Of a stretch of DNA of 64,000 bases, positions 1-64,000 are shown one piece after another (position 1 is the stretch's first letter; the number at the start of each line of letters is the position of its first letter). The notes under the pieces were generated by a model. That model saw only the letters and a program-made list of their open reading frames with translations. It was not told the DNA's origin and ran no database searches. Source of the stretch: Fuerstiella sp. (GTDB taxonomy: Bacteria; Planctomycetota; Planctomycetia; Planctomycetales; Planctomycetaceae). Where the stretch lies: the NCBI GenBank assembly GCA_022447225.1, contig JAKVAZ010000006.1, positions 682,001 through 746,000 of the forward strand, written 5' to 3'. Position numbers and translations under genes: made by a program.

Positions 1-2125
1 CACGTCCGCCGACTTTGGGAAAAAACTCAAGTAGCTGCCGGAACAGTAAATCAACCGTCTGAGATTCACTGTCCTCGTAGACTGCCGGCCGTGTTGTGAG
101 CAGCCGTGCCATAAATAACAGCGATCCTACCGGCTGAAAACCAAGATTAAGTGCAGTGGATTCCAGCCAGATGCGCTGCATGGCACTGCCACCCTGAATC
201 ACAGTTGCTGCGTCACTGTCACAAAGCGTCAAAAGTCCCAATGCCGACGACGTTGCAACAGCATCGCGAGTCAGTTCCGTGAGTCGTGATCCTCCTCCGG
301 TTGCCGCAACTTCACGTCGCACCTCCGCCCGAGACATCATTCGCAGCACCACGTCCGTGGTGGCCGAGACTTCGCATGTTTCCACTGCAATCCCGGTGTC
401 GACACTAGAACTAGGCTGAAAATGAAGTTCTTCCATCATTTCCTGTCCCAGTTCCGGATTAAGAATTCGTATCAGGTCACTGCGTCCAAGAATTTCTCCG
501 AGCTGACCCAGGGCACGCGGTTCGGTGATTAAATCCAGTTGTTCCGTGCCTCCCGTCAGGCTTTCTGTCAGGATACCTGTTTCAATTTCTGTTAACGGAG
601 TACTGTTCGTAACACGGCGATTTGTATGACGCTGATAAAGTGAAGCATGTAAACGTCTCAGCGGGATGTCATCTTCGTCTGCAGCAGCCACTACAGCAAG
701 TTGTGCTGCAACGGACGTTGGGGGAGCAACAGGCAACAGCGACACCTGCAGACGATGATCACGATGAACGCAGCCCACTCTCATATTTTCAAGACACGCA
801 CCCAATGCGGCCAGTGCAGCGGTCCGATCCGAATCGAGAACACTTTTGGCTCGCTCGGAATGCATGGTCAGCCAGATGTTGTCTCCATCGACATAAAACT
901 GCCACGGCTGAGTGTTTCCTCCCGAAGGTGCCATACAGCCCTCACGAATGATGTCCTTCAGTAACGGGCTGAGCAGCGGTTCGGCCGGCGGCGTCCGATT
1001 TGCCGGTATTCCGGCAGTCTTTGGCACAGTCCATTCCGCTTTTCGGAATTTTTCCTGCAAAGCAATGGTGCGACGTCCTGACAAAAGGTTGTGCCCTAAG
1101 GCAAGTTGTCGCACAGCCACGGTCACACTGGCCCCGCCCAGCACAACGTCAGACGCCAGTTGTGGCCAAGTCACAATTTGCTGCCCGATTTCCAGCATGG
1201 ATGCACCCAGTCGCGGTGACACGGTCTGAGTGTCCACAAAATTCACGATGTGTCGAATCTTCTCCTCATCAGAAAGGGATTTCAAAGCAACACTGTCGAT
1301 CGGGGGCAACAGACCATGTAGCAGCGGACGATCTGGTTCCTGATCAAAACGTTCAATATCAAGCATGCCCCGGTCACTGGTTTCCATCAGCACCGGAATC
1401 CCCAAAAACCTGGCACGCTCCCTCAGCAGTACCTTGATGTCTACGCTGTCACACTCTTCGATCAGAAAATCAAGTTGCGCATCCCCCGAAAGAAACGAAT
1501 CGACGTTTCCCGCATGAATGCCGTCTGTGTACAGACTGATCTGAATCCACGGATCGATTTCAAGGATCTGCCGGGCAGCCAGGACTGCCTTCGGAAGCCC
1601 CAGCTCATGAATCCCGGCACGAAGTCGGTTCATATTGGTGAGTTCCAGATGATCAAAATCAGCGAGTTTGAAGTGTCCGCCAACACCCTCCATTGCCAGA
1701 GTGACGGCAATGGCGTTCCCCACAGACAGTCCCACAACACCAATTGTTTTGTCTGCCAGTTGCCGCTGTTCTTTCGAGGTGATTTTATTTCTGTTTCGAT
1801 CGAGACGAACCTCTCTGTATTCATGCGGATCAAGCAGGTGTACTAACTGACCTGACCATGGATAAAAAACCCAGCGTCCGCAATGTTCTGCTGACCTGCC
1901 GTCAAGGTACGTTTTGACAAGAGATTCGAGCGTCTGCTGACGCTGCCCTGCAGGAAGACGACGGACCTGTGGGTTACGGGATTCGACGAGACCGAGGAGT
2001 TGATTCAGCAGAGTGTCATGAACAGCCCAGACCTGGTCGCTGTTTCTGAGATCGGCAAGCTGTTTTTGTTCTTCCGGAATCGATGGATCGAATACCAGCG
2101 TTTTCCAGGCGGCATCACCGGTCAC
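1..2125 (-). CDS. ThiF/E1-like and nitroreductase fusion (Rv1355c-type), partial
   Basis: The minus strand is open from a GTG at 2125 to the left edge, about 708 codons, so the 3' end is missing. An AGGAG-like site lies a few bases upstream of the GTG. Residues 1-120 match no domain I know. A Rossmann/ThiF fold follows: the glycine-rich turn GLSVGNAIA is at about 132-140, and a DFDxxELTNMNR stretch at about 157-167 matches the E1-type nucleotide site. From about residue 365 there is a nitroreductase-like half with the FMN signature MAPSGGNTQPW. This order is known from mycobacterial Rv1355c-type proteins (also called MoeY-like). The substrate is unknown; adenylation coupled to flavin redox chemistry is inference. 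The next gene on this strand, the M20 peptidase, lies over 500 bp upstream, so an operon is unlikely. Confidence 0.85.
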   Translation of the reverse strand, partial: MTGDAAWKTLVFDPSIPEEQKQLADLRNSDQVWAVHDTLLNQLLGLVESRNPQVRRLPAGQRQQTLESLVKTYLDGRSAEHCGRWVFYPWSGQLVHLLDPHEYREVRLDRNRNKITSKEQRQLADKTIGVVGLSVGNAIAVTLAMEGVGGHFKLADFDHLELTNMNRLRAGIHELGLPKAVLAARQILEIDPWIQISLYTDGIHAGNVDSFLSGDAQLDFLIEECDSVDIKVLLRERARFLGIPVLMETSDRGMLDIERFDQEPDRPLLHGLLPPIDSVALKSLSDEEKIRHIVNFVDTQTVSPRLGASMLEIGQQIVTWPQLASDVVLGGASVTVAVRQLALGHNLLSGRRTIALQEKFRKAEWTVPKTAGIPANRTPPAEPLLSPLLKDIIREGCMAPSGGNTQPWQFYVDGDNIWLTMHSERAKSVLDSDRTAALAALGACLENMRVGCVHRDHRLQVSLLPVAPPTSVAAQLAVVAAADEDDIPLRRLHASLYQRHTNRRVTNSTPLTEIETGILTESLTGGTEQLDLITEPRALGQLGEILGRSDLIRILNPELGQEMMEELHFQPSSSVDTGIAVETCEVSATTDVVLRMMSRAEVRREVAATGGGSRLTELTRDAVATSSALGLLTLCDSDAATVIQGGSAMQRIWLESTALNLGFQPVGSLLFMARLLTTRPAVYEDSESQTVDLLFRQLLEFFPKVGGR

Positions 2126-2697
2126 ATTGATCTCCTTCAGTCTTCAACACGCAACACACCTGTTTGAATCGGTCCGGCAGTTACCTAAGTATGAGCGGGT
2201 CGCCGCGAGTTTTGCAGATTACTCAAACCGAGACTGAGACGTGAGTCAAACATTCAGAAATTTCTGCAGGCCGTGACAGAGTTCACAAAACCACAGATCC
2301 CTCTCCACGAATGCCAAAGAGAGTTCCACCCGGCTTTCCATCACAGTCAGGAGAACCAAAGACGATTTCATATGACCTTATTTTCCGATTCATCCATTGA
2401 CGGGCTCACTGGTGCATAATTGATCCAGACAGCATGGTGCCGTTGCCATCTGCTGCATTAAAGTTGGCAGACAGCTGCCGCGGAATTTCAGTTGTGGCAA
2501 ATATTACAGCGCAATCACAACCGGCTGATTCAATACACGCTGCATTCAGAATGCTGTGGACTCTGAGAATCTCCTGGTTGATTGGCTCAAAGAAATTGCG
2601 GTGTCGTTCACCGGGGAGGGCCAGATGAGATCCGGCCACTATCACAGGATATGCCCTGTGCTCCGCATACCGATCACTACAACAATGTCATTGGGAG
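2126..2697. other. Intergenic stretch, no convincing gene
   Basis: This spacer lies between the M20 peptidase stop and the ThiF-nitroreductase start. A 79-codon minus-strand frame starting with GTG at 2645 and ending at 2406 sits downstream of the peptidase gene. It has no motif I recognise and no good ribosome site, so I do not call it. I see no repeat or clear terminator. Confidence 0.5.
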
Positions 2698-3846
2698 TCA
2701 TGACTCGCGCCGGCTGCTGACGCAAACATGATCAATCAACCGACAGTACGTATCAACACCACGTTTGAGCTGATCCAGCGCGATCCATTCATCGACGGTA
2801 TGTGCCTGAGCGATGTTTCCGGGGCCACAAACGATCAGCTGTTTCATCTTTTTGCGGAAGGCCACACCGTCGGTCCCGTACGGCACCGTGGTGGGTCTTC
2901 TGCTCCCGGTGATCTTCAGCGCGGTACGTACCAACGGTGAATCCGGTGGTGTGTACAGGCCTTCAGTACGTTTCAACAGCTGGTACCTGAGTCCGTATTT
3001 GCGAGCAATCCTTTTGGTGCGTTCGATCAGTGGCGTAACATCCACGCCGGGCATTAGTCGGTAACTAATGCGGCAGACACTTTGCACCGGGGATATATTC
3101 GTAGCGGTATTGTGATCATTGATGCCGATTGACCATTCTGAGTGGGCCGGTTTGAATTCCTCATTGCGGTAACGTCGGGAAGTCAGTGCAAGATCGTTGA
3201 TTTTCTTCATCTCCACCAGAAACGGGATCATTTTGAGATTGGCGTTGGTGCCCTTCAGTGTGCTCGTGTGCGCAGCACGGCCTTTGGAGACCACGCGGAT
3301 CGCCAGACCGCCTTTATGTGCATACACCACACGTAAACCCGTTGGTTCACAGATAACTCCACAGCCTTTCCTGGCCTCGTCAAAAAGTTTCGATCGTCTG
3401 GTAACGTCTTCTGCACCACGTCCGTTTATCTCCTCATCGGCGGTGACAACGATGTAAACAGGTGCGGTCAGATCCTTCGCGCTGAACTGTCCCGCGGCGC
3501 ATATCGACGCTGCCAGAGGCCCCTTCATGTCAGCAGAACCACGTCCGTAGAGTCTTCCCCTGCTGACACGTCCCCGGAACGGGCGGTCCGTCCAGTCCTC
3601 CACGTTGTCCGCGGGAACGACGTCGTCATGACTCATCAGCGTGAGGCCTCCGGTTCCTCTTCCCAGTTTGCCCACGATGGAAAGTTTCTCCACACCATTC
3701 ACGTCGGTGTATCGCAGCTCCTCGACTTTGAATCCGAGCGATCTGAGAACCTTGGCGATATAGCGGGTCACCGGCACGTTTGTCAGCCGGCTGACTGAGT
3801 TGAAACCGACCAGTTCCGTGGTGAGTCGGACAACGTCAAGGGACAT
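2698..3846 (-). CDS. M20 family metallopeptidase, ArgE/DapE-like
   Basis: A 382-residue cytoplasmic zinc amidohydrolase of the M20 group, which removes acyl or peptide groups from amino acids (acetylornithine deacetylase and succinyl-diaminopimelate desuccinylase are relatives). Visible metal and catalytic residues fit the family: HDD at 73-75 (usually HxD in HTD), the bridging Asp in GRGSADMKG at about 106, the DEE pair at 137-139, CEPTG at 166-170 and the late His in AQAHTVDE at about 349. Length is normal. A GGGGA site stands about 8 bases before the ATG. The substrate cannot be fixed: ArgE is the commonest label for such sequences, but no arg gene is nearby. Confidence 0.85.
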   Translation of the reverse strand: MSLDVVRLTTELVGFNSVSRLTNVPVTRYIAKVLRSLGFKVEELRYTDVNGVEKLSIVGKLGRGTGGLTLMSHDDVVPADNVEDWTDRPFRGRVSRGRLYGRGSADMKGPLAASICAAGQFSAKDLTAPVYIVVTADEEINGRGAEDVTRRSKLFDEARKGCGVICEPTGLRVVYAHKGGLAIRVVSKGRAAHTSTLKGTNANLKMIPFLVEMKKINDLALTSRRYRNEEFKPAHSEWSIGINDHNTATNISPVQSVCRISYRLMPGVDVTPLIERTKRIARKYGLRYQLLKRTEGLYTPPDSPLVRTALKITGSRRPTTVPYGTDGVAFRKKMKQLIVCGPGNIAQAHTVDEWIALDQLKRGVDTYCRLIDHVCVSSRRES

Positions 3847-3945
3847 GGAACCGTTCCCCTTTCGAATGTTTTGACAGGCATCCTGTTCGCTCCGGTAAAT
3901 ATCGACTGCAAAAAACTTCTGTCACACAAATGCAGTTCACGTCAC

Positions 3946-4227
3946 TTACCTGCGAATCCGAAAGTCCACAAAGTCTTCCGATGTCTGCAAGCGTTCTGAT
4001 TCCACTGCAGCGATACCGGAGCCAAAATGATCAGAAATTTCCGCCAGCAGATTTCCCAGAACTGTCTCTGTTCCGCAGACTGTGAGTTCGACACGACCGT
4101 CACTGAGATTTCGTACAAATCCGGTCACCGGAAGAGGACCGGTCAGCTTCTTCACCGTCCAACGAAACCCGACTCCCTGAACCCGTCCGGCGAACAGCAC
4201 TCGTCGTGTTATCGACTCTTCACTCAC
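3946..4227 (-). CDS. acyP: Acylphosphatase
   Basis: A 93-residue protein that hydrolyses acyl phosphates to carboxylate and phosphate in the cytoplasm. It carries the family signature GRVQGVGFR at 14-22, with the catalytic Arg at 22, and the catalytic Asn in VRNLSDG at 40. It covers the whole single-domain fold. The start is a GTG with AGGAA about 8 bases upstream; the overlapping ATG is followed at once by TGA and cannot be used. It lies about 100 bp upstream of the M20 peptidase on the same strand and may share its transcript. Confidence 0.93.
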   Translation of the reverse strand: MSEESITRRVLFAGRVQGVGFRWTVKKLTGPLPVTGFVRNLSDGRVELTVCGTETVLGNLLAEISDHFGSGIAAVESERLQTSEDFVDFRIRR

Positions 4228-4706
4228 ATGAATTCCTGCACCTCAGTTGTTTGATAACATTCGGATTGACGGGAACACCAGTCTCTCCTGCAGCTTCAAC
4301 CAGTACACAACGTGTACCACTGCATACGACCCCAGTCAACCGGATCCAAGCGACGTATTCAGCGATTCCAGCCCCTCATTTTCTCAAACGAACGTTTTGA
4401 CAAGGAATGTGACTCTCCTGCTTGTCGGACTAAATTGGAACAGGAAAAACGTGTGGAAGTAAGTCAGGTACAGATCGGACGATCCGTTTTTTCTAAGTAA
4501 CTTTGGCAGCGCCTGTGCGAGACCTGAGCTTTCAGCATCATCAAAAGCTCAGAGATTCAGGACCGATGCGTTTCAACACGGATTCAATCTCGTCCCGAAT
4601 CCGATCACACGGAATGACGACCGCAACAACGCGGTTCGGTCCGGGCTCTCGTCCGACCCGCCGTTCCAGCATTACGAAAGCCAATTTTTAACATTTAAGA
4701 ATGAAT
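4228..4706. other. Intergenic stretch with one small doubtful frame
   Basis: Between the metallophosphoesterase and acylphosphatase genes. A 43-codon minus-strand frame runs from ATG at 4672 to TGA at 4541, just downstream of the metallophosphoesterase stop. Its product is charged (many Arg, Asp and Glu), has no known motif and lacks a clear ribosome site. It may be a small gene or chance. Nothing else stands out. Confidence 0.35.
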
Positions 4707-5407
4707 CAGGCATGGAGTGCGGTACCACCATTACGCAGAACCAGTTCTGTTTGTCCGATGATCCCTGGATCGATTCCGGACATTCGCATGTGTTCCACCG
4801 TTCGGTCAATATTGTAAGTCACTCGATGAAATTCGACCTTGCCATCCTCGATGACAGCGTAAGCCGCCCTCGGATCTCCATCGCGGGGTTGCCCAACACT
4901 TCCCGGATTAATGATCTGCATACCGTCAACGTCCAGGTGCATGGGCACGTGTGTGTGTCCCACGCACACAAAATCCACATCGATGTGGGTCAGTCGCACT
5001 TTCCACTGCTCCGCAGATTCATCCACGTACTCATCCAGAGGATCTCGCGGACTGGCGTGCACCAAAAGGTAGCGGAGTCCGCCCACTGTCACATATTCTG
5101 TGACGGGCATACGGGCCAACCACGTCAGATGTTCATCCGACATCACGCGCAAATGATGTTGTCGCATCGCTGCCGAAATCCTACGAAATGTGCCGGCAGG
5201 CCTTACCAGAACACGTTGGGCCAGACAATGGTCGTGATTGCCCCGAATCCAGTGAGTCGCATGCTGCTGAACCCATTGCAGGCAGGGCAATGGATCCGTA
5301 GCGTAATCCACAAGATCACCCAGAAAAAAACAGGCGTCAAATTCTTCGTCTATGGCTGCAAGTGCGGGCCAGTTTGAGTGAATATCGGCAAGCAGGAGAA
5401 TTCGCAT
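4706..5407 (-). CDS. Metallophosphoesterase, YfcE/MJ0936-like
   Basis: A calcineurin-like phosphoesterase of about 233 residues. The dinuclear metal motifs appear in order: DIHSN (D8, H10), GDLVDY, GNHDH, the VHAS His, and the C-terminal GHTHVP. The size and the rapid start into beta strand 1 (MRILLLADIHSN) fit small stand-alone phosphodiesterases of the YfcE group; the natural substrate is unknown. The ATG at 5407 is chosen because the fold begins there. A TTG four codons upstream (5419) would also be in frame. The 5' neighbour rplM is divergent. Confidence 0.88.
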   Translation of the reverse strand: MRILLLADIHSNWPALAAIDEEFDACFFLGDLVDYATDPLPCLQWVQQHATHWIRGNHDHCLAQRVLVRPAGTFRRISAAMRQHHLRVMSDEHLTWLARMPVTEYVTVGGLRYLLVHASPRDPLDEYVDESAEQWKVRLTHIDVDFVCVGHTHVPMHLDVDGMQIINPGSVGQPRDGDPRAAYAVIEDGKVEFHRVTYNIDRTVEHMRMSGIDPGIIGQTELVLRNGGTALHA

Positions 5408-5864
5408 TCCCGGGGTCAATTCGGTTAGTTTGTACCGTGATACGAATGAACGACCGGAATAGTGTCGCAGGAGGGATTCCTGAACACACGCAAGGAATCA
5501 CAATTCCGAACCGACATTCCGGCATCCTCACCTCAGGCTGAAATCCTCAGGGCAGCATTGATTGTGAAGCTTTTTGTCGCTAAATTGCCTGACTTCCTCT
5601 GTAATCCCTCCGAGGACTTGGAATTTTCAGTCTTCGGTCCAGGGATGGGCGGTCTTTACCGAAGCGGGGAGCAGGTGGGTACATTCAATGAATTCTGCCC
5701 CTCCTCCAGACGCTGTTGAAGTCAGTCCAGTCAACGTTTTTGCCATCTGAACCTTTTAACTGCCGTGGCATTTTGTACTCACCTGCTGTGGGTGGCAAAT
5801 GTTCCGGATGTCGTTTCCGGCCAACGCAGTTGGAATCGATTGTCAGAAAGAAAGTATATCAGCG
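5408..5864. other. Divergent intergenic region upstream of rplM
   Basis: Separates the metallophosphoesterase (leftward) from rplM (rightward), so it should carry promoters for both. I cannot point to a convincing -35/-10 pair. The rplM frame stays open upstream to about 5799, but that extension has no L13 similarity and I treat it as non-coding leader. Confidence 0.5.
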
Positions 5865-6377
5865 ATGCCAATGCTCGCTAAAACATGGATGTCCACCAAA
5901 GAACAGGCGCCTGAAGCCCGAGAGTGGTTCACGGTAGACGCCGACGGTTTGATTGTGGGACGACTCGCTACACAACTGGCAACTGTGCTGATGGGAAAGC
6001 ACAAGGCTACGTATACGCCGCACGTTGACTGTGGAGACGGAATTATCGTCACCAATGTGGAACGAGTGCGTTTCTCAGGGAGTGCGGCAGAACACCCAAA
6101 AATCCCGTATTACTCCACAAAAATGGCCAGCAAAGAGTACCAAACTTATAGTGGATATCCGAGTGGTCAGCGGATACGGACAGCTGCTCAGATCTGGGAG
6201 CGGCATCCTGAACGTATTCTCCGTGAAGCGGTTCGGCGTATGTTGCCCAAGAATCGTCTCGGTCGTCAGATGCTGAAGAAACTGAAGCTCTACGCTGGTC
6301 CGGAACACCCTCATCAGGCTCAGCAGGCCCGTCCGCTTCCCGAATATTTGATGCCAAAGCAGAAAACAAAGAAGTAA
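5865..6377 (+). CDS. rplM: 50S ribosomal protein L13
   Basis: Ribosomal protein L13, an early assembly protein of the large subunit that binds 23S rRNA. Strong family blocks are seen: WFTVDADGLIVGRLAT, GKHKATYTPHVDCGD, the RRMLPKNRLGRQM stretch, and KLKLYAGPEHPHQAQQ. The product is about 170 residues, somewhat longer than E. coli L13 because of short extensions at both ends, including a basic Lys-rich tail. The start is taken at ATG 5865; ATG 5871 is equally possible, and only a weak purine-rich site (AGAAAG) lies upstream. It is followed 83 bp later by rpsI, the usual L13-S9 operon. Confidence 0.95.
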   Translation: MPMLAKTWMSTKEQAPEAREWFTVDADGLIVGRLATQLATVLMGKHKATYTPHVDCGDGIIVTNVERVRFSGSAAEHPKIPYYSTKMASKEYQTYSGYPSGQRIRTAAQIWERHPERILREAVRRMLPKNRLGRQMLKKLKLYAGPEHPHQAQQARPLPEYLMPKQKTKK

Positions 6378-6460
6378 AGCCGATAATTGCACAGCCTCTG
6401 GCAAATCAGCAGTTTTCAGCTCACGTCCATTTCCAATTTCACCACAGGTGATCTTCCCCT

Positions 6461-7198
6461 ATGAGTTCAGATTCCACACCAACCGAAGAAGAAGCAGACA
6501 AACCGGCTGAGGAAGTTGCCACTCAGGTTGACGAATCGGCCGCTGAAACACCGGTGGAAACCGTCGCGACTCCCGAGGCCGATACTGTCGCTCAGGTTGG
6601 CGAGTCAGACAGTGGTAGCCCGGCGGAAGACGTAGCGACTGAGGTCGAGGAACCGGCTGTCATCGAAGAGCCCGGACTGCAAGAACCGGAGGTAGTCGCT
6701 GCTTCGGAAGAAGAGTCAACCATTCCCGAAATCACACTGGGAAGCGGAGACCCTGCTGATTCCTCGGTGGATCCGGATTACGTACCGGTTCTCCGCGGCA
6801 AGATCGATCGATTCGGCGTGGCAATGGGTACCGGGCGCCGAAAAACATCGGTGGCGCGTGTTCGCATCAAGCAGGGCCAGGGCGAATTTCTGGTCAATGG
6901 CCGATCGCTTGATACGTATTTTGGAGTACTACGCGATCGTGAGATGGTTCTGGCACCATTGAAACTGACGGACAAGCTGGGAAAGGTTGACGTTTCTGTT
7001 CGAGTCAGGGGGGGCGGAACAACCGGTCAGACGGGTGCGGTGCTGCTGGGGATTTCTCGTGCCCTGGAGGTAGTGGAACCGGCCCTGCACCACAAGTTGT
7101 CGGAAGCCGGATTTCTCACCCGCGACGGCCGCATGGTGGAACGCAAAAAGTACGGTTTACGGAAAGCTCGCAGAAGCTACCAGTTCTCCAAACGTTGA
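6461..7198 (+). CDS. rpsI: 30S ribosomal protein S9 with long acidic N-terminal extension
   Basis: Residues from about 120 to 245 are a complete S9: TGRRKTSVARVRI, the VNGRSLDTYF block, GGGTTGQTGAV, and the basic tail ending KARRSYQFSKR, which in other bacteria reaches the P-site tRNA. Before it lies about 120 residues of Glu/Asp/Ala/Val-rich, low-complexity sequence with degenerate repeats (EEVATQVDES, DTVAQVGES, EDVATEVEEP). The extension is in frame without a stop. The ATG at 6461 begins it. A start next to the S9 core, such as ATG in VAMGTGRR, is possible but would leave a long open, compositionally biased frame unexplained. Co-transcribed with rplM; terminator at 7279. Confidence 0.93.
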   Translation: MSSDSTPTEEEADKPAEEVATQVDESAAETPVETVATPEADTVAQVGESDSGSPAEDVATEVEEPAVIEEPGLQEPEVVAASEEESTIPEITLGSGDPADSSVDPDYVPVLRGKIDRFGVAMGTGRRKTSVARVRIKQGQGEFLVNGRSLDTYFGVLRDREMVLAPLKLTDKLGKVDVSVRVRGGGTTGQTGAVLLGISRALEVVEPALHHKLSEAGFLTRDGRMVERKKYGLRKARRSYQFSKR

Positions 7199-7278
7199 TC
7201 GCGAGCGTCCTGTGCTTCACAACAGGAAAATGGTTTCATTTTCCGACTGCCGCAGCCAAAACAATGGATCGGTAACCA

Positions 7279-7312
7279 ATCCCTGCTGAATCTGATTTCA
7301 GCAGGGATTTTG
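7279..7312 (+). terminator. Rho-independent terminator of rplM-rpsI
   Basis: A 12-bp perfect stem, ATCCCTGCTGAA pairing with TTCAGCAGGGAT, with a 6-base loop and a short T run immediately after. It lies 80 bp past the rpsI stop. Confidence 0.85.
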
Positions 7313-7330
7313 CATTATCAGGAGATTGCA

Positions 7331-7363
7331 TCAGATTCGGGTGACTTCCTCACCCGAATCTGA
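7331..7363. repeat. Perfect 14-bp inverted repeat upstream of mgtE
   Basis: TCAGATTCGGGTGA, a 5-base loop, then TCACCCGAATCTGA. It lies 20 bp after the rpsI terminator and about 100 bp before the mgtE start. No T run follows on either strand, so it is not a standard terminator. It could be an operator, a leader hairpin of mgtE, or a second transcription block. Confidence 0.75.
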
Positions 7364-7461
7364 CGGTGATGGCCTCCCCCTGTTGCACACTGTGCTGATT
7401 CGTCAGGCGATGTCGTTGCAGTAAATAAGCCTGCTTTGCAGTCGTCGAGAAGAGATCCGCA

Positions 7462-8895
7462 ATGGTCGACTACTTTAAATCTCTCATTCAGCCGGACATC
7501 AGGCAGATGGTCCGGGACCGCGACAAAGCTGGAATGGCTGCCCTGATTGAGGTGATGCATCCGGCGGTTGCGGCCTCAATTCTGGAAGACCTGTACGATG
7601 CTGAAGTCTGGGCAGTGCTTGACAATGCAACACTCCCCAATCGCGTCGAAATTTTTGAGTACGTTGCGCTGCGTCGACAGGAAGAACTCGTCAAACAACT
7701 GGACCAGCGACGCCTCTCAGAATTACTGGAAGAAATGTCGCCGGATGACCGCGTTGACCTGCTGTCACGAATGCCGTTGGAACGTGTCGAGGAACTCCTG
7801 CGTTTGATCGCTCAGGCCGAACGCAACGATATACGACGATTATTGTCGTACGACGAAAACACGGCCGGGGCGATTATGACGACTGAATATGCCTCACTTC
7901 CGGCCAATATCTCGGTAGCAGATGCATTGGGGCGTCTGCGTCAGCAGGCCCCGGACAGTGAAACCATTTATTACATCTATATTCTCAGTGACAGTCGCCG
8001 TCTGCAGGGACTCATCTCGCTCCGCGAACTGATCCTCGCTCGCGAAGATCAGCAGCTGGCCGACATCATGGAAACAGACGTTATTCGTATGCAGGCCAGC
8101 GAAGACCGTGAACATGTGGCTCAGGAGCTCGCACGGTATAACTTCATCGCTATGCCCATCGTGGATGATGAGGAACGGCTGGTGGGCATCGTCACACACG
8201 ACGACGCAATCGATGTCGTCCAGGAAGAAGCAACAGAAGACGCGTACCGCCAAAGTGCTGTGGAGCCCCTGCGGGATGACTACGAAGATGCACCATTCCT
8301 GACGATTCTGTGGAATCGAGGTTTCTGGCTTTTGGCCCTGTCTTTGGTTGCCATCATGACAGCCGGTATGCTGGGACTGTACGAAAGGGCAACCACACAC
8401 GGAATCCGAAATGCCCCTGAAGACCTTTCATCCATGCTCATTATTCTGTTTCTGCCCCTGGTCATGGCAAGCGGAGGGAACGCGGGCTCCCAGTCAGCGA
8501 CACTGTTTATTCGTATGTTTGCGCTGCAGCCGGCGGACACTGCTGTGCCGGGCACTGAGTTTCGTGTGGACCGTCGACTGGTGCTGCGGGAACTCTTGAT
8601 TGGACTGGCCCTCGGCGCCGTACTGGGGCTGCTGGACGCTCTGGTGGTCGCAGCAGGATACGGACTGGGCTGGTGGCCCTCAGCCGGCGCCAGCCAGGAT
8701 TTGTGGAGGTCAATTGTGGTCGGCTTGACAGTCCTGCTGATCGTGTTGATCGGCACGGGAGCAGGTACGCTGCTGCCGATCCTGTTCCGTCGGTTCGGGA
8801 TGGACCCGGCGATCATGTCGAATCCTCTGATCGCAGCAATCGTCGATGTTCTGGGAGTGGTGCTGTTCTACGAAGTGGCCATGGCAATTTTGTAG
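7462..8895 (+). CDS. mgtE: Magnesium transporter MgtE
   Basis: A 477-residue Mg2+ channel/transporter of the inner membrane. Domain order is standard: N-terminal helical Mg2+-sensing domain (about 10-130, with repeated LLEEMSPDDR-like helices), a CBS pair (about 130-255, with TTEYASLPANISV and YNFIAMPIVDDEERLVGIVTHDD), a plug helix, then five predicted membrane segments from about 285 to the C-terminus, including the conserved MASGGNAGSQSATL pore motif and an FRRFGMDPA turn. Length is typical. GAAGAGA lies upstream of the ATG. Nearby hairpins may matter for regulation, but no M-box is recognisable. Confidence 0.94.
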   Translation: MVDYFKSLIQPDIRQMVRDRDKAGMAALIEVMHPAVAASILEDLYDAEVWAVLDNATLPNRVEIFEYVALRRQEELVKQLDQRRLSELLEEMSPDDRVDLLSRMPLERVEELLRLIAQAERNDIRRLLSYDENTAGAIMTTEYASLPANISVADALGRLRQQAPDSETIYYIYILSDSRRLQGLISLRELILAREDQQLADIMETDVIRMQASEDREHVAQELARYNFIAMPIVDDEERLVGIVTHDDAIDVVQEEATEDAYRQSAVEPLRDDYEDAPFLTILWNRGFWLLALSLVAIMTAGMLGLYERATTHGIRNAPEDLSSMLIILFLPLVMASGGNAGSQSATLFIRMFALQPADTAVPGTEFRVDRRLVLRELLIGLALGAVLGLLDALVVAAGYGLGWWPSAGASQDLWRSIVVGLTVLLIVLIGTGAGTLLPILFRRFGMDPAIMSNPLIAAIVDVLGVVLFYEVAMAIL

Positions 8896-8912
8896 ACCGA
8901 CACGGTATCTGA

Positions 8913-9443
8913 CTACAACCAAAGACTTATCAGCTGAATCACGAAAATCGCGGCCCCAATTGTCAATTTGATGAGCATTCCCAGCAATCGACCGCTCATC
9001 GCCGCCTGACTGATTTCCACACGCTGGCGGGAATCTGTGCCGGCCCAGGTCTCACCCAGCCAGGCACCGGCAAACGCGCCGAGTATTGCGCCTCCGATTG
9101 CTCCAAGAGCTGTACCAACCACAGGAACAGGAACTGCAAATGTTCCGACGACACTCAGCACAAATGACGCAACCAGAGACAACAGCATCGAGCGGCGCGT
9201 GGCCCCGGCCCTGGCCGCCCTGGCGGAACCGGCAACCAGTTCGATGATCTCACCGACAATAGCCAGTCCGGCAACAATCAGTACTGTCACCCAGTTGGGT
9301 CCGGCTTGAGCATCGCCGACAACCAGAAGAAACAGACAAAGAGCGGCAACCATGATCCAGTTACCAGGCAGCATCAGAAGATTCAGCGTAACGCTGATCG
9401 CATTGAGTGCAGTCAGCAAAGTGGCGGCAAGCCAATACGTCAT
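8913..9443 (-). CDS. DUF456 family membrane protein
   Basis: A 176-residue inner-membrane protein of the DUF456 family, function unknown. Hydrophobic segments lie at about 1-40, 50-70, 85-135 (rich in Gly and Ala, with GTALGAIGGAILGAFAGAWLGE, the glycine-zipper-like hallmark of the family) and 150-176. It is convergent with mgtE, with only 17 bp between the stop codons and no visible terminator between them. ATG at 9443 has a weak GGA upstream. Confidence 0.85.
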   Translation of the reverse strand: MTYWLAATLLTALNAISVTLNLLMLPGNWIMVAALCLFLLVVGDAQAGPNWVTVLIVAGLAIVGEIIELVAGSARAARAGATRRSMLLSLVASFVLSVVGTFAVPVPVVGTALGAIGGAILGAFAGAWLGETWAGTDSRQRVEISQAAMSGRLLGMLIKLTIGAAIFVIQLISLWL

Positions 9444-9924
9444 AGCGTGTCCGGTTTATCCAAAGCATCCAACGAAGGCTGCCGGTACAGGTTTACCGCT
9501 GAAACAATAGCAGATTTAGCTGAATTCTCTGCGTGGTCCGCTGGAATGCTCTGAGCAACTGCAGCAGACAGCCCCGGAAATCTGTAACACTTCGTGCTTT
9601 AGAAAAACATTCCAATCTTCTGTGATTCCGCGCTGATGATTCGTTGAATCGTGAGCGTTTCTGCGGATTTTCTGTTCAGAAAAGACATGTTGACGCATTT
9701 TGCCGGTTTTCGTAAGTTCCGGACGTGCGATGCATCACGTCATCGCCTCCCTTCAAAACTCTCTCTCCTCACGAATGTACTGAGTCCGTCAAAGAAACTG
9801 CGATTCTAACCTCATCGAATCACGGTCTCTGGTCGCAGTAATTCATCTCAGATCATTCAATCTCTCAGTTCTCGTTGCCTGCCTGGTCTCACGACATCCA
9901 CGGCGGCAGCATGGAGGCACTCTG
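9444..9924. other. Intergenic region before the small lipoprotein gene
   Basis: Divergent spacer of about 480 bp. Short frames here show no domain, and there are no clear repeats. It probably holds promoters for both neighbours, but I cannot place them. Confidence 0.4.
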
Positions 9925-10179
9925 ATGAACCGTTTCCTTATGTTCTGTACCGGCCTGTTGATGATGTGCTCAATGACAGGATGCTGCCTGTTAGGTCATG
10001 GTTGCTGTGGCGGCGGTTACGGAGCGGGATATCCGTACGGTGGTGGTGGTGGTGCTTGCCCCGGAGGCGCATGCGGTGCTACGGGGCCTGGGTATCGGAC
10101 GGCCTACGATCCGGCCTACCAGGCGGCATTCGCTCCAGGAACCACAACCGCCTTCGTCGATCCTGTTCCGACTTATTAG
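9925..10179 (+). CDS. Small Gly/Cys-rich secreted lipoprotein
   Basis: An 84-residue protein. A hydrophobic signal of about 18 residues (LMFCTGLLMMCSMTGC) ends in a lipobox-like SMTGC, so it is probably lipidated at Cys 19 and exported. The mature part holds a run of Cys and Gly (CCLLGHGCCGGG), tyrosine-spaced glycine stretches, then a YRTAYDPAYQAAF segment. The ATG has GGAGG about 7 bases upstream, which supports a real gene. Similar tiny Gly-rich lipoproteins occur in planctomycetes; function unknown. The multiple Cys after the lipobox could bind metal or form disulfides. Confidence 0.75.
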   Translation: MNRFLMFCTGLLMMCSMTGCCLLGHGCCGGGYGAGYPYGGGGGACPGGACGATGPGYRTAYDPAYQAAFAPGTTTAFVDPVPTY

Positions 10180-10864
10180 TCGCTCGTCCCTGCCGTAATG
10201 AGCAACGCGGTTGTTTTGCGAGGACCTGAACCGTGGTGCGCAAATCGCTGAACTGATGCACGCACATGGTTTGGGTCGCATAAACTCCAGGGCCGGTGCC
10301 CTGCTGAACAGCCCCGGTTTGAGAACCGGGGTGATGGTTGGATCGGCTACCCACTCTAATATCAGTGTTTTCAGGCGTCTCACGGTCAGATTTGGCAGGT
10401 GAGCGAATGGAACCGGCTGGCCCCGTCTGAGTGTGATCAGCCGGAAACAGGTCCATCCCGGATAACATTGGTTTGAGCAAACCGGTCAGACAACGACCTG
10501 AAGAAGATACACTGTTCTTCTGATTTTTGTTGTTCCACTCCCACGGGCGACTGTCTTCCGCACCGCACCGCAATTTGCGCTATCAGACGTGTTTAGGTCG
10601 AATAAGGTCAGCAAAACACGTCCTGCGTAAATTGGGTCGTCTGCACTGATTATCACCGGACACTTACCCCGTCCGTTGTGATTCGCAAGCGTCGGAATCC
10701 ATACAGATAGTTTGTGTCCGGCCGCAGGAAACGGTAAATTTTGTTGTTTTGCTTTCCAGGCTCCGCTGGTCCGTCAGGTTGGCGTAAAACTTGCTGACAG
10801 TTCGGACACGAGTCGGAACATCACAATTTGACGTGTTCAAACAACACGGAAGGAATTGACGCCT
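10180..10864. other. Long intergenic region with a short hairpin
   Basis: About 680 bp without a supported gene; the frames here are out-of-frame shadows or random. An 8-bp perfect hairpin (CCCCGGTT, 4-base loop, AACCGGGG) is at 10312-10331, 130 bp after the lipoprotein stop, without a T run. The stretch must also hold the promoter of the TPR/alpha-CTD gene; an AAGGA-type ribosome site is visible at 10848-10854. Confidence 0.5.
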
Positions 10865-12184
10865 GTGTCTGTGGTCAACTCAATGAATTTTGCTGAAATT
10901 CTCAGGGGCCGTGGCAATCTAACGCCGGAATCAGTGGACCAGCTTGAGAACGCTGTCGCAGGTCCGCAGATTTCTGACGTTCGCCAAGCCTTGACTGAAG
11001 TCAGCCGCGGAGTAGATCAGTCCGCGAGTGAAGATCTGCTGGCACGTCTGGGACTGGCTTCATTTTTGCTGGCACGCCACGAAGACGCGGACCATTTTCT
11101 GGGCGGCATTCAAAAGGACGGGCTGGCAATTTGCTACCATGCACACTCGCTGTCGTCGATGGAACGTCACGAGGACGCTGCACAACGATACGAAGACGCC
11201 GCAAAGGCGGGCTACGATCATATTGACGCCACGTTGCGCCAGGCCGGGTGCCTTCGAGCTCAGGGACGAATCGACGAAGCTGAGCAAATGCTGCGAAGTG
11301 TAGCAGCATCAGCCGCCAGTCGTGCGGAATATTCGTTTCAGATGGGTTGCATCTGGGCGGATCGCGGTGATGCTCTGACAGCTGTCGAATACTTCGAACG
11401 TGCAGTCGATATGGACGGACACCATGCGCGGGCCTTGTTCTGGCTGGCCGCTGAAAATTCGCTGCGAGGCAACGATGAAGAATCTATTAAGCTTTACGAG
11501 CGAAGTCTTTCCAGACCACCGTACTTCGTGGGTGCCCTGCTGAACCTGGGTCTGCTCTACGAGGATCACGAACGTTATCAGACAGCTGCGTTTTGTTTTC
11601 AGCGTGTACTGGAGTTTGATCCGACCAACGAACGGGCAATCCTGTACCTGAAGGACATCGAAGCCACGCACAATATGCACGTTAACGAAGAACAGGCTCG
11701 TCAGGAAGCTCGTATGAAGCAGCTTCTGGGTCGTCCTGTCACCGACTTCGAACTGTCGGTGCGAAGTCGTAACTGTCTGGGGGCGATGGACATCAATTCT
11801 CTGGGTGATCTGACAGAAATCAGCGAGCAGGAGCTACTCGCCGGGAAGAATTTCGGTGAAACCTCTTTAACCGAAATCCGCGAATTGCTGTCCGCTCACG
11901 GCCTGCACATCGGTCAGCATTTGCACAAGGTTCATTCACGCGAAACATTCACGGACCAGAATCTGACGCCGGAAGAACAGGCCATGATGAATCGGCCAAT
12001 CAGCGATTTGAATCTGTCAGTCCGCTCGCGAAAATGCATGACAAGACTGGCCATTCAGACAATTGGTCAGATTCTTCAACGGACGCCGGACGAATTGCTG
12101 GCAAGCCGAAACTTCGGCGTTACCTCTTTGAACGAAATCCGCGCAAAACTGACTGAGATGGGGCTCAAACTGCGGAACGATTGA
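10865..12184 (+). CDS. TPR protein with two RNA polymerase alpha-CTD-like domains
   Basis: About 439 residues. Residues 40-280 form TPR-like helical pairs (for example the repeat around ARALFWLAAENSLRGNDEESIKLYERSL). Two copies of the RpoA C-terminal domain follow, at about 288-350 and 374-437. Each keeps the ELSVRSRNCL or LSVRSRKCM helix (equivalents of E. coli R265 and C269), the GDL/GQI turn and the NFGxTSLxEIR helix-hairpin-helix. Copy 1 keeps the N268 equivalent and copy 2 has Lys there; both have Thr at the K298 position. Such domains bind UP-element DNA or regulators in RpoA. The role here is unknown: a transcription-associated adaptor is inference. The GTG start is set by GGAAGGA 10 bases upstream; TTG 10856 and ATG 10883 are alternatives. 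Confidence 0.85.
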   Translation: MSVVNSMNFAEILRGRGNLTPESVDQLENAVAGPQISDVRQALTEVSRGVDQSASEDLLARLGLASFLLARHEDADHFLGGIQKDGLAICYHAHSLSSMERHEDAAQRYEDAAKAGYDHIDATLRQAGCLRAQGRIDEAEQMLRSVAASAASRAEYSFQMGCIWADRGDALTAVEYFERAVDMDGHHARALFWLAAENSLRGNDEESIKLYERSLSRPPYFVGALLNLGLLYEDHERYQTAAFCFQRVLEFDPTNERAILYLKDIEATHNMHVNEEQARQEARMKQLLGRPVTDFELSVRSRNCLGAMDINSLGDLTEISEQELLAGKNFGETSLTEIRELLSAHGLHIGQHLHKVHSRETFTDQNLTPEEQAMMNRPISDLNLSVRSRKCMTRLAIQTIGQILQRTPDELLASRNFGVTSLNEIRAKLTEMGLKLRND

Positions 12185-12242
12185 TTCGGTCAGGCCGCGT
12201 TTGTTCGATTTGCCCGGGGCAGTAACGTTCCCGCGGGACTTT

Positions 12243-12314
12243 AACCCGGTGGTGTAATTGGTAGCACAACAGATTTTGATTCTGTTAGTTCAGGTTCAAG
12301 TCCTGGCCGGGTTA
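12243..12314 (+). tRNA. tRNA-Gln (UUG)
   Basis: A 72-nt cloverleaf. The acceptor AACCCGG pairs with CCGGGTT, and the discriminator is A. The D arm has GTG/CAC around TAATTGGTAG, the anticodon stem ACAGA/TCTGT encloses the loop TTTTGAT with anticodon TTG, and the T loop is TTCAAGT. CCA is not encoded. It lies 58 bp after the TPR/alpha-CTD gene. No integrase or duplicated 3' end is seen nearby, so there is no sign of an integrated element. Confidence 0.95.
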
Positions 12315-12698
12315 GTCTTCCACCTCCGTTTGATGCCTAAAAAATTCTGGCGAGCAGCGTTTTCCCAGGTTATCCGAGAAGTTCGCCCGCTCGTCTCTTC
12401 CTCGCTCTTCTCACCACTTCCCGCCGCTGCGGGGCCACTATGAGGGCCACTTTCAGAGTTGAATTGGTCGATGTCGTCATCTGCGGTATACCAGCTGAAC
12501 TGAACAGAATACCGGTTGAATGGCCCTCGGCATGACAGGCCCTGAACCGGACCGTGGTCCAATCGCACTTCATCGAAAGACCAGTCAGTCGGCACTGTTG
12601 TTCGTAAACTCGACACTGGCGGACCGTATCGAAAGTCCGATCAGAGCATCGGCGGCGAGACAGAACACGGTGCTCAGTCGGTCATACAGGTAAACGAT
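12315..12698. other. Intergenic region with a possible gene relic
   Basis: No convincing gene. A minus-strand frame (12616 down to 12296, running into the tRNA) has one segment, SVQFSWYTADDDIDQF, that loosely resembles the C-terminal part of class V aminotransferases. The frame has no domain context and its end is low-complexity, so it may be a degraded fragment or chance. Confidence 0.3.
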
Positions 12699-15600
12699 TC
12701 ATTCCTTCGCGTTCGGTGAATTGCTGTTTCCTGGATCACGAAGTGTGAGCAGCCACGCTGTCAGGTCGGCCAGCTGTTCGGCACCGCTGAACTCGTAGCC
12801 CGACGGCATGACCGACTGTTTGAGTTTCCGGCGTTCCTCAATCAGACTGGCTCTGATCGTCACCTGAGTGCCGTCTGTGCGCAGGATCGTGATCTCAGAG
12901 TCGTTCTCCTGAATCACAGCACCTGTATATGTGATGCCGTCCGTGTCCACAAACACCTGCATTGTGTACCCCTCAGTGATGGCTGCACTCGGCTGAAGAA
13001 TGGCCTGCACGATGTTTTCCGGTGTGAGCCGAATTCCCACGCCCGACAGATCCGGAGCTAATTCGCCACCTCTGCCGCGCACACGATGGCAGGCGGCACA
13101 TCCGCCCCCGTGGATGGTATCGAAGAACATTTCCCGACCACGATCAGCCTGTGCCTGATCCAGTCTGTTCAGCACGTCCGTGACCGTTGATGCCTGCGGA
13201 ACCGGTACGTCGATCGCCAGTCCAAAATGCGACGTCACCGCGAGCAGGTCTCGAAAGAGTCGCGCATTGGGAATCTCACACACTGCGTTCAGGACTTCAG
13301 TCAAACGTGTTTCCTGCCCAATAGTCGCGGGATCAAGTTTTCGGAGAAGTCGCAGGACGGTGCGACCGGTCACCGGCTGATCTCGGTCTTCCAGAACGGT
13401 CAGCAGAAATTCCAGAGCATCATGGCCAATGGACCACTCCTTCGGTAATGGCAGACCATTGATCGCCGTGAGGGCTCCGGGTACGTGTTCGTCATCGATA
13501 TCAACATTCGCCAGCTGTTCAAAAAGGCGATTGGCAATCTCTGCTGAAAACCCGCCGACGGACGACAGAGTACGCGAAGTGGATCTCACACTGGATTCAG
13601 CCGATCTCAATTGCCGGACACGCCTTCGGTGCAGTCTTCTGATCCCCTCAACACCGGCACTCCGCAATGGCTCCGGTTCTCCGATCGCATCCCATATATC
13701 CGGAAACGCGTCCATCGTGGTTGCGGCAGAAGGCAGAATCAGAGCGCGTTCTTCACTGGTTGGCAAAGTCCGATAGAAGGTAAGTAACTGCTGTTGCTGT
13801 TCTCCCTCACTGACGGAGGCCCGTGAAATCATCTTCAGATACAGTCTGCGCAGGCTGGGTCGCGGCGTCTGGACTGCTCGACTGATCATCTGCTCAACAG
13901 GCATTGTCTGTTCCATCACAATCCGCAGGCGATCGTTGGTCAGTTTGGCCGGCGGAAGCGGATTCATTGCAAAGGTCAGGGCCCAACTCTGAACAGTCGG
14001 GTCACTTTCACGATCCAGCAGCTCCAGAACCTCCTGCTGCGTGACTTCATAGCCTTCCTGCAGTCCAAGCAGCGCTGCCAGCCGAACCCTTCCCTGGTTG
14101 TGATCCAGCAGAGCGCCGCGTATCTCCGGATCAGCCAGATCGCGCAACGCCTGCCATCCGGCATAAAACACCAGGCGTTCGTTTTCTTTGGCCAGTTGTT
14201 CCACAACGTTGTCGAACATCGAACTGAGCCGGGCCTGGTGAATGGCCTGGATGGATTCAAGGCGAATGCGTGGATCGCTGTCGCGCAACCCCTCCGAGGC
14301 TGCAGACTGGACTGCCTGATCGTTGCCGGTCCGCTGTGCCAGCCAGGCAAGAATTCTGATGGCCTGGATGCGAAGATTTCGCTTGCCCCGCGCTGAATGA
14401 AAACCAGTACCGGATTTAACCGACCGGGGGACGGCCCACTGTCTTATCGTCTCTGCCTGTTCGACAGCGGCATTGGCAATTCTGCCGAAAGCCCACATCG
14501 CCCAGGTCTGCTGACTCACTGAAAGTTTGTTGCCTGAGATTGCCTCAGCCAGTTCATCACGGATTGCCGGACCACGACGAACGAGTTCATCCTGAGCGTT
14601 GATACGACGGACGGGGAGTACGCCTGATTTGAAACTCGTGATTAACTGCGCAACCGTCTGCTGCGTCAGCGGCAGGACGGCAGACAAACTCAGCCGACTG
14701 TCCGGCGAATGAGTTACTCGAAAAACCCAACTGCCGTCGTCACCGGGTTCATAGTGATAATTCCCTCCCCAGCCGAGGGTATAAATTGCCCCGTCCGGGC
14801 CCACCGCCAAATCAGTGGGGCGATAGAGCATCCCCCCCTCCCGACGCTGAATGAACGGTTCAAGTGACCTGTCTGACGATGTCCGCAGCGCACCGTTCCA
14901 GTCCGGCCGGTAGACATAGGTGCCGAACATCCAGTCATTGAGGAAGAACACTCTGCGATATTCCGAAGGAAAGTTCTGATGATCGTACCACTCAAGTCCG
15001 GCCCACGACCCCGAGGTCAGCGGTCCACTGATCGGAACAGTGGGTAGATTCTCTTCACCGGTCCAGTGACTGCTGTAACGATGTCCCCAGCCGAAATGCG
15101 CGCCGTAAAACGGCATGATGATTCGGTCACCCTGCGTCTGATCATTGTCAGTGGCAAGCAGGTTAAAACCGCTGTCGATCGCAAGGTCCCACGGGTTACG
15201 CATCCCGCGTGATACGATTTCCAGGTCCGCACCCATCGGCTCGCATCGCAGAATTCCTCCTTCGCGGCCCCAGTCATCACGAAAGTCATGAAACGTCTTT
15301 TGATAGGTGTCTACTGTGTAGGTTTGCGGTTCAGGAATATCGGGTGCACCCGCGGGATGCACAACATCCCACAATTCCCGAAACGCCCTGGGAGCAACTC
15401 GTCCGTACTTTTCGGGATCATTGTGTCCTTTTGAATTCCCCTTGGACATATAGAGCCGTCCGTCAGGTCCCCAGACCAGCCCGTGCAGTGCGTGCTCGTG
15501 ATTTCCCAGGTCGGTATAGACGACAATGTACTCATCAGCTTCGTCATCACCATCAAGATCACGGACCACGGTGAGCTCAGGTGAGTTAGCTACGTACAGG

Positions 15601-15968
15601 TCACGTCCCCTCCAGGCCAGCCCCTGAATACTGTTGAATCCTTTAGCAAACACCTGGCGGCGATCAGCAACACCGTCTGCATCGGTGTCCAGCAGCAGCA
15701 CCACACTGTCGGATTCCTCAATCGCTGTGCTGAGGTGATACTGAGGCCCCTGTCCCACCATCATCCGTCCGTTTGCATCGAAACACAGTGCCGCAGGTTT
15801 GTAGATCAAAGGCTCCGAGGCGAAGACGGAAATCTCAAACCCATCAGGTACTTTTGGCAGTGACTCAGCTGACGGAAGGACGGTGCCGGTCTGGGCCATA
15901 ACCATTGTGGCGGCTGCCCCGAATCGGAAAACACAGATCACCGCGAGGGAGGAACATAACAATTTCAT
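12699..15968 (-). CDS. PVC-type propeller/HEAT protein with C-terminal heme c domain
   Basis: A 1089-residue exported protein. A signal peptide (about 1-25, ending TMVMAQ) precedes a glucose/sorbosone-dehydrogenase-like beta-propeller (about 35-420, with repeated DGRLYM/DGAIYTLGWGG blades; the membrane-bound dehydrogenase domain known from planctomycetes). A HEAT-like helical region follows (about 450-900), then a cytochrome c domain with CAACH at about 958 and the GGELAPDLSGVG and MPSGYEF blocks; the latter Met may be the distal heme ligand. The family is thought to act in periplasmic oxidation of sugars or related polymers; the substrate is unknown. Typical length. Divergent from the secreted protein at 16290. 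Confidence 0.92.
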   Translation of the reverse strand: MKLLCSSLAVICVFRFGAAATMVMAQTGTVLPSAESLPKVPDGFEISVFASEPLIYKPAALCFDANGRMMVGQGPQYHLSTAIEESDSVVLLLDTDADGVADRRQVFAKGFNSIQGLAWRGRDLYVANSPELTVVRDLDGDDEADEYIVVYTDLGNHEHALHGLVWGPDGRLYMSKGNSKGHNDPEKYGRVAPRAFRELWDVVHPAGAPDIPEPQTYTVDTYQKTFHDFRDDWGREGGILRCEPMGADLEIVSRGMRNPWDLAIDSGFNLLATDNDQTQGDRIIMPFYGAHFGWGHRYSSHWTGEENLPTVPISGPLTSGSWAGLEWYDHQNFPSEYRRVFFLNDWMFGTYVYRPDWNGALRTSSDRSLEPFIQRREGGMLYRPTDLAVGPDGAIYTLGWGGNYHYEPGDDGSWVFRVTHSPDSRLSLSAVLPLTQQTVAQLITSFKSGVLPVRRINAQDELVRRGPAIRDELAEAISGNKLSVSQQTWAMWAFGRIANAAVEQAETIRQWAVPRSVKSGTGFHSARGKRNLRIQAIRILAWLAQRTGNDQAVQSAASEGLRDSDPRIRLESIQAIHQARLSSMFDNVVEQLAKENERLVFYAGWQALRDLADPEIRGALLDHNQGRVRLAALLGLQEGYEVTQQEVLELLDRESDPTVQSWALTFAMNPLPPAKLTNDRLRIVMEQTMPVEQMISRAVQTPRPSLRRLYLKMISRASVSEGEQQQQLLTFYRTLPTSEERALILPSAATTMDAFPDIWDAIGEPEPLRSAGVEGIRRLHRRRVRQLRSAESSVRSTSRTLSSVGGFSAEIANRLFEQLANVDIDDEHVPGALTAINGLPLPKEWSIGHDALEFLLTVLEDRDQPVTGRTVLRLLRKLDPATIGQETRLTEVLNAVCEIPNARLFRDLLAVTSHFGLAIDVPVPQASTVTDVLNRLDQAQADRGREMFFDTIHGGGCAACHRVRGRGGELAPDLSGVGIRLTPENIVQAILQPSAAITEGYTMQVFVDTDGITYTGAVIQENDSEITILRTDGTQVTIRASLIEERRKLKQSVMPSGYEFSGAEQLADLTAWLLTLRDPGNSNSPNAKE

Positions 15969-16289
15969 GGTAATTCTTTTTGTAGCCGGTATCAGAAGTC
16001 ACCTGATCGCTTTGCCTTCTGCATCAGATTCAAGCACTATATGAATTAGAATACCGGATTGGATCAGAGTTTTGGCGTTTGGGCAGGCTCACGACTGTCG
16101 GAAATGTCAATAGTCATCAGCTCGGTATCAGCCTCGTCCCTCTGCAAAACGAATGGTCAGAAGTGTGGTCGCGACTGCGTGCGGTCACGAAAACCTGAAA
16201 AACACCCGGACTGTAATCTTCCTGATTCTGCTTCCGGCAGTCTCATCATGAATTGTTTTGACCTCGAACGTGACATACGGAATGCACAG
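15969..16289. other. Divergent promoter region
   Basis: 320 bp between two divergent exported-protein genes. The plus frame is open back to 16059 but that part lacks signal-peptide character and looks non-coding. No clear operator seen. Confidence 0.45.
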
Positions 16290-18116
16290 ATGATCAAAAG
16301 TTTTGGAACCGTCACTACGACAGTCTGTCTGGCCGTCAGCCTCCTGCCGGCTGTGGCCGCTCAACCGCTTCAGATTGACTCGCCCATGGATCCGCCCGAC
16401 TGGGCATTTGCCCAGTGGGCTCTGCTCGATTCGAACGTCGAAGCCGCATCCCTGGCCTCCGACCGCTACGTAGACAGCCGTGGCTGGTGCCGTATCACTC
16501 CAAACTGGGGTGCGGCCGATGGCGCGGATGACGTGACTGAAACGTACCGAGACCTGCCGATGATCTATATGCTCGGCGGATCACCAAAAATCCTGGCCCT
16601 GCATAACAAAATCTACGAAGGGCATCTCGACCAGTACACGGAAGCCCGTGAACCTCTTGTTGCCGCGGCAAAGGACGGAATGATGTATCGCGAATTCTGT
16701 CCTCAGCTCGACTGGGAACACACGGGTGAAGCAATGGTCCCCTGGTACTGGCACGGATTAGCAAGTCCGCGTGACCCGCGGTATCTGCGTCGCGCTCGTC
16801 GGTATGCCGGATTCTACATGGACGAGGATCCTGAAGCCCGGAACTACGACCCCGAACAAAAGCTCATCCGCAGTCTGTTCAACGGAAGTCGCGGACCGTT
16901 GATGACGATCGCAAAGGAGTATGAGTGGGGCGGTCATCCGCGGCCGCGTCACGATCCGCGGCCCGGACAGTTGCCACGTACCGAACGCTGGACGCGTCTG
17001 GGTTACACCGTCAGTCTGCGCGGTGATCACCCGCAAAATCTGTTGACAACGAATCTAGCGATGACGGCTTACATGCTGACAGGTGAGACAAAATATCGTG
17101 ACTGGATTCTGGAGTATGCCGACGCCTGGGTAGAACGCGCAGAAAAGAATGGTGGAAACCTTCCCAGTAACATTGGTCTGGACGGCTCAATCGGCGGTGA
17201 GTGGGACGGCAAGTGGTGGGGCGGCGTCTACGGCTGGAATTTCCGGCCGAAGTCCGACGACGGCACGGAAAACCCGGGAAACAACTACGTGATGCGCGGG
17301 GCACGTATCGGATTCGGGATTGCCTTCCTGCTGACCGGCAACCACAAATACATCAACACACTGCGAAAGCAGATCGATAACATGTATGACCAAAAAAAAG
17401 TCATCGATGGCAGAGTCATGGTCCCGCACAAGTACGGTGAAAACGGGTGGTACGCATATATCGACAACAGTGTTCCCGCCGGGGGAAACGTCAATTTCTG
17501 GTCAATACCGGAATTGACCGACATTTATACCTGGACACTGGATGATTCGGATCTGCCGCGTATCGCAGAAGAACCCTGGGTTCAGTATTCCCGCGGTCAG
17601 GCGCCCGATTTTCCGATGCAGGCAATCGCTGCCGACTTCGCTGCAGTTCGAAGTCAGGTACAAAAAGTACGAGAGGATACCCGTACAACAGATACCCGCG
17701 GTTCATCGGACATGCCGGTCGTGACATCGGTCACCAGTCTGATCAATCTGATGCTGGGTGCCAACGACCCGGGCAGCGGCGGCAACGTGCTCCATGCTCA
17801 GGTACGCTACTTTGATGCCGAAGCAAGGCGGCCGGGTCTGCCCCGGGGAGTCGGTGCTCTGGTCGAACGAATCGGTCCGGAAGGAATTACGCTCGTACTG
17901 GTCAACACCAACCCGGTCGCGGACCGCAGGCTGGTTGTGCAGAGTGGTGCCTATGCGGAGCATGAATTTGTCAACGTTTCCCTGAACGGTAACGCTGTCG
18001 ATGTTGGCGACTCTCAGTTCACGGTGCATCTGGGTGCCGGTGCCGGTGCCCGACTTTCAATTCAGATGAATCGTTATGTGAATCCGCCGACGTTTACCTG
18101 GCCGTGGAATCGCTAA
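16290..18116 (+). CDS. Secreted protein of unknown family, probable alpha/alpha-toroid
   Basis: About 608 residues from ATG 16290, with a signal peptide ending LLPAVAAQ. The mature part is rich in Trp and Tyr and in paired helices with carbohydrate-enzyme flavour (AQWALLDSN, PMIYMLGGS, GEWDGKWWGG, TAYMLTGETKYRDWI), which suggests an alpha/alpha-toroid glycoside hydrolase or lyase; this is inference. The last 130 residues form a beta-rich domain (HAQVRYFDAEARRPGLP to VHLGAGAGARLSI). A paralog of this tail lies at the right edge of the window (63417-64000). An upstream in-frame ATG at 16248 is an alternative start but spoils the signal peptide. Confidence 0.75.
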   Translation: MIKSFGTVTTTVCLAVSLLPAVAAQPLQIDSPMDPPDWAFAQWALLDSNVEAASLASDRYVDSRGWCRITPNWGAADGADDVTETYRDLPMIYMLGGSPKILALHNKIYEGHLDQYTEAREPLVAAAKDGMMYREFCPQLDWEHTGEAMVPWYWHGLASPRDPRYLRRARRYAGFYMDEDPEARNYDPEQKLIRSLFNGSRGPLMTIAKEYEWGGHPRPRHDPRPGQLPRTERWTRLGYTVSLRGDHPQNLLTTNLAMTAYMLTGETKYRDWILEYADAWVERAEKNGGNLPSNIGLDGSIGGEWDGKWWGGVYGWNFRPKSDDGTENPGNNYVMRGARIGFGIAFLLTGNHKYINTLRKQIDNMYDQKKVIDGRVMVPHKYGENGWYAYIDNSVPAGGNVNFWSIPELTDIYTWTLDDSDLPRIAEEPWVQYSRGQAPDFPMQAIAADFAAVRSQVQKVREDTRTTDTRGSSDMPVVTSVTSLINLMLGANDPGSGGNVLHAQVRYFDAEARRPGLPRGVGALVERIGPEGITLVLVNTNPVADRRLVVQSGAYAEHEFVNVSLNGNAVDVGDSQFTVHLGAGAGARLSIQMNRYVNPPTFTWPWNR

Positions 18117-18199
18117 GCAGAACCGGGAAACAATGCCATGGTCAATGCGAATGAACCTCTGTGTACAGGAATCACGGCCCCCAGCGTCTGGACTGCAGC

Positions 18200-18760
18200 A
18201 TGAATTCCCATTTAACGATTGATCAGCTGAACAATGGCCTTTCTGAAATCCGGCGGTCGCCGGCAAATCATGGTGTTCTGCAGGCAATCGTAATTCGACC
18301 GGCGTCTGACGATCGCACGTCATTGACCGAATGCGAGATCAGCCCGGAACTCGGAGTACACGGGGACAACTGGGCTGAAGGATGCTGGATGTCGTTACCC
18401 GACGGCCGACCACATCCCGATGTTCAGGTTGCGATCATGAACTCGCGAGCCATCGAGCTGATCGCTCAGGGCCGGGAACACTGGCCGCTGGCCGGAGACA
18501 ATCTGTACGTCGATCTGGATCTGGGTCGGGGCAACCTGCGGCCCGGCCAGCAACTTTCAGTGGGGTCGGCGGTCCTCGAAGTCACCGAAGTCCCTCACAA
18601 TGGATGCCGGAAATTCTCTCAGCGATTTGGAGATGATGCTGTCAGTTTCGTGAATTCTGAACCAGGCAAAGAACAGAGACTCCGCGGGGTTTACGCGAGA
18701 GTGTTGCAGGCAGGTACGGTCCAGGTTGGAAACGTGATCCGAAAAATGGTTTCAGTGTGA
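18200..18760 (+). CDS. MOSC domain protein
   Basis: About 186 residues. MOSC domains bind sulfur from a persulfide and pass it to molybdenum cofactor or other acceptors. The conserved cysteine lies in the HNGCRKF block at about 136, preceded by the GDNLYVDLDL and LRPGQQLSVG beta strands typical of the fold. The ATG at 18200 is chosen because the domain begins shortly after; a GTG at 18161 would add 13 residues. It lies between the secreted protein and an epimerase, with no molybdenum enzyme in view, so the acceptor is unknown. Confidence 0.85.
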   Translation: MNSHLTIDQLNNGLSEIRRSPANHGVLQAIVIRPASDDRTSLTECEISPELGVHGDNWAEGCWMSLPDGRPHPDVQVAIMNSRAIELIAQGREHWPLAGDNLYVDLDLGRGNLRPGQQLSVGSAVLEVTEVPHNGCRKFSQRFGDDAVSFVNSEPGKEQRLRGVYARVLQAGTVQVGNVIRKMVSV

Positions 18761-18836
18761 GAGTCGTCACCTGTTAGAGACAGTTCAATTAACGAATCAA
18801 ACATTGCGGCAATTCAGCGACAGACAGGACCAGGAA

Positions 18837-19844
18837 GTGGCAGAAAATCCACAGAGAATACTAATCACCGGCGGATACGGATGTATTGGCTCTGAAACAA
18901 CTAAATGGCTGATCAGGAATACCACGGCCACAGTCGTCGTGTGCAGTCGCAAAGTCAGCGAAGTTCGCACTGAACGTGTCTTTCACGACGTGGACCGCTC
19001 AAGACTTTCCATTGTTGAAGTTGATGTGACCGACCAGGATCGTCTGGCACACGTGCTCAACGACCACGCAATCAGCCGTGTCGTGCACCTGGCGGCTCTG
19101 CAGACTCCGGACTGCGATGCGCACCGCGACCTTGGACTTCAGATCAATTTGGGCGGTACACAAAATCTGATTGAAGCCATGAAGGCCAGCGAACTGGTGT
19201 TCGAACGTTATATTTTTGCCAGCTCGATTGCGGTCTACGGACCGCGTGCCGCCTATCCGTCAGGGTGCGTGCCGATGCTCGCTGAACCGATGCCGGTTAA
19301 TGTCTACGGGGCCTGGAAGCTGGCAGGTGAACAGATCTCACGATACTTTTGGGAAGACACGCACGTCCCAACTCTTTGTTTAAGACCCGGTGTACTGTTT
19401 GGCCCTGGGCGTGACGCGGGACTTACCGCCAGTCCTACCACGGCATTGAAGTGCGTGGCACTCGGACTGCCGTTTGAAATCCCGTTTTATTCACCACAGG
19501 ACTATCTTTATGCTCCGGATGTCGGTGCTGCCTTTGGGAGTGCCGTCACTCAACCGTTCGACGGCTATGGTGTGTTCACCCTGCCAGGCCGGACACTTGA
19601 GACGCGGGAGATTGTCACGACGATGCGTCAGGCTGCAATCGACCTCGGAATGTCACAGAATTTCGGGATTACGATCGGTCAGAACGAAGTCCCGTTTATT
19701 TGTGATCTTGAGGACGAACTGTTTCAGGTAACATTTTCGGGTGTACGTCGTACACCGCTGGATCAGGCAATTCACGAGTCTCTGCAGGTATTCACGGATC
19801 AGGTACGCCGCGGCTGGCTGACCCGACAGAACCTTCCGAAATAG
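18837..19844 (+). CDS. NAD-dependent epimerase/dehydratase (extended SDR)
   Basis: An extended short-chain dehydrogenase of about 335 residues. The NAD-binding turn TGGYGCIG is at 11-18, an acidic DVT segment follows strand 3, and HLAALQTPDCD and the SSIAVYG strand lead to the YGAWK motif (catalytic Tyr and Lys) near the middle. It is likely to act on a sugar or nucleotide sugar, but the substrate is not visible. The start is GTG 18837, because AGGA lies 7 bases upstream; a TTG at 18804 would extend the frame. Clustered with MOSC and aldo-keto reductase genes on the same strand. Confidence 0.88.
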   Translation: MAENPQRILITGGYGCIGSETTKWLIRNTTATVVVCSRKVSEVRTERVFHDVDRSRLSIVEVDVTDQDRLAHVLNDHAISRVVHLAALQTPDCDAHRDLGLQINLGGTQNLIEAMKASELVFERYIFASSIAVYGPRAAYPSGCVPMLAEPMPVNVYGAWKLAGEQISRYFWEDTHVPTLCLRPGVLFGPGRDAGLTASPTTALKCVALGLPFEIPFYSPQDYLYAPDVGAAFGSAVTQPFDGYGVFTLPGRTLETREIVTTMRQAAIDLGMSQNFGITIGQNEVPFICDLEDELFQVTFSGVRRTPLDQAIHESLQVFTDQVRRGWLTRQNLPK

Positions 19845-20023
19845 CGGCTGAGCTTCAATCACCGAATTGCACCGTAAACCGGCCAGCGCAGCACAACAGC
19901 TTGTGCGGCCCGTCAGCCGTAAAGTGCTTCCGGATGACCTGAACAGACAGGTGCCCTCGATTGTCGGAACAGACGCAAGTCCGCAGACTGCACGCTCAAC
20001 ATTGTTGTCGAATTCAAAGGAAT

Positions 20024-20977
20024 ATGAATCTGATGGATGACAGGTTGGAACGAAATACTGCCGGGATCCCGGTCCGGGAACTCGGCAGCACTGGATTGAA
20101 GGTGTCCGTCATTGGTTTTGGAGGCGGCCATTTCTGTCGGACCCATATTGATGAAGCGACTTCAGTGCGTCTGGTTCGCACCGCGATTGACAGGGGAGTG
20201 ACATTTATCGACACCGCTTGGGAGTACCACGGCGGAGAATCCGAACGGAGAATCGGCAAGGCATTGCAGGGGTACCGTGACAACGTTGTCCTGATGACGA
20301 AAGTCTGTGGACGCAGCCGCGCTGCAGCCGAAGAAAACCTGCATGAAAGTCTTCGACGATTAAAAACAGACGTCATCGACGTGTGGCAGTTCCATGAAAT
20401 GAACTATGACAATGATCCCGAATGGATCTGCGGTCGTGATGGCGCACTGGAAGCCGCGATAGCTGCTCGCAAAGCCGGTAAGGTGCGGTTCATCGGGTTC
20501 ACCGGGCACAAGAGTCCGCATATCCTGCTAAACATGCTGAAACAGAATTTCGAGTGGGATACCTGTCAAATGCCGGTGAACGTCATGGACGCCCACTACC
20601 GCAGCTTTCAGCACGAAGTGCTTCCTGAACTGAATCGTCGAGGTATTGGATGTATCGGAATGAAAAGCCTTGGCGGCGATGGCCAGATGATTTCAGCAGG
20701 TCTCACACCGCAGCAGGCACGCGGTTATGCCCTGTCACTACCGATCAGCACACTGGTTTGCGGGATCGAATCGATCGACAACCTGCAACAGGACCTGCAC
20801 ATTGCCCAAAATTTGATACCGATGTCGCAAGAAGAAATGACCGTGATACGAGATCAGTTCAAAGATCAGGCAACAGACGGGCGACACGAACTGTTTAAGA
20901 GTACCCAATACTACGATTCATTAACGCACCGGGAGCAGCATGGTTTTCCGCCGGTGAGTACCGTGGGACCTGATTGA
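20024..20977 (+). CDS. Aldo-keto reductase
   Basis: About 317 residues, a TIM-barrel oxidoreductase using NADPH. The catalytic tetrad is visible: Asp and Tyr in FIDTAWEYHGG, Lys in VLMTKVCG, His in VWQFHEMN; the GFGGGHF strand starts the barrel. The C-terminal part is short of the usual helices but includes the GIESIDNLQQDLHIA stretch seen in planctomycete homologs. AAAGGA precedes the ATG at 20024 by only three bases; ATG 20033 is equally likely. Probably part of a carbohydrate-modification cluster with the preceding epimerase; substrate unknown. Confidence 0.88.
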   Translation: MNLMDDRLERNTAGIPVRELGSTGLKVSVIGFGGGHFCRTHIDEATSVRLVRTAIDRGVTFIDTAWEYHGGESERRIGKALQGYRDNVVLMTKVCGRSRAAAEENLHESLRRLKTDVIDVWQFHEMNYDNDPEWICGRDGALEAAIAARKAGKVRFIGFTGHKSPHILLNMLKQNFEWDTCQMPVNVMDAHYRSFQHEVLPELNRRGIGCIGMKSLGGDGQMISAGLTPQQARGYALSLPISTLVCGIESIDNLQQDLHIAQNLIPMSQEEMTVIRDQFKDQATDGRHELFKSTQYYDSLTHREQHGFPPVSTVGPD

Positions 20978-21129
20978 ATTTTCGGAATCCTGCCCGATGA
21001 TTGATCCCACCGACCGGTTTCGTTCCATGGATGTCAACATTGTGGATTGAATCACCGTCAGGTATTGGTAATCTGACTGTCAGATGTGGCGGGCCGGACC
21101 GATGGAAACGAATACGTGAGAGCAAATCC

Positions 21130-22767
21130 ATGTCGGAACGCCTTGTCATCCGCTGTCCTGGCTGTGACCGTAAACTCGGACTCAAACAAAGAATGCTGGG
21201 GCAGCAGATCAAGTGTCCGGAGTGTGGAACCGCACTCAAAGCCAGAACATCGAAAACACAAACTTCAAATTCCGGTGATTTAGAACAGCAGCACACCCGT
21301 CGATCCGAGTCATCCGGTCGGTCTGCAGATGAGGAGAAATCGTCTCCACAGAAACGACGATCCAAACGTTCGTCGTCAACGTCGCTGTCAGGCAGTAATC
21401 CATCGAAGCAGGCAGATTCTTCCTCCCGGCAAAAGGTAAAACCTGCACCGGCCCCGATTGAAGAGGAATTCGCTGATGACGAGTGGTATAAACTCGATGA
21501 CAACTACAGCGACTACGATGACTACAGCGATGACTTCCCGAATGAACTGTATGCTAACGACGCTGAGGAAAGCTGGCTGGACAACGACTACGGAGCAGAT
21601 TGGAATTCTCCGGAGAGAGAGCCGACCGCAAACAAAAAACAAACGACGGAAGATCAGTCAGGCAACTCCTCCAGGAAGAGAAAACGCAAGTCAAAACGGC
21701 CTCGGTCGCGTCGAGGGCCGAAAAGCGTATTTGTATGGACTGGTGCCGGACTGTTTGCCGGAGCAATATCAGTCGCACTCACGGCAGCCATGGGATTTAC
21801 GGGCATAGGATTCCTCATCTACGGTTCCTCTATCGTTGCGGCAGGCCTGATCGGTGGTGCTATTCGCGGAACGTCAGGAACCACATATGGCTGGGGACCG
21901 GGACTCGTCGCGGTTGCCATTGCTGTTCCGGCAATATTCCTCGGACGTGTTGGAGCCTATTTTGTGGATCCGGAACTTTCCAAATGGTTCGAAGAGGAGA
22001 CCCCGGAACAGACGCTTCAAAACATCGATCGCGATACCTCTGACGATGGTATGATCGCAAATTTAATCCATCAGGAAGTTTCCGAGGACCTGGACTGGCT
22101 GAGAAACGAGGCTCTCACTCAGGTAACCATCTATTCAGAAGCCTACAAAGAAGCATGGACCAGCGACGATTTCGATGAAATGCCCGTCCCGTATCGTGAG
22201 CAGTTCAAAGAACCTGTTTGGGCAGAAGGTGAACGTCGATGGAATAAAATCCCGTCCGAAACTCGTACAGAACAGAAAGAATCGAGACGTCTTCAATTAA
22301 TGCTGGACTATGACGTCATGGACCAGCAGTCCATGGATAATCTGCTGGTAAGGCGGACATCCGATGACGCAATGATTGAACGAATATCAGATGACGTGAT
22401 TGACGATTCCGCGTGGGTCGCTGAATCCGGAGTGGCCTACGCCGTTATTGAGCGGCATCACGATCTGAACTTCAGCAGAACCACACCGGAAGCAAGAGTC
22501 CACCCGCTCGTCTGGGAGGAATCATCCAGACGCTGGTCAGAGTTGAATGAAGAGAGCAGAAAAAAAATTAAGAATGAGGTTGAGCTGGAACTCTATACAG
22601 ACATTGAAATTGCAGCAGACGTGAAAGCAGCCTCTGGTACTTTCCGCATTGGCGCGGCGATTATCTTTGCCATTGTCAGCCTGGTCATGCCCATCATGCC
22701 AATCCTGTTTACGATTAGTGCGGTCGCCCTGGCCTTCTCCACTGGTTCGGGAATGGAGACCGGCTAG
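21130..22767 (+). CDS. Zinc-ribbon membrane protein of unknown function
   Basis: About 545 residues. A zinc ribbon opens the protein (CPGC at 9-12, CPEC at 29-32), similar to MJ0042-like finger heads. A long Ser/Lys/Asp/Glu-rich, probably disordered tract follows (about 40-200), then two or three membrane segments (about 205-290: VFVWTGAGLFAGAISVALTA and nearby), a helical charged region with two similar units (WAEGERRWNKIPSETR, WEESSRRWSELNEESR), and a last hydrophobic pair (about 505-540). It has no known family. The start at ATG 21130 is chosen because the zinc ribbon begins there; a GAGAG precedes it. Confidence 0.65.
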   Translation: MSERLVIRCPGCDRKLGLKQRMLGQQIKCPECGTALKARTSKTQTSNSGDLEQQHTRRSESSGRSADEEKSSPQKRRSKRSSSTSLSGSNPSKQADSSSRQKVKPAPAPIEEEFADDEWYKLDDNYSDYDDYSDDFPNELYANDAEESWLDNDYGADWNSPEREPTANKKQTTEDQSGNSSRKRKRKSKRPRSRRGPKSVFVWTGAGLFAGAISVALTAAMGFTGIGFLIYGSSIVAAGLIGGAIRGTSGTTYGWGPGLVAVAIAVPAIFLGRVGAYFVDPELSKWFEEETPEQTLQNIDRDTSDDGMIANLIHQEVSEDLDWLRNEALTQVTIYSEAYKEAWTSDDFDEMPVPYREQFKEPVWAEGERRWNKIPSETRTEQKESRRLQLMLDYDVMDQQSMDNLLVRRTSDDAMIERISDDVIDDSAWVAESGVAYAVIERHHDLNFSRTTPEARVHPLVWEESSRRWSELNEESRKKIKNEVELELYTDIEIAADVKAASGTFRIGAAIIFAIVSLVMPIMPILFTISAVALAFSTGSGMETG

Positions 22768-23082
22768 TCTACAATTTTTGCTGCGGAGCTTTTCAGTACG
22801 ACGCCCGGATATGGTAATTTAGCTTTGGAATGACAGCGGTGTGGTTGTCGTGGCAGAGTTGATACAGTTCTGCAGTCTCGGCACCACAGCCGAAGAGATT
22901 GCAGAGATCAACAGTCGCGTCAATGCGTTGGTGACATTTCTGAACTGGCGACAATGAACTGCCCTGGCCGAATGTCTGCAACAATGTGTCTTCCCCCGGT
23001 CACATCCGTTTCCTGTCGTTTAAATCGTCCGCGGCTGTCACCTGTATTCTGACCAGTCAGTCCCAAACGCACGGAGCGCTTC
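22768..23082. other. Short intergenic region
   Basis: 315 bp without a supported gene. A 63-codon minus-strand frame has no motif. No terminator or repeat is clear. Confidence 0.4.
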
Positions 23083-24003
23083 GTGGCATCAATTCTGATT
23101 GCGGAAGATAGTGCGACGCAGGCGACACAAATCCGGTTGCTGCTGGAGCGTGACGGTCACTCTGTATTAATCGCGACTGACGGCAAACAGGCAACAGCGA
23201 TACTTGCAGAGACTCTGCCGGACATCATCATCACCGATCTGAATATGCCGGAGATGGATGGTCTGGAACTTGTTGAGTTCGTTCGAACACACCATTCAGA
23301 GATCCCGATTGTATTGTTGACTGCCAACGGTACCGAAGACACCGCAGTCCAGGCACTCAGAAAGGGAGCGACCAGCTATCTCCCGAAACGCGAACTGTCC
23401 CGGTCACTGGTCAGTTCCGTATCTGAAATCATGGAACGGATCGAAGCGAGGCGCAGTCGCAGCAAAGTCATGGATGCATTAATCACAGCAGAGTCGACCT
23501 ATGTCGTTCCCAATGATCATCGTTTCGCCGGTCAGGTGATCGCGCAGCTTGAAGAGCAGTTACGTACAATGAACTACAGCGATGCCACCGGTATGGTACG
23601 AATCAGCGTGGCGTTGCGGGAGGCCGTTACCAATGCGATCGACCATGGAAACCTGGAACTGGATTCTGAACTTCGTGAAGATGACGAGTCGGCATATACA
23701 AAACTGGGACAGCAGCGTGCGAGGCAGGAACCATGGATGGATCGACGGGTCACGGTAACGTCACGCGTGACACCAAACCAAGTATGTTACACCGTCAGTG
23801 ATCAGGGGCCAGGATTCGACCCGTCGTCGCTGCCCGACCCGCTGGATCCGGAAAATCTTTTGCGGACTCACGGCCGTGGCCTGATGCTGATTCGCAATTT
23901 CATGGACGAGGTCATACACAACGACGCGGGGAATCAAATTACGATGATCAAGCATCGTGTATCTCTCAGGGAATGCGGTGTCTCCGAGTCTGACTCGTCG
24001 TGA
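23083..24003 (+). CDS. Response regulator receiver fused to HATPase domain
   Basis: A 306-residue signalling protein. The receiver domain (1-120) has D9, phosphoacceptor D52 in ITDLNMPEMDG, T80 and K102. A linker leads to an anti-sigma-factor-like histidine kinase ATPase domain (about 150-295): N-box REAVTNAIDHGN (N184), G1 box SDQGPGFDP and G2 THGRGLMLI. There is no HisKA dimerisation domain or phosphoacceptor His, so it resembles RsbW/SpoIIAB-type ATPases controlled by a receiver. The start is GTG, with GGAG six bases upstream. It is the only gene of its strand here with a regulatory role; possible partners (an anti-anti-sigma or sigma factor) are not in view. Confidence 0.88.
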   Translation: MASILIAEDSATQATQIRLLLERDGHSVLIATDGKQATAILAETLPDIIITDLNMPEMDGLELVEFVRTHHSEIPIVLLTANGTEDTAVQALRKGATSYLPKRELSRSLVSSVSEIMERIEARRSRSKVMDALITAESTYVVPNDHRFAGQVIAQLEEQLRTMNYSDATGMVRISVALREAVTNAIDHGNLELDSELREDDESAYTKLGQQRARQEPWMDRRVTVTSRVTPNQVCYTVSDQGPGFDPSSLPDPLDPENLLRTHGRGLMLIRNFMDEVIHNDAGNQITMIKHRVSLRECGVSESDSS

Positions 24004-24169
24004 CCGCTGAATGTGCCGCCATTTCGCGGTACTCTTCAGGCCACTGAACAATTCATGGAGCATCGGGCAGTCCGGAACCGCATCCGCCCTGAGCAGTTGA
24101 TCTGGACCGGCAGCAACATCCGTCAATTATTCCTGTAAACATCTGTCCCTCCCGCTAAGGCTCTGATCC

Positions 24170-24697
24170 ATGACTGATTCCAAACCGCTCGACGGAAAAT
24201 CTTTTCTGTGTTTTGTCGGTGATGCCTATGAAGATCTGGAACTGTGGTACCCGAAGCTGCGTCTGATCGAGGCCGGGGCTTCATTTGTAACGATCGGACA
24301 GGAGGCCGGAATCTGCTATCGGGGAAAAAATGGTTATCCCTGTACCTCAGACGCCGCCATTTCGGGAACCTGCACAGACAATTTTGACGGCCTGATTTGT
24401 GCCGGCGGCTGGATGCCGGACAAACTCCGCCGCGATCCCGAAGTCCTGAGAATCACTCGCGAGTTTGCAGCAGGCGGCAAACCGGTTGCCGCCATTTGCC
24501 ACGGCGGCTGGATTCCGATATCAGCAAAAATTTACGAGGGCGTTCGAGTGACAGGTTCACCTGGGATCAAAGATGATTTGATCAACGCCGGAGCGGTCTT
24601 TGAAGACGCCGCCGTCATCGTCGATCGGCATTTTGTTTCCAGTCGCAAACCGGATGATCTTCCCGATTTCTGTCGCGAAATCATTCGCCTGTTTTAG
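24170..24697 (+). CDS. DJ-1/PfpI family protein
   Basis: A 175-residue single-domain class I glutamine-amidotransferase-like protein. The nucleophile elbow AICHGGW places Cys at 110 with His at 111, and an acidic residue near 22-24 (EDLELWYP) completes the usual triad region. Relatives such as YhbO/YraA are stress-linked deglycases or proteases; the activity here is unproven. The ATG lies 162 bp after the HATPase protein and upstream of the MazG-like gene. Confidence 0.88.
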   Translation: MTDSKPLDGKSFLCFVGDAYEDLELWYPKLRLIEAGASFVTIGQEAGICYRGKNGYPCTSDAAISGTCTDNFDGLICAGGWMPDKLRRDPEVLRITREFAAGGKPVAAICHGGWIPISAKIYEGVRVTGSPGIKDDLINAGAVFEDAAVIVDRHFVSSRKPDDLPDFCREIIRLF

Positions 24698-24923
24698 AGC
24701 AGCGATCGCGTCAGATCACCGTTGTCAGCTTCATCAAAACACAATCACACTCTTTGCACGTGCAACTGACGACACATCGAGTCTTGCCACCTTGTATTCA
24801 AAGAGGAATCTGCTCAACCGCGGCGGGCGGCACAGATTCGATTCCCGATGTTACCTGCGGATTCGTTTCGACGGTAACCTGCAGAATGATGGCTCCGCAA
24901 TTCTCAGTTTCACAGGATTCAAC

Positions 24924-25223
24924 ATGACACTGAACGAACTTCAGGAACTCATTGATCGCATGTACTCCCGAAAAGACGAGGCCCGCGGAGTTGAAGGCAC
25001 CTTCATGTGGCTGATGGAAGAGATTGGTGAACTGGCTGCGGCGCTGAGAGAATCGCCAAAAGAAGAAGTCGCCAAAGAGTTCGCGGATGTTCTGGCATGG
25101 CTGGCAACAATCGCCAACGTGGCCGGCATCAATCTGTCTGAAGCCGTTGAGCTGAAGTATGGGAGCGGATGTCCAGGCTGTGGTCTGATGGTGTGCGAAT
25201 GTTGCGACCAGGAAAAGCCTTAG
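24924..25223 (+). CDS. MazG-like nucleotide pyrophosphohydrolase with Cys-rich tail
   Basis: A 99-residue all-alpha NTP pyrophosphohydrolase domain. Metal ligands are E32, E33, E36 and, on the next helix, E52 and D55 (EFADVLAWLA). The short C-terminal tail CPGCGLMVCECC looks like a zinc-binding clip, a feature also found in some small archaeal and bacterial MazG-like proteins. Such enzymes clear non-canonical or modified NTPs. The start is ATG 24924, with AGGA six bases upstream; the frame is open further but the upstream part overlaps the DJ-1 gene. Confidence 0.85.
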   Translation: MTLNELQELIDRMYSRKDEARGVEGTFMWLMEEIGELAAALRESPKEEVAKEFADVLAWLATIANVAGINLSEAVELKYGSGCPGCGLMVCECCDQEKP

Positions 25224-25482
25224 AAGTCTGTGACACATACAGGAACGGAAAACACGGCAATCAGCAACATTCGTACATGCCGCCCCGGTGTCCATTCCTT
25301 AACAGGGAACCTGTCCGGGCCAGATCGCCACAAACGAAAACCGCAGTCCGATTACGGCAGAATCACATTGTGACTGTTGGCCGCAAATGCGCCCTGCGGC
25401 AGCCCACTGACTTCGTCATCAAAATGTCACTCGATATGATCTCATGCTCATCCTCAACAGATGTCATGAACACGGAATGAAC

Positions 25483-26166
25483 ATGGCCAGACGAACGACT
25501 GCAACAAACAAAGACGTCACCGAAAAACGCCGGGCGCAAGTACGCAAAGTTATTCGCCGACTGAAGAAAGAATTTCCGGAAGCAGAATGCGCTCTACAGC
25601 ATGAATCAGCATTTCAGCTGCTGGTGGCCACGATTCTGTCGGCGCAGTGCACCGACGTACGAGTCAACATGGCGACACCGGAGCTGTTTCGAAAGTATCC
25701 GGATGCGGTTCGCCTGGCCCGGGCTTCTCAGCCCGCTGTTGAAAAAATCGTAAAACCACTGGGGTTCTTTCGTAACAAGGCAGGAAATATCCGATTAATG
25801 GCCAAATCGCTGGTAGACAACTTCGGCGGGAATGTCCCGCAGGATATTGAGGATCTGGTTGCCCTGCCCGGCGTCGGACGTAAGACAGCCAGTGTTGTTT
25901 TGGGAACCTGGTACGGAATTCCGTCGGGTGTGGTGGTGGACACACACGTCAAACGTATTTCCGCTCTTCTGGGACTGACCAAGTCAAACAATCCCGACAT
26001 CATCGAACGAAATCTGATGGAAGTGATTCCAAAGAAAGAATGGATTGAATATTCGCACCGCATCATTCTTCATGGTCGAAAGACGTGTATCGCCCGTCGA
26101 CCTCGCTGCAGCGAATGCGTTCTGCTGTCTGTGTGTCCGCGAGTCGGTCTGTCCGAAGATCTCTGA
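25483..26166 (+). CDS. nth: Endonuclease III
   Basis: A 227-residue DNA glycosylase/AP lyase that removes oxidised pyrimidines in base excision repair. The helix-hairpin-helix [13 protein letters not shown] supplies Lys 134, catalytic Asp is at 153 (VVDTHVKR), and the 4Fe-4S cluster ligands are C202, C209, C212 and C218 with the normal 6-2-5 spacing. Start is ATG 25483 in GGAATGAACATGGCC; ATG 25477 is equally possible. Not in an obvious operon: the DUF1570-like protease starts 182 bp further on. Confidence 0.95.
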
Positions 26167-26348
26167 TCAGGATTAACCTGCGGAAACTGCTGTTCCGGCG
26201 AACGTACGGTCTCCGGAAGCTTATCGTATTCAACGTTCACCTTGCCCCGAATCTTCGGGCGTCGGTAAACTCCCGGGGGGGAAACGCCCAGATCAACAGA
26301 CCAAGAGAATCGTGGCCGACAACAGGTGCTGCAGTGTTCGTTCGACAT

Positions 26349-27989
26349 ATGGTGATACTGATCCTGTTTTGTGCTGGTCTGACGGCAGGCCACGCGCAGT
26401 CGGCGTCCGGATCAGACCGGCGGCACCGAAACATTCTGGAGAAGCGATCAACTGTCTTCGAGAACCTGCAGTTCGAGCTGCATCAGCTCAGGGACAAGTG
26501 TCATGAGAATGGTCTGATTCAGGCAGAAACGGAACTCACTCAACTGCTGCAGGAACTCACCCCGGACGCTCTCGAATCGCGTGCGCCTCAGGCGGTGTCC
26601 GCGCCGGTGAGTTTGGCGGTTCCGGAAACAGAACGACAGTGGCGACAACAAACGCTGAACTTGCGGAAAGGACGAGCCAAAGAGCTTTATACCCTGGCGC
26701 GCAAGTCACTGCGGGCCGGTCTGCCGTCAATCGCCTATATGCTCATTCACGACGTGCTGCGGCTCGACCCGGATCATGTCAACGCACGAGCCATATTCGG
26801 CCAGCAGAAATTCATTGACCCTTTTTACACAGACGACGACTTCTATGCGGGAGAGTGGGTCTCTGTCTGGGAAGCAAAGATGCGAGGTGGCCGGACGCCT
26901 CATATTCCGGACGATCGATTCGGCTGGATTCCCCGGGAACACCTGCGGCGTTACGAAGAGGGCATGCGTCCGTGGAAAGGCAGCTGGCATTCAAAACAGA
27001 AGGACGAACTGATCCGCAGTGACTTCCGCAATGCATGGGAAATTGAATCCGAGCACTTTCATGTGCGTACCAATGTCAGCCTCGAAGAAGGAGTGCTTTT
27101 GTCACGGCGACTGGAAACTTTCCATGAATGGCTGCGACAGAACTTTGCAGCATTCTTCGACACACCCGCAGATCTGCGGTCCCGATTCGAAAAAGCCCAC
27201 GTTCGCCGACGCAGAAATGCAGCATCGGGAAAACCGATGGAAGTCTGGTACTACCGGTCCAAAGATGAATACCGCCGAATGGTACGCAACAAAATCCCCC
27301 CAGAAATCGAAACTAACGGATTGTACTGGCAGCCGGACAGTCGTTGTTATTTCTTTAAAAACACTGAACACGATCGTCTGGACACGCTGTTCCACGAAGC
27401 TACACATCAGATTCTTGACATTCCCACCCGGAAAGCCCGTCTCACCGCAGCACGATCACTTGCGTCAAAAACCCGGCGACGCCGTCAGGAGTGGGTTCTG
27501 GGAGGTCGGTCGGGGTTCTGGCTCATTGAGGGACTCGCCTGCTATTTTGAATCGTTTGAAGTCACTGATGAAGGTACGGTTTCTGTCGGGAGACCGGATC
27601 ACATTCGAGTGTTCGCGGCGCAGCACCGACTGCTTCGGGACAATTTTTATGTACCACTGGATACGTTTTGCCGTTTGGGCAAGGACCAGTTTCAGCAACA
27701 TCGGAATGTCCCGCAGTTGTACTCACAGGCGTCCGGAGTCACACATTTCCTCATGCACTACGACGACGGTCGGTACCGCGACGACCTCGTTCGCCTCCTG
27801 GCTGGGCTGTATCGACCGGACGCGCGAAATCCGCTGAAGCAGGCCAACCTGTCTCAAATCACGGGAGTCACGTTCAGCAGACTGGATCAGTTGTACCGGG
27901 ACCACCTACATAATCTGGCCCGACAGCTATCTAAAACTGCAAACAGGCCTAATGGAAACAGTTCCGCCGCACAGGGACATTCACCGTGA
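26349..27989 (+). CDS. Secreted DUF1570-like zinc metalloprotease
   Basis: About 546 residues from ATG 26349. A signal peptide (VILILFCAGLTAGHAQ) is followed by a helical N-terminal half and a gluzincin-like domain with HEATH at about 348-352 (DTLFHEATHQ) and WLIEGLACYFES about 50 residues later, which supplies the third metal ligand. This fits the DUF1570-type planctomycete peptidase-like proteins. The substrate is unknown; it is probably periplasmic or outer-surface. The frame is open upstream through the end of nth, so the start is uncertain; ATG 26349 is the one that gives a signal peptide, but it lacks a clear ribosome site. Confidence 0.8.
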   Translation: MVILILFCAGLTAGHAQSASGSDRRHRNILEKRSTVFENLQFELHQLRDKCHENGLIQAETELTQLLQELTPDALESRAPQAVSAPVSLAVPETERQWRQQTLNLRKGRAKELYTLARKSLRAGLPSIAYMLIHDVLRLDPDHVNARAIFGQQKFIDPFYTDDDFYAGEWVSVWEAKMRGGRTPHIPDDRFGWIPREHLRRYEEGMRPWKGSWHSKQKDELIRSDFRNAWEIESEHFHVRTNVSLEEGVLLSRRLETFHEWLRQNFAAFFDTPADLRSRFEKAHVRRRRNAASGKPMEVWYYRSKDEYRRMVRNKIPPEIETNGLYWQPDSRCYFFKNTEHDRLDTLFHEATHQILDIPTRKARLTAARSLASKTRRRRQEWVLGGRSGFWLIEGLACYFESFEVTDEGTVSVGRPDHIRVFAAQHRLLRDNFYVPLDTFCRLGKDQFQQHRNVPQLYSQASGVTHFLMHYDDGRYRDDLVRLLAGLYRPDARNPLKQANLSQITGVTFSRLDQLYRDHLHNLARQLSKTANRPNGNSSAAQGHSP

Positions 27990-28111
27990 TCAGTCGCGGA
28001 TCAGCAAACGGACTGTTTGCCGAACATGACTCAACCGACACAGTACAGTTCCCACAGTGTACATCGATCTCGGGGAAGACGACAGAACACAATCCGCATG
28101 ATCACTCCCCG

Positions 28112-29404
28112 TCATACGTCCATCAATCGTTCGGTGGAGTCACCAAACCGATCCAGATGGATGCCGTATCTGTCGAGCATCGAAAGGTAGAGATTACACA
28201 TCTGTCTGTCCGGCCTGCCCAGATAATCAAGAACCCGACCGCCCTGAAGCTGCCCGCCGGCGCCCCCCAGCAGCACGACAGGCAGTTGCGTGGCATCATG
28301 ACCTCCGGTCATCATGCTGGAACAGTACATCAACATGGAATTGTCCAGCGCGGTACGCTCACCTTCCTGAATGGCATCCAGCCTTTCTGCGATATAGCCA
28401 AACTGTTCCAGCATGAACTGATTGACTTTCAGCCATTTAGCATTGTTACGATGCGAGAGTTCATGGTGTCCGATTTCGACCCCCAGGTGCGGAAACTGAA
28501 GAGCACTGTGATCGTTGTTAAGTTTCAGTGTACAAACGCGAGTCGTGTCGGTTTGAAACGCCAGGACCAGAATGTCACACATCAGGCGCATGTGCTCCAC
28601 AATTGTCTGTGGAATTCCTTCCGGAGGTCTCGGCATGTTGGGTTTATCGAGCGTCGGCCGCCACCCCTGCAACTCACCTCTGCGACCGGCCTGTTCAATA
28701 CGCTTTTCCACTTCACGCACTGAGTTAAGGTACTCGTCGAGTTTACGCCGGTCGATGGAACTGATTTGCTGACGAAACCCTTTCGCTTCGGTGAGTACCG
28801 CATCGAGCACGCTCCTTTGCCCGCGCTGCACCTCATCCTTGAACAACTGATCGAATGCGAGTGCCGGATAGATTTCCAGAGGAGTCGGAGCGGTTGGAGA
28901 GCTCCAGGAAATATGAGAGCTGTAGATCATTGAATAGTCTTTGTGGATCCCCGGATTTGATCTTTCGCATCCAAGAACCAGACTTGGCACCTTAGTTGAG
29001 TGTCCGTAACGCTGAGCAATCAGCTGATCGAAGCTGGTGCCCGAACGAATCTCCCCGCCCGACGAAAGCGGTGCCCCGGAAAGCAGATTGCCGGTTTGTG
29101 AACTGTGAATCCCCCCTTTCAGGGCTTCGGCATTGTACAGTCCCCGAATGAACAGCAGCTTTTCTCGAAAACCGTTCAGTGGTGTGAGTACCTGGCCAAG
29201 CTCCATCTGAGTTCCCTGGCCACTGGCTGTCCACTCATTCTTCGTAAACCCGTTGCCGGAAAACAGCACACCCAGACGAATCGGTGCCTGACTGGCGGAA
29301 CCGGTGGCTTCGTCTCCCCACACCGAACGTGATTCCATCCACGGCAACGCCATGCTGACACCCGTTCCGCGCAGAAACGTTCGACGAGAGAAGCGATGTA
29401 CCAT
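28112..29404 (-). CDS. DUF1552 Tat-exported protein
   Basis: About 430 residues of the DUF1552 family, always next to DUF1592-type cytochromes in planctomycetes. The start has a Tat-like twin arginine (FSRRTFLRGTG) and a hydrophobic helix ending near PWMES. Conserved blocks visible are LGVLFSGNGF, GLYNAEALKG, LSGAPLSSGGEIRSGTSFDQLIAQ and YCSSMMTGGHDATQLPVVLLGG. Function unproven, thought to pair with the cytochrome in a periplasmic redox step. The ATG at 29404 is picked by GGAG nine bases upstream. The cytochrome gene stop lies 67 bp upstream, so the two form an operon. Confidence 0.92.
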   Translation of the reverse strand: MVHRFSRRTFLRGTGVSMALPWMESRSVWGDEATGSASQAPIRLGVLFSGNGFTKNEWTASGQGTQMELGQVLTPLNGFREKLLFIRGLYNAEALKGGIHSSQTGNLLSGAPLSSGGEIRSGTSFDQLIAQRYGHSTKVPSLVLGCERSNPGIHKDYSMIYSSHISWSSPTAPTPLEIYPALAFDQLFKDEVQRGQRSVLDAVLTEAKGFRQQISSIDRRKLDEYLNSVREVEKRIEQAGRRGELQGWRPTLDKPNMPRPPEGIPQTIVEHMRLMCDILVLAFQTDTTRVCTLKLNNDHSALQFPHLGVEIGHHELSHRNNAKWLKVNQFMLEQFGYIAERLDAIQEGERTALDNSMLMYCSSMMTGGHDATQLPVVLLGGAGGQLQGGRVLDYLGRPDRQMCNLYLSMLDRYGIHLDRFGDSTERLMDV

Positions 29405-29471
29405 GGGAATTACTCCAGTTGGCAACCCAGATTTGTGTGTGACAGGCCGGGCAAAGCCTGACCACATTCGG

Positions 29472-32400
29472 CTATCGATTATACGACATACCCCGAATTC
29501 TGCGAAATTGATCACTCAAAACGATCGTTTTCACAGCGACGGAGACTCGATAGTCGTTTTTCCGGAGCTTCCGCTGCATTTTTTCAAGTAACGGCTCGTC
29601 AGAAAGCTGCACTTCCCGACCGAGCGCATAGCCCAGAAACTTTCGACAGAACTGATAAACAAACGTGTTGCGACGCCGGTTAAGCAGATAATCCCGTAGT
29701 CCGGAAAGCCCCTGGATTGAAGTCCCGTCAGGCAGAGTGGTCCGGACATCGATCAATGCGTCAGTACCGCGTCGCCGACCGACGGTATCGAATTTCTCCA
29801 GGGCAAATCCGAACGGGTCGATACGAACATGACACTTGGCGCAGGCCGGATCACTACTGTGCTGCTCAATCAACTGACGCTCGGTCAAACCCTCCGGAAC
29901 AGTCGCAGCAAGCTGCGGAACATTCTTTGGCGGACGTGGCAGTTTCTCACCGAGCAACACTTCACTGACCCAATTGCCGCGCAGAATCGGACTGGTGCGT
30001 GCCGCACCCGAATGCTTCGCGAGTGTCACTGCCATCCCCAGAATTCCGCCACGTCCGTACTTGTGCATCCCATCGACACGGCGCCACGCCGAACCTTCAA
30101 CTTGCGGAATCCCGTAGAACCGGGCCAGCCGTTCGTTCACAAAAGTGTGATCTGCTTCGAGCAGACTTAACAGCGAACCGTCGTTTCGGAACAAATCGGT
30201 AAAAAACAGAATCGATTCTTCATGCAGATCCCCGCGAATATCGAGAAATTCGGGAAAATATTTCTCGCTTTTTCTGCCGAGCGATCCAAATTGATAGGTA
30301 TCCATCCACTGACAGGCAAACTCCGTCGCCAGCCCCCTTACACGAGCATCCGAAAGCATGCGAGTCGTCTGCCGCAGCAATTCAGCGTGGGTCTTGCCGG
30401 AAGCTGAAGATGTGTCTGTATTACCCGGAGTATCGATAGTTTGAGGACTCCGGACTAGCTGTCCTTTTCTCGCCGCTTCCCGCAACTTCATATCGGGCAT
30501 CGACGACCACAGGAAATAGCTGAGTCGGTTGGCGAGTTCCCATTCTGAGACTTCAGTGGTCCCTGAGCCCGCCGGTACGTTTTCGAACCGGTACAAAAAC
30601 GGGGACGCAACGAACACCCGGGCCAGTGTCAGCCGAAACGCTTCGTCATGTGAAAGGTCCTGCCGGCGCAGCTGATGATACAGTTCACGCAGTCTGTCGA
30701 CTTCCACGTCTGTCAACGGACGACGCCATGCGCGGCCGGCAAAGTCGATGAGCGCATCAATCTGGACTGACTCGTGACGGACCAGTGTCTGCCGGAACTC
30801 AGCAGCGCGTTTCACTAACGGCGCATGCATTGGTTTAAACAAATTGTATCGGGCCTTAAAGTCCGGAGCCTCGTTCCCGGCCAGCACTTCAAGAACCAAT
30901 TCCATCGCATCCAGTCGCATCAGCGGACTGTGGCTGACATAGAGCAGTTCTTCCCACAGTCGATCAAGCCGGGCAATCTGTTCCTCATCGAGCATCAGCC
31001 GTACAAGGTGATTATCTTCGCGGTGAAACAGTGTCATCGTGAGAATTTCATCCACGGGCACAATCTGGGTATAACAAAGTGCTGCCGGGAACACGCTGCG
31101 GTAGTCGTCCATGGCTGTTTCAATCCGCCGACGGGCAGTACTGTTATCACTGACAAGAATTGCTCCGCTGAAGGAAACATTCCGGTCACGCCCTGCGACC
31201 AGAACACCCGTCTTTGTGAACTCTGTGTCAACTTCGCAGGTCACCAGTCCGGACCTGATTGATGGTGCATCTCCGACGGAATGCCTGAAAGGCAAAACCT
31301 GTACAGATCCTTCAAGTCCCGTTTCCTGCTCCAGTACGGCCGTCGTGACAAATTCGCGGCCGGTTGCCAACTCAACCGGAAGACGAAACCTGACCACCGA
31401 CGGTGCCTGAACACAGATAGAGGCAGTATCGATCGCCCTTCCGTCGGGATGGCTGCCGAACATCCCGGGGTCGAGACCGGTCTGGGTCAGAGACTTCAGA
31501 TAGATATCTGCCTGCCCTTGGACGACAAGTCTCGGCTGCTGAAATACAACGAAGTCGTGGTCATTCCCGTCTCCTGCATCGGTGACCACCAGTGAGATCA
31601 CCAATTCTTCTTCATCCGGATTCGCAGGGTTCGACGTTTCCGATATCTCAAACGACAGACGTATATTCTGCTGTGTGACCAATGGATTGACAGGTTGCAT
31701 CCATCGTGCCGGAGCCCCCTTCTTTCCATACAGCCCAACCGGACCAAACGTCCACAGTCCCTCCTGCCAACCGACGATCTCAGCGACAAGTGCTTCGGCA
31801 TCCTCGGTCCCTGAACCACGCCAGTGAGAACGAAGTTTGTCCAGAATGAGTGAGGACTTCGATTCTGTCAGACTCGACCAGAGCGTGTTGAGATACCTGG
31901 CATTCAGACCGCGCCGTCCGGCGACCGTTGCGATACTCCGCTTCCCTGTCGTGATTGCTGTCCGCTCATCAAGCGTCGCCGCAAGATATTTCTCGAGTGG
32001 CGGGCTCCCCGCCTGTCCAAGACTGAAACGAAGATTACTCTGGAAGTCCCCAAGTTTCTCCGCGGAAACGAATTGGCTGTAAAACTCCCGAATCTGTGTC
32101 AGAATTTCGTTCCTCCAGTCGTCCCGACTTGAATGACGGGAGAACCGAAATCCGTCCGGGAGCAGCACGGCATGTGCAGCGATTTCTGTGCCGGCATCAA
32201 AATACTTCTGGAGCATCGCTGGGGACATCACCATCGCGATTCCCGTATTGGTAAACCCTTCGCCCGCCGCACTGTTGGTCGGAAAATCTCGGGCGGGATT
32301 TAAGTCGACGCCCGTCAGATCAAGAGTCGTGTACCTGTATTCCGCGTTCGTTAGCCGCCTCAGCACCACACGTCCCGGATCACCGGCACCGGCCCGTGCT

Positions 32401-32741
32401 TCGGTGCGAAGATAACCTTCAATCCAGCCTCGCAGCTTCATTTTTTCCTGAACGGAAGGCTGAGTGGAACCGTCGGGAGGCATCTCACCGTTATCGAGCA
32501 TTTCCACAATCCGCAGCCACGTCTCGGGGGATCGCCGCACGTCCGTCAGCTTCCCGAACTGCTCCAGATCCAACTCCCCTTCGCGCTGTCTGGCAGAGTG
32601 ACAGTCCAGACAGAATCGTTGCATCAGAGGGCGAACTTCACTTTGGTAGCGTTCAGCGAGCGACCTGAATGACAAACTCTCTTCGCCGGCGGCAAATGAC
32701 GTTACCAGAAAAAGGCAAACCGCACTGTACCGCAGCACCAT
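29472..32741 (-). CDS. DUF1587/1595/1592/1588/1585 cytochrome-type protein
   Basis: About 1089 residues. A signal peptide (LRYSAVCLFLVTSFAAGE) precedes a class I cytochrome head (CLDCH at about 45) and then the full set of planctomycete modules: DUF1587 (RRLTNAEYRYTTLDL), a long central beta-rich region, DUF1595 (GRAWRRPLTDVE), DUF1592 (ELANRLSYFLWSSMPD), DUF1588 with a second heme site CAKCH near the C-terminus, and DUF1585 (FCRKFLGYALGREVQLSD). Length is in the family range. It is transcribed just before the DUF1552 gene. The ATG at 32741 gives the signal peptide; upstream ATGs lie in a poor signal context. Confidence 0.92.
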   Translation of the reverse strand: MVLRYSAVCLFLVTSFAAGEESLSFRSLAERYQSEVRPLMQRFCLDCHSARQREGELDLEQFGKLTDVRRSPETWLRIVEMLDNGEMPPDGSTQPSVQEKMKLRGWIEGYLRTEARAGAGDPGRVVLRRLTNAEYRYTTLDLTGVDLNPARDFPTNSAAGEGFTNTGIAMVMSPAMLQKYFDAGTEIAAHAVLLPDGFRFSRHSSRDDWRNEILTQIREFYSQFVSAEKLGDFQSNLRFSLGQAGSPPLEKYLAATLDERTAITTGKRSIATVAGRRGLNARYLNTLWSSLTESKSSLILDKLRSHWRGSGTEDAEALVAEIVGWQEGLWTFGPVGLYGKKGAPARWMQPVNPLVTQQNIRLSFEISETSNPANPDEEELVISLVVTDAGDGNDHDFVVFQQPRLVVQGQADIYLKSLTQTGLDPGMFGSHPDGRAIDTASICVQAPSVVRFRLPVELATGREFVTTAVLEQETGLEGSVQVLPFRHSVGDAPSIRSGLVTCEVDTEFTKTGVLVAGRDRNVSFSGAILVSDNSTARRRIETAMDDYRSVFPAALCYTQIVPVDEILTMTLFHREDNHLVRLMLDEEQIARLDRLWEELLYVSHSPLMRLDAMELVLEVLAGNEAPDFKARYNLFKPMHAPLVKRAAEFRQTLVRHESVQIDALIDFAGRAWRRPLTDVEVDRLRELYHQLRRQDLSHDEAFRLTLARVFVASPFLYRFENVPAGSGTTEVSEWELANRLSYFLWSSMPDMKLREAARKGQLVRSPQTIDTPGNTDTSSASGKTHAELLRQTTRMLSDARVRGLATEFACQWMDTYQFGSLGRKSEKYFPEFLDIRGDLHEESILFFTDLFRNDGSLLSLLEADHTFVNERLARFYGIPQVEGSAWRRVDGMHKYGRGGILGMAVTLAKHSGAARTSPILRGNWVSEVLLGEKLPRPPKNVPQLAATVPEGLTERQLIEQHSSDPACAKCHVRIDPFGFALEKFDTVGRRRGTDALIDVRTTLPDGTSIQGLSGLRDYLLNRRRNTFVYQFCRKFLGYALGREVQLSDEPLLEKMQRKLRKNDYRVSVAVKTIVLSDQFRRIRGMSYNR

Positions 32742-33623
32742 GTGGAAATGAGGTATGACTTTGCAGGGGAGACACATATTTACTTCCGGCAATCTGCAAT
32801 GTATTTGTCGTGCACGTTTGCCTTACTCATTTATCGGGACCAAAAATGCTAACTGTCTGAATACACATGATCAACCGGTTTATCAGTTCCACACACTCAA
32901 CATAGTAATTGAGTCAATCGCGAGTCGGTTCGGTGCCCGCTCGGTGAGTCCGGATACCTGTCCTCCTGCGACTTGCCGAAGATTCCTGTATAGACACTGA
33001 GGTCACAGCGAACAACGTGGGCAAAGAGACCAGCGATCTGTACGAATCGACAGGAAGACACAGAGGAACTCGTGAACCAAATGTTTTGGAATCGAGTTCA
33101 GTTTCTGAAACTTCAGTTTAAGCATAACGTTTGGACTCTTTCAGTCCGGACAAACTACTGACTGTCCGTTCCGCGAGAATCCTGCGTTTTCTGTGCAGTA
33201 ATTCGGTCTTCGCTTTCCCGTTTCAAAGACCTGCTTCCGGCGTTCGCTGATCGGCCGCCCGGAAAAACAAAAGAGGTGTACAGGAGCTGATTCAGAAGTT
33301 GATGAGATTACGGTTGCTGAATTGAAAACCTGACCGGCATCCGTGAAAGACCGTGGGAAATTTCCCGTCGAGATGTGAGAATCCCCCCGGTCTCATCGTG
33401 TAAACTCAGAAAGACATAGAACTCCGCTCATCAGATTGATCATACTATCTGCTGCACCACGCTGATGTCTGTACCGTCTCGGCCGTTTCCCGTCAGCGAT
33501 GATAAGGTGCTGCCAATATCCGAATGAAAAATCTGAAACACGGATTTCAGAAGAATCAGCAGCCGAGTGGTCTGTTGATGTTTGGGCGACATTCTGCCTG
33601 AGGTTCGAAAGCGATTCAATTTG
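32742..33623. other. Long divergent intergenic region
   Basis: About 880 bp between divergent genes. I find no coding frame with family features. A perfect 12-bp palindrome GGGAAATTTCCC is at 33355-33366. The region must hold the promoters of both neighbours. Nothing else is supportable. Confidence 0.45.
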
Positions 33624-36095
33624 ATGTTTCCTCTGACTCAGGCTGCACGAATACCGGGTCGACCGGAGTATCTCTTATTGGCGTGTCTGATATTCCTGAC
33701 ACGGTCCGGTGTGACCTGTGGCAGTGATGTTCAGGTCAACGTAGGCATCAGCGATCACCAGCGCATGCAGCGAGGGAAATGGGGGCTGATGCAGGCAGCG
33801 TTTGCCAACTCATCAGACACCGACAGGGAAGTCCTGGTCGTTGTTGTTCCACCATCGAGCAGGGGACTGCAGTACGGTCGGCAGGTTGTGATTCCGGCAG
33901 GATGCCATCGTACCTGTCAGTGGCCCGTGTTAATGACGGATTCCGATGCACCAGTGTTTAATTTCGAGTATCTGGTGTTTGAAGACCCGGGTGGTTCAGG
34001 TGAAATTCAGCGAGTTTCCGACGAAGAAGTGGTCCGCAGTTTTACAGTGATCAATCCGGAATCCCGGAATGGGACCGCCGTCGGTTATCGCGGGCTGCTG
34101 ACTTCTTTCAATGAAAGTCCGCGAGACCGTCACGGACTCGAGACCCTCGCAAATGTCCTGCGCAATGAAGCCGGTCAGGAAAGGATGGAACTCACCATCT
34201 CCGCGAAGGATCTGGACGGTTATCCCGAAGCTCTGGAAAGTCTCGATCAACTTCTGATCACATCACAGACTTTGCATGACTTTCCGGAGGCGTGTGACGC
34301 TGTTCGTGTGTGGGTTCAGCGCGGCGGTCGAATGTGGCTGTTTCTCGATCAAACCGGCATGAAGACTGCTCATGCACTGCTGGCGGACACGTTACCGCTG
34401 ACACGAATTGATGAAACATCTACGAATGTTGTGAAGATGAAAATCAATAAGTCCGAGTCAAAACAACGATATCCGGAACGCGAACTCACTCGGGAATTTT
34501 CTGAGCCGGTCAGGCAGGTACGGGTCATTGCCGGCAGCGGTCGTACACTCTGGTCCGTCGGTGACTGGCCGGCCGTCATTGAAGTTCCGTTCGGAAACGG
34601 CACCGTCTTTGTGACCACCATTTCTCCCGAAGCATTTGTACAGATGGATGGCGACCAAAGGTCATTACCCTGTGCCCGTCAGATTGCGGATCGAATGTTT
34701 CGGGATTTGAAAAAGGATTCACCGGTCAGCGAACAGCGGCTGAGTTCGGCAGCAGCCGGATCGATCGGATATGAGGTTCCTTCTCGTGCATTCGCGGCCA
34801 CCGTCATGCTGGGGTTTGTCGCGCTGCTGACTGTGGCCGGAACCGCAGCCATCTGGAAATCCCGACCGGCGTGGCTGTTGTGGGCAATCCCGCTTCTGGC
34901 ACTGTTTTGTACTGTTCCGGCGGTCCGGGTTGGTGCTCGTTCGCGAAATGTCGCTCCGTCAACCGCAATTCAGCAGCTGTTCACATCTGTGGTTGAGGGC
35001 CAGACAACTCTGGCCGCCGACGGTGTCATGTCTGTCTATCATCCGACACCTTCTGCTGTTCATGCGAAGATGAAGGATTTCGCGCTGCTGGTACCGGAGC
35101 ACACCAATTCTGAAAACTACTACCGACGTATGGTGTGGACAGATCGCGGCGAATCGGAATGGCGAAATCTGCGACAGGCCGTGGGCGTTCGCAATTACCA
35201 CATCCGATCGATGAAACGACTGGATCAACCCCCCATGCTCAAAATGACGCTTGACCAGGACGGTCTTTCGGGACAGATTGATCATTCTGACGCCCTGAGT
35301 GCCTCTGACATGATCCTCGCCGGACTGTCGCCTGACCGAATGTCGGCTCACATGCAGGCCGACCGAAACTTTCGGGTGTCTCCCGGTAATGCACTCGCTG
35401 CCACCGAGTTTGTAACCGGGACCATCCTCACGGATACCCAGAAACGCCGTGCTTCGGTTTATAAGGATTTGTTTCGAACGGCGGACCGGACGACGTATCC
35501 GGATCGGCTGTCGCTGCTGTACTGGTCTGATCTTGTGAATCCTTCGATCAGACTGGGTGAAGAAGTAACGCGCCGGAACGGTTCTGTTCTGGTGGCCCTG
35601 CCGGTCGATCTTCAGCCACCGGCAGTCAACACAGATTTCACGATCCCGGCTGCGTTGCTGCCGTACCAAACAGTCTTTGACGATCAGGGAGGGTTAAGTC
35701 AGGCCTACAGCAACCCGCATCGGGAGTGGAGGCAAAGAGAAGTCGCCGGTGTTACGCTGCTTGAATTTAAAGTTCCGGAGGTCTGTCGGCCATTCCATGC
35801 AACAGGGGGTACGCTCGTCATTCGTCTGAATGCCGGTTCACGTTCGGTAATACTCAGCATGGGATCTCGTGATCATCCTGCACTCATCCGGACATTCAAC
35901 AGTCCTGCCGGACTCTATCCACTGGCATTGTCACCGGATCACCTGAATTCAATTGTCAAAACCGGAAGCGTTTATCTTCGAATGGATGTCAGCGAAACGG
36001 ACTCTTCTGATTCTTTTGAAAGTACACGGGACCGGGACGACTACTGGAAAGTTGATCGAATGATGCTGACTCTGAACGGCGTTCGAAAGGAATAA
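33624..36095 (+). CDS. Exported two-TM protein, GldG/DUF4350-like, of an ABC cluster
   Basis: About 823 residues. A signal-like N-terminus (LLLACLIFLTRSGVTCGS) opens an extracytoplasmic part with a beta-sandwich-like region and then a domain where ESLDQLLITSQTLHD and WVQRGGRMWLFLDQ recall the GldG/DUF4350 fold that often accompanies ABC exporters. Two membrane helices at about 388-440 (FAATVMLGFVALLTVAG and LLWAIPLLALFCTVP) and a second soluble domain of about 350 residues follow. It directly precedes the ABC ATPase and permease (165 bp), so it is probably their partner. The function of the cluster is unknown. Start at ATG 33624 is by signal peptide; there is no good ribosome site. Confidence 0.65.
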   Translation: MFPLTQAARIPGRPEYLLLACLIFLTRSGVTCGSDVQVNVGISDHQRMQRGKWGLMQAAFANSSDTDREVLVVVVPPSSRGLQYGRQVVIPAGCHRTCQWPVLMTDSDAPVFNFEYLVFEDPGGSGEIQRVSDEEVVRSFTVINPESRNGTAVGYRGLLTSFNESPRDRHGLETLANVLRNEAGQERMELTISAKDLDGYPEALESLDQLLITSQTLHDFPEACDAVRVWVQRGGRMWLFLDQTGMKTAHALLADTLPLTRIDETSTNVVKMKINKSESKQRYPERELTREFSEPVRQVRVIAGSGRTLWSVGDWPAVIEVPFGNGTVFVTTISPEAFVQMDGDQRSLPCARQIADRMFRDLKKDSPVSEQRLSSAAAGSIGYEVPSRAFAATVMLGFVALLTVAGTAAIWKSRPAWLLWAIPLLALFCTVPAVRVGARSRNVAPSTAIQQLFTSVVEGQTTLAADGVMSVYHPTPSAVHAKMKDFALLVPEHTNSENYYRRMVWTDRGESEWRNLRQAVGVRNYHIRSMKRLDQPPMLKMTLDQDGLSGQIDHSDALSASDMILAGLSPDRMSAHMQADRNFRVSPGNALAATEFVTGTILTDTQKRRASVYKDLFRTADRTTYPDRLSLLYWSDLVNPSIRLGEEVTRRNGSVLVALPVDLQPPAVNTDFTIPAALLPYQTVFDDQGGLSQAYSNPHREWRQREVAGVTLLEFKVPEVCRPFHATGGTLVIRLNAGSRSVILSMGSRDHPALIRTFNSPAGLYPLALSPDHLNSIVKTGSVYLRMDVSETDSSDSFESTRDRDDYWKVDRMMLTLNGVRKE

Positions 36096-36101
36096 TCCGT
36101 C

Positions 36102-36124
36102 CTGGCGGCCTCAGTCCGCCAGGC
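36102..36124. repeat. Short intercistronic hairpin
   Basis: 8-bp perfect stem CCTGGCGG/CCGCCAGG with a 7-base loop, seven bases after the stop of the GldG-like gene and before the ABC ATPase. No T run. It may act as an attenuator or RNA-stabilising stem. Confidence 0.6.
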
Positions 36125-36260
36125 AACATTCACTTGAGAAGAAGTGAATTCCCCGGACAGCCCTGGACCGGATCTGCTGGAAGCTCAGGACCGAAATCCA
36201 CGCAGAATGGCTCGTCGTTTTGCAGCACGCCCCCGGATAAATCACGGAAAGGAAAATTTA

Positions 36261-37271
36261 GTGAGTAGTGAACCGAATCCTGTTGTCAACATCCAAAACC
36301 TGACCAAACGGTTTGGTGATTTCGTGGCTGTTGATCAGTTGAACCTCTCGCTCGATAAAGGCGACATCCTTGGCTTCATCGGACATAACGGAGCAGGAAA
36401 GACCACAACGATTCGGGTCCTTGTCGGTCTCACTCGCCCCACTTCAGGGACGGCTCATATCGCCGGAGCCGACTGTGCCCGGGAAGCTCAGAAAGTGCGA
36501 CGACTGGTGGGTTACATGCCCGACCGGTTCGCCTCGTACGACAACATGCGCGTCACCGAATATCTTGACTTCTTCGGTGCAGCGTTCGGAATTTCCACCA
36601 GACAGCGACGACTGCGGATTGCTGAAGTGCTGGAACTGACAAACGCCACATGGATGCAGGATCGGTATGTGGAAGACCTGAGTCACGGAATGCAGCAGCG
36701 TGTCGGAATCGCTCGCACCCTGCTGCACAACCCGGAGGTGCTGATCCTGGACGAGCCGGCAAACGGACTTGATCCGACGGCCCGGATCGAAATGCGGGAA
36801 ATTCTGCTGAGACTGGCAGAAGAAGGCCGCACACTCATTGTCACCAGCCACATCCTGCCCGAGTTGGCAAGGATTTGTGATCGCGTGGCAATTCTGGCCG
36901 GCGGACAGCTGAAGGCATTTGGAACACTGCAGGAAGTCAGCCGCGAACTGTCGCCCCGACGTACAATGGAAATCGAACTCCTGGACGCCGGTCAGGTTCC
37001 GTCAGTAGCCGCACAGGTTCGATCTGCACTGGAGGATCGTGGTGAAGTCACGCCGTCCGAAACAGAAGCAGTCGTGAGGTTCCGAACCGCCGTATCGGAT
37101 GATCAGTTGTCTCTCCTGCTGCAGCAACTCATCCGGAATGGCACACGAATTTCTCAGTTTCGTGAAGTGGCGGGAGATCTTGAGGACATCTTTATTAGTG
37201 TGACTCAGCAGGCCGGTGCATCTCAGGCCGGAGAATCGACGTGTGTGGAAACGACGGAGCAAAAGTCATGA
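36261..37271 (+). CDS. ABC transporter ATP-binding protein
   Basis: A 336-residue ATPase subunit. Walker A GHNGAGKTT at 41-49, Q-loop-like VGYMPDR, the signature LSHGMQQR, Walker B VLILDEPANGLDP and the H-loop TSHIL are intact. It is closest to the DrrA/CcmA-type group that powers ABC-2 membrane proteins. The C-terminal ~100 residues are the usual extension of this group. The GTG at 36261 is favoured because GGAAAGGA lies eight bases before it; ATG 36144 would add 39 low-quality residues. The stop overlaps the permease start by four bases (ATGA), a firm sign of translational coupling. Confidence 0.93.
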   Translation: MSSEPNPVVNIQNLTKRFGDFVAVDQLNLSLDKGDILGFIGHNGAGKTTTIRVLVGLTRPTSGTAHIAGADCAREAQKVRRLVGYMPDRFASYDNMRVTEYLDFFGAAFGISTRQRRLRIAEVLELTNATWMQDRYVEDLSHGMQQRVGIARTLLHNPEVLILDEPANGLDPTARIEMREILLRLAEEGRTLIVTSHILPELARICDRVAILAGGQLKAFGTLQEVSRELSPRRTMEIELLDAGQVPSVAAQVRSALEDRGEVTPSETEAVVRFRTAVSDDQLSLLLQQLIRNGTRISQFREVAGDLEDIFISVTQQAGASQAGESTCVETTEQKS

Positions 37272-38935
37272 AAGGCAGCGCTGTCATCATTCGTCGCGAG
37301 TTGCCGTCACTACTCCGCATGAATTACAGTCTGTGGCTGTTTGTTGCTGTCGCACTGACGGTTTCCGCGACCGTTCTGCTGAAATGGCCGTCAACATCCA
37401 CAGCGGATCTGAGTGGCTCTCAGGCACGCGCCGTTTTTCGCGGTCTGGCGTATTCGATGGTCGTCGTTGTCGTGCTCGTCATCCCGGCCCTGCCGGCGAC
37501 CGGACTGATTGGGGAAGTCCGGCGAGGAACCATGGAACTCCTGTTGAACTCACCGCTGCAAAGAACAGAGATTTACTTCGGGAAGCTGATTTCGCTGTTG
37601 GGATTTTCCTGTCTGCTGCTGATGGTCACAGTGCCGCCGATGGCCTGCTGTTATGCCATGGGAGCCCTTTCTTTCACCAGTGACGTGCTGGCGCTTTACG
37701 GATTAACGGGAGTACTCTGCGTGCAGCTGATTGTACTCGGACTCCTGGTTGGAACCATCGCCAGAACGTCCGAAGCCGGGCTGCGCTGGGTATACGGAAC
37801 CACTTTCGGTCTGACGGTCGTTACGACTATCCCCCATTTGTTTCTCCAGGGTGGCAACAGCGTCTTCGCGGAAACAGCCGGTCACCTGCGAAAGCTCTCA
37901 CCGGTCCCGGCTCTGATTCAGCTGGTGGGCGATACCGTCCCCGGAGGAACAGGGGCAATCGAATCAGAGAACCTCATTCTCTCATATATCGTCTCAGCGG
38001 TGCTGCTGAGCATTGCCGGCAGTCTTGTCTGTATTCAGCGAATGAATTTCTCTCTGATGGATCGTTCACGATCTCAGGGACTCATCACGGATGATCGTAC
38101 CGATTCAGTTCGTGCCGCTCGGAAATTTTTGTTCCTGGTGGATCCACAGAAACGCAAGTCAGGAATCCCCTGGTATCTGAATCCATTGATGGTGAAAGAG
38201 TTTCGCAGTCGTCAGTTTGGTCGTCTGCACTGGCTGATGCGGATGGTGGCCGCCTGTGTCGTGTTATCACTGCTGCTGACACTGGCCGCAACAATGGGCA
38301 CGCTGGACTGGGGAGTGGAAAAAGTCGGAGGCATCATGATTGTGGCACAGGCTGCACTGGTCATCTCGCTCACACCGGGACTGTCCTGTGCGATGATTGC
38401 AGGGGAACACGAAGCCGGTGGCTGGGACATGCTGCGCACCACTCCACTGGGAGCCTTCCGGGTTCTGTGGGGAAAACTGCTGAGTGTTTCAGTCACTTTG
38501 CTGCTCGTGCTGTGTGCGTCACTGCCAGGCTACGGAATCATTATGGTGATCAAACCCGTTCTGCAGATTCAGACCACACAGGTTATCATTTCACTGGGAA
38601 TGACTGCGATGGTCGCCATGCTGACCAGTGCAGTCATCAGCAGTTTTTGTAGGTCTACCGCGGCAGCCACCACCGTTGCCTACGGACTGTTGATTCTGCT
38701 GTACGGCGGCTCGATGCTGGTCTGGATTAACCGCGATTCACCCTTTAGTCATGCAATTGTTCAAGGAACATTGTCTGTCAATGCCATGGCCGGAGCACTC
38801 AACGCAATGGAAACGGAGGGATTTCAGATCTACGACGGCCTCTTACACACAACGTGGATGGTCTCCGGCATTATCTGCGGACTGCTGATTCTGGTGCTGT
38901 ATGTCAGGATGTGGAGACTGTGGGAGCCCGACTGA
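37268..38935 (+). CDS. ABC-2 type permease with two similar halves
   Basis: About 555 residues with some twelve hydrophobic segments. Each half opens with a GEVRRGTMELLLNSPLQRTEIYFGK-type or GEHEAGGWDMLRTTPLGAFRVLWGK-type block, the hallmark of ABC-2 subunits, at about residues 80-105 and 375-400. So two membrane modules are fused in one polypeptide, giving a complete transport path with a single ATPase gene. The two halves are diverged. It starts by ATGA overlap with the ATPase gene. The exported substrate is not visible. Confidence 0.88.
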   Translation: MKGSAVIIRRELPSLLRMNYSLWLFVAVALTVSATVLLKWPSTSTADLSGSQARAVFRGLAYSMVVVVVLVIPALPATGLIGEVRRGTMELLLNSPLQRTEIYFGKLISLLGFSCLLLMVTVPPMACCYAMGALSFTSDVLALYGLTGVLCVQLIVLGLLVGTIARTSEAGLRWVYGTTFGLTVVTTIPHLFLQGGNSVFAETAGHLRKLSPVPALIQLVGDTVPGGTGAIESENLILSYIVSAVLLSIAGSLVCIQRMNFSLMDRSRSQGLITDDRTDSVRAARKFLFLVDPQKRKSGIPWYLNPLMVKEFRSRQFGRLHWLMRMVAACVVLSLLLTLAATMGTLDWGVEKVGGIMIVAQAALVISLTPGLSCAMIAGEHEAGGWDMLRTTPLGAFRVLWGKLLSVSVTLLLVLCASLPGYGIIMVIKPVLQIQTTQVIISLGMTAMVAMLTSAVISSFCRSTAAATTVAYGLLILLYGGSMLVWINRDSPFSHAIVQGTLSVNAMAGALNAMETEGFQIYDGLLHTTWMVSGIICGLLILVLYVRMWRLWEPD

Positions 38936-39020
38936 ACTTGCATCCTGATTGTAAATTCCAATCCCGGGTACTCGCACTTTTCTGCAATCTACGGAACCAG
39001 GCCTGAAGACCGATCCCTGA

Positions 39021-40820
39021 ATGAAAATATTTCCACTTACAACAAGACGATTTTACGTGCCTCTGGTTACAGCAGGATGTTGCCTGACATTCTGGTCTGC
39101 CGTTGCGGTTTCTCAGCAATCTGTTGACTTCCAGGACGTTGTGCGGCTTCCCGATATCGTCAGATTCCGTCAGCTGCCGAAGCGGATGTTTCTGGAACCG
39201 AATATCTCAATTCCTGCGGAGACTCTGTTCGTGACGGATGCCAGGCTAAAGCTGTATGAGCGAATACTTGTTTCGCCGCCTGACAACGAGATTCTGATCA
39301 AAGTCATTCGGTCACTGGAGAGAATCCAGAGTGAGGGTCTGGCCGACATCTCACACGCTGCAGAATCATTGCACAAACATCTTTTGAATACCGACCACGA
39401 ACTTGTAAAACAGGCGAGTGCTTCGGCTCTGGCGACAATCGGCCGGGCCGAATCCGCTGCCGACGTGGCTCAGTTATGCGTACCCGAACGCGAAGTCCTT
39501 TGTCTCAAGATCGAACCCACATTTTCCAGCTGGGGGGGAGATGCCCTGAAGTCGACATGGGTGAATCGTGTTGAGAACTCAGAGAAATTTCCAAGGGCGC
39601 TGATCAGACTGGCGTGTGACGGACTTGCTCAGCTGAAGGACATCTCTGCCCTGGAAGCGGTCCGCCGTCTGCTGGAAAACGAAATGACCGACTATTCCGT
39701 CCGATACGCCGCAGCACAGGCACTGGGAACGCTTGATCATCTGCAGTCCGCTGCCCTGGCCGGCAACTACTCCCCGGGAACCGTTCCCGATCGACTACTG
39801 GCTTGTGCGTTACTTGGTCACTGCAGGTCCGATGCAGGATTCGATGCACTTTCCACGTTGTGTGATGACACGTCAAACGCCGTTGCGTCACAGGCATGGG
39901 CCACAATGCTGCGACTGGACCGTCAACGTTTGCTGGAAAAACTTGATCGTGGTGTCCAGCATCCGGACTCGAACATCCGTCTGAATTCCGTTGAGGTCAT
40001 GAGGGAGCTGCCGAGCAGCGCAAGGTGCAACAACCTCGACCGACTGACAGCAGATGTCCACATCGGTGTTCGGAATTCAGCAAGACGGGCACTAAAAATA
40101 CTGGCGGATTCCAGACCCGAATTCAGAGACACAATTCTGCGCAATGCCGGTGATTCTTTGGTCGATACGAACAGTAACTGGCAGCAACTGGAACAATCAC
40201 TGGTACTTTTGGGTCAGCTCCGACATCGCACGAGACAGAACGAATGGCTCAGGCTGCTGGAACACGATCGTCCGGAAATTTTTGTCACCGCCGCATGGCT
40301 GCTGCACATGATGCCTTACCAAGAAATGGCTGACGAAGTCGTCAAAGTGACACTTCGTCGATATGAGATGACTGACAGACCCGGACTTAATGAGCAGCTG
40401 ATTTTTCTGTTTCAACACGCTGGTTTCACAAATTCAAAATCTCTGCAGCCACTTTTCGAGAAGCAGTTCGCCAAGAATTCACCTCGGTTTGAGGTCCGCG
40501 CCGCCGGGTTGTGGGCGCTGGGAAAACTCAACGCCGGCAACGCGGACAAAGTCCTTGCCGGGAAACTGGTGAAACGAATCCGGGATCTCGGTCTCATTCC
40601 TGAAGGCACCATTGTTCGTCGAATGAGCGTGCTGGCCCTGGTCTGGATGGATGCGCGTTCAGCGGTTCCGGAAATGTTCTGGATTCGCAGGGTCGATGGC
40701 CCTCACTCCCTAATCGGTGAAACAGCACGATGGGCCCTCCCGCATTTGGGGGGGGAACAGCTTCCGCCACCGGAATCACTCCGGGTTCCGGTCGACGACT
40801 TTCCGGTGTCGCCATTTTGA
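39021..40820 (+). CDS. Exported HEAT-repeat protein of the ABC cluster
   Basis: A 599-residue protein. A signal peptide (VPLVTAGCCLTFWSAVAVSQQ) precedes a region of HEAT-like helical pairs from about 90 to 550 (for example QASASALATIGRAESAADVAQL, RYAAAQALGTLDHLQSAAL, RNSARRALKILADS, RAAGLWALGKLNAG). Such solenoids bind protein partners; no catalytic motif is seen. It lies 85 bp after the permease on the same strand and is probably the last gene of the cluster. Confidence 0.75.
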   Translation: MKIFPLTTRRFYVPLVTAGCCLTFWSAVAVSQQSVDFQDVVRLPDIVRFRQLPKRMFLEPNISIPAETLFVTDARLKLYERILVSPPDNEILIKVIRSLERIQSEGLADISHAAESLHKHLLNTDHELVKQASASALATIGRAESAADVAQLCVPEREVLCLKIEPTFSSWGGDALKSTWVNRVENSEKFPRALIRLACDGLAQLKDISALEAVRRLLENEMTDYSVRYAAAQALGTLDHLQSAALAGNYSPGTVPDRLLACALLGHCRSDAGFDALSTLCDDTSNAVASQAWATMLRLDRQRLLEKLDRGVQHPDSNIRLNSVEVMRELPSSARCNNLDRLTADVHIGVRNSARRALKILADSRPEFRDTILRNAGDSLVDTNSNWQQLEQSLVLLGQLRHRTRQNEWLRLLEHDRPEIFVTAAWLLHMMPYQEMADEVVKVTLRRYEMTDRPGLNEQLIFLFQHAGFTNSKSLQPLFEKQFAKNSPRFEVRAAGLWALGKLNAGNADKVLAGKLVKRIRDLGLIPEGTIVRRMSVLALVWMDARSAVPEMFWIRRVDGPHSLIGETARWALPHLGGEQLPPPESLRVPVDDFPVSPF

Positions 40821-41306
40821 CCGATCAAACAGGACCGAAAAAAATCCGGCAGGTTTCTGCGGTGTTTGAACCTTCGGAACGCAGACGGTCATGAATGTTT
40901 AAACATCAGTACCGTTAAGCAACACAATAAAGCGATCACTGAATTCGAGTTGATTCCAGTATCGCTGACCGGGATTTTTCGTCTTTGCTCAGACGAATTC
41001 CCCTGGTGTTTCAACACCGAAGTGACGCACGAACGCATCGAGACTCTATGCTCACTTCGACAAAATCCTCAGGTGACTGGTCTTTACAAAACGCCTGACG
41101 CCACCTGGTGGAGCATGAAGTCGTGTTGAAGGCCCCAAGAAGCCCACATGAAATCAGATCCGCCTTAATGTCTCGGGAAAAACAGCTGAACGCTTTTACC
41201 GGACTGGAGAATCCATGACAAAAAAGCGGCCGTTTCGAATTTACAGCTGACGGCCCGGACCCGTCAATCCCGCTGATCAATTGTTCGGAACGGTGTTCTG
41301 TTCTGG
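40821..41306. other. Convergent intergenic region
   Basis: 486 bp between the HEAT gene and the class V aminotransferase. A 12-bp palindrome ATGTTTAAACAT is at 40895-40906. An 87-codon plus-strand frame (40866-41129) has no motif and I do not call it. No terminator is clear. Confidence 0.4.
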
Positions 41307-42437
41307 TCATTCACAAATTTTCACCAGAGCTTTCTCAAAATTTTCCGCCGTACGATCAATATGGTTGAGTTTATCCAGCCCGAACAGCCCCACTCGAAAA
41401 GTCCGGAATCCCTCGGGTTCATTACACATCAGGGGGACCCCTCCGGCAATCTGGATTCCTGATGCCGCAAACCGGCTGCCGTTGTGAATGTCAGAATCGT
41501 CAGTGTAGCTGACCACAACCCCGGGTGCCTGGAATCCGTCAGCTGCCACGCTCTTAAATCCTCTGTCGACCAACAACTTTCGAATCCGCGCGCCGAGTAT
41601 CTGCTGCTTTTCTTTGAGGGCATCGAAACCATGCTGAGCCGCCTCCTGCATGACACCGCGAAACATGGTCAGTGCATCGGTGGGCATTGTGGCATGATAG
41701 GCATGTCCGCCTTTTTCATAAGCTTCCATAATTTGCAGCCATTTACCCAGATCACAGGCAAAACTGGTGCTCGTTGTTTCACTGACTCTCCGGCGTGCCA
41801 ATTCACTCATCATGACCAGTGCACAGCACGGAGAACCACTCCAGCCTTTCTGCGGAGCACTGATCAGTACGTCCACTTCCAGTGCCGTCATGTCGATCCA
41901 AAGAGTCCCGGACGCAATGCAGTCGAGAACGAACAATCCTCCCACAGAATGAACGGCCTCACCCACCCGGCGAATATAGTCGTCGGGAAGGATCATCCCG
42001 GCAGAGGTTTCCACATGAGGAGCGAACACCACTTCCGGTCGTTCCTTTTTGATCGTACTCACAACCTCCTCAATCGGTGCCGGTTCGAATTCAGGGGTTT
42101 TACCGTCTTCCATTGCACGAGCGCTCAGCACAAGCGCAGCCGACGGGATCTGGCCCATCTCCAAGATCTGTGTCCAGCGGTAACTAAACCAACCATTGCG
42201 AATCACCAGGCATTTTTTTCCGGTAGCAAACTGTCTGGCCGTTGCTTCCATTCCAAAGGTTCCGCTTCCGGGAACGACGGCGACTGCATTCGCATGGTAA
42301 ACTGTTTTCAATGTCTCTGAGATATCCAGCATCACCTGCTGAAAATTCTGTGACATGTGGTTGAGAGCTCGATCCGTATAGACGACCGAGTATTCCAGCA
42401 ATCCGTGCGGATCCACATCGTCCAGCAAACCAGGCAT
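41307..42437 (-). CDS. Class V aminotransferase (alanine-glyoxylate/serine-pyruvate type)
   Basis: A 376-residue PLP enzyme. The internal aldimine Lys is K197 in SAPQKGWSGSP; the PLP-stacking region GSGTFGMEA (about 57-65) and the Asp that binds the pyridine nitrogen (LDCIAS, D172) are in place, and the VRNGWFSYRW block is typical. The fold is closest to alanine-glyoxylate or serine-pyruvate transaminases. The substrate could be serine, alanine or a phosphonate such as 2-aminoethylphosphonate; no linked gene decides it. The ATG has AAAGGA eight bases upstream. Confidence 0.9.
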   Translation of the reverse strand: MPGLLDDVDPHGLLEYSVVYTDRALNHMSQNFQQVMLDISETLKTVYHANAVAVVPGSGTFGMEATARQFATGKKCLVIRNGWFSYRWTQILEMGQIPSAALVLSARAMEDGKTPEFEPAPIEEVVSTIKKERPEVVFAPHVETSAGMILPDDYIRRVGEAVHSVGGLFVLDCIASGTLWIDMTALEVDVLISAPQKGWSGSPCCALVMMSELARRRVSETTSTSFACDLGKWLQIMEAYEKGGHAYHATMPTDALTMFRGVMQEAAQHGFDALKEKQQILGARIRKLLVDRGFKSVAADGFQAPGVVVSYTDDSDIHNGSRFAASGIQIAGGVPLMCNEPEGFRTFRVGLFGLDKLNHIDRTAENFEKALVKICE

Positions 42438-42865
42438 AATTCTTTCCTTTCAGGTGATGATCGAATTAACAAATATCAGGTGCAGCCGGGCCATTCCCGA
42501 CAACAATGACGACCGATGTGAGCCAGGCTGTATCCCGGCACCAGGCAGGCTTCTGGGCAGTCATTCGGTCGTATTCGTATTCACAGTGGTGAGGGATTCG
42601 ATACCGCCCCGGTCTTTACTGTCGGATGACACATCACAGCCAAACGAACGTGAACACGACAGACTCCGATGCAGGTCGTAAGACAGCCAGACAGTGCGTC
42701 TCCGCAATAAAGAAACGCATCTATTCGAAAAAGTCAACCGACGGTGGAACAGCGAGTTTTGTAAAACGTGTTCAGGCGACTGAATTCCGTCGGCATGATC
42801 ACGTGCTGTCATCCGTGTTTTCGTGCCAAACGGAACCTGAAGTACGGCTGAATCTTTTTCCGCAC
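42438..42865. other. Intergenic region
   Basis: About 430 bp between two minus-strand genes. No gene, repeat or terminator that I can support. Confidence 0.45.
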
Positions 42866-44305
42866 CTAGGCCAGAATCTCACGCACCACATTGCCTTCAA
42901 CGTCGGTAAGACGGAAGTCCCGACCACGATAACGGTAAGTGAGACGACGGTGATCCAGGCCCAGCAGGTGCAGCATTGTGGCATGCAGATCATGCAAATG
43001 AACCTTGCCGTCTATCGCCCGGAAGCCGAATTCGTCCGTCTGTCCGTGCGTAAGTCCTCCCTTTACTCCCCCGCCGGCCAGCCAGGCTGAATACCCCAGG
43101 TGGTTGTGGCCGCGGCCGTAAGTTTCCGGACCGTCTTTACCGACCGAGACATCCTGGTCATAGGAAGTGCGGCCAAACTCACCCGTCCATACAATCAGCG
43201 TCTCATCCAGCATACCACGAGCCTTCAGGTCAGCGATCAGCCCGGCAATCGGTTTATCAACGCCCAGACACTTTGCCCGCAGGCCCTGATGGATGGAACT
43301 GTGATGGTCCCAACCAAGACTGGTGACTTGTACGAACCGCACTCCCGACTGGATAAACCGGCGAGCCAGCAGACAGCGCCGGCCAAACGCATCAGTCGAT
43401 TTGTCACCGATGCCATACAGTTTCTGAATGGACTGAGACTCACTGGACAGGTCCATCAGCTCCGGAGCCTCGCTTTGCATCCGAAAGGCCAGTTCCATGG
43501 ACTCAATCATGCCTTCCAACTGGTTGTCACCGCTATTCTTCAAAGTCAGCGAGCGATTCATCGACTCAATCAGTGCCAGTTGTTCACGTTGCGCGGCCGG
43601 CGGAACATCCGAACGACCCAGATAGCCAATCTTATTGTCACTACGAATTGCCATCGCCTGATGAATGGCCGGCAGGTACGCGCTGCCGAACAGGTGCGGT
43701 CCACCGTTTCCCCCCATGACCGGATTAATCGTGACAAAACCTGGCATATTGCGATTTTCGGTGCCCAGTCCGTAACTGACCCAGGCGCCCATGGACGGAT
43801 GCTGGCCCTGCGTGTAACCGGTGTGCAGTTGCAGATGGGCCGGAGGATGAGCCGGATTGTCGGTATGCATGCCATTCAACAGACAGATGTCATCTACCAG
43901 CTCTCCCGTATGTGGCAGCAGGTCACTCCACCACATTCCGGACTCACCGCGGGGACTGATTCCGGCAACAGGTTTCAGCAACTTGCTGTTCTCCATTCCG
44001 TCGGCCGTCATTCCTTTGGGGCGTTCAAATGGGATCGGCTTGCCGTGCCCATTGACCAAACGCGGCTTGTACTGGAACAGGTCCATTTGTGAAGGACCAC
44101 CAGCCATCAGCAGAAAGATCACATTTTTGGCACGTGCTGCAAAATGCGGTGGCGACACCGCCAGGCTGTTAGCGGCTGGCAGTTCGTTAGTCAGCAACCC
44201 GGTCAGGGCCAGAGAACCAAATCCACAAGCCGACCTGCGCAGAAAGTTGCGACGAGCAAAAGATGGCTGATTGATAGTCGTATTAATGATAGTTTGCCCT
44301 CTCAT
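42866..44305 (-). CDS. DUF1501 Tat-exported protein
   Basis: A 479-residue DUF1501 protein with a sulfatase-like fold. Twin-arginine signal ARRNFLRRSA at about 17-26; mature blocks include FLLMAGGPSQMDLFQYKP, GMHTDNPAHPPA, GYTQGQHPSMGAW and WTGEFGRT, the last near the conserved metal region. Usually paired with DUF1549/DUF1553 cytochromes, as here: the cytochrome gene lies immediately upstream on the same strand with 110 bp between. Role is presumed periplasmic; substrate unknown. AGGGA lies six bases before the ATG. Confidence 0.93.
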   Translation of the reverse strand: MRGQTIINTTINQPSFARRNFLRRSACGFGSLALTGLLTNELPAANSLAVSPPHFAARAKNVIFLLMAGGPSQMDLFQYKPRLVNGHGKPIPFERPKGMTADGMENSKLLKPVAGISPRGESGMWWSDLLPHTGELVDDICLLNGMHTDNPAHPPAHLQLHTGYTQGQHPSMGAWVSYGLGTENRNMPGFVTINPVMGGNGGPHLFGSAYLPAIHQAMAIRSDNKIGYLGRSDVPPAAQREQLALIESMNRSLTLKNSGDNQLEGMIESMELAFRMQSEAPELMDLSSESQSIQKLYGIGDKSTDAFGRRCLLARRFIQSGVRFVQVTSLGWDHHSSIHQGLRAKCLGVDKPIAGLIADLKARGMLDETLIVWTGEFGRTSYDQDVSVGKDGPETYGRGHNHLGYSAWLAGGGVKGGLTHGQTDEFGFRAIDGKVHLHDLHATMLHLLGLDHRRLTYRYRGRDFRLTDVEGNVVREILA

Positions 44306-44415
44306 CGATGGTCCCTGCTGTTGTCGTCGTGGTCGATTCTAACCGTAAATTCGCATGGACCATTTCGTATTCAAAACGGGAATTCTGGATGTCTGTGGTC
44401 CGGAACAGCCCGCTC

Positions 44416-46761
44416 TCAAAACCTCATCAGAAATTCACTGGATGCAAAAATTGCATGGCATAACATTCCCCACGCATCCGTGGCCGACATTCCCTGTTCT
44501 CTGAGCCGATCCAGCGCAGCCAGTGCCTGTTGCACTTCGCGAGCACCTGGAGGCCGACTCATCGTTCGCAGATAGAGCTCTTCGATTTTCTCCTGGTCTG
44601 AAAGCCCGTCGCGATCCAGCACTCGCCTGGCAGCCGCTTTCCCGTGTTCAATCATGAAAGGTGAATTCATCAGATAAAGTGACTGCGTTGGAACAGTCGT
44701 CGCCGGCCGGGCGCCGGTAACCGTCGACGACGCGGCGAAGCCAAACAGGACAAGCCCTTCTGCCCAGGCAGGTGTGCGGCGATAGACCGGCAAATACACA
44801 GAACGCTTCCTGGCGACGTGCGGTGGTGGTGGTGGTTCCCCCTGCAGTATTGGAAATTCCCTGATCAGGCCCGACTGCCAGACGGCCTGAGGCAGCGCGG
44901 GGCCACCGCGCGTCGTGTCCAGCTCTCCACTCACCAGCAGGACCGTATCGCGAATTGCTTCCGCCTCCAGACGCCGTCGATTCATCCGCCACAACAGCCG
45001 GTTTTCCGGGTCGACGGACTGAGTATCGGTATTCGATCCGGTCACGGAAGCCATACGGTATGTGCGACTGAGTAACAGTTCGCGAATCAGTTGCTTGACT
45101 GACCAGCCCTGCTGCATGAACCGCTGCGCCAGGTAATCCAGAAGTTCCGGATGAGATGCCCTGGCGCCCCGAATACCAAAGTTGTCCGGCGTTGTTACCA
45201 GTCCCGCCCCGAAAACATGGTGCCAGATGCGATTGACGGCAACCCGCGCAGTCAACGCGCAGGTCACCTCCTGCGGATCGGTCATTACTCGGGCAAGCTG
45301 CAGCCGACCGCTGGCCCCCTCTTGCGGGATCCAGGGTCGCTTTTCACTGAGCAATACCTGAATCAGTCCACGTGGAACTTCGTCACCCAGTCGGAAAGCG
45401 TTTCCTCGTATCGTAATTCGAGCGTTGGTCGCACTGACTTCCTTCGCCCCAAATATATAGGGCCGTTCAGGACCATTTGCCTTTTTGAATTCCTCAGATT
45501 CGTCTTCAATAGCTTTCATGGCAATCTGAAATTCACGACGATCGGCATCCGATTCGGGCAGTGGCACCCGAACCGTGTCACTGAGAGTCCTGGAGTTACC
45601 TTTAAATCCGGTCAGCACTTCCAGGTTCTGAAAGATACCGGCCATGGCATAGTAGTCACGCTGCGAGACAGGATCGAACTTGTGGTCATGGCATCTCGCG
45701 CACTGCATGGTCAGGCCCAGAAAAGCCTGACCCACTTTGCCGACCTGGATGTCGACGACGTCCCACCGCAATTGCGCCTTAAACATATTGACGGTCTGAA
45801 TGGGTCCCTGCGTAAGAAATGCGGTCGCCACCAATTGCTCAGAGCGTTGTCGGTCATCTTTGGCCGGCAGCAGGTCGCCGGCGATCTGTTCACGCAGGAA
45901 CCGATCGAAGGGCTTGTCTTTGTTAAACGCAGCGATGACGTAGTCACGGTATCTCCAGGCGCTGGTTTCCGGCACCAGGCGATCGTCACCGAGCGTGTCG
46001 GCGTACAGAGTGACATCCAGCCAGTGCCGCCCCCAGCGGTCTCCAAACGCGGACGACGCGAGCAATTGGTCGACAACCGATTCGTAAGCGTAATGTGATT
46101 CGTCGCGGACAAATTTCTGAATCTGTTCGGGTGCGGGCGGCAGGCCGGTCAAATCGAAAGACAAACGTCTCAGCAGTGCGTACCGATCAGCATCAACGGT
46201 CGGACGCATTCCGTTCGCTTCCAGTCGCTTCAGTATGAAGCGATCGACATCGCAATTCGGCCAGGCTTCATCCGTAACCTGAGGAATGACCGGTTCCGAC
46301 AGCGGAAGAAAGGCCCAGTGACGGCGGCCCGCTTCAAGATCAATCCCTTTCGCTTCGTGTGGTGTCGCTGCCTCGTGCCTCGGGTCCGGTGCACCACTGC
46401 GAATCCATTTTTCAAAGTCACTCAGCACCTCATTGGATAACCTTCCCTTGGGTGGCATCTCCAGACCGTCATAGCGCATAGCCTCCATCAGCAGGCTCGC
46501 TTCAACGTTACCCGGTACGACGGCCGGACCCGAATCTCCTCCCTGACGGACACCAGTGCGGCTGTCCAGCAGCAACGCCCCCTGAAGCTTGCCGGTTTTC
46601 TGTGCCTCCGCAGAGTGGCACTCATAACAGTGTTGAACAAGGACCGGTCGTATTCTGGTCTCAAAGAAGTCGAACTCAGTGTCATCGCCCGAATCTTCGG
46701 CACGCACCGACAGCACAGAAACCCACAGCAGGCAAAAAAGAATGACCATTTTCCGCCACAT
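44416..46761 (-). CDS. DUF1549/DUF1553 cytochrome-type protein (PSCyt/PSD1)
   Basis: About 781 residues. Signal peptide VILFCLLWVSVLSVRAE, a cytochrome head with CYECH at about 38 and the GLEMPPKG loop, a DUF1549 domain (about 140-350: LRRLSFDLTGLPPAP, HWLDVTLYADT) with a second CARCHDHKFDP site, and a DUF1553 domain (about 480-780: ARVAVNRIWHHVFGAGLV, NRRRLEAEAIRD, FGFAASST). It is shorter than many relatives because the region between the two domains is compact. Start ATG 46761 is set by GGGAG five bases before; upstream in-frame ATGs would not give a signal peptide. Confidence 0.93.
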   Translation of the reverse strand: MWRKMVILFCLLWVSVLSVRAEDSGDDTEFDFFETRIRPVLVQHCYECHSAEAQKTGKLQGALLLDSRTGVRQGGDSGPAVVPGNVEASLLMEAMRYDGLEMPPKGRLSNEVLSDFEKWIRSGAPDPRHEAATPHEAKGIDLEAGRRHWAFLPLSEPVIPQVTDEAWPNCDVDRFILKRLEANGMRPTVDADRYALLRRLSFDLTGLPPAPEQIQKFVRDESHYAYESVVDQLLASSAFGDRWGRHWLDVTLYADTLGDDRLVPETSAWRYRDYVIAAFNKDKPFDRFLREQIAGDLLPAKDDRQRSEQLVATAFLTQGPIQTVNMFKAQLRWDVVDIQVGKVGQAFLGLTMQCARCHDHKFDPVSQRDYYAMAGIFQNLEVLTGFKGNSRTLSDTVRVPLPESDADRREFQIAMKAIEDESEEFKKANGPERPYIFGAKEVSATNARITIRGNAFRLGDEVPRGLIQVLLSEKRPWIPQEGASGRLQLARVMTDPQEVTCALTARVAVNRIWHHVFGAGLVTTPDNFGIRGARASHPELLDYLAQRFMQQGWSVKQLIRELLLSRTYRMASVTGSNTDTQSVDPENRLLWRMNRRRLEAEAIRDTVLLVSGELDTTRGGPALPQAVWQSGLIREFPILQGEPPPPPHVARKRSVYLPVYRRTPAWAEGLVLFGFAASSTVTGARPATTVPTQSLYLMNSPFMIEHGKAAARRVLDRDGLSDQEKIEELYLRTMSRPPGAREVQQALAALDRLREQGMSATDAWGMLCHAIFASSEFLMRF

Positions 46762-47135
46762 AGAAACTCCCATTGGTGAAGCCGACGTACTGATGTCAGT
46801 ATAACGACTCTGCTTCCGATTCGCTGCAATTCGCTGTGCTGGACCGACACTGCCAAAACACGCCTGAGTTTCCGAAATGGGATCGCGGGTACTCATGGAG
46901 CGTGCAATTCTCGATACGGCGTAAAACATTGTCCCCAAATGACGGTTTAAATTTGGAAATCGCTCGGTCGTCAGATGCTGACAATTCTATGGTGCTGTTT
47001 GTCACTAATTCCAGATGTATTCGGGTCCGGGTTCTCGACAGTACAACTGTCCCGAATTTGGGTTTGGCCGGTCACGGTCGGAATCCGAACATCGACGGGA
47101 ACCTGACCAGTTGGAGTGATTTTACCGCACTGTAT
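46762..47135. other. Intergenic region
   Basis: About 370 bp between two minus-strand genes. No supported gene or repeat. Confidence 0.4.
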
Positions 47136-48494
47136 TCAAAGCGACCATCCTGAACGGTACGGAGGATTGATCCAGGCATTCGCTTCGGAAAAATTGGTAA
47201 ACTTCATCCCGACAGCGTCCCATTCCAGCGTCTGAGTGGGAAAGCGAATTGCAATGGCACCGAGCAGTCCCAGTTCCGTCAACGGACCTCCGTAATCGAA
47301 ATTTGAACCTGCCTGGCGGCCATTTCGAATGGCTTCCAGCCAGTCCGAAAAATGGTCCCTGACGCGCGGAATGACCTGTTCCGGTACCGGGTAATCCCTG
47401 CCCTTTGACTCAGGAAGAATCTGACATTTTCCCGCACCGTGGGAACCATGCATAATGGCGCCTTTGTCGCCGTAGACAATCGCTCCAACACTAGGCACTT
47501 TCTGCTGGTCGCTGAGCAGATCCGTATGCGGCATTCTGCTGTTTCCGTCATGCCAGACGAGCTTAACGGGTCCACGGTTATCTTTCGCGGGGAATTGAAA
47601 TGTAACCGTGCTGGCAGATGGGTAGAAATCACTGTGAATATCGGGATTATAATTTCCGTCGACTTCTGCCCGGATCGTGCTTGGTGCTCCCAGATCAAGC
47701 GCCCACATGGAAGGATCGACAATGTGGCATATCCAGTCTCCGATGCATCCGGTACCAAAGGGCATCCAGCCGCGCCACTGAAATGGCAGATACATCGGAT
47801 GGAAATTGCGGTACCTGCCGGGTCCCAGCCACAGGTCCCAGTCCAGTTCCGGCGGAACGTCGTGGTTTTCGGTGAGCTTCGGCATGTTGTGGGTCTGGCA
47901 ATAGAGTTCCTTTAACGCATCACACGCGGCGTGGATTTCGGTCACATTGCCGATCGCTCCATCCCAGATCCATTCACAGAACCGCCGGATGTCATCAGTC
48001 GAATGTCCCTGATTCCCCAACTGGGTAATCACTTTGTGTTCGCGTGCGGCCTTTGCCATGGTGCGAACTTCCTGAACTGAATGTGCGAGTGGTTTTTCGC
48101 AGTACACATGTTTCCCGCGCCCAATGGCATTCATCACCGCCACGGCGTGCGTGTGATCGGGAGTACCGACGATCACCGCATCAATCTGCTGGTCCATCTC
48201 GTCAAGCATCCTGCGGAAGTCGCGGTAGCGTTTTGCTTTCGGATACCTGCGATACGTTTGGCCTGCACGACGATCATCGACGTCCGCAATCGCAATGATA
48301 TTCTCACTGCTGACACCTTCAATACATCGCGCTGCACGTCCTCCGGCACCAATTGCGGCAATGTTCAGCCTGTCGCTCGGCGCCCGTTTGCCTGGCCCCC
48401 CCAAAACCGTAGACGGGACAATCCGGAACGTCGCCGCCGCTCCGGCGGTACCAATTAATCGGCGTCGGCTGATTTTGTCAGTTAAATCATTCAC
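47136..48494 (-). CDS. Gfo/Idh/MocA family oxidoreductase, Tat-exported
   Basis: About 452 residues. A twin-arginine start (SRRRLIGTAG) followed by a Rossmann fold (LNIAAIGAGGRA, DVDDRRAGQTYRRYPKAKRYRDF) and the conserved EKP of VYCEKPLAHS. The C-terminal sugar-binding half has the GCIGDWICHIVDPSMWALDLG block common in planctomycete homologs. It probably oxidises or isomerises a sugar outside the cytoplasm. GTG 48494 has GGGAG eight bases upstream, whereas the ATG at 48512 has no ribosome site; both are in frame. Confidence 0.9.
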   Translation of the reverse strand: MNDLTDKISRRRLIGTAGAAATFRIVPSTVLGGPGKRAPSDRLNIAAIGAGGRAARCIEGVSSENIIAIADVDDRRAGQTYRRYPKAKRYRDFRRMLDEMDQQIDAVIVGTPDHTHAVAVMNAIGRGKHVYCEKPLAHSVQEVRTMAKAAREHKVITQLGNQGHSTDDIRRFCEWIWDGAIGNVTEIHAACDALKELYCQTHNMPKLTENHDVPPELDWDLWLGPGRYRNFHPMYLPFQWRGWMPFGTGCIGDWICHIVDPSMWALDLGAPSTIRAEVDGNYNPDIHSDFYPSASTVTFQFPAKDNRGPVKLVWHDGNSRMPHTDLLSDQQKVPSVGAIVYGDKGAIMHGSHGAGKCQILPESKGRDYPVPEQVIPRVRDHFSDWLEAIRNGRQAGSNFDYGGPLTELGLLGAIAIRFPTQTLEWDAVGMKFTNFSEANAWINPPYRSGWSL

Positions 48495-48988
48495 TTTGGC
48501 GTCTCCCGTCATTCAGACAAATGTAAGAGTATACGACGTCGGATGTCCCTCGAACGGTATTGGCGTCATCTGCTGCCAGCGAAATAACTGTTTTACCTGA
48601 GTCTAAGTGGGTTGCAACGCCATTTTATTTGGAGGTTGCCGAACCTGGTGATGCATCTTTCTCTCTAAATACGAACCCGACAGCAGATCTCAATTCCATG
48701 CAGGTCAAGTCATGACCTGAGGCCACCAATGCATTGTCAACAGCACTCACACCGGTGGATTCATGAGTTGTGAATACTTTAAATTTGCTCACTCCGCCGC
48801 ATATCGAACAGTCTGAAACGCTTGGTGAGATTTAGTATTGCTACTGTCTTGGTGTCCACTGACATTCGCAGCTCAAAGATGTAATATAGGCAAACATCAG
48901 CAACGCTTGTTTTGTGCTGACTTGGTTTTATGGTGGCAAACAATACTTAGCTGTTGGAACACTGTAATCATCACAAACGGGGAAGAAT
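48495..48988. other. AT-richer divergent intergenic region
   Basis: About 490 bp, visibly richer in A and T than the flanking genes, between divergent genes. No frame with family features. Likely promoter region; I cannot place elements. Confidence 0.45.
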
Positions 48989-50812
48989 ATGACTAGGTCT
49001 GAGTATCGTGTGTGCGATCAGGAATCACGCGTGTCAGGAAGACGGCATCGAATGAGTTACGAAACAGTGTGGAAAGGGACGAATTGCCACCTGGTCGGCC
49101 TCGCAGTGATTCTGATGAGTTCGACACTCAGTCAGGCGCAGACAACGGTGACCGTGCCGTCTGTAGACCCCCACGCACAACGCGAGCGACCTGATCCCAA
49201 CGTGATCGTGGAATCTCTGCGGGGAGCCGCGACGCATGAAGACATCACCGCATGGTGGCTGAGCAACTCCGGATTTTGCGTGCAGATGGACGACAAGGTG
49301 GTACTCACCGACCCGATCATCGAACTGGCTCGTGACTGGGATCCACTGGGTTCAGAAATGGGCTGGCGTACCTGGAACTCTCAACTGGGAGAATGGTTGC
49401 AGCCGGTGTGGCAGACTGATCTGGTCGTGCCGCTGCGTTACCGGCTGCCAATGCTGGCACGAGAGATGCCGCAGTGCGATCTTGTTGTGGTGAGCCACGC
49501 GCACGAGGACCATGGTTCATCAAAGACCCTGCGAGTTCTGGGCCAATACACCAATGCCCACTTTTGCGGCCCGCACGACATGAAACAGAAGTTTCTGGAC
49601 GTGGGCATTCCTGAGGACCGCATCCACGTCAACCTGCCAGGACGCTCAGAGAACATTAACGGACTTGATGTTGAATGGACATACGCCACACACGGGCCAC
49701 CAACGTATGCCTCGGGCTATCTGGTTGATGATGGCAAAAATCGCGTCTATTACACCGGGGACAACAGTACGATTGAAAAACACGAAGACTTCCCTCACAT
49801 CATGGAGTTTCGTGACATTGACCTGCTGATCCTGCCTGCGCCACTGCAGTACATGGGTGGCGAGCGGGGGGCCAAGCTGGCCAATGCGATCGACGCCTCC
49901 TTCGTACTGCCGTCTCACTACAACTCGTATGAACCTGTTGGAACCGAACCTCAGGGAAACTCAAATACTCCACCTGTGCATCCCTTCGTTATGTCCTCCC
50001 GTTACACCAATGACGAACCCTCCAGGGATAAGATGACGATGGGCTGGCTGGGGGGGAACCCGGAGATCATGCGGGCTCACATGAAACATCCGGAGCGACT
50101 GGTCACTCCGCTGCAGGGCGAGGGCCTGCACATCAAGGGGCGTGAAGGGACACTGATCAGATTCCCCAATCCCCGTCAGCTGTACGATCAGGCGTGGCCC
50201 GCCTATGACAAAATTGTGATTGATGGAGATATCACAGAATGGCAGCGGGCCCGCTGGACCATCAAACTCAGGCCAAGACCTCTGACAACATGGGGTACAG
50301 ACAAGGCTCGCTGTGCCGTGCTCTGGGACGATGAAAATCTCTATGTCGCCTTTGACGTGAGAGATGGGGATCTGAAGGGGCGGATCAAACAGCGAGACGG
50401 TTCGGTGTTCGATGACGACTGTGTGGAAGTCAATCTGGACCCGCATGGTGACCGTCCTGAAAAACTGGCTAAAGATGATTACATTTTCACCATGACTGTG
50501 GGCAATGTGATGAGTGATGCCAGCGGACCGGGTGAAGACAAGACGTGGAACAGCGGTGTGCGTCATGCCGTTCAGTTGCGTGGTACGCTGAACGACGGCC
50601 CTGACGGAGACAGTGGCTACACTGCGGAGATGGCGTTCCCGTGGAAGGACCTTGGAATAGAGCCAAAGATCGGCATGAAGATTCCGATCGACTTCATTGT
50701 CGGTGACCGTGATGACGATCAGAAGCCGTATTACTACGACTGGGCCGACCTTCGCAGTCCGCAGACGCCGGTTAACTGGGGAGAAATCGAGCTGGTTGGC
50801 CACGCAGAGTAA
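48989..50812 (+). CDS. Metallo-beta-lactamase-fold protein with CBM9-like C-terminal domain
   Basis: 607 residues. An exported N-terminus (VGLAVILMSSTLSQAQ after a long charged lead) precedes an MBL domain of the UlaG group with the metal motif HAHEDH at 170-175, a THGPPTYASG loop and GDNSTI. From about 405 a CBM9/DOMON-like beta-sandwich follows (VIDGDITEWQRARW, VLWDDENLYVAFDVRDGD, DDDCVEVNLDPHGDRPEK). The pairing suggests a lactonase or phosphodiesterase tethered to polysaccharide; this is inference. GGGGAAG precedes the ATG by five bases. Confidence 0.87.
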   Translation: MTRSEYRVCDQESRVSGRRHRMSYETVWKGTNCHLVGLAVILMSSTLSQAQTTVTVPSVDPHAQRERPDPNVIVESLRGAATHEDITAWWLSNSGFCVQMDDKVVLTDPIIELARDWDPLGSEMGWRTWNSQLGEWLQPVWQTDLVVPLRYRLPMLAREMPQCDLVVVSHAHEDHGSSKTLRVLGQYTNAHFCGPHDMKQKFLDVGIPEDRIHVNLPGRSENINGLDVEWTYATHGPPTYASGYLVDDGKNRVYYTGDNSTIEKHEDFPHIMEFRDIDLLILPAPLQYMGGERGAKLANAIDASFVLPSHYNSYEPVGTEPQGNSNTPPVHPFVMSSRYTNDEPSRDKMTMGWLGGNPEIMRAHMKHPERLVTPLQGEGLHIKGREGTLIRFPNPRQLYDQAWPAYDKIVIDGDITEWQRARWTIKLRPRPLTTWGTDKARCAVLWDDENLYVAFDVRDGDLKGRIKQRDGSVFDDDCVEVNLDPHGDRPEKLAKDDYIFTMTVGNVMSDASGPGEDKTWNSGVRHAVQLRGTLNDGPDGDSGYTAEMAFPWKDLGIEPKIGMKIPIDFIVGDRDDDQKPYYYDWADLRSPQTPVNWGEIELVGHAE

Positions 50813-51470
50813 TCGTTGTTCGCCCGGCAGCAATCGTTTACTCATTGTCGACCGAGATCATGATTGATAATTGTGGTCAGCTCGTACGGTGTCCGTCGTT
50901 CGAGTTGACCACAATTCAAGTTGACCACAACGGCATTCTCTGATCTTCAGGTCGCAGGTCAGTTCACTTTTGTACAAGCAGCCCGTTGATGCCGGCAGAC
51001 TCGCACATAACCTCACCCGGAATACCATCGCGGGGCTCCCATGAACGGCCGCTACGTCAGCACGAACGGCACGCTGATGTCAGTTGCTTCCTGAGACACA
51101 GGATGTTTCACTGTCTGATAATCAGTCGTTACGATTCATGAAAGGTGGACACAATCCATCGAGATCATTGACTGACCTGACCGCGACAGATTTAACACAT
51201 GTAATCTTGTTGAGTTATCCCTGCCCGTGGACCGGGAATTCAGACAGAAGAACATCGTAAGATACAACACGGTATTCCGGCGTGTTGACCTTTTGTAAAT
51301 TTTGATTCTCAGCAACTCAAAGCGTTGGACACAGCACCGATACAACCCGGTCGTCCGATGTTCACTGGACCGGGATCACCGTTGACCCGACGTGGAGATC
51401 GGACTGTTGTGAATGCCCTTACGCGTCTGCAGAAGCAACGGTGCCACAGACTGTACCTAAGGAGGGAACC
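50813..51470. other. Intergenic region with a TTGACCACAA repeat
   Basis: About 660 bp without a gene. It contains an inverted and a direct repeat of TTGACCACAA (50869-50930, given separately). The last part carries AAGGAGGG just before the TTG start of the next gene. Confidence 0.55.
50869..50930. repeat. Inverted plus direct TTGACCACAA repeat
   Basis: AATTGTGGTCAGCTCG (50869-50884) pairs at 15 of 16 positions with CGAGTTGACCACAATT (50901-50916) across a 16-base loop. A further copy of TTGACCACAA follows at 50921-50930, 16 bp after the preceding copy. It lies 57 bp after the MBL-CBM9 stop. Terminator stem or operator; undecided because no T run is present. Confidence 0.65.
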
Positions 51471-53513
51471 TTGTCCGCGACCGAACGACATCCCAGCTGG
51501 CGCACCTCAACGCTGATACTCGTCAGCATCAGTCTGTCGATCGGGTGGGGCGTGCGGGGAAATTTCGGGCACGAGTACGGAGCCATGCTGCCTGGAGTTT
51601 TGGCAGGAATCGCCGCATGTCTGATGTCCGGCCGTGAGGACTGGCGACAGCGCGTGGCCTTCTTCGGATTCTTTGGCGCGCTGGGCTGGGGATTCGGTGG
51701 CTCGTTCTCCTACATGAAGGTGGTGGGATATACCCATTCCGGTCATCTCCCTTCGGTGCTGTTCGGATTCTTCGGGTTGTTTCTGGGCAGCTTTCTGTGG
51801 GCGGCGATCGGAGGAGCCTGTACGGCTTACGCTGCGGTTGAGGACAAAGTTCGGATCACGGATCTGTTCAGACCACTTCGCTGGGTGTTGGTGGCGTGGG
51901 CGGCCTTCTATTTCTTCTGGGACCAGGTGATGAATCTGGAACCCATCGTACAGTTCACCGGCGGCAGGGTGGCCGTCATTGTGGAAAAGGGATTCGCGCG
52001 AGAGATGCGGCAAAACGATCCCTTTTACTGGCTTGATACGGACTGGCTGCAGGCTCTGTTCGCGTTGGCGGCAATCTGCGCCTTTGACCTGTGGAATCGT
52101 CGCTCACGTGACATCGCACTGCTGCCGCTGTATGCCGGCAGCGTCGGCTTTGCGGGATGGGCGGCGCAATGGGCACTGACAAAGACCGGCCTTCCTGCCA
52201 TCGTTTTGCCGTGGTTCGTTCGTGTTCAGGGTGATCTCACGATCAATAATCCCGACACCCAACGGCTTTTTGACCCGGCAAACATGGTCTTCAACTGGCC
52301 AGCCATCTTCTTTACACACTCCGGATATGTGGGCCTGCTGTTCGGATTGACGATTGGCACCGTCATTTACTTTGTGCGATATGGTAAGTGGCGTTCGGGT
52401 TCATCTCTGCTGCTGCATCTGGCCCTGGGCTGGTTCATCATCTTTCTGCTGTTCCCCGTCCTGCTCGGGGTTCGCGTTACTCCGCCGCGCAACGACAACT
52501 GGGCCGGTGGACTTGGTGTTTTCCTGGGCCTCCTCCTCTATATGTGGCGCAACAATCTGTTGCCCGTTGCCGTCGCGTCCGTGATCTGTGGCACCATCGG
52601 CGGGCTGGGCATCGCTTTCACTCAATGCCTTAAGCTGTTGCTGATTGCTCCAGGTAATCCGAACCGGCTGGCCAATCTTCCTCCCGAAGTGCGGGATCCC
52701 ATCGTGGAACGCTGGGCGCACTGGCAAAGCGCCAACTGGCACAGCATCGTCATCGAGCAGGGCGTAGGATTGCTCTATGGACTTGGTCTGGCAGTGGCGA
52801 TGGCCGTGCTGGCAACACGTGTGAAACCTGCTGAAGCAATCCCGTCTGAGCGGCGATGGACCCAGGTGTTTTCAGTCGGATTTCTGATGACTGTGCTGAT
52901 GTATGTCAGCATGATCAAGAACGTCACCGAATGGACCAAGGTGCGTTCCGGGGAATTCCGAATGGTTCCCGAACTCATGAAAATGCCGCTCATTGAAAGT
53001 ATCGAATTATCGTCACGGACCTGGTTCCAGCTCGCCTTTCTTCTGCTGTCGATCTGCATCGTCACGCTGCTTATCGTCCATACGCGGCGCAAACTGGCAA
53101 TCGTTCCGTCTACGTGGCTGGGCAAGGGACAACTACTCTATCTCATCCTGCTGTGGATCATCATCATCTTCAACTTTGAAAAGGCACTTGGAGGATTCAC
53201 AGCATCCCGTCTGGCCACCGAAGGCGTCCTGTTTGTCAACGCCGTCATTGTGACGATGATGATCAATTACTTTGCCCGAGAACCTGACGATGGCTCCGTA
53301 CCACTGAAATCCCCTTCCAGTTACGGCCCTCTGTTCAAACGGAGTCTGATCGGGATGCTCGCTGCGGTCACGTTTGCCACCTTTGCGTTTACGGGTGTTG
53401 TTCGGATGGTCTATGGCAATCATTTCGCCGGACATGCCGGATACCATCAGCGTTTCGGCGCAGAAGCCGAGTGGCGTCTGCTGCCGATATTGCGCGACAT
53501 CAAGCATCGGTAA
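51471..53513 (+). CDS. Polytopic membrane protein of unknown function
   Basis: About 680 residues with some 14 hydrophobic segments over the whole length; short, charged loops between them (for example KPAEAIPSERRWTQ and EPDDGSVPLKSPSSYG). No transporter signature is recognised. The segment GWGVRGNFGHEYGAMLPG near the N-terminus looks conserved and carries polar residues (Arg, Asn, His, Glu) in a membrane context. TTG 51471 is chosen because AAGGAGGG lies four bases before it, a very strong site; GTG 51441 is in frame but lacks one. It follows the MBL-CBM9 gene and may share a carbohydrate-related role. Confidence 0.75.
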   Translation: MSATERHPSWRTSTLILVSISLSIGWGVRGNFGHEYGAMLPGVLAGIAACLMSGREDWRQRVAFFGFFGALGWGFGGSFSYMKVVGYTHSGHLPSVLFGFFGLFLGSFLWAAIGGACTAYAAVEDKVRITDLFRPLRWVLVAWAAFYFFWDQVMNLEPIVQFTGGRVAVIVEKGFAREMRQNDPFYWLDTDWLQALFALAAICAFDLWNRRSRDIALLPLYAGSVGFAGWAAQWALTKTGLPAIVLPWFVRVQGDLTINNPDTQRLFDPANMVFNWPAIFFTHSGYVGLLFGLTIGTVIYFVRYGKWRSGSSLLLHLALGWFIIFLLFPVLLGVRVTPPRNDNWAGGLGVFLGLLLYMWRNNLLPVAVASVICGTIGGLGIAFTQCLKLLLIAPGNPNRLANLPPEVRDPIVERWAHWQSANWHSIVIEQGVGLLYGLGLAVAMAVLATRVKPAEAIPSERRWTQVFSVGFLMTVLMYVSMIKNVTEWTKVRSGEFRMVPELMKMPLIESIELSSRTWFQLAFLLLSICIVTLLIVHTRRKLAIVPSTWLGKGQLLYLILLWIIIIFNFEKALGGFTASRLATEGVLFVNAVIVTMMINYFAREPDDGSVPLKSPSSYGPLFKRSLIGMLAAVTFATFAFTGVVRMVYGNHFAGHAGYHQRFGAEAEWRLLPILRDIKHR

Positions 53514-53547
53514 CAGAGTTACCTGCGATTCAGGTGACAGCACAGGA

Positions 53548-55506
53548 TCACTCTTCGGACAGGAATCGATCAAACCAGCTGGTCACACGGCGGGCCATGT
53601 CCAGCATGTGGGCCCGTTCGGTAATCGCGTGAGATTCGCGAGGATAAACGACCAGTTCGGTTTCGACACGCTGATCCTTCAGAGCACGGTAGAACAAGTG
53701 TGATTGTTCCACCGGCACGTCCTGGTCCTCTTCCCCATGCAGAATTAACGTCGGTGTATCCAGATTGTTGTAATAAGAGAGTGGCGAAAATTTTTGGAAC
53801 GGACCATTCAGATCGTAAGGCGATGCCTGGTAGTGAATCGCGTCCCAGTCAGAAAGACAGCTTTTACCGTGAAAACTGAGCCAGTGTGAGATGCCGGCTC
53901 CCATCAATGCGGCACGGAAGCGGTTCGTTTGAGAAATGGCCCACGCAGCGATAAAGCCGCCGTACGACCAACCCGCCACTGCCAGGCGGTTCGAATCAGC
54001 CAAACCGGATTCGATCAGCGAATCAACCCCCAGCAGCATGTCCTGGAAGTCCCTGCCACCCATGTCGCCCAGATTACTCTCTGCGAATTCCAGTCCCCAG
54101 CCGGTCGAACCGCGGTAGTTCGGCAGAAACACCACGTACCCCGCATTTGCCCAAAGCTGATTCCAGTGCGTCGCAGCGTAAAAGCGAGAGGCGCTGATTC
54201 CGGTGGGTCCGCCGTGAACCCACATGATCATTGGATATTTTTTGTGTGGCTGATACCCAACGGGCTTGATCACCAGTCCCTGCATCTCCTGCTGATCGGC
54301 TCCCTTCCAGTAATAAACTTCGGTTTCACCAATCTGAAATTCGGCGGTTTGTGGATGCAGATGAGTCCGTTGCTGCCACTGAATCAAATCGGAACCTTGC
54401 TGTGCCGTTCGTACAAGGCGTCCAGTCCACACATCGCGCGGACGACTGGAATCTTCCAGAACGATAGCCAGTGTCTCGTCGTTCGATCGTGAAAAACGCG
54501 GCGAGGACGTTTCGGAGACGGCGGCCTGCTGCCACCAAAGACTCGTCCGGTCACCAGTGGTCGCATCGATCCGGTGCATCCCGACACCGCCCCGCTCCTG
54601 GGCAATTGTCAACAGCTCATTGGAATCATCCGACCACTCCAGCCAGCCTACACTGGCAACCATGCCCCTGGTAACGTTGCGAGCTTCCCCACCCGATTCG
54701 CCAACCATCCAGACGTCACCAACAACACAGCCTCGATCGCTCCAGTTGGACGAGATGAATGCAATCTGTTTCGTATCGGGCGACCAGGCAGGCAAAGCCA
54801 CCTGCCGCTTTGATTGCCACAAGGTTTCGGCCGACCCTTTACGTTCAAAACGAACCAGCCGATTGGAGTACCAGGCCCATTCGAACGGTTCGTCAGAAAC
54901 GACGGCGGTGAACTGCGCCGAATCGGGATGCCAGTTAAATTCCCAGATTTGCAGGCGATCCGGCGAAACACACTGCACTTCACACGACTCCGGATCGACT
55001 GTCCACAATCGCACGTATTTCGGATTTTGTTCGAACAGGATTGCATCGTCTTTTCGGACATTCCTGCTGACTTCCTCTTCAGTTTGTGCATCTTCCATCA
55101 GGAAGGCCAGGTAGCGTCCGTCGGGCGACCACTGCAGTGCATTGAGACCTCGTGGCGATGGAATTTCTCCGTTGACATGGGTCAGGGCGGTTACCTCACC
55201 ACTGTCGCGATTCAGCGCAAAGACCTGACGCTGTCCGGCCATAAGACGGTCGGACAAAAATGCCAGCTGACGGCCATCCGGAGACCAGCGCGGCAACGAA
55301 TCGGTCCGCGGCCCGGATGTTAGTTGTCGGGGTTCGCCACTGTCTGTGTCCACGATCCAGATCGTCGACTTTGCGTACTTACTGTCGGTTCTGAACGAAT
55401 CCCCGACGACAAACGCAACTTGTGCACCGTCTGGTGAGATTTGTGCATCTTCGATATTTTTAAACGAAAGAACATCTTCCGGAGTCAGGCGTCGTTGTAT
55501 GGACAT
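53548..55506 (-). CDS. S9 family peptidase (prolyl oligopeptidase-like)
   Basis: 652 residues. A seven-bladed beta-propeller (WD40/PD40-like blades, e.g. DAQISPDGAQVAFVVGD, QWSPDGRYLAFL, PAWSPDTKQIAFI) precedes an alpha/beta-hydrolase domain. Catalytic Ser lies in GWSYGG (about 512), Asp in HGEEDQDVP and His in ESHAITER, giving the usual order. No signal peptide, so it is probably cytoplasmic and cuts oligopeptides. The ATG at 55506 has AAGGGA eight bases upstream. It is convergent with the membrane protein at 51471-53513. Confidence 0.92.
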   Translation of the reverse strand: MSIQRRLTPEDVLSFKNIEDAQISPDGAQVAFVVGDSFRTDSKYAKSTIWIVDTDSGEPRQLTSGPRTDSLPRWSPDGRQLAFLSDRLMAGQRQVFALNRDSGEVTALTHVNGEIPSPRGLNALQWSPDGRYLAFLMEDAQTEEEVSRNVRKDDAILFEQNPKYVRLWTVDPESCEVQCVSPDRLQIWEFNWHPDSAQFTAVVSDEPFEWAWYSNRLVRFERKGSAETLWQSKRQVALPAWSPDTKQIAFISSNWSDRGCVVGDVWMVGESGGEARNVTRGMVASVGWLEWSDDSNELLTIAQERGGVGMHRIDATTGDRTSLWWQQAAVSETSSPRFSRSNDETLAIVLEDSSRPRDVWTGRLVRTAQQGSDLIQWQQRTHLHPQTAEFQIGETEVYYWKGADQQEMQGLVIKPVGYQPHKKYPMIMWVHGGPTGISASRFYAATHWNQLWANAGYVVFLPNYRGSTGWGLEFAESNLGDMGGRDFQDMLLGVDSLIESGLADSNRLAVAGWSYGGFIAAWAISQTNRFRAALMGAGISHWLSFHGKSCLSDWDAIHYQASPYDLNGPFQKFSPLSYYNNLDTPTLILHGEEDQDVPVEQSHLFYRALKDQRVETELVVYPRESHAITERAHMLDMARRVTSWFDRFLSEE

Positions 55507-55885
55507 GCCAAAATCCCTTGACGAAACACATGCATTCCTGTGATTCAAAAGAACATTGCCGCACAGCTTGAGCCATCTTTGCGGCAACCGGACTTTTGAG
55601 GCGGCTGCATGTAATATCTGTTAACAGCAAATGGACGTGCGAATATTCGGAATGCGTCCAAAACATGCTGATACAGCATATAACCGAAACCGATGTTTTC
55701 CAGACGGAGGATCAGCTGGTTATTCGTACAGATTTCGATAGTCCACGGGATATCACGAATCCTGTTGCCAGCACATCGGTAACGATCAGCAGTGTACCGA
55801 TGTGATTCGAGTGAATTTCAGGCACTTGCAGAGAGTCTTCCAGCCGAATCAACCGGCGACCAAAGACTAACAACGGGCTGGCCTG
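55507..55885. other. Intergenic region
   Basis: About 380 bp between two minus-strand genes. No gene or repeat that I can support. Confidence 0.4.
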
Positions 55886-56689
55886 TTAACGTATTGTGGT
55901 TTCAACACCGGCCCAAATCCCCACATTTGCTTCCTGAGCTTTTAGCTGCTCACTGACCAGCACATCAAACAGTTGATAGTCATATGTCGTTGCTGCCAAT
56001 GCATACCCGTCACCAATCATTCTTTGATTGATCAGGGCACTGTCGTTCTGGCGACGCAGATAGGCAACGGTGAATCCATCTTCATCCTGTCGGGCAGCCA
56101 TGTCATCGAAAGAGAGTACGACTTGCTGATTTTCGACCAGCTCGGCTAAGTGTAGCCTGGCCGATTCTGTGGAATGGCTCCCGTCCACTGTCATCAGGTC
56201 AACCCCCAGTAAACGAACCGTGGTGAGCCCTGTGCCGGTGTCGACCAGGACCGTTCGACCTTCAACAACTTTCAGTACTTTACCCGAAATGACGTTGCTG
56301 TCGTTGTCTGTAATTCGGACAGGTAAAACGGTAGTCAACTCTGCAGGATTGGTGGATACGACGACGGTGCCGGGACGGACCGCCGGTTTGCTGCTGATGA
56401 CACGACGTACGCGTGTGGGAACTGCAATCGGATTTCGCCGCCGAATAACGGCAGGAACACGAGGATAGCCATTGAGACGTCGGAGTTGTCCAGTGCGGAT
56501 GGCCGGAACAGTCGCACGAATCCTTTTGCTCACTTTGTTTTTGGTTCTGGAAGCATTCACCAGTGAAACAACAGGCTTTCCAGGCCTGGGCCGGACTGCA
56601 AACGCAGATGTTGCATCAGCCAAAAAAAAAACCGTGACCAGCCCCCCGGCGATGATTCCTCGACTTGTTATTTCGTATTGCCTGAACAT
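55886..56689 (-). CDS. Exported staphylococcal-nuclease-fold protein, probably inactive
   Basis: 267 residues. A signal peptide (RGIIAGGLVTVFFLADATSAFA) leads to a basic Arg/Pro/Val-rich linker (about 40-125) and an SNase-like OB-fold domain (about 130-262) with VRLLGVD and the INQRMIGDGYALA helix. In active SNases the VRLLGVD strand is followed by a Pro-Glu, and a later YGR supplies a second Arg; here the strand runs into LMTVDG and the later stretch is EDGFTVAYL, so the catalytic Glu and Arg are absent. It is likely a binding module. A T10 homopolymer codes VFFL inside the signal peptide. Confidence 0.8.
   Translation of the reverse strand: MFRQYEITSRGIIAGGLVTVFFLADATSAFAVRPRPGKPVVSLVNASRTKNKVSKRIRATVPAIRTGQLRRLNGYPRVPAVIRRRNPIAVPTRVRRVISSKPAVRPGTVVVSTNPAELTTVLPVRITDNDSNVISGKVLKVVEGRTVLVDTGTGLTTVRLLGVDLMTVDGSHSTESARLHLAELVENQQVVLSFDDMAARQDEDGFTVAYLRRQNDSALINQRMIGDGYALAATTYDYQLFDVLVSEQLKAQEANVGIWAGVETTIR
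56622..56631. repeat. Homopolymer A10 (T10 on coding strand) in signal peptide
   Basis: A ten-base single-nucleotide run inside the coding region of the SNase-like gene. It falls in the signal peptide, where a slip of one base would remove export and shift the frame. Confidence 0.85.
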
Positions 56690-57175
56690 GATTCTGTCCT
56701 CGCTATAGAAAGCTGCCGTTATTCATCAGTAATACTGCTCGCATTCGTTTAAACCCCGTACACACGTTTTGGATTCGCGTGCTGTATCTTTTTTTTCTTT
56801 TTTTTTGACATCGCGTTGAACCGAACAGAATCCGGTCCGGGGCCATCGCCACGTTTGGACGGACGAAAAAGGACTGGTGGGGTCTGTTTCCCCGATCTCT
56901 CCGGCGGACACAGACGACCGGGGCAGCCAGGTCGCTCTGTCAGAACCTGTCGGCAAACGTGCAGATGCTGTCTAGGGCCAGCTTGTTCACAAGAGAATAG
57001 ACATTTCCCCACTGCTACTGAACTGCCAAAACCACATCTGCTCGCATGTCAACAGGCCGTCATCATGCATCAGACAGGTTTTCCCCGGTTGACAGACCCA
57101 ACCCCATGGAAATCTGCACCGGCTTTGCGATACGCTTTGTCCTGGTTAATCCGGAAATGATCAGGAGAATTGATT
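56690..57175. other. Divergent intergenic region with poly-T tracts
   Basis: About 480 bp between divergent genes. T8-C-T9 is at 56789-56806, about 100 bp upstream of the SNase-like start as read on its strand. A plus-strand frame running through it is not coding by composition. Confidence 0.5.
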
Positions 57176-58033
57176 GTGGCAAACGTGCTGAATTTCAAAC
57201 AGGAACTCACGGGCTGCTTTGGCCAGCCGGTTGCAGAGAATCCCACACAGGCCATGATCGAGGCGGCCTACCGTTATCACCATCTCGACTGGCGCTATCT
57301 GACGATCGAAGTTGCCCCTGACGGCCTGGCGGCCGCAGTGGCCGGCGCCCGTGCAATGGGATTTGTCGGATTCAACTGCACAATTCCTCATAAGGTGGCG
57401 GTGATCGAGCACCTTGACGGCCTGGGCGAATCCGCATCTGTGATGGGAGCCGTCAACTGTGTGGTGCGTCGGGATGACCGGCTCGTGGGAGAAAACACAG
57501 ACGGCAAAGGTTTTGTTGAATCGCTGCGCACTCTCACGGATCCGGCGGACAGCAAAGTCGTCATTTTGGGGGCAGGCGGGGCCGCGCGAGCCATCAGCGT
57601 TGAAGTTGCCCTGGCCGGTGCCACTTCGATTACGATCGTCAACCGTTCAGAGGGCCGGGGTACGGAACTGGTCGAATTGCTGCGGGACAAAGTCAAGGTG
57701 GAGGCTCAGTTTGTCAAATGGGATGGCGACTACTCCATACCGGACGGAACCGACATGGTGATCAATGCGACATCGATTGGACTGTTTCCTGATGTCGATG
57801 CCCGGATTGCTGTTGATGTGTCAGGTCTGAAGGCCGGCATGGTCGCTGCCGATGTCATTCCGAACCCTCCGGAAACCCGTTTTGTCCGCGATGCCCGGGC
57901 CACTGGCTGCAAAGTCATCGACGGACTGGGAATGCTGGTGAATCAGGGTGTCATCGGCGTTGAATACTGGTCGGGGATCAGTCCGGATCCGGGTGTCATG
58001 CGGACGGCACTGGAAGACGTCTTTGGTAACTGA
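57176..58033 (+). CDS. aroE: Shikimate dehydrogenase family protein (AroE-like)
   Basis: 285 residues. It has the family fold: catalytic Lys in the NCTIPHKVAV loop, Asp in ENTDGKGF, the NADP-binding turn LGAGGAARA, an NRSEGR basic patch for the 2'-phosphate, and NATSIG. AroE reduces 3-dehydroshikimate in aromatic amino-acid synthesis. The N-terminal substrate loop is unusual: GQPVAENPTQAM stands where shikimate-specific enzymes have Ser-x-Ser-Pro, so one Ser is Asn and the other Thr. It may be a quinate/shikimate or other paralog. GTG 57176 has AGGAG eight bases upstream; TTG 57170 is too close to that site. Confidence 0.85.
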   Translation: MANVLNFKQELTGCFGQPVAENPTQAMIEAAYRYHHLDWRYLTIEVAPDGLAAAVAGARAMGFVGFNCTIPHKVAVIEHLDGLGESASVMGAVNCVVRRDDRLVGENTDGKGFVESLRTLTDPADSKVVILGAGGAARAISVEVALAGATSITIVNRSEGRGTELVELLRDKVKVEAQFVKWDGDYSIPDGTDMVINATSIGLFPDVDARIAVDVSGLKAGMVAADVIPNPPETRFVRDARATGCKVIDGLGMLVNQGVIGVEYWSGISPDPGVMRTALEDVFGN

Positions 58034-58112
58034 ACTAATGGCTGCCCGGGGCGTGAACTCTGCGTTTCCCCTGAGATGCCTCAACTGCGACTCCAGATCC
58101 AGGAGTAAACAG

Positions 58113-59984
58113 ATGGCCTTTTGTCTGTCCACGTTATTCCTCGTATGTGCCGTTTACCCGGCACTGGTTTCCGCCGCAGAACCTCTTCCCAACATTCTCT
58201 GGATTACCAGTGAGGACAACGGTCCGGAACTGGGTTGCTACGGTGATCGATACGCAACGACGCCGAACCTGGACGCGTTTGCTGAACGTAGCCTGAGGTA
58301 TCGCACATGCTGGTCGAATGCTCCCGTGTGTGCGCCGGCCCGAACGGGGATTATCACAGGTGTATATCCACCCGCAACCGGCGCTCAGCACATGCGGAGT
58401 AATGTGCCCATGCCCTCATTTATGAAAATGTATCCGGAGATTCTGCGTGAGGCCGGTTACTACTGCACGAACAACAGCAAGACCGATTACAACCTGATCG
58501 CAACGAATAGGGTGTGGGACGAATCCTCAAAGAAGGCTCACTGGAAAAACCGCGCAGAAAACCAGCCGTTTTTTGCCATCTTCAACCATACGATCAGTCA
58601 TGAAAGCCAGATACGGAACCCGATTACGTCTGCCGACCGAATCCACGATCCGGCCGAAGTTCGAGTCCGCGCGTATCATCCGGATACTCCGGAAGTTCGA
58701 AAAGACTGGGCTCAGTATTACGATCGCCTCACGATGATGGATGCCGGAGTCGGCGAAAATCTTAAGGAACTGGAAGCAGCAGGCCTGGCTGACGAAACGA
58801 TCGTGTTCTACTACGGAGACCATGGGTCAGGAATGCCGCGAAGCAAACGCTGGCCTTACAATTCCGGTGAGCATGTGCCGCTGATTGTACACATCCCGAA
58901 AAAATTCAAACATCTTCGTCCCGACGAATACAAAACCGGCGGGGTATCCGGTCGACTGACCAGCTTTGTCGATTTTGCACCGACACTACTGAGCCTGATC
59001 GGAAAGAAGCCGCCGAACTGGATGCAGGGATATGCGTTTGCCGGGAAATATGATTCCGGACCGCAGCCCTATGTTTACGGCTATCGCGGCCGTATGGATG
59101 AGCGACATGACATGGTCCGAGCGGTGCGTGATCAGCGTTACGTCTACATACGGAATTATATGCCCCACAAAGTGTACGGACAGTACATTCGGTACATGTT
59201 TCAAACTCCCACGACGCGGATCTGGAAGGAACTGTATGACGCCGGTCGACTGAATGCGGCGCAGTCTCGGTTCTGGCAGACGAAGCCGGTGGAAGAGCTG
59301 TATGATCTGGCATGTGATCCGGATGAGGTTGTGAATCTGGCATCTTCAGAAGAGCACCAGGAAATCAGGAAACGTCTTGCCGGAGCCCAGCGCGAACTGG
59401 CAGTGAAGATTCGTGATCTGGGTTTCCTTCCGGAAGGTGCCATTCATGCCCGTGGTGCGGCATCAAGCCCCTATGAATATGGTCATTCTGCAGACTATGA
59501 CCCTGAACGACTGATGGATATCGCAGAGCGTGCATCATCTCTTGATCCAAAATATACGGGGGATCTGATCACAGCCCTGTCAGCGGAAGACAGTGCAGTC
59601 CGTTACTGGGCCGCGATGGGTCTGCTGATGCGGGAACAGATTGGTGTCGACGCCGGACGTGCTGTTCTTCGTATGACTCTGCAGGACCAGGCCGCGCCGG
59701 CACGCATTACGGCAGCTCAGGCACTGGCTCAGTGGGGAAATGCAGAAGATCTGAAACTGGCGATTCCGGTTTTGCTGTCAGCAGCACCTATTGACCAAAA
59801 TGACATCTACACGTCCCTGCTGGCTCTGAATGCTTTCGATGCTATTGACGAACGTGCGGCGTCTGTACTGCAGGAACTTTCACAAATGCCGAAAAATGGT
59901 GAGGTGCCACCACGCATGGGGGCCTATGTGAAAAATCTACTCACAAAGACACTGTCAGACCTGCAGAAGCCCCGGCGCCCCTGA
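58113..59984 (+). CDS. Secreted sulfatase with C-terminal helical repeats
   Basis: 623 residues. A signal peptide (AFCLSTLFLVCAVYPALVSAAE) leads to an alkaline-phosphatase-like sulfatase domain. The active Cys, destined to become formylglycine, is C73 in CAPAR, with NILWITSEDNG as the metal-binding head and YYGDHGSGMPR as the second metal block. After about residue 440 the sequence turns into HEAT-like helices (DSAVRYWAAMGLLM, APARITAAQALAQWG). Sulfatases of this phylum cleave sulfated algal polysaccharides; the substrate here is not visible. ATG 58113 has AGGAG seven bases upstream. It is 79 bp after the AroE-like gene, possibly co-transcribed. Confidence 0.93.
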   Translation: MAFCLSTLFLVCAVYPALVSAAEPLPNILWITSEDNGPELGCYGDRYATTPNLDAFAERSLRYRTCWSNAPVCAPARTGIITGVYPPATGAQHMRSNVPMPSFMKMYPEILREAGYYCTNNSKTDYNLIATNRVWDESSKKAHWKNRAENQPFFAIFNHTISHESQIRNPITSADRIHDPAEVRVRAYHPDTPEVRKDWAQYYDRLTMMDAGVGENLKELEAAGLADETIVFYYGDHGSGMPRSKRWPYNSGEHVPLIVHIPKKFKHLRPDEYKTGGVSGRLTSFVDFAPTLLSLIGKKPPNWMQGYAFAGKYDSGPQPYVYGYRGRMDERHDMVRAVRDQRYVYIRNYMPHKVYGQYIRYMFQTPTTRIWKELYDAGRLNAAQSRFWQTKPVEELYDLACDPDEVVNLASSEEHQEIRKRLAGAQRELAVKIRDLGFLPEGAIHARGAASSPYEYGHSADYDPERLMDIAERASSLDPKYTGDLITALSAEDSAVRYWAAMGLLMREQIGVDAGRAVLRMTLQDQAAPARITAAQALAQWGNAEDLKLAIPVLLSAAPIDQNDIYTSLLALNAFDAIDERAASVLQELSQMPKNGEVPPRMGAYVKNLLTKTLSDLQKPRRP

Positions 59985-60244
59985 ATTGGGATAAGGACAC
60001 CCCCCTACTGAATGCCGGTACGATGGCCTGTCACAGACCAGTCGATCTGCAGAATTGAACCGGCAGGACTGATGTCACCGGTTGTTGATTGCCAACGTTT
60101 TCTTGTTGCCGGTTTCAGAGTCCGGCCCGACGGGACACGGAAGATGCTGCCTTGGACCTGGACGTTCATTTCCGCCGAACCCTGACAGTTCCGGTCGCAT
60201 ATTTTCTCCCGTCTCAGTGCGCTGTCGTCTTTCACGTCTCCGGT

Positions 60245-61507
60245 TCAAAGCCGATCGGGCAAATTTCCGTCTTCGTCAAATGGCAGATCCCGCAGCTCAC
60301 TGATCACTTCGAGGTCATTTCGTTCCTGGGCCTGCCTCCAGTACGCGGTACCACATTCCAGCTCCGCAATGCTCTTCGTGTTTTTTATCCAGAGCAACTT
60401 GGCGTCCGGCGGGTCAGCAAGTCCAATCTGCGGCAGCATCACATCAATCATTTCCCGATCGGTCGGATAATCCAGAGGCAGCATGGCTTCTGCCGGGTAT
60501 CCGCCGGTCTGCACATTGATCCGTGTCATCTCGATGTTCATTTTTTCAATAGCACGTGACCGACAGAACTCTGACAACCCAATCCCTACGGCGCTGCCGT
60601 GAGTCTGCACTGATAAATCCCGGATGGCGATCATCTTAATTCGGGGATTGATATCAGGGGAGGCCTGGTGACAACGATCCTTGCGACCGACCACATTCAC
60701 GTCCAGTCCGGAACCACTGATGTTCTTGCCAATCTCATCAACCAACAGGATGTCAGCAGCATCAAACGGCAGTCGAGGCATCCACTGTTTGGCCAGCAGC
60801 AGCAGCTCCTTTTCCCGTAATTCCAGCTCATCAGGAGCGATCGCCCTGATTCGGCTTGTTTCACCGTAGCTGTTCTCAACAATCCCCAGGCCAGCCACGA
60901 TTGAACAGCGAGCGACCACTTCTCTGGCAACACTGCGTACAATCTGTCCGAATGAAAAATCGCGGATGGCTCGATGGTAGACTTTGGCGCCCGCATGCTT
61001 GCCCAGCCCGATCAACATCATCTTCATCAGACCACTTTCGATGTCCCCCACAAATGAGGTGTGCGGCTTCACTCGATTGCAGACAATGACATGATCTGCA
61101 GCGAACGCCGTCGCATCGAAATGCACAGGAAAACCCTCGGCCGCATGGCACACGATTCGGGTCTCCATGCTGGACCGGATCGGGCACCCGCAAAACTCTT
61201 CGGTCACACCGTACGATTCAAGGATTCGTCGCTGTCCTTCTGCCGTGCCTCCCCCGTGGCTTCCCATCGCCGGAACGATAAACGGTTGTGCTCCCAGTCG
61301 CCTGACATGATCCACAACGGCCCTGGTAATCGAATCGATGTTGGTGATGCCGCGACTCCCGGCCGAGATTGCCACCGACTGACCGGCCGAGACAACATTG
61401 GTCAGCTGGAGATTCATCAACTCGTTCTCCACCGATCCGGCAATGTCCTCCAGCTGCGGATCATTAAACTTCTGACGAATCCGAAATATCTGCGGATAAG
61501 CAGGCAT
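60245..61507 (-). CDS. LarA/DUF2088-family protein (nickel-pincer isomerase-like)
   Basis: About 420 residues. It has the DUF2088/LarA N-terminal signature VPAMGSHGGGTAEG (H84), then NRVKPHTSFVGDIESGLMKMMLIGLGKHAGAKVYH, which contains the His and Lys that hold the nickel-pincer cofactor in LarA. The C-terminal domain has the DILLVDEIGKNISGSGLDVNV block. Lactate racemase and related racemases/epimerases use this cofactor, made by LarB, LarC and LarE; none of those genes is in the window. The isomerised substrate is unknown. ATG 61507 is preceded by TTG in frame; AAGGA lies upstream. Confidence 0.85.
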   Translation of the reverse strand: MPAYPQIFRIRQKFNDPQLEDIAGSVENELMNLQLTNVVSAGQSVAISAGSRGITNIDSITRAVVDHVRRLGAQPFIVPAMGSHGGGTAEGQRRILESYGVTEEFCGCPIRSSMETRIVCHAAEGFPVHFDATAFAADHVIVCNRVKPHTSFVGDIESGLMKMMLIGLGKHAGAKVYHRAIRDFSFGQIVRSVAREVVARCSIVAGLGIVENSYGETSRIRAIAPDELELREKELLLLAKQWMPRLPFDAADILLVDEIGKNISGSGLDVNVVGRKDRCHQASPDINPRIKMIAIRDLSVQTHGSAVGIGLSEFCRSRAIEKMNIEMTRINVQTGGYPAEAMLPLDYPTDREMIDVMLPQIGLADPPDAKLLWIKNTKSIAELECGTAYWRQAQERNDLEVISELRDLPFDEDGNLPDRL

Positions 61508-61873
61508 CAACTGATTTTCCTTACCGATGACCGTATCACGACACGACGAAGTCTATACCTGACGAGAAGCCTGTGATTTCAAGAGCTGCCCGCTCAATAA
61601 TGATCATAACAGTTCAGGCTGTCACTGAGACGTTGCCTGCACGTCACTTTGCCAGCCACCGTCCAAACAGGATCTGCCTTTGCATCTCCTGCCTGAAACG
61701 TCCTTGATGATTGTTACGCTCGGCGTGATAATACGTGGTATAACCGTAGAGAATACGACAAGGAATTCCCTGGACACCTGCAGCGAGCCTTAAACAGCTT
61801 GCGGGAACCGGGACCAGCTGCTTTAATTGAGACAGTACGCAGTTAGATATCGGCGAAGCCGAAGGGATGAATC
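61508..61873. other. Divergent intergenic region
   Basis: About 365 bp between the LarA-like gene and the DUF1501 gene. No gene or repeat supported. Confidence 0.4.
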
Positions 61874-63247
61874 ATGGCTGGACAGACGGGTCGAGCATCG
61901 TTAGCTGGGTTCACACGGCGTCGATGGCTGCAGAGTGGTGGAGCGGCAGTGGCGTCCGGCATCTGGCCGTCTCTGCTGACAGCGCGGTCCAGCAGTGGAG
62001 CGTCGGCTCCTGCTCGTCAGGCAATCATCATTTATCTGCAGGGTGGACTGTCACACTACGAGAGCTTCGACCCCAAACCCAATGCCTCAACCGAGTATCG
62101 CGGTGAGTTCCAGTCAATTGCAACAAGTCTGCCGGGGATTCGGTTTTGCGAACATATGCCACGACTGGCAGCGCGTGCTCACCAATTCAATGTGATTCGC
62201 AGTACATTTGTTGATTCGCCTTCTCATGAGCATGCAATTCACAGTTCACTGACCGGATGGCAACCTCCAGGTTCCCCCAGAATTCTGGCCGGTGAACTGG
62301 TCCGGAACAAACTGCATCCCGCAGTCGGTGCTGTTGTCGCACGCGGTCGCAGGGACGAACGCCCGGGCCTGCCCGGTTACGTGACGGTCCCGCACGCCGG
62401 GCAGCTGGGAGCTCGGGTCCACTATGCAGGAGCGGGCATGCTGGGAGTTAACTACGAGCCCGTCGATTCCGGCATGCCTCCGGTTCGCGCAGATCAGCCG
62501 TTCACCGGTCCGTCTGACCTGCAACTCAGCAGCAAATTAAACAGCCGCCGGATTCGCGATCGACTCACGTTACTGGATGGTATGCAGCGGAGCGATTTCT
62601 CCCCACTCGAACTCGAGGGACTGGGGCCTTATCATCGTCAGGCCTACGAGATTCTTTCCGGTGGAGCGGCGGCTCAGGCTTTCAATTTGTCCGCCGAACC
62701 ACAACGGGTGCGAGAACAGTATGGCCATCATCTGTGGGGTCAGCAAACCGTACTGGCCCGCAGACTGGCTGAAGCGGGAGTCCCCATGACGCTGATGAAC
62801 TTCACGCTCAACCAGGTGAAGGGACAGGACTGGGACACTCACAAAGACAATTTCGGACTCATGAAGGACGTTCTGCTCCCGCCCATGGATCTGGCGGTGA
62901 GCACACTGCTGGACGACCTTGAGGTACGTGGCCTGCTGGACACCACGCTGGTTGCGATGTTCGGTGAATTCGGTCGTACTCCGCGGATCAATAAAGACGC
63001 GGGACGCGATCATTGGGAGAAGGTGTTCTCGGTGATGCTTGCCGGAGGTGGACTCAAGTCCGGCGTGGTCGTTGGCAACAGTACACGCGATGGTGACTTG
63101 CCCCTGAACCGCCCGGTGCATCTCAACGATGTACTGGCAACGATCTATCACCAGCTGGGCGTTCCGTGCGACGAAGTGATTCACGACGAACTTGATCGCC
63201 CGTTTCCGGTTCTGCCTCACGGCACGCCAGTCCCGGAACTGCTCTAA
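61874..63247 (+). CDS. DUF1501 Tat-exported protein
   Basis: 457 residues of the DUF1501 family. Twin-arginine start FTRRRWLQSGG; mature blocks include IIIYLQGGLSHYESFDPKP, STFVDSPSHEHAIHSSLTG, MFGEFGRTPRINKDAGRDHW and the HLNDVLATIYHQLGV tail. AAGGGA lies six bases before the ATG. No cytochrome partner adjoins it here, unlike the copy at 42866-44305; a paralog of the secreted protein at 16290 follows, convergent on the minus strand. Confidence 0.92.
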   Translation: MAGQTGRASLAGFTRRRWLQSGGAAVASGIWPSLLTARSSSGASAPARQAIIIYLQGGLSHYESFDPKPNASTEYRGEFQSIATSLPGIRFCEHMPRLAARAHQFNVIRSTFVDSPSHEHAIHSSLTGWQPPGSPRILAGELVRNKLHPAVGAVVARGRRDERPGLPGYVTVPHAGQLGARVHYAGAGMLGVNYEPVDSGMPPVRADQPFTGPSDLQLSSKLNSRRIRDRLTLLDGMQRSDFSPLELEGLGPYHRQAYEILSGGAAAQAFNLSAEPQRVREQYGHHLWGQQTVLARRLAEAGVPMTLMNFTLNQVKGQDWDTHKDNFGLMKDVLLPPMDLAVSTLLDDLEVRGLLDTTLVAMFGEFGRTPRINKDAGRDHWEKVFSVMLAGGGLKSGVVVGNSTRDGDLPLNRPVHLNDVLATIYHQLGVPCDEVIHDELDRPFPVLPHGTPVPELL

Positions 63248-63416
63248 TTAAGCGAAATCAGTACGATCGGTTGTTGGTTGCCCGGTAAACTGCATGTTTT
63301 GTCGAAACCGGAACGGTCGCAGTTTCCGCTTCCTTTTGTGTGGTCATTCCGCAGTGGCGCCACACTGGTACCACGTTTCACGCGAATGGTGCTGCTGAAA
63401 AATCCGTTCTTCAGAA

Positions 63417-64000
63417 TCACCATGGATGTGATAGTGTTGGCTGATTGGCATATCGCTGCACGGCTATGATCAGTTCTGCCCCGGCGCCGGGTTCCAGCCG
63501 GACTGAAAAATGTCGACGATTGACCGGGTATTTTTTGTCACCGGTCTTAACCCAAAGACACTCATGTTCACCGTACGCCCCTGTCTGGATGACAACATCT
63601 CTTGAATGAAGCTGGTTAACATTCACCAAAGTAACCCTGGTATGTCTCTGATCCATGCGCGTCACCAGAGACGCAACATCCGGCGGCAGTCCTGCTCGGT
63701 GATTTTCGGGATCAAAGTATCTGACTCGGGTATGCAGAGTCCAGACCCTGCCTGTTAGATTTCCGCCCAGCATCAGCCTGACCAGTTCATTGACGTCGGC
63801 CGGATTGTATTTCAGAGACCAGTCCGCCAGACGTGTGTCCGGGGTGGTGGGTTCATCCCGCATGTTTGCCATCCTGCTTCTGATGACTTCAAGCTGACTG
63901 CGGAGCGACTCCTCGGGGTAATCAGGATTGGCACCCTCCAGAAAATCAATCCATCCGTTTCCGCGCAATCTGTTCAAGTCTTTCCGGTCCATCGACCAGA
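63417..64000 (-). CDS. Partial paralog of the secreted toroid-like protein (16290-18116)
   Basis: The minus strand is open from the right edge down to 63417, about 194 codons, so the N-terminal part lies outside the window. The sequence matches the C-terminal part of the protein at 16290-18116: a WS-starting helix segment, then NELVRLMLGGN, TRVRYFDPENHRAGLP (against QVRYFDAEARRPGLP), DVVIQTGAYGEHE and VRLEPGAGAELIIAVQRYANQPT. The end is a beta-rich domain as in that protein. Function unknown; probably also secreted, since the full-length paralog has a signal peptide. Confidence 0.8.
   Translation of the reverse strand, partial: WSMDRKDLNRLRGNGWIDFLEGANPDYPEESLRSQLEVIRSRMANMRDEPTTPDTRLADWSLKYNPADVNELVRLMLGGNLTGRVWTLHTRVRYFDPENHRAGLPPDVASLVTRMDQRHTRVTLVNVNQLHSRDVVIQTGAYGEHECLWVKTGDKKYPVNRRHFSVRLEPGAGAELIIAVQRYANQPTLSHPW

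Follow-up and report, generated by a model that had tools for sequence, protein, structure and literature searches.

The closest described systems to the locus reported here are GldA, GldF, and GldG of Flavobacterium, which comprise an ABC ATPase, an ABC-2 permease, and a membrane-anchored partner, and NosDFY of nitrous oxide reductase maturation, in which the transporter is conformationally coupled to the periplasm. Export is common among ABC-2 permeases. Planctomycete envelopes are unusual, and to our knowledge few dedicated planctomycete envelope machines are known. A third point of comparison is the family of GIFT/GATase1-like domains (IFT52, ThuA, and a domain of GH42 enzymes), among which the literature also counts OST48/Wbp1. 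PMC7226087 derives the name of the GIFT fold from GldG and IFT52. Here, we describe four genes, P1-P2-P3-P4, located on the plus strand at positions 33624-40820 of a 64,000-nucleotide stretch of DNA from Fuerstiella sp. (the window), each open reading frame lying where the original prediction had placed it. They constitute a well-bounded module that occurs across its class as well as in other classes of the same phylum, and whose P1 and P4 families have no assigned function; one of the two has a fold common to gliding, glycosylation, and ciliary-transport proteins. Literature searches on GldG and HEAT in planctomycetes, planctomycete ABC-2/HEAT clusters, and planctomycete gliding/Gld listed no paper on this cluster.

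Architecture of the four-gene locus

P2 (36261..37271, plus strand) is an ABC ATPase of the GldA/DrrA type that is 336 amino acids long if translated from the GTG at 36261 and 375 amino acids long if translated from the GTG at 36144. The former is the likelier start, being preceded by a GGAAAGG that by eye resembles a ribosome site. The protein matches Pfam ABC_tran (3.1e-30), and its Walker A (GHNGAGKT), signature (LSHG), Walker B (VLILDEP), and H-loop (TSH) motifs are intact. The best NCBIfam models are drrA (1.1e-71) and GldA (1.6e-62), with scores below the respective cut-offs (241.6 vs 312.45 bits for drrA and 211.7 vs 402.6 bits for the GldA equivalog), and the DrrA C-terminal domain is matched weakly in Pfam. 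The solved structures closest by sequence are ABCA lipid transporters, and NosF is also among the matches (2.1e-42). A search of PADLOC returned 13 matches for P2, which look like generic ATPase hits, and none for P1, P3, or P4, and a defence system was set aside as a candidate.

P3 (37268..38935, plus strand, 555 amino acids) is a permease in which two homologous ABC-2 halves are fused, as had been predicted: Pfam ABC2_membrane_2 matches two stretches (2e-14), the halves align with one another by hhalign with an E-value of 3e-11 over 235 columns, and 11 hydrophobic stretches were found by hydropathy. Its best NCBIfam model is GldF, at 48.1 bits against an equivalog cut-off of 288.5, and the only solved permease matched by sequence is NosY, weakly (E 0.035). 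With an ATPase whose motifs are intact and an ABC-2 permease, P2 and P3 make up an ABC-2 transporter. The ATG of P3 sits within an ATGA on the P2 stop, giving the predicted overlap, and 165 nt separate P1 from P2 (counted to the GTG at 36261) and 85 nt P3 from P4. None of the promoter- or terminator-like signals at the locus exceeded shuffled controls, and we therefore only infer that the four genes are co-transcribed.

P1 (33624..36095, plus strand, 823 amino acids) was characterized by its open reading frame, an alignment of 39 family members, a predicted structure (pLDDT 84.8, pTM 0.83), fold matches, and hydropathy. It consists of a signal-peptide-like N-terminus, a beta-sandwich, a GIFT/GATase1-like domain, a transmembrane (TM) hairpin, and a C-terminal beta-rich part. 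A putative signal peptide, in keeping with the earlier claim that this first protein is exported, was recognized by eye; a hydropathy scan of the P1 encoded in the window left its N-terminus unmarked. The protein is anchored via the TM hairpin (residues 387-440; 34782..34943, plus strand), which separates two lobes, is modelled as two helices (388-411 and 417-441), and directly follows a family motif, IGYxIPSR, in the 39-member alignment. The GATase1/GIFT-like domain (residues ~138-365; 34035..34718, plus strand) of the predicted model matches 4jqs (Z 14.9) and 3rht (Z 13.3), and the IFT52 GIFT domains 5fms_B (Z 13.5, rmsd 3.2 over 188) and 5fmr_A (Z 13.1), the superposition on IFT52 covering residues ~150-365. 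Matches to galactosidase domains of the GH42 type reach Z 15.2. A Foldseek search with the whole protein ranked long multi-domain superpositions with a TM score of ~0.1 highest and was set aside for these domain-level matches, and when the P1 profile was compared with solved structures, the two matches obtained at E<=10 (0.01 and 1.8) were unconvincing. Class I glutamine amidotransferases use a catalytic triad with a conserved Cys and His. Among the alignment columns filled in at least 25 of the 39 rows, none has Cys or His in at least half of the rows, and P1 is thus unlikely, as judged from the alignment, to be an active enzyme of this class.

P4 (39021..40820, plus strand, 599 amino acids) is a solenoid of HEAT repeats whose hydrophobic N-terminus (residues 12-32 by hydropathy) resembles a signal sequence. 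Its designation as a HEAT protein was confirmed by an above-cut-off match to Pfam HEAT_2 (2.6e-19) and by a predicted solenoid (pLDDT 91.9) that matches PP2A PR65-type structures.

Conservation and gene neighborhood

Gene order was examined at 80 loci seeded on P3, 45 of which were testable. The order P1-P2-P3-P4 was found in 35 of these 45, with 10 deviating, and the individual slots were filled in 50/56 (P1, anywhere on the same strand), 61/67 (P2), and 57/61 (P4) testable cases. Outside the class, where the comparison covered the seven strongest P3 loci (matches below 1e-31), the order was kept at six (L168-L173), the weakest of which is L173 (P1 41 bits, P4 39 bits). At L174 (G315), P2 and P3 were matched by profile and a P1 candidate scored 13.1 bits; the P4 candidate was undetected by the P4 profile and had no Pfam match. 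The order is thus conserved in planctomycetes, in line with the original prediction that it marks, with the overlap, a single unit.

At the cut-offs used, the P1, P3, and P4 profiles matched the identical 46 of the 198 genomes of the class, and no genome had P1 and P4 without P3. In the genomes sampled, the four genes form a conserved module whose members occur together or not at all. Unlinked members are retained: in G125, ~40 kb lie between P1 and P3-P4, and in G013 P1 is on a different contig; for P4, the distance is >3 Mb in G191, and G248 carries it on a different contig. Recurrent neighbors among 41 loci were DUF1501 (12), a prepilin-like family (8), and a sulfatase-like family (5). Because the families beyond P1-P4 are generic and occupy no fixed place, they do not name a substrate.

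Relation to known systems

Besides its three types of component, the module shares with the Flavobacterium Gld proteins the GIFT kind of fold in P1. By sequence, however, P1 is not detectable as GldG. PF09822 (ABC_transp_aux) had no match in the window's P1 at E<=1 and matched one of 39 relatives at E 0.069, DUF4350 matched three of 39 members (best E 0.035), the NCBIfam GldG model matched none of the 39 at E<=1, and hhalign against planctomycete GldFG, a weak test with 5 GldFG sequences and Neff 2, gave a probability of 0.2%. The original description of this 823-residue protein as GldG-like accordingly stands for its GIFT-type fold and fails in every sequence test, and the kinship of P1 with GldG, as judged from the predicted model, would be visible at the fold level only. 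P1 further differs in having a TM hairpin at its center and a beta-rich part at its C-terminus, the permease consists of two fused halves, and a HEAT protein is added, which had rightly been placed outside the GldAFG set. The same genome also encodes a separate GldA/GldFG/DUF4340 locus with a canonical GldFG fusion, and the four-gene module is thus not the Gld system itself.

The likeness to NosDFY lies in the NosY and NosF matches, and the differences in the fused permease and in the GIFT-like and HEAT partners; neither P1 nor P4 matched NosD in Pfam at E<=1. In contrast to known GIFT/GATase1-like domains, that of P1 belongs to a bacterial membrane protein whose gene lies next to those of an ABC transporter.

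Proposed function and alternatives

We consider it probable that the four genes encode one ATP-driven cell-envelope machine, with P1 and P4 as its periplasmic working parts. A P2 dimer would sit under P3, the two halves of which would serve as the permease pair. The TM hairpin would hold P1 in the inner membrane with two periplasmic lobes, one of them GIFT-like, and P4, a putatively periplasmic HEAT solenoid, would dock on P1 and act as a scaffold. The ATP cycle of P2/P3 may then move P1-P4 and thereby drive the handling or assembly of an envelope component. Since sugar binding has been proposed for GIFT domains, our guess is that this component bears glycans, although the fold match of the P1 model is no proof of sugar binding. 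We tentatively consider conformational coupling to the periplasm, by analogy with NosDFY, likelier than bulk export, and the role in surface assembly or export originally put forward stays putative.

An exporter or flippase, in which P3 moves a lipid-linked glycan or a lipid over the inner membrane, the GIFT-like lobe of P1 receives it, and P4 passes it on, would agree with the ABCA matches of P2, the GH42 matches of P1, and the common use of ABC-2 permeases in export. We nevertheless regard it as unlikely, as no glycan- or lipid-pathway gene was recognized by eye among the recurrent neighbor clusters examined and the sole solved permease matched by sequence is NosY. A Drr-type efflux pump for drugs or small molecules with accessory proteins appears improbable: drrA is the top-scoring model for P2 and the DrrA C-terminal domain is weakly present, but the drrA cut-off was not reached, and the occurrence of P1 and P4 in 46/46 genomes with P3 is unexpected for a simple efflux pump. 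It is also quite doubtful that P1 and P4 form an envelope pair of independent function, the ABC genes being merely co-regulated neighbors. Three of the 46 genomes have P1-P4 pairs in excess of their P3 count (one in G106, two in G134, and one in G298), and ABC genes are absent beside the extra pairs at L054 and L057, but at the cut-offs used, 0/198 genomes had P1 and P4 in the absence of P3. Least credible is a planctomycete version of the gliding GldAFG doing the same job, for although GldA and GldF rank second and first among NCBIfam models for P2 and P3 and P1 has a GIFT-like fold, neither cut-off was reached, GldG was not detected in sequence tests, a distinct Gld locus exists in the same genome, and PF09822 is in 61/61 order genomes searched vs the module in 46/198 class genomes.

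If the four genes encode the envelope machine that we favor, the extra P1-P4 pairs may share one ABC core; they could equally be working without a transporter. Quite speculatively, the module could represent a class of envelope machine not yet described in planctomycetes, in which one shared two-half ABC-2 core drives exchangeable P1 (GIFT)-P4 (HEAT) adaptor pairs, each placing a different surface or glycan-bearing component. Such a bacterial partnership between a GIFT domain and a helical-repeat scaffold would, purely as an analogy, resemble that of IFT52 with its TPR partners in intraflagellar transport.

We dropped the idea that the module is linked to DUF1501/PSD1 gene pairs, as each of 31 genomes had at least 40 matches. 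DUF1501 is close to P1 or P4 in some loci. Against the proposed machine stand the ten deviating loci and the existence of lone P4 paralogues, with two in G117 and others in G016 and G006.

The four genes and their products

As had been predicted, four ORFs lie on one strand at window 33624-40820 (+), each as described: an exported-looking protein (P1), an ABC ATPase (P2), an ABC-2 permease (P3), and a HEAT protein (P4). P1, which is 823 amino acids long, begins with what by eye resembles a signal peptide; the hydropathy scan left this N-terminus unflagged, and the predicted model places a low-confidence helix at residues 14-27. Hydropathy located a transmembrane hairpin at residues 387-440, and because the short loop joining its helices contains K and R, both lobes of P1 would face the periplasm. 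P2 contains every ABC motif looked for, and the start of P3 sits within the P2 stop codon, giving the anticipated ATGA overlap. The proposed fusion of two ABC-2 halves was borne out by alignment of the P3 halves with each other (E 3e-11, 235 columns), and Pfam places two ABC2_membrane_2 stretches on the protein. P4 is a HEAT solenoid with a single hydrophobic stretch close to its N-terminus (Pfam, predicted model, and hydropathy).

Fold of P1 and relation to the Gld system

The predicted model of P1 is confident (pLDDT 84.8, pTM 0.83), and its structural comparison identified a GATase1-like fold at residues ~150-365. This region matched GH42 enzymes (Z up to 15.2), ThuA-like 4jqs (Z 14.9), IFT52 (Z 13.5 and 13.1), a Planctomyces limnophilus GATase1-like protein (Z 13.3), and chain 8b6l_N from a human Sec61-TRAP-OST entry (Z 11.8). 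Published work derives the name of the GIFT domain from GldG and IFT and gives sugar binding as its proposed function (PMC7226087; PMC10191852). Given this naming, P1 has the type of fold ascribed to GldG. The original prediction of a GldG-like P1 thus holds for the kind of fold, in the predicted model, but not for the sequence, which was not recognized as GldG by Pfam, NCBIfam, or hhalign against five planctomycete GldFG proteins; DUF4350 gave a weak match in 3 of 39 P1 relatives (best E 0.035). No column of the P1 family alignment has Cys or His in at least half of the rows, which would make a binding role likelier than amidotransferase activity.

The suggested likeness to a GldAFG layout extends to the fold kind of P1 but not to the Gld system itself, which has a separate locus in the same genome. 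All 61 genomes of the order that were searched carry PF09822. In the window's genome its gene encodes fused GldF and GldG, with an ABC ATPase gene on one side and a DUF4340 gene on the other (L187), a locus in which the P1, P3, and P4 profiles find nothing. The four-gene module is distinct from the Gld system itself.

Conservation of the four-gene order

Of 170 genomes from this order, 107 had a match to P1, and 40 loci (20 near and 20 distant) were picked by hand from these matches. The predicted conservation of gene order was confirmed, with P1-P2-P3-P4 on one strand in 23 of the 40, including one locus with a second P4 and one with P3 split in two frames. Five loci have P1-P2-P3 (L033, L044, L045, L049, and L050), all except L044 close to a contig end, and in six P1 alone was detected by profile (L037, L039, L043, L046, L047, and L055), L046 and L047 being cut. 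The remainder comprise three P1-P4 pairs (L053, L054, and L057), a locus with a piece of P2 at the contig end (L051), one without an adjacent P2 (L059), and one rearranged to P3-P1-P2-P4 (L070).

Scanning one genome per species (84,980 species) with the P3 profile resulted in 196 relatives, of which the best 80 loci were taken; all are labelled planctomycete except three labelled only "bacterium" (L111, L120, and L123), and some genomes are represented twice. Among these best 80 of 196, 45 loci were testable, having flanks of 4.2 kb or more upstream and 2.3 kb or more downstream of P3, and 35 of the 45 carry P1-P2-P3-P4, counting L089, which has a second P4, and L127, whose P1 is split between two frames. 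The exceptions lack P1 (L088, L090, and L101), P2 (L133 and L157), or P4 (L099), have P3-P4 only (L113 and L116) or P3 only (L118), or are rearranged (L114). The P1-seeded and P3-seeded sets overlap in genomes.

For depth, the seven strongest out-of-class P3 matches were taken from a phylum draw of 292 genomes: G461, G545, G471, G487, and G403 (all E <1e-180), G416 (5e-79), and G315 (6e-43). The order P1-P2-P3-P4 is kept at six of these seven (L168-L173), with P4 in two pieces in L169 and scores of only 41 bits for P1 and 39 bits for P4 in L173. At the seventh (L174, from G315), the profiles detect P2 and P3 only; the upstream protein, of 801 amino acids, is hydrophobic at its start and in a central stretch and scores only 13.1 bits with the P1 profile, and the downstream protein was recognized by neither the P4 profile nor Pfam.

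Presence as a set and surplus partners

In a class draw of 198 genomes at least 90% complete, P3, P1, and P4 each match 46 at cut-offs that we chose (1e-60, 1e-20, and 1e-30, respectively), and the three genome lists, compared by eye, are identical; scoring per genome used the best first-look candidates only. Weaker P3-like permeases in other genomes (E 1e-12 to 1e-31) were treated as general ABC-2 relatives. Some genomes have the module genes fragmented over different contigs (G250 and G278). In G125 some 40 kb separate P1 from P3-P4, in G013 P1 is on a different contig, and P4 is >3 Mb distant in G191 and on a separate contig in G248; that unlinked members are still retained points to a functional link and not simply to proximity. 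A second complete P1-P2-P3-P4 module, whose P1 is 27% identical, is present in the genome of the window (G000:C13:34532-41532, L052).

P1, P3, and P4 match 4, 2, and 4 times in G134 and 2, 1, and 2 times in both G106 and G298, and the surplus P1 and P4 genes adjoin each other. ABC genes are absent beside these pairs in the loci inspected in G106 (L054) and G134 (L057), and full modules lie elsewhere in both genomes (L178 and L177, respectively). From match coordinates alone, G298 has a P1-P4 pair on contig C258 and, on C367, P1-P3-P4 in order with a ~1.1 kb space that would fit P2. An additional pair occurs in G112 (L053). P1 and P4 may therefore be a pair that draws on a shared ABC core. Surplus lone P4 genes, two in G117 and others in G016 and G006, weaken a strict 1:1 reading of P1 and P4; no P1 or P2 is nearby in these loci (L183 and L184, L185, and L186, respectively), and L185 has a weak P3-like match (68 bits). 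The lone P4 of L183 adjoins an FG-GAP/UnbV_ASPIC protein.

Proposed mechanism

The ATPase motifs, the two-half permease, and the two partner families retained with them make up one conserved module, of the kind of ABC-2 machines with a periplasmic partner. Its description was not found in the literature searched on GldG/gliding, ABC-2, and HEAT in planctomycetes. We propose that P4, like both lobes of P1, would be periplasmic, that P1 would touch P4, and that ATP would drive motion of P1-P4. The substrate may be an envelope component; that it carries sugar is the weakest step of the proposal and rather doubtful. The module is sharply bounded and open to experimental test.

Surroundings of the module

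The module is flanked on the opposite strand by genes for a DUF1552 and a PSCyt/PSD protein (window 28112-32792 (-)) and a DUF1501 and a PSCyt/PSD1 protein (window 42866-46938 (-)). Each of the 31 genomes searched for DUF1501 yields 40 or more matches. A DUF1501 gene adjoins P1 in L043, L051, and L057 and is two genes away in L037, and a DUF1501-like gene, recognized by eye only, precedes the lone P4 of L184. The product of window 41307-42437 (-) had no Pfam match at E<=0.001 and matches 3ke3, a solved putative serine-pyruvate aminotransferase (E 2.2e-153). The sole RNA gene found in the window is tRNA-Gln(TTG) at 12242-12315 (+).
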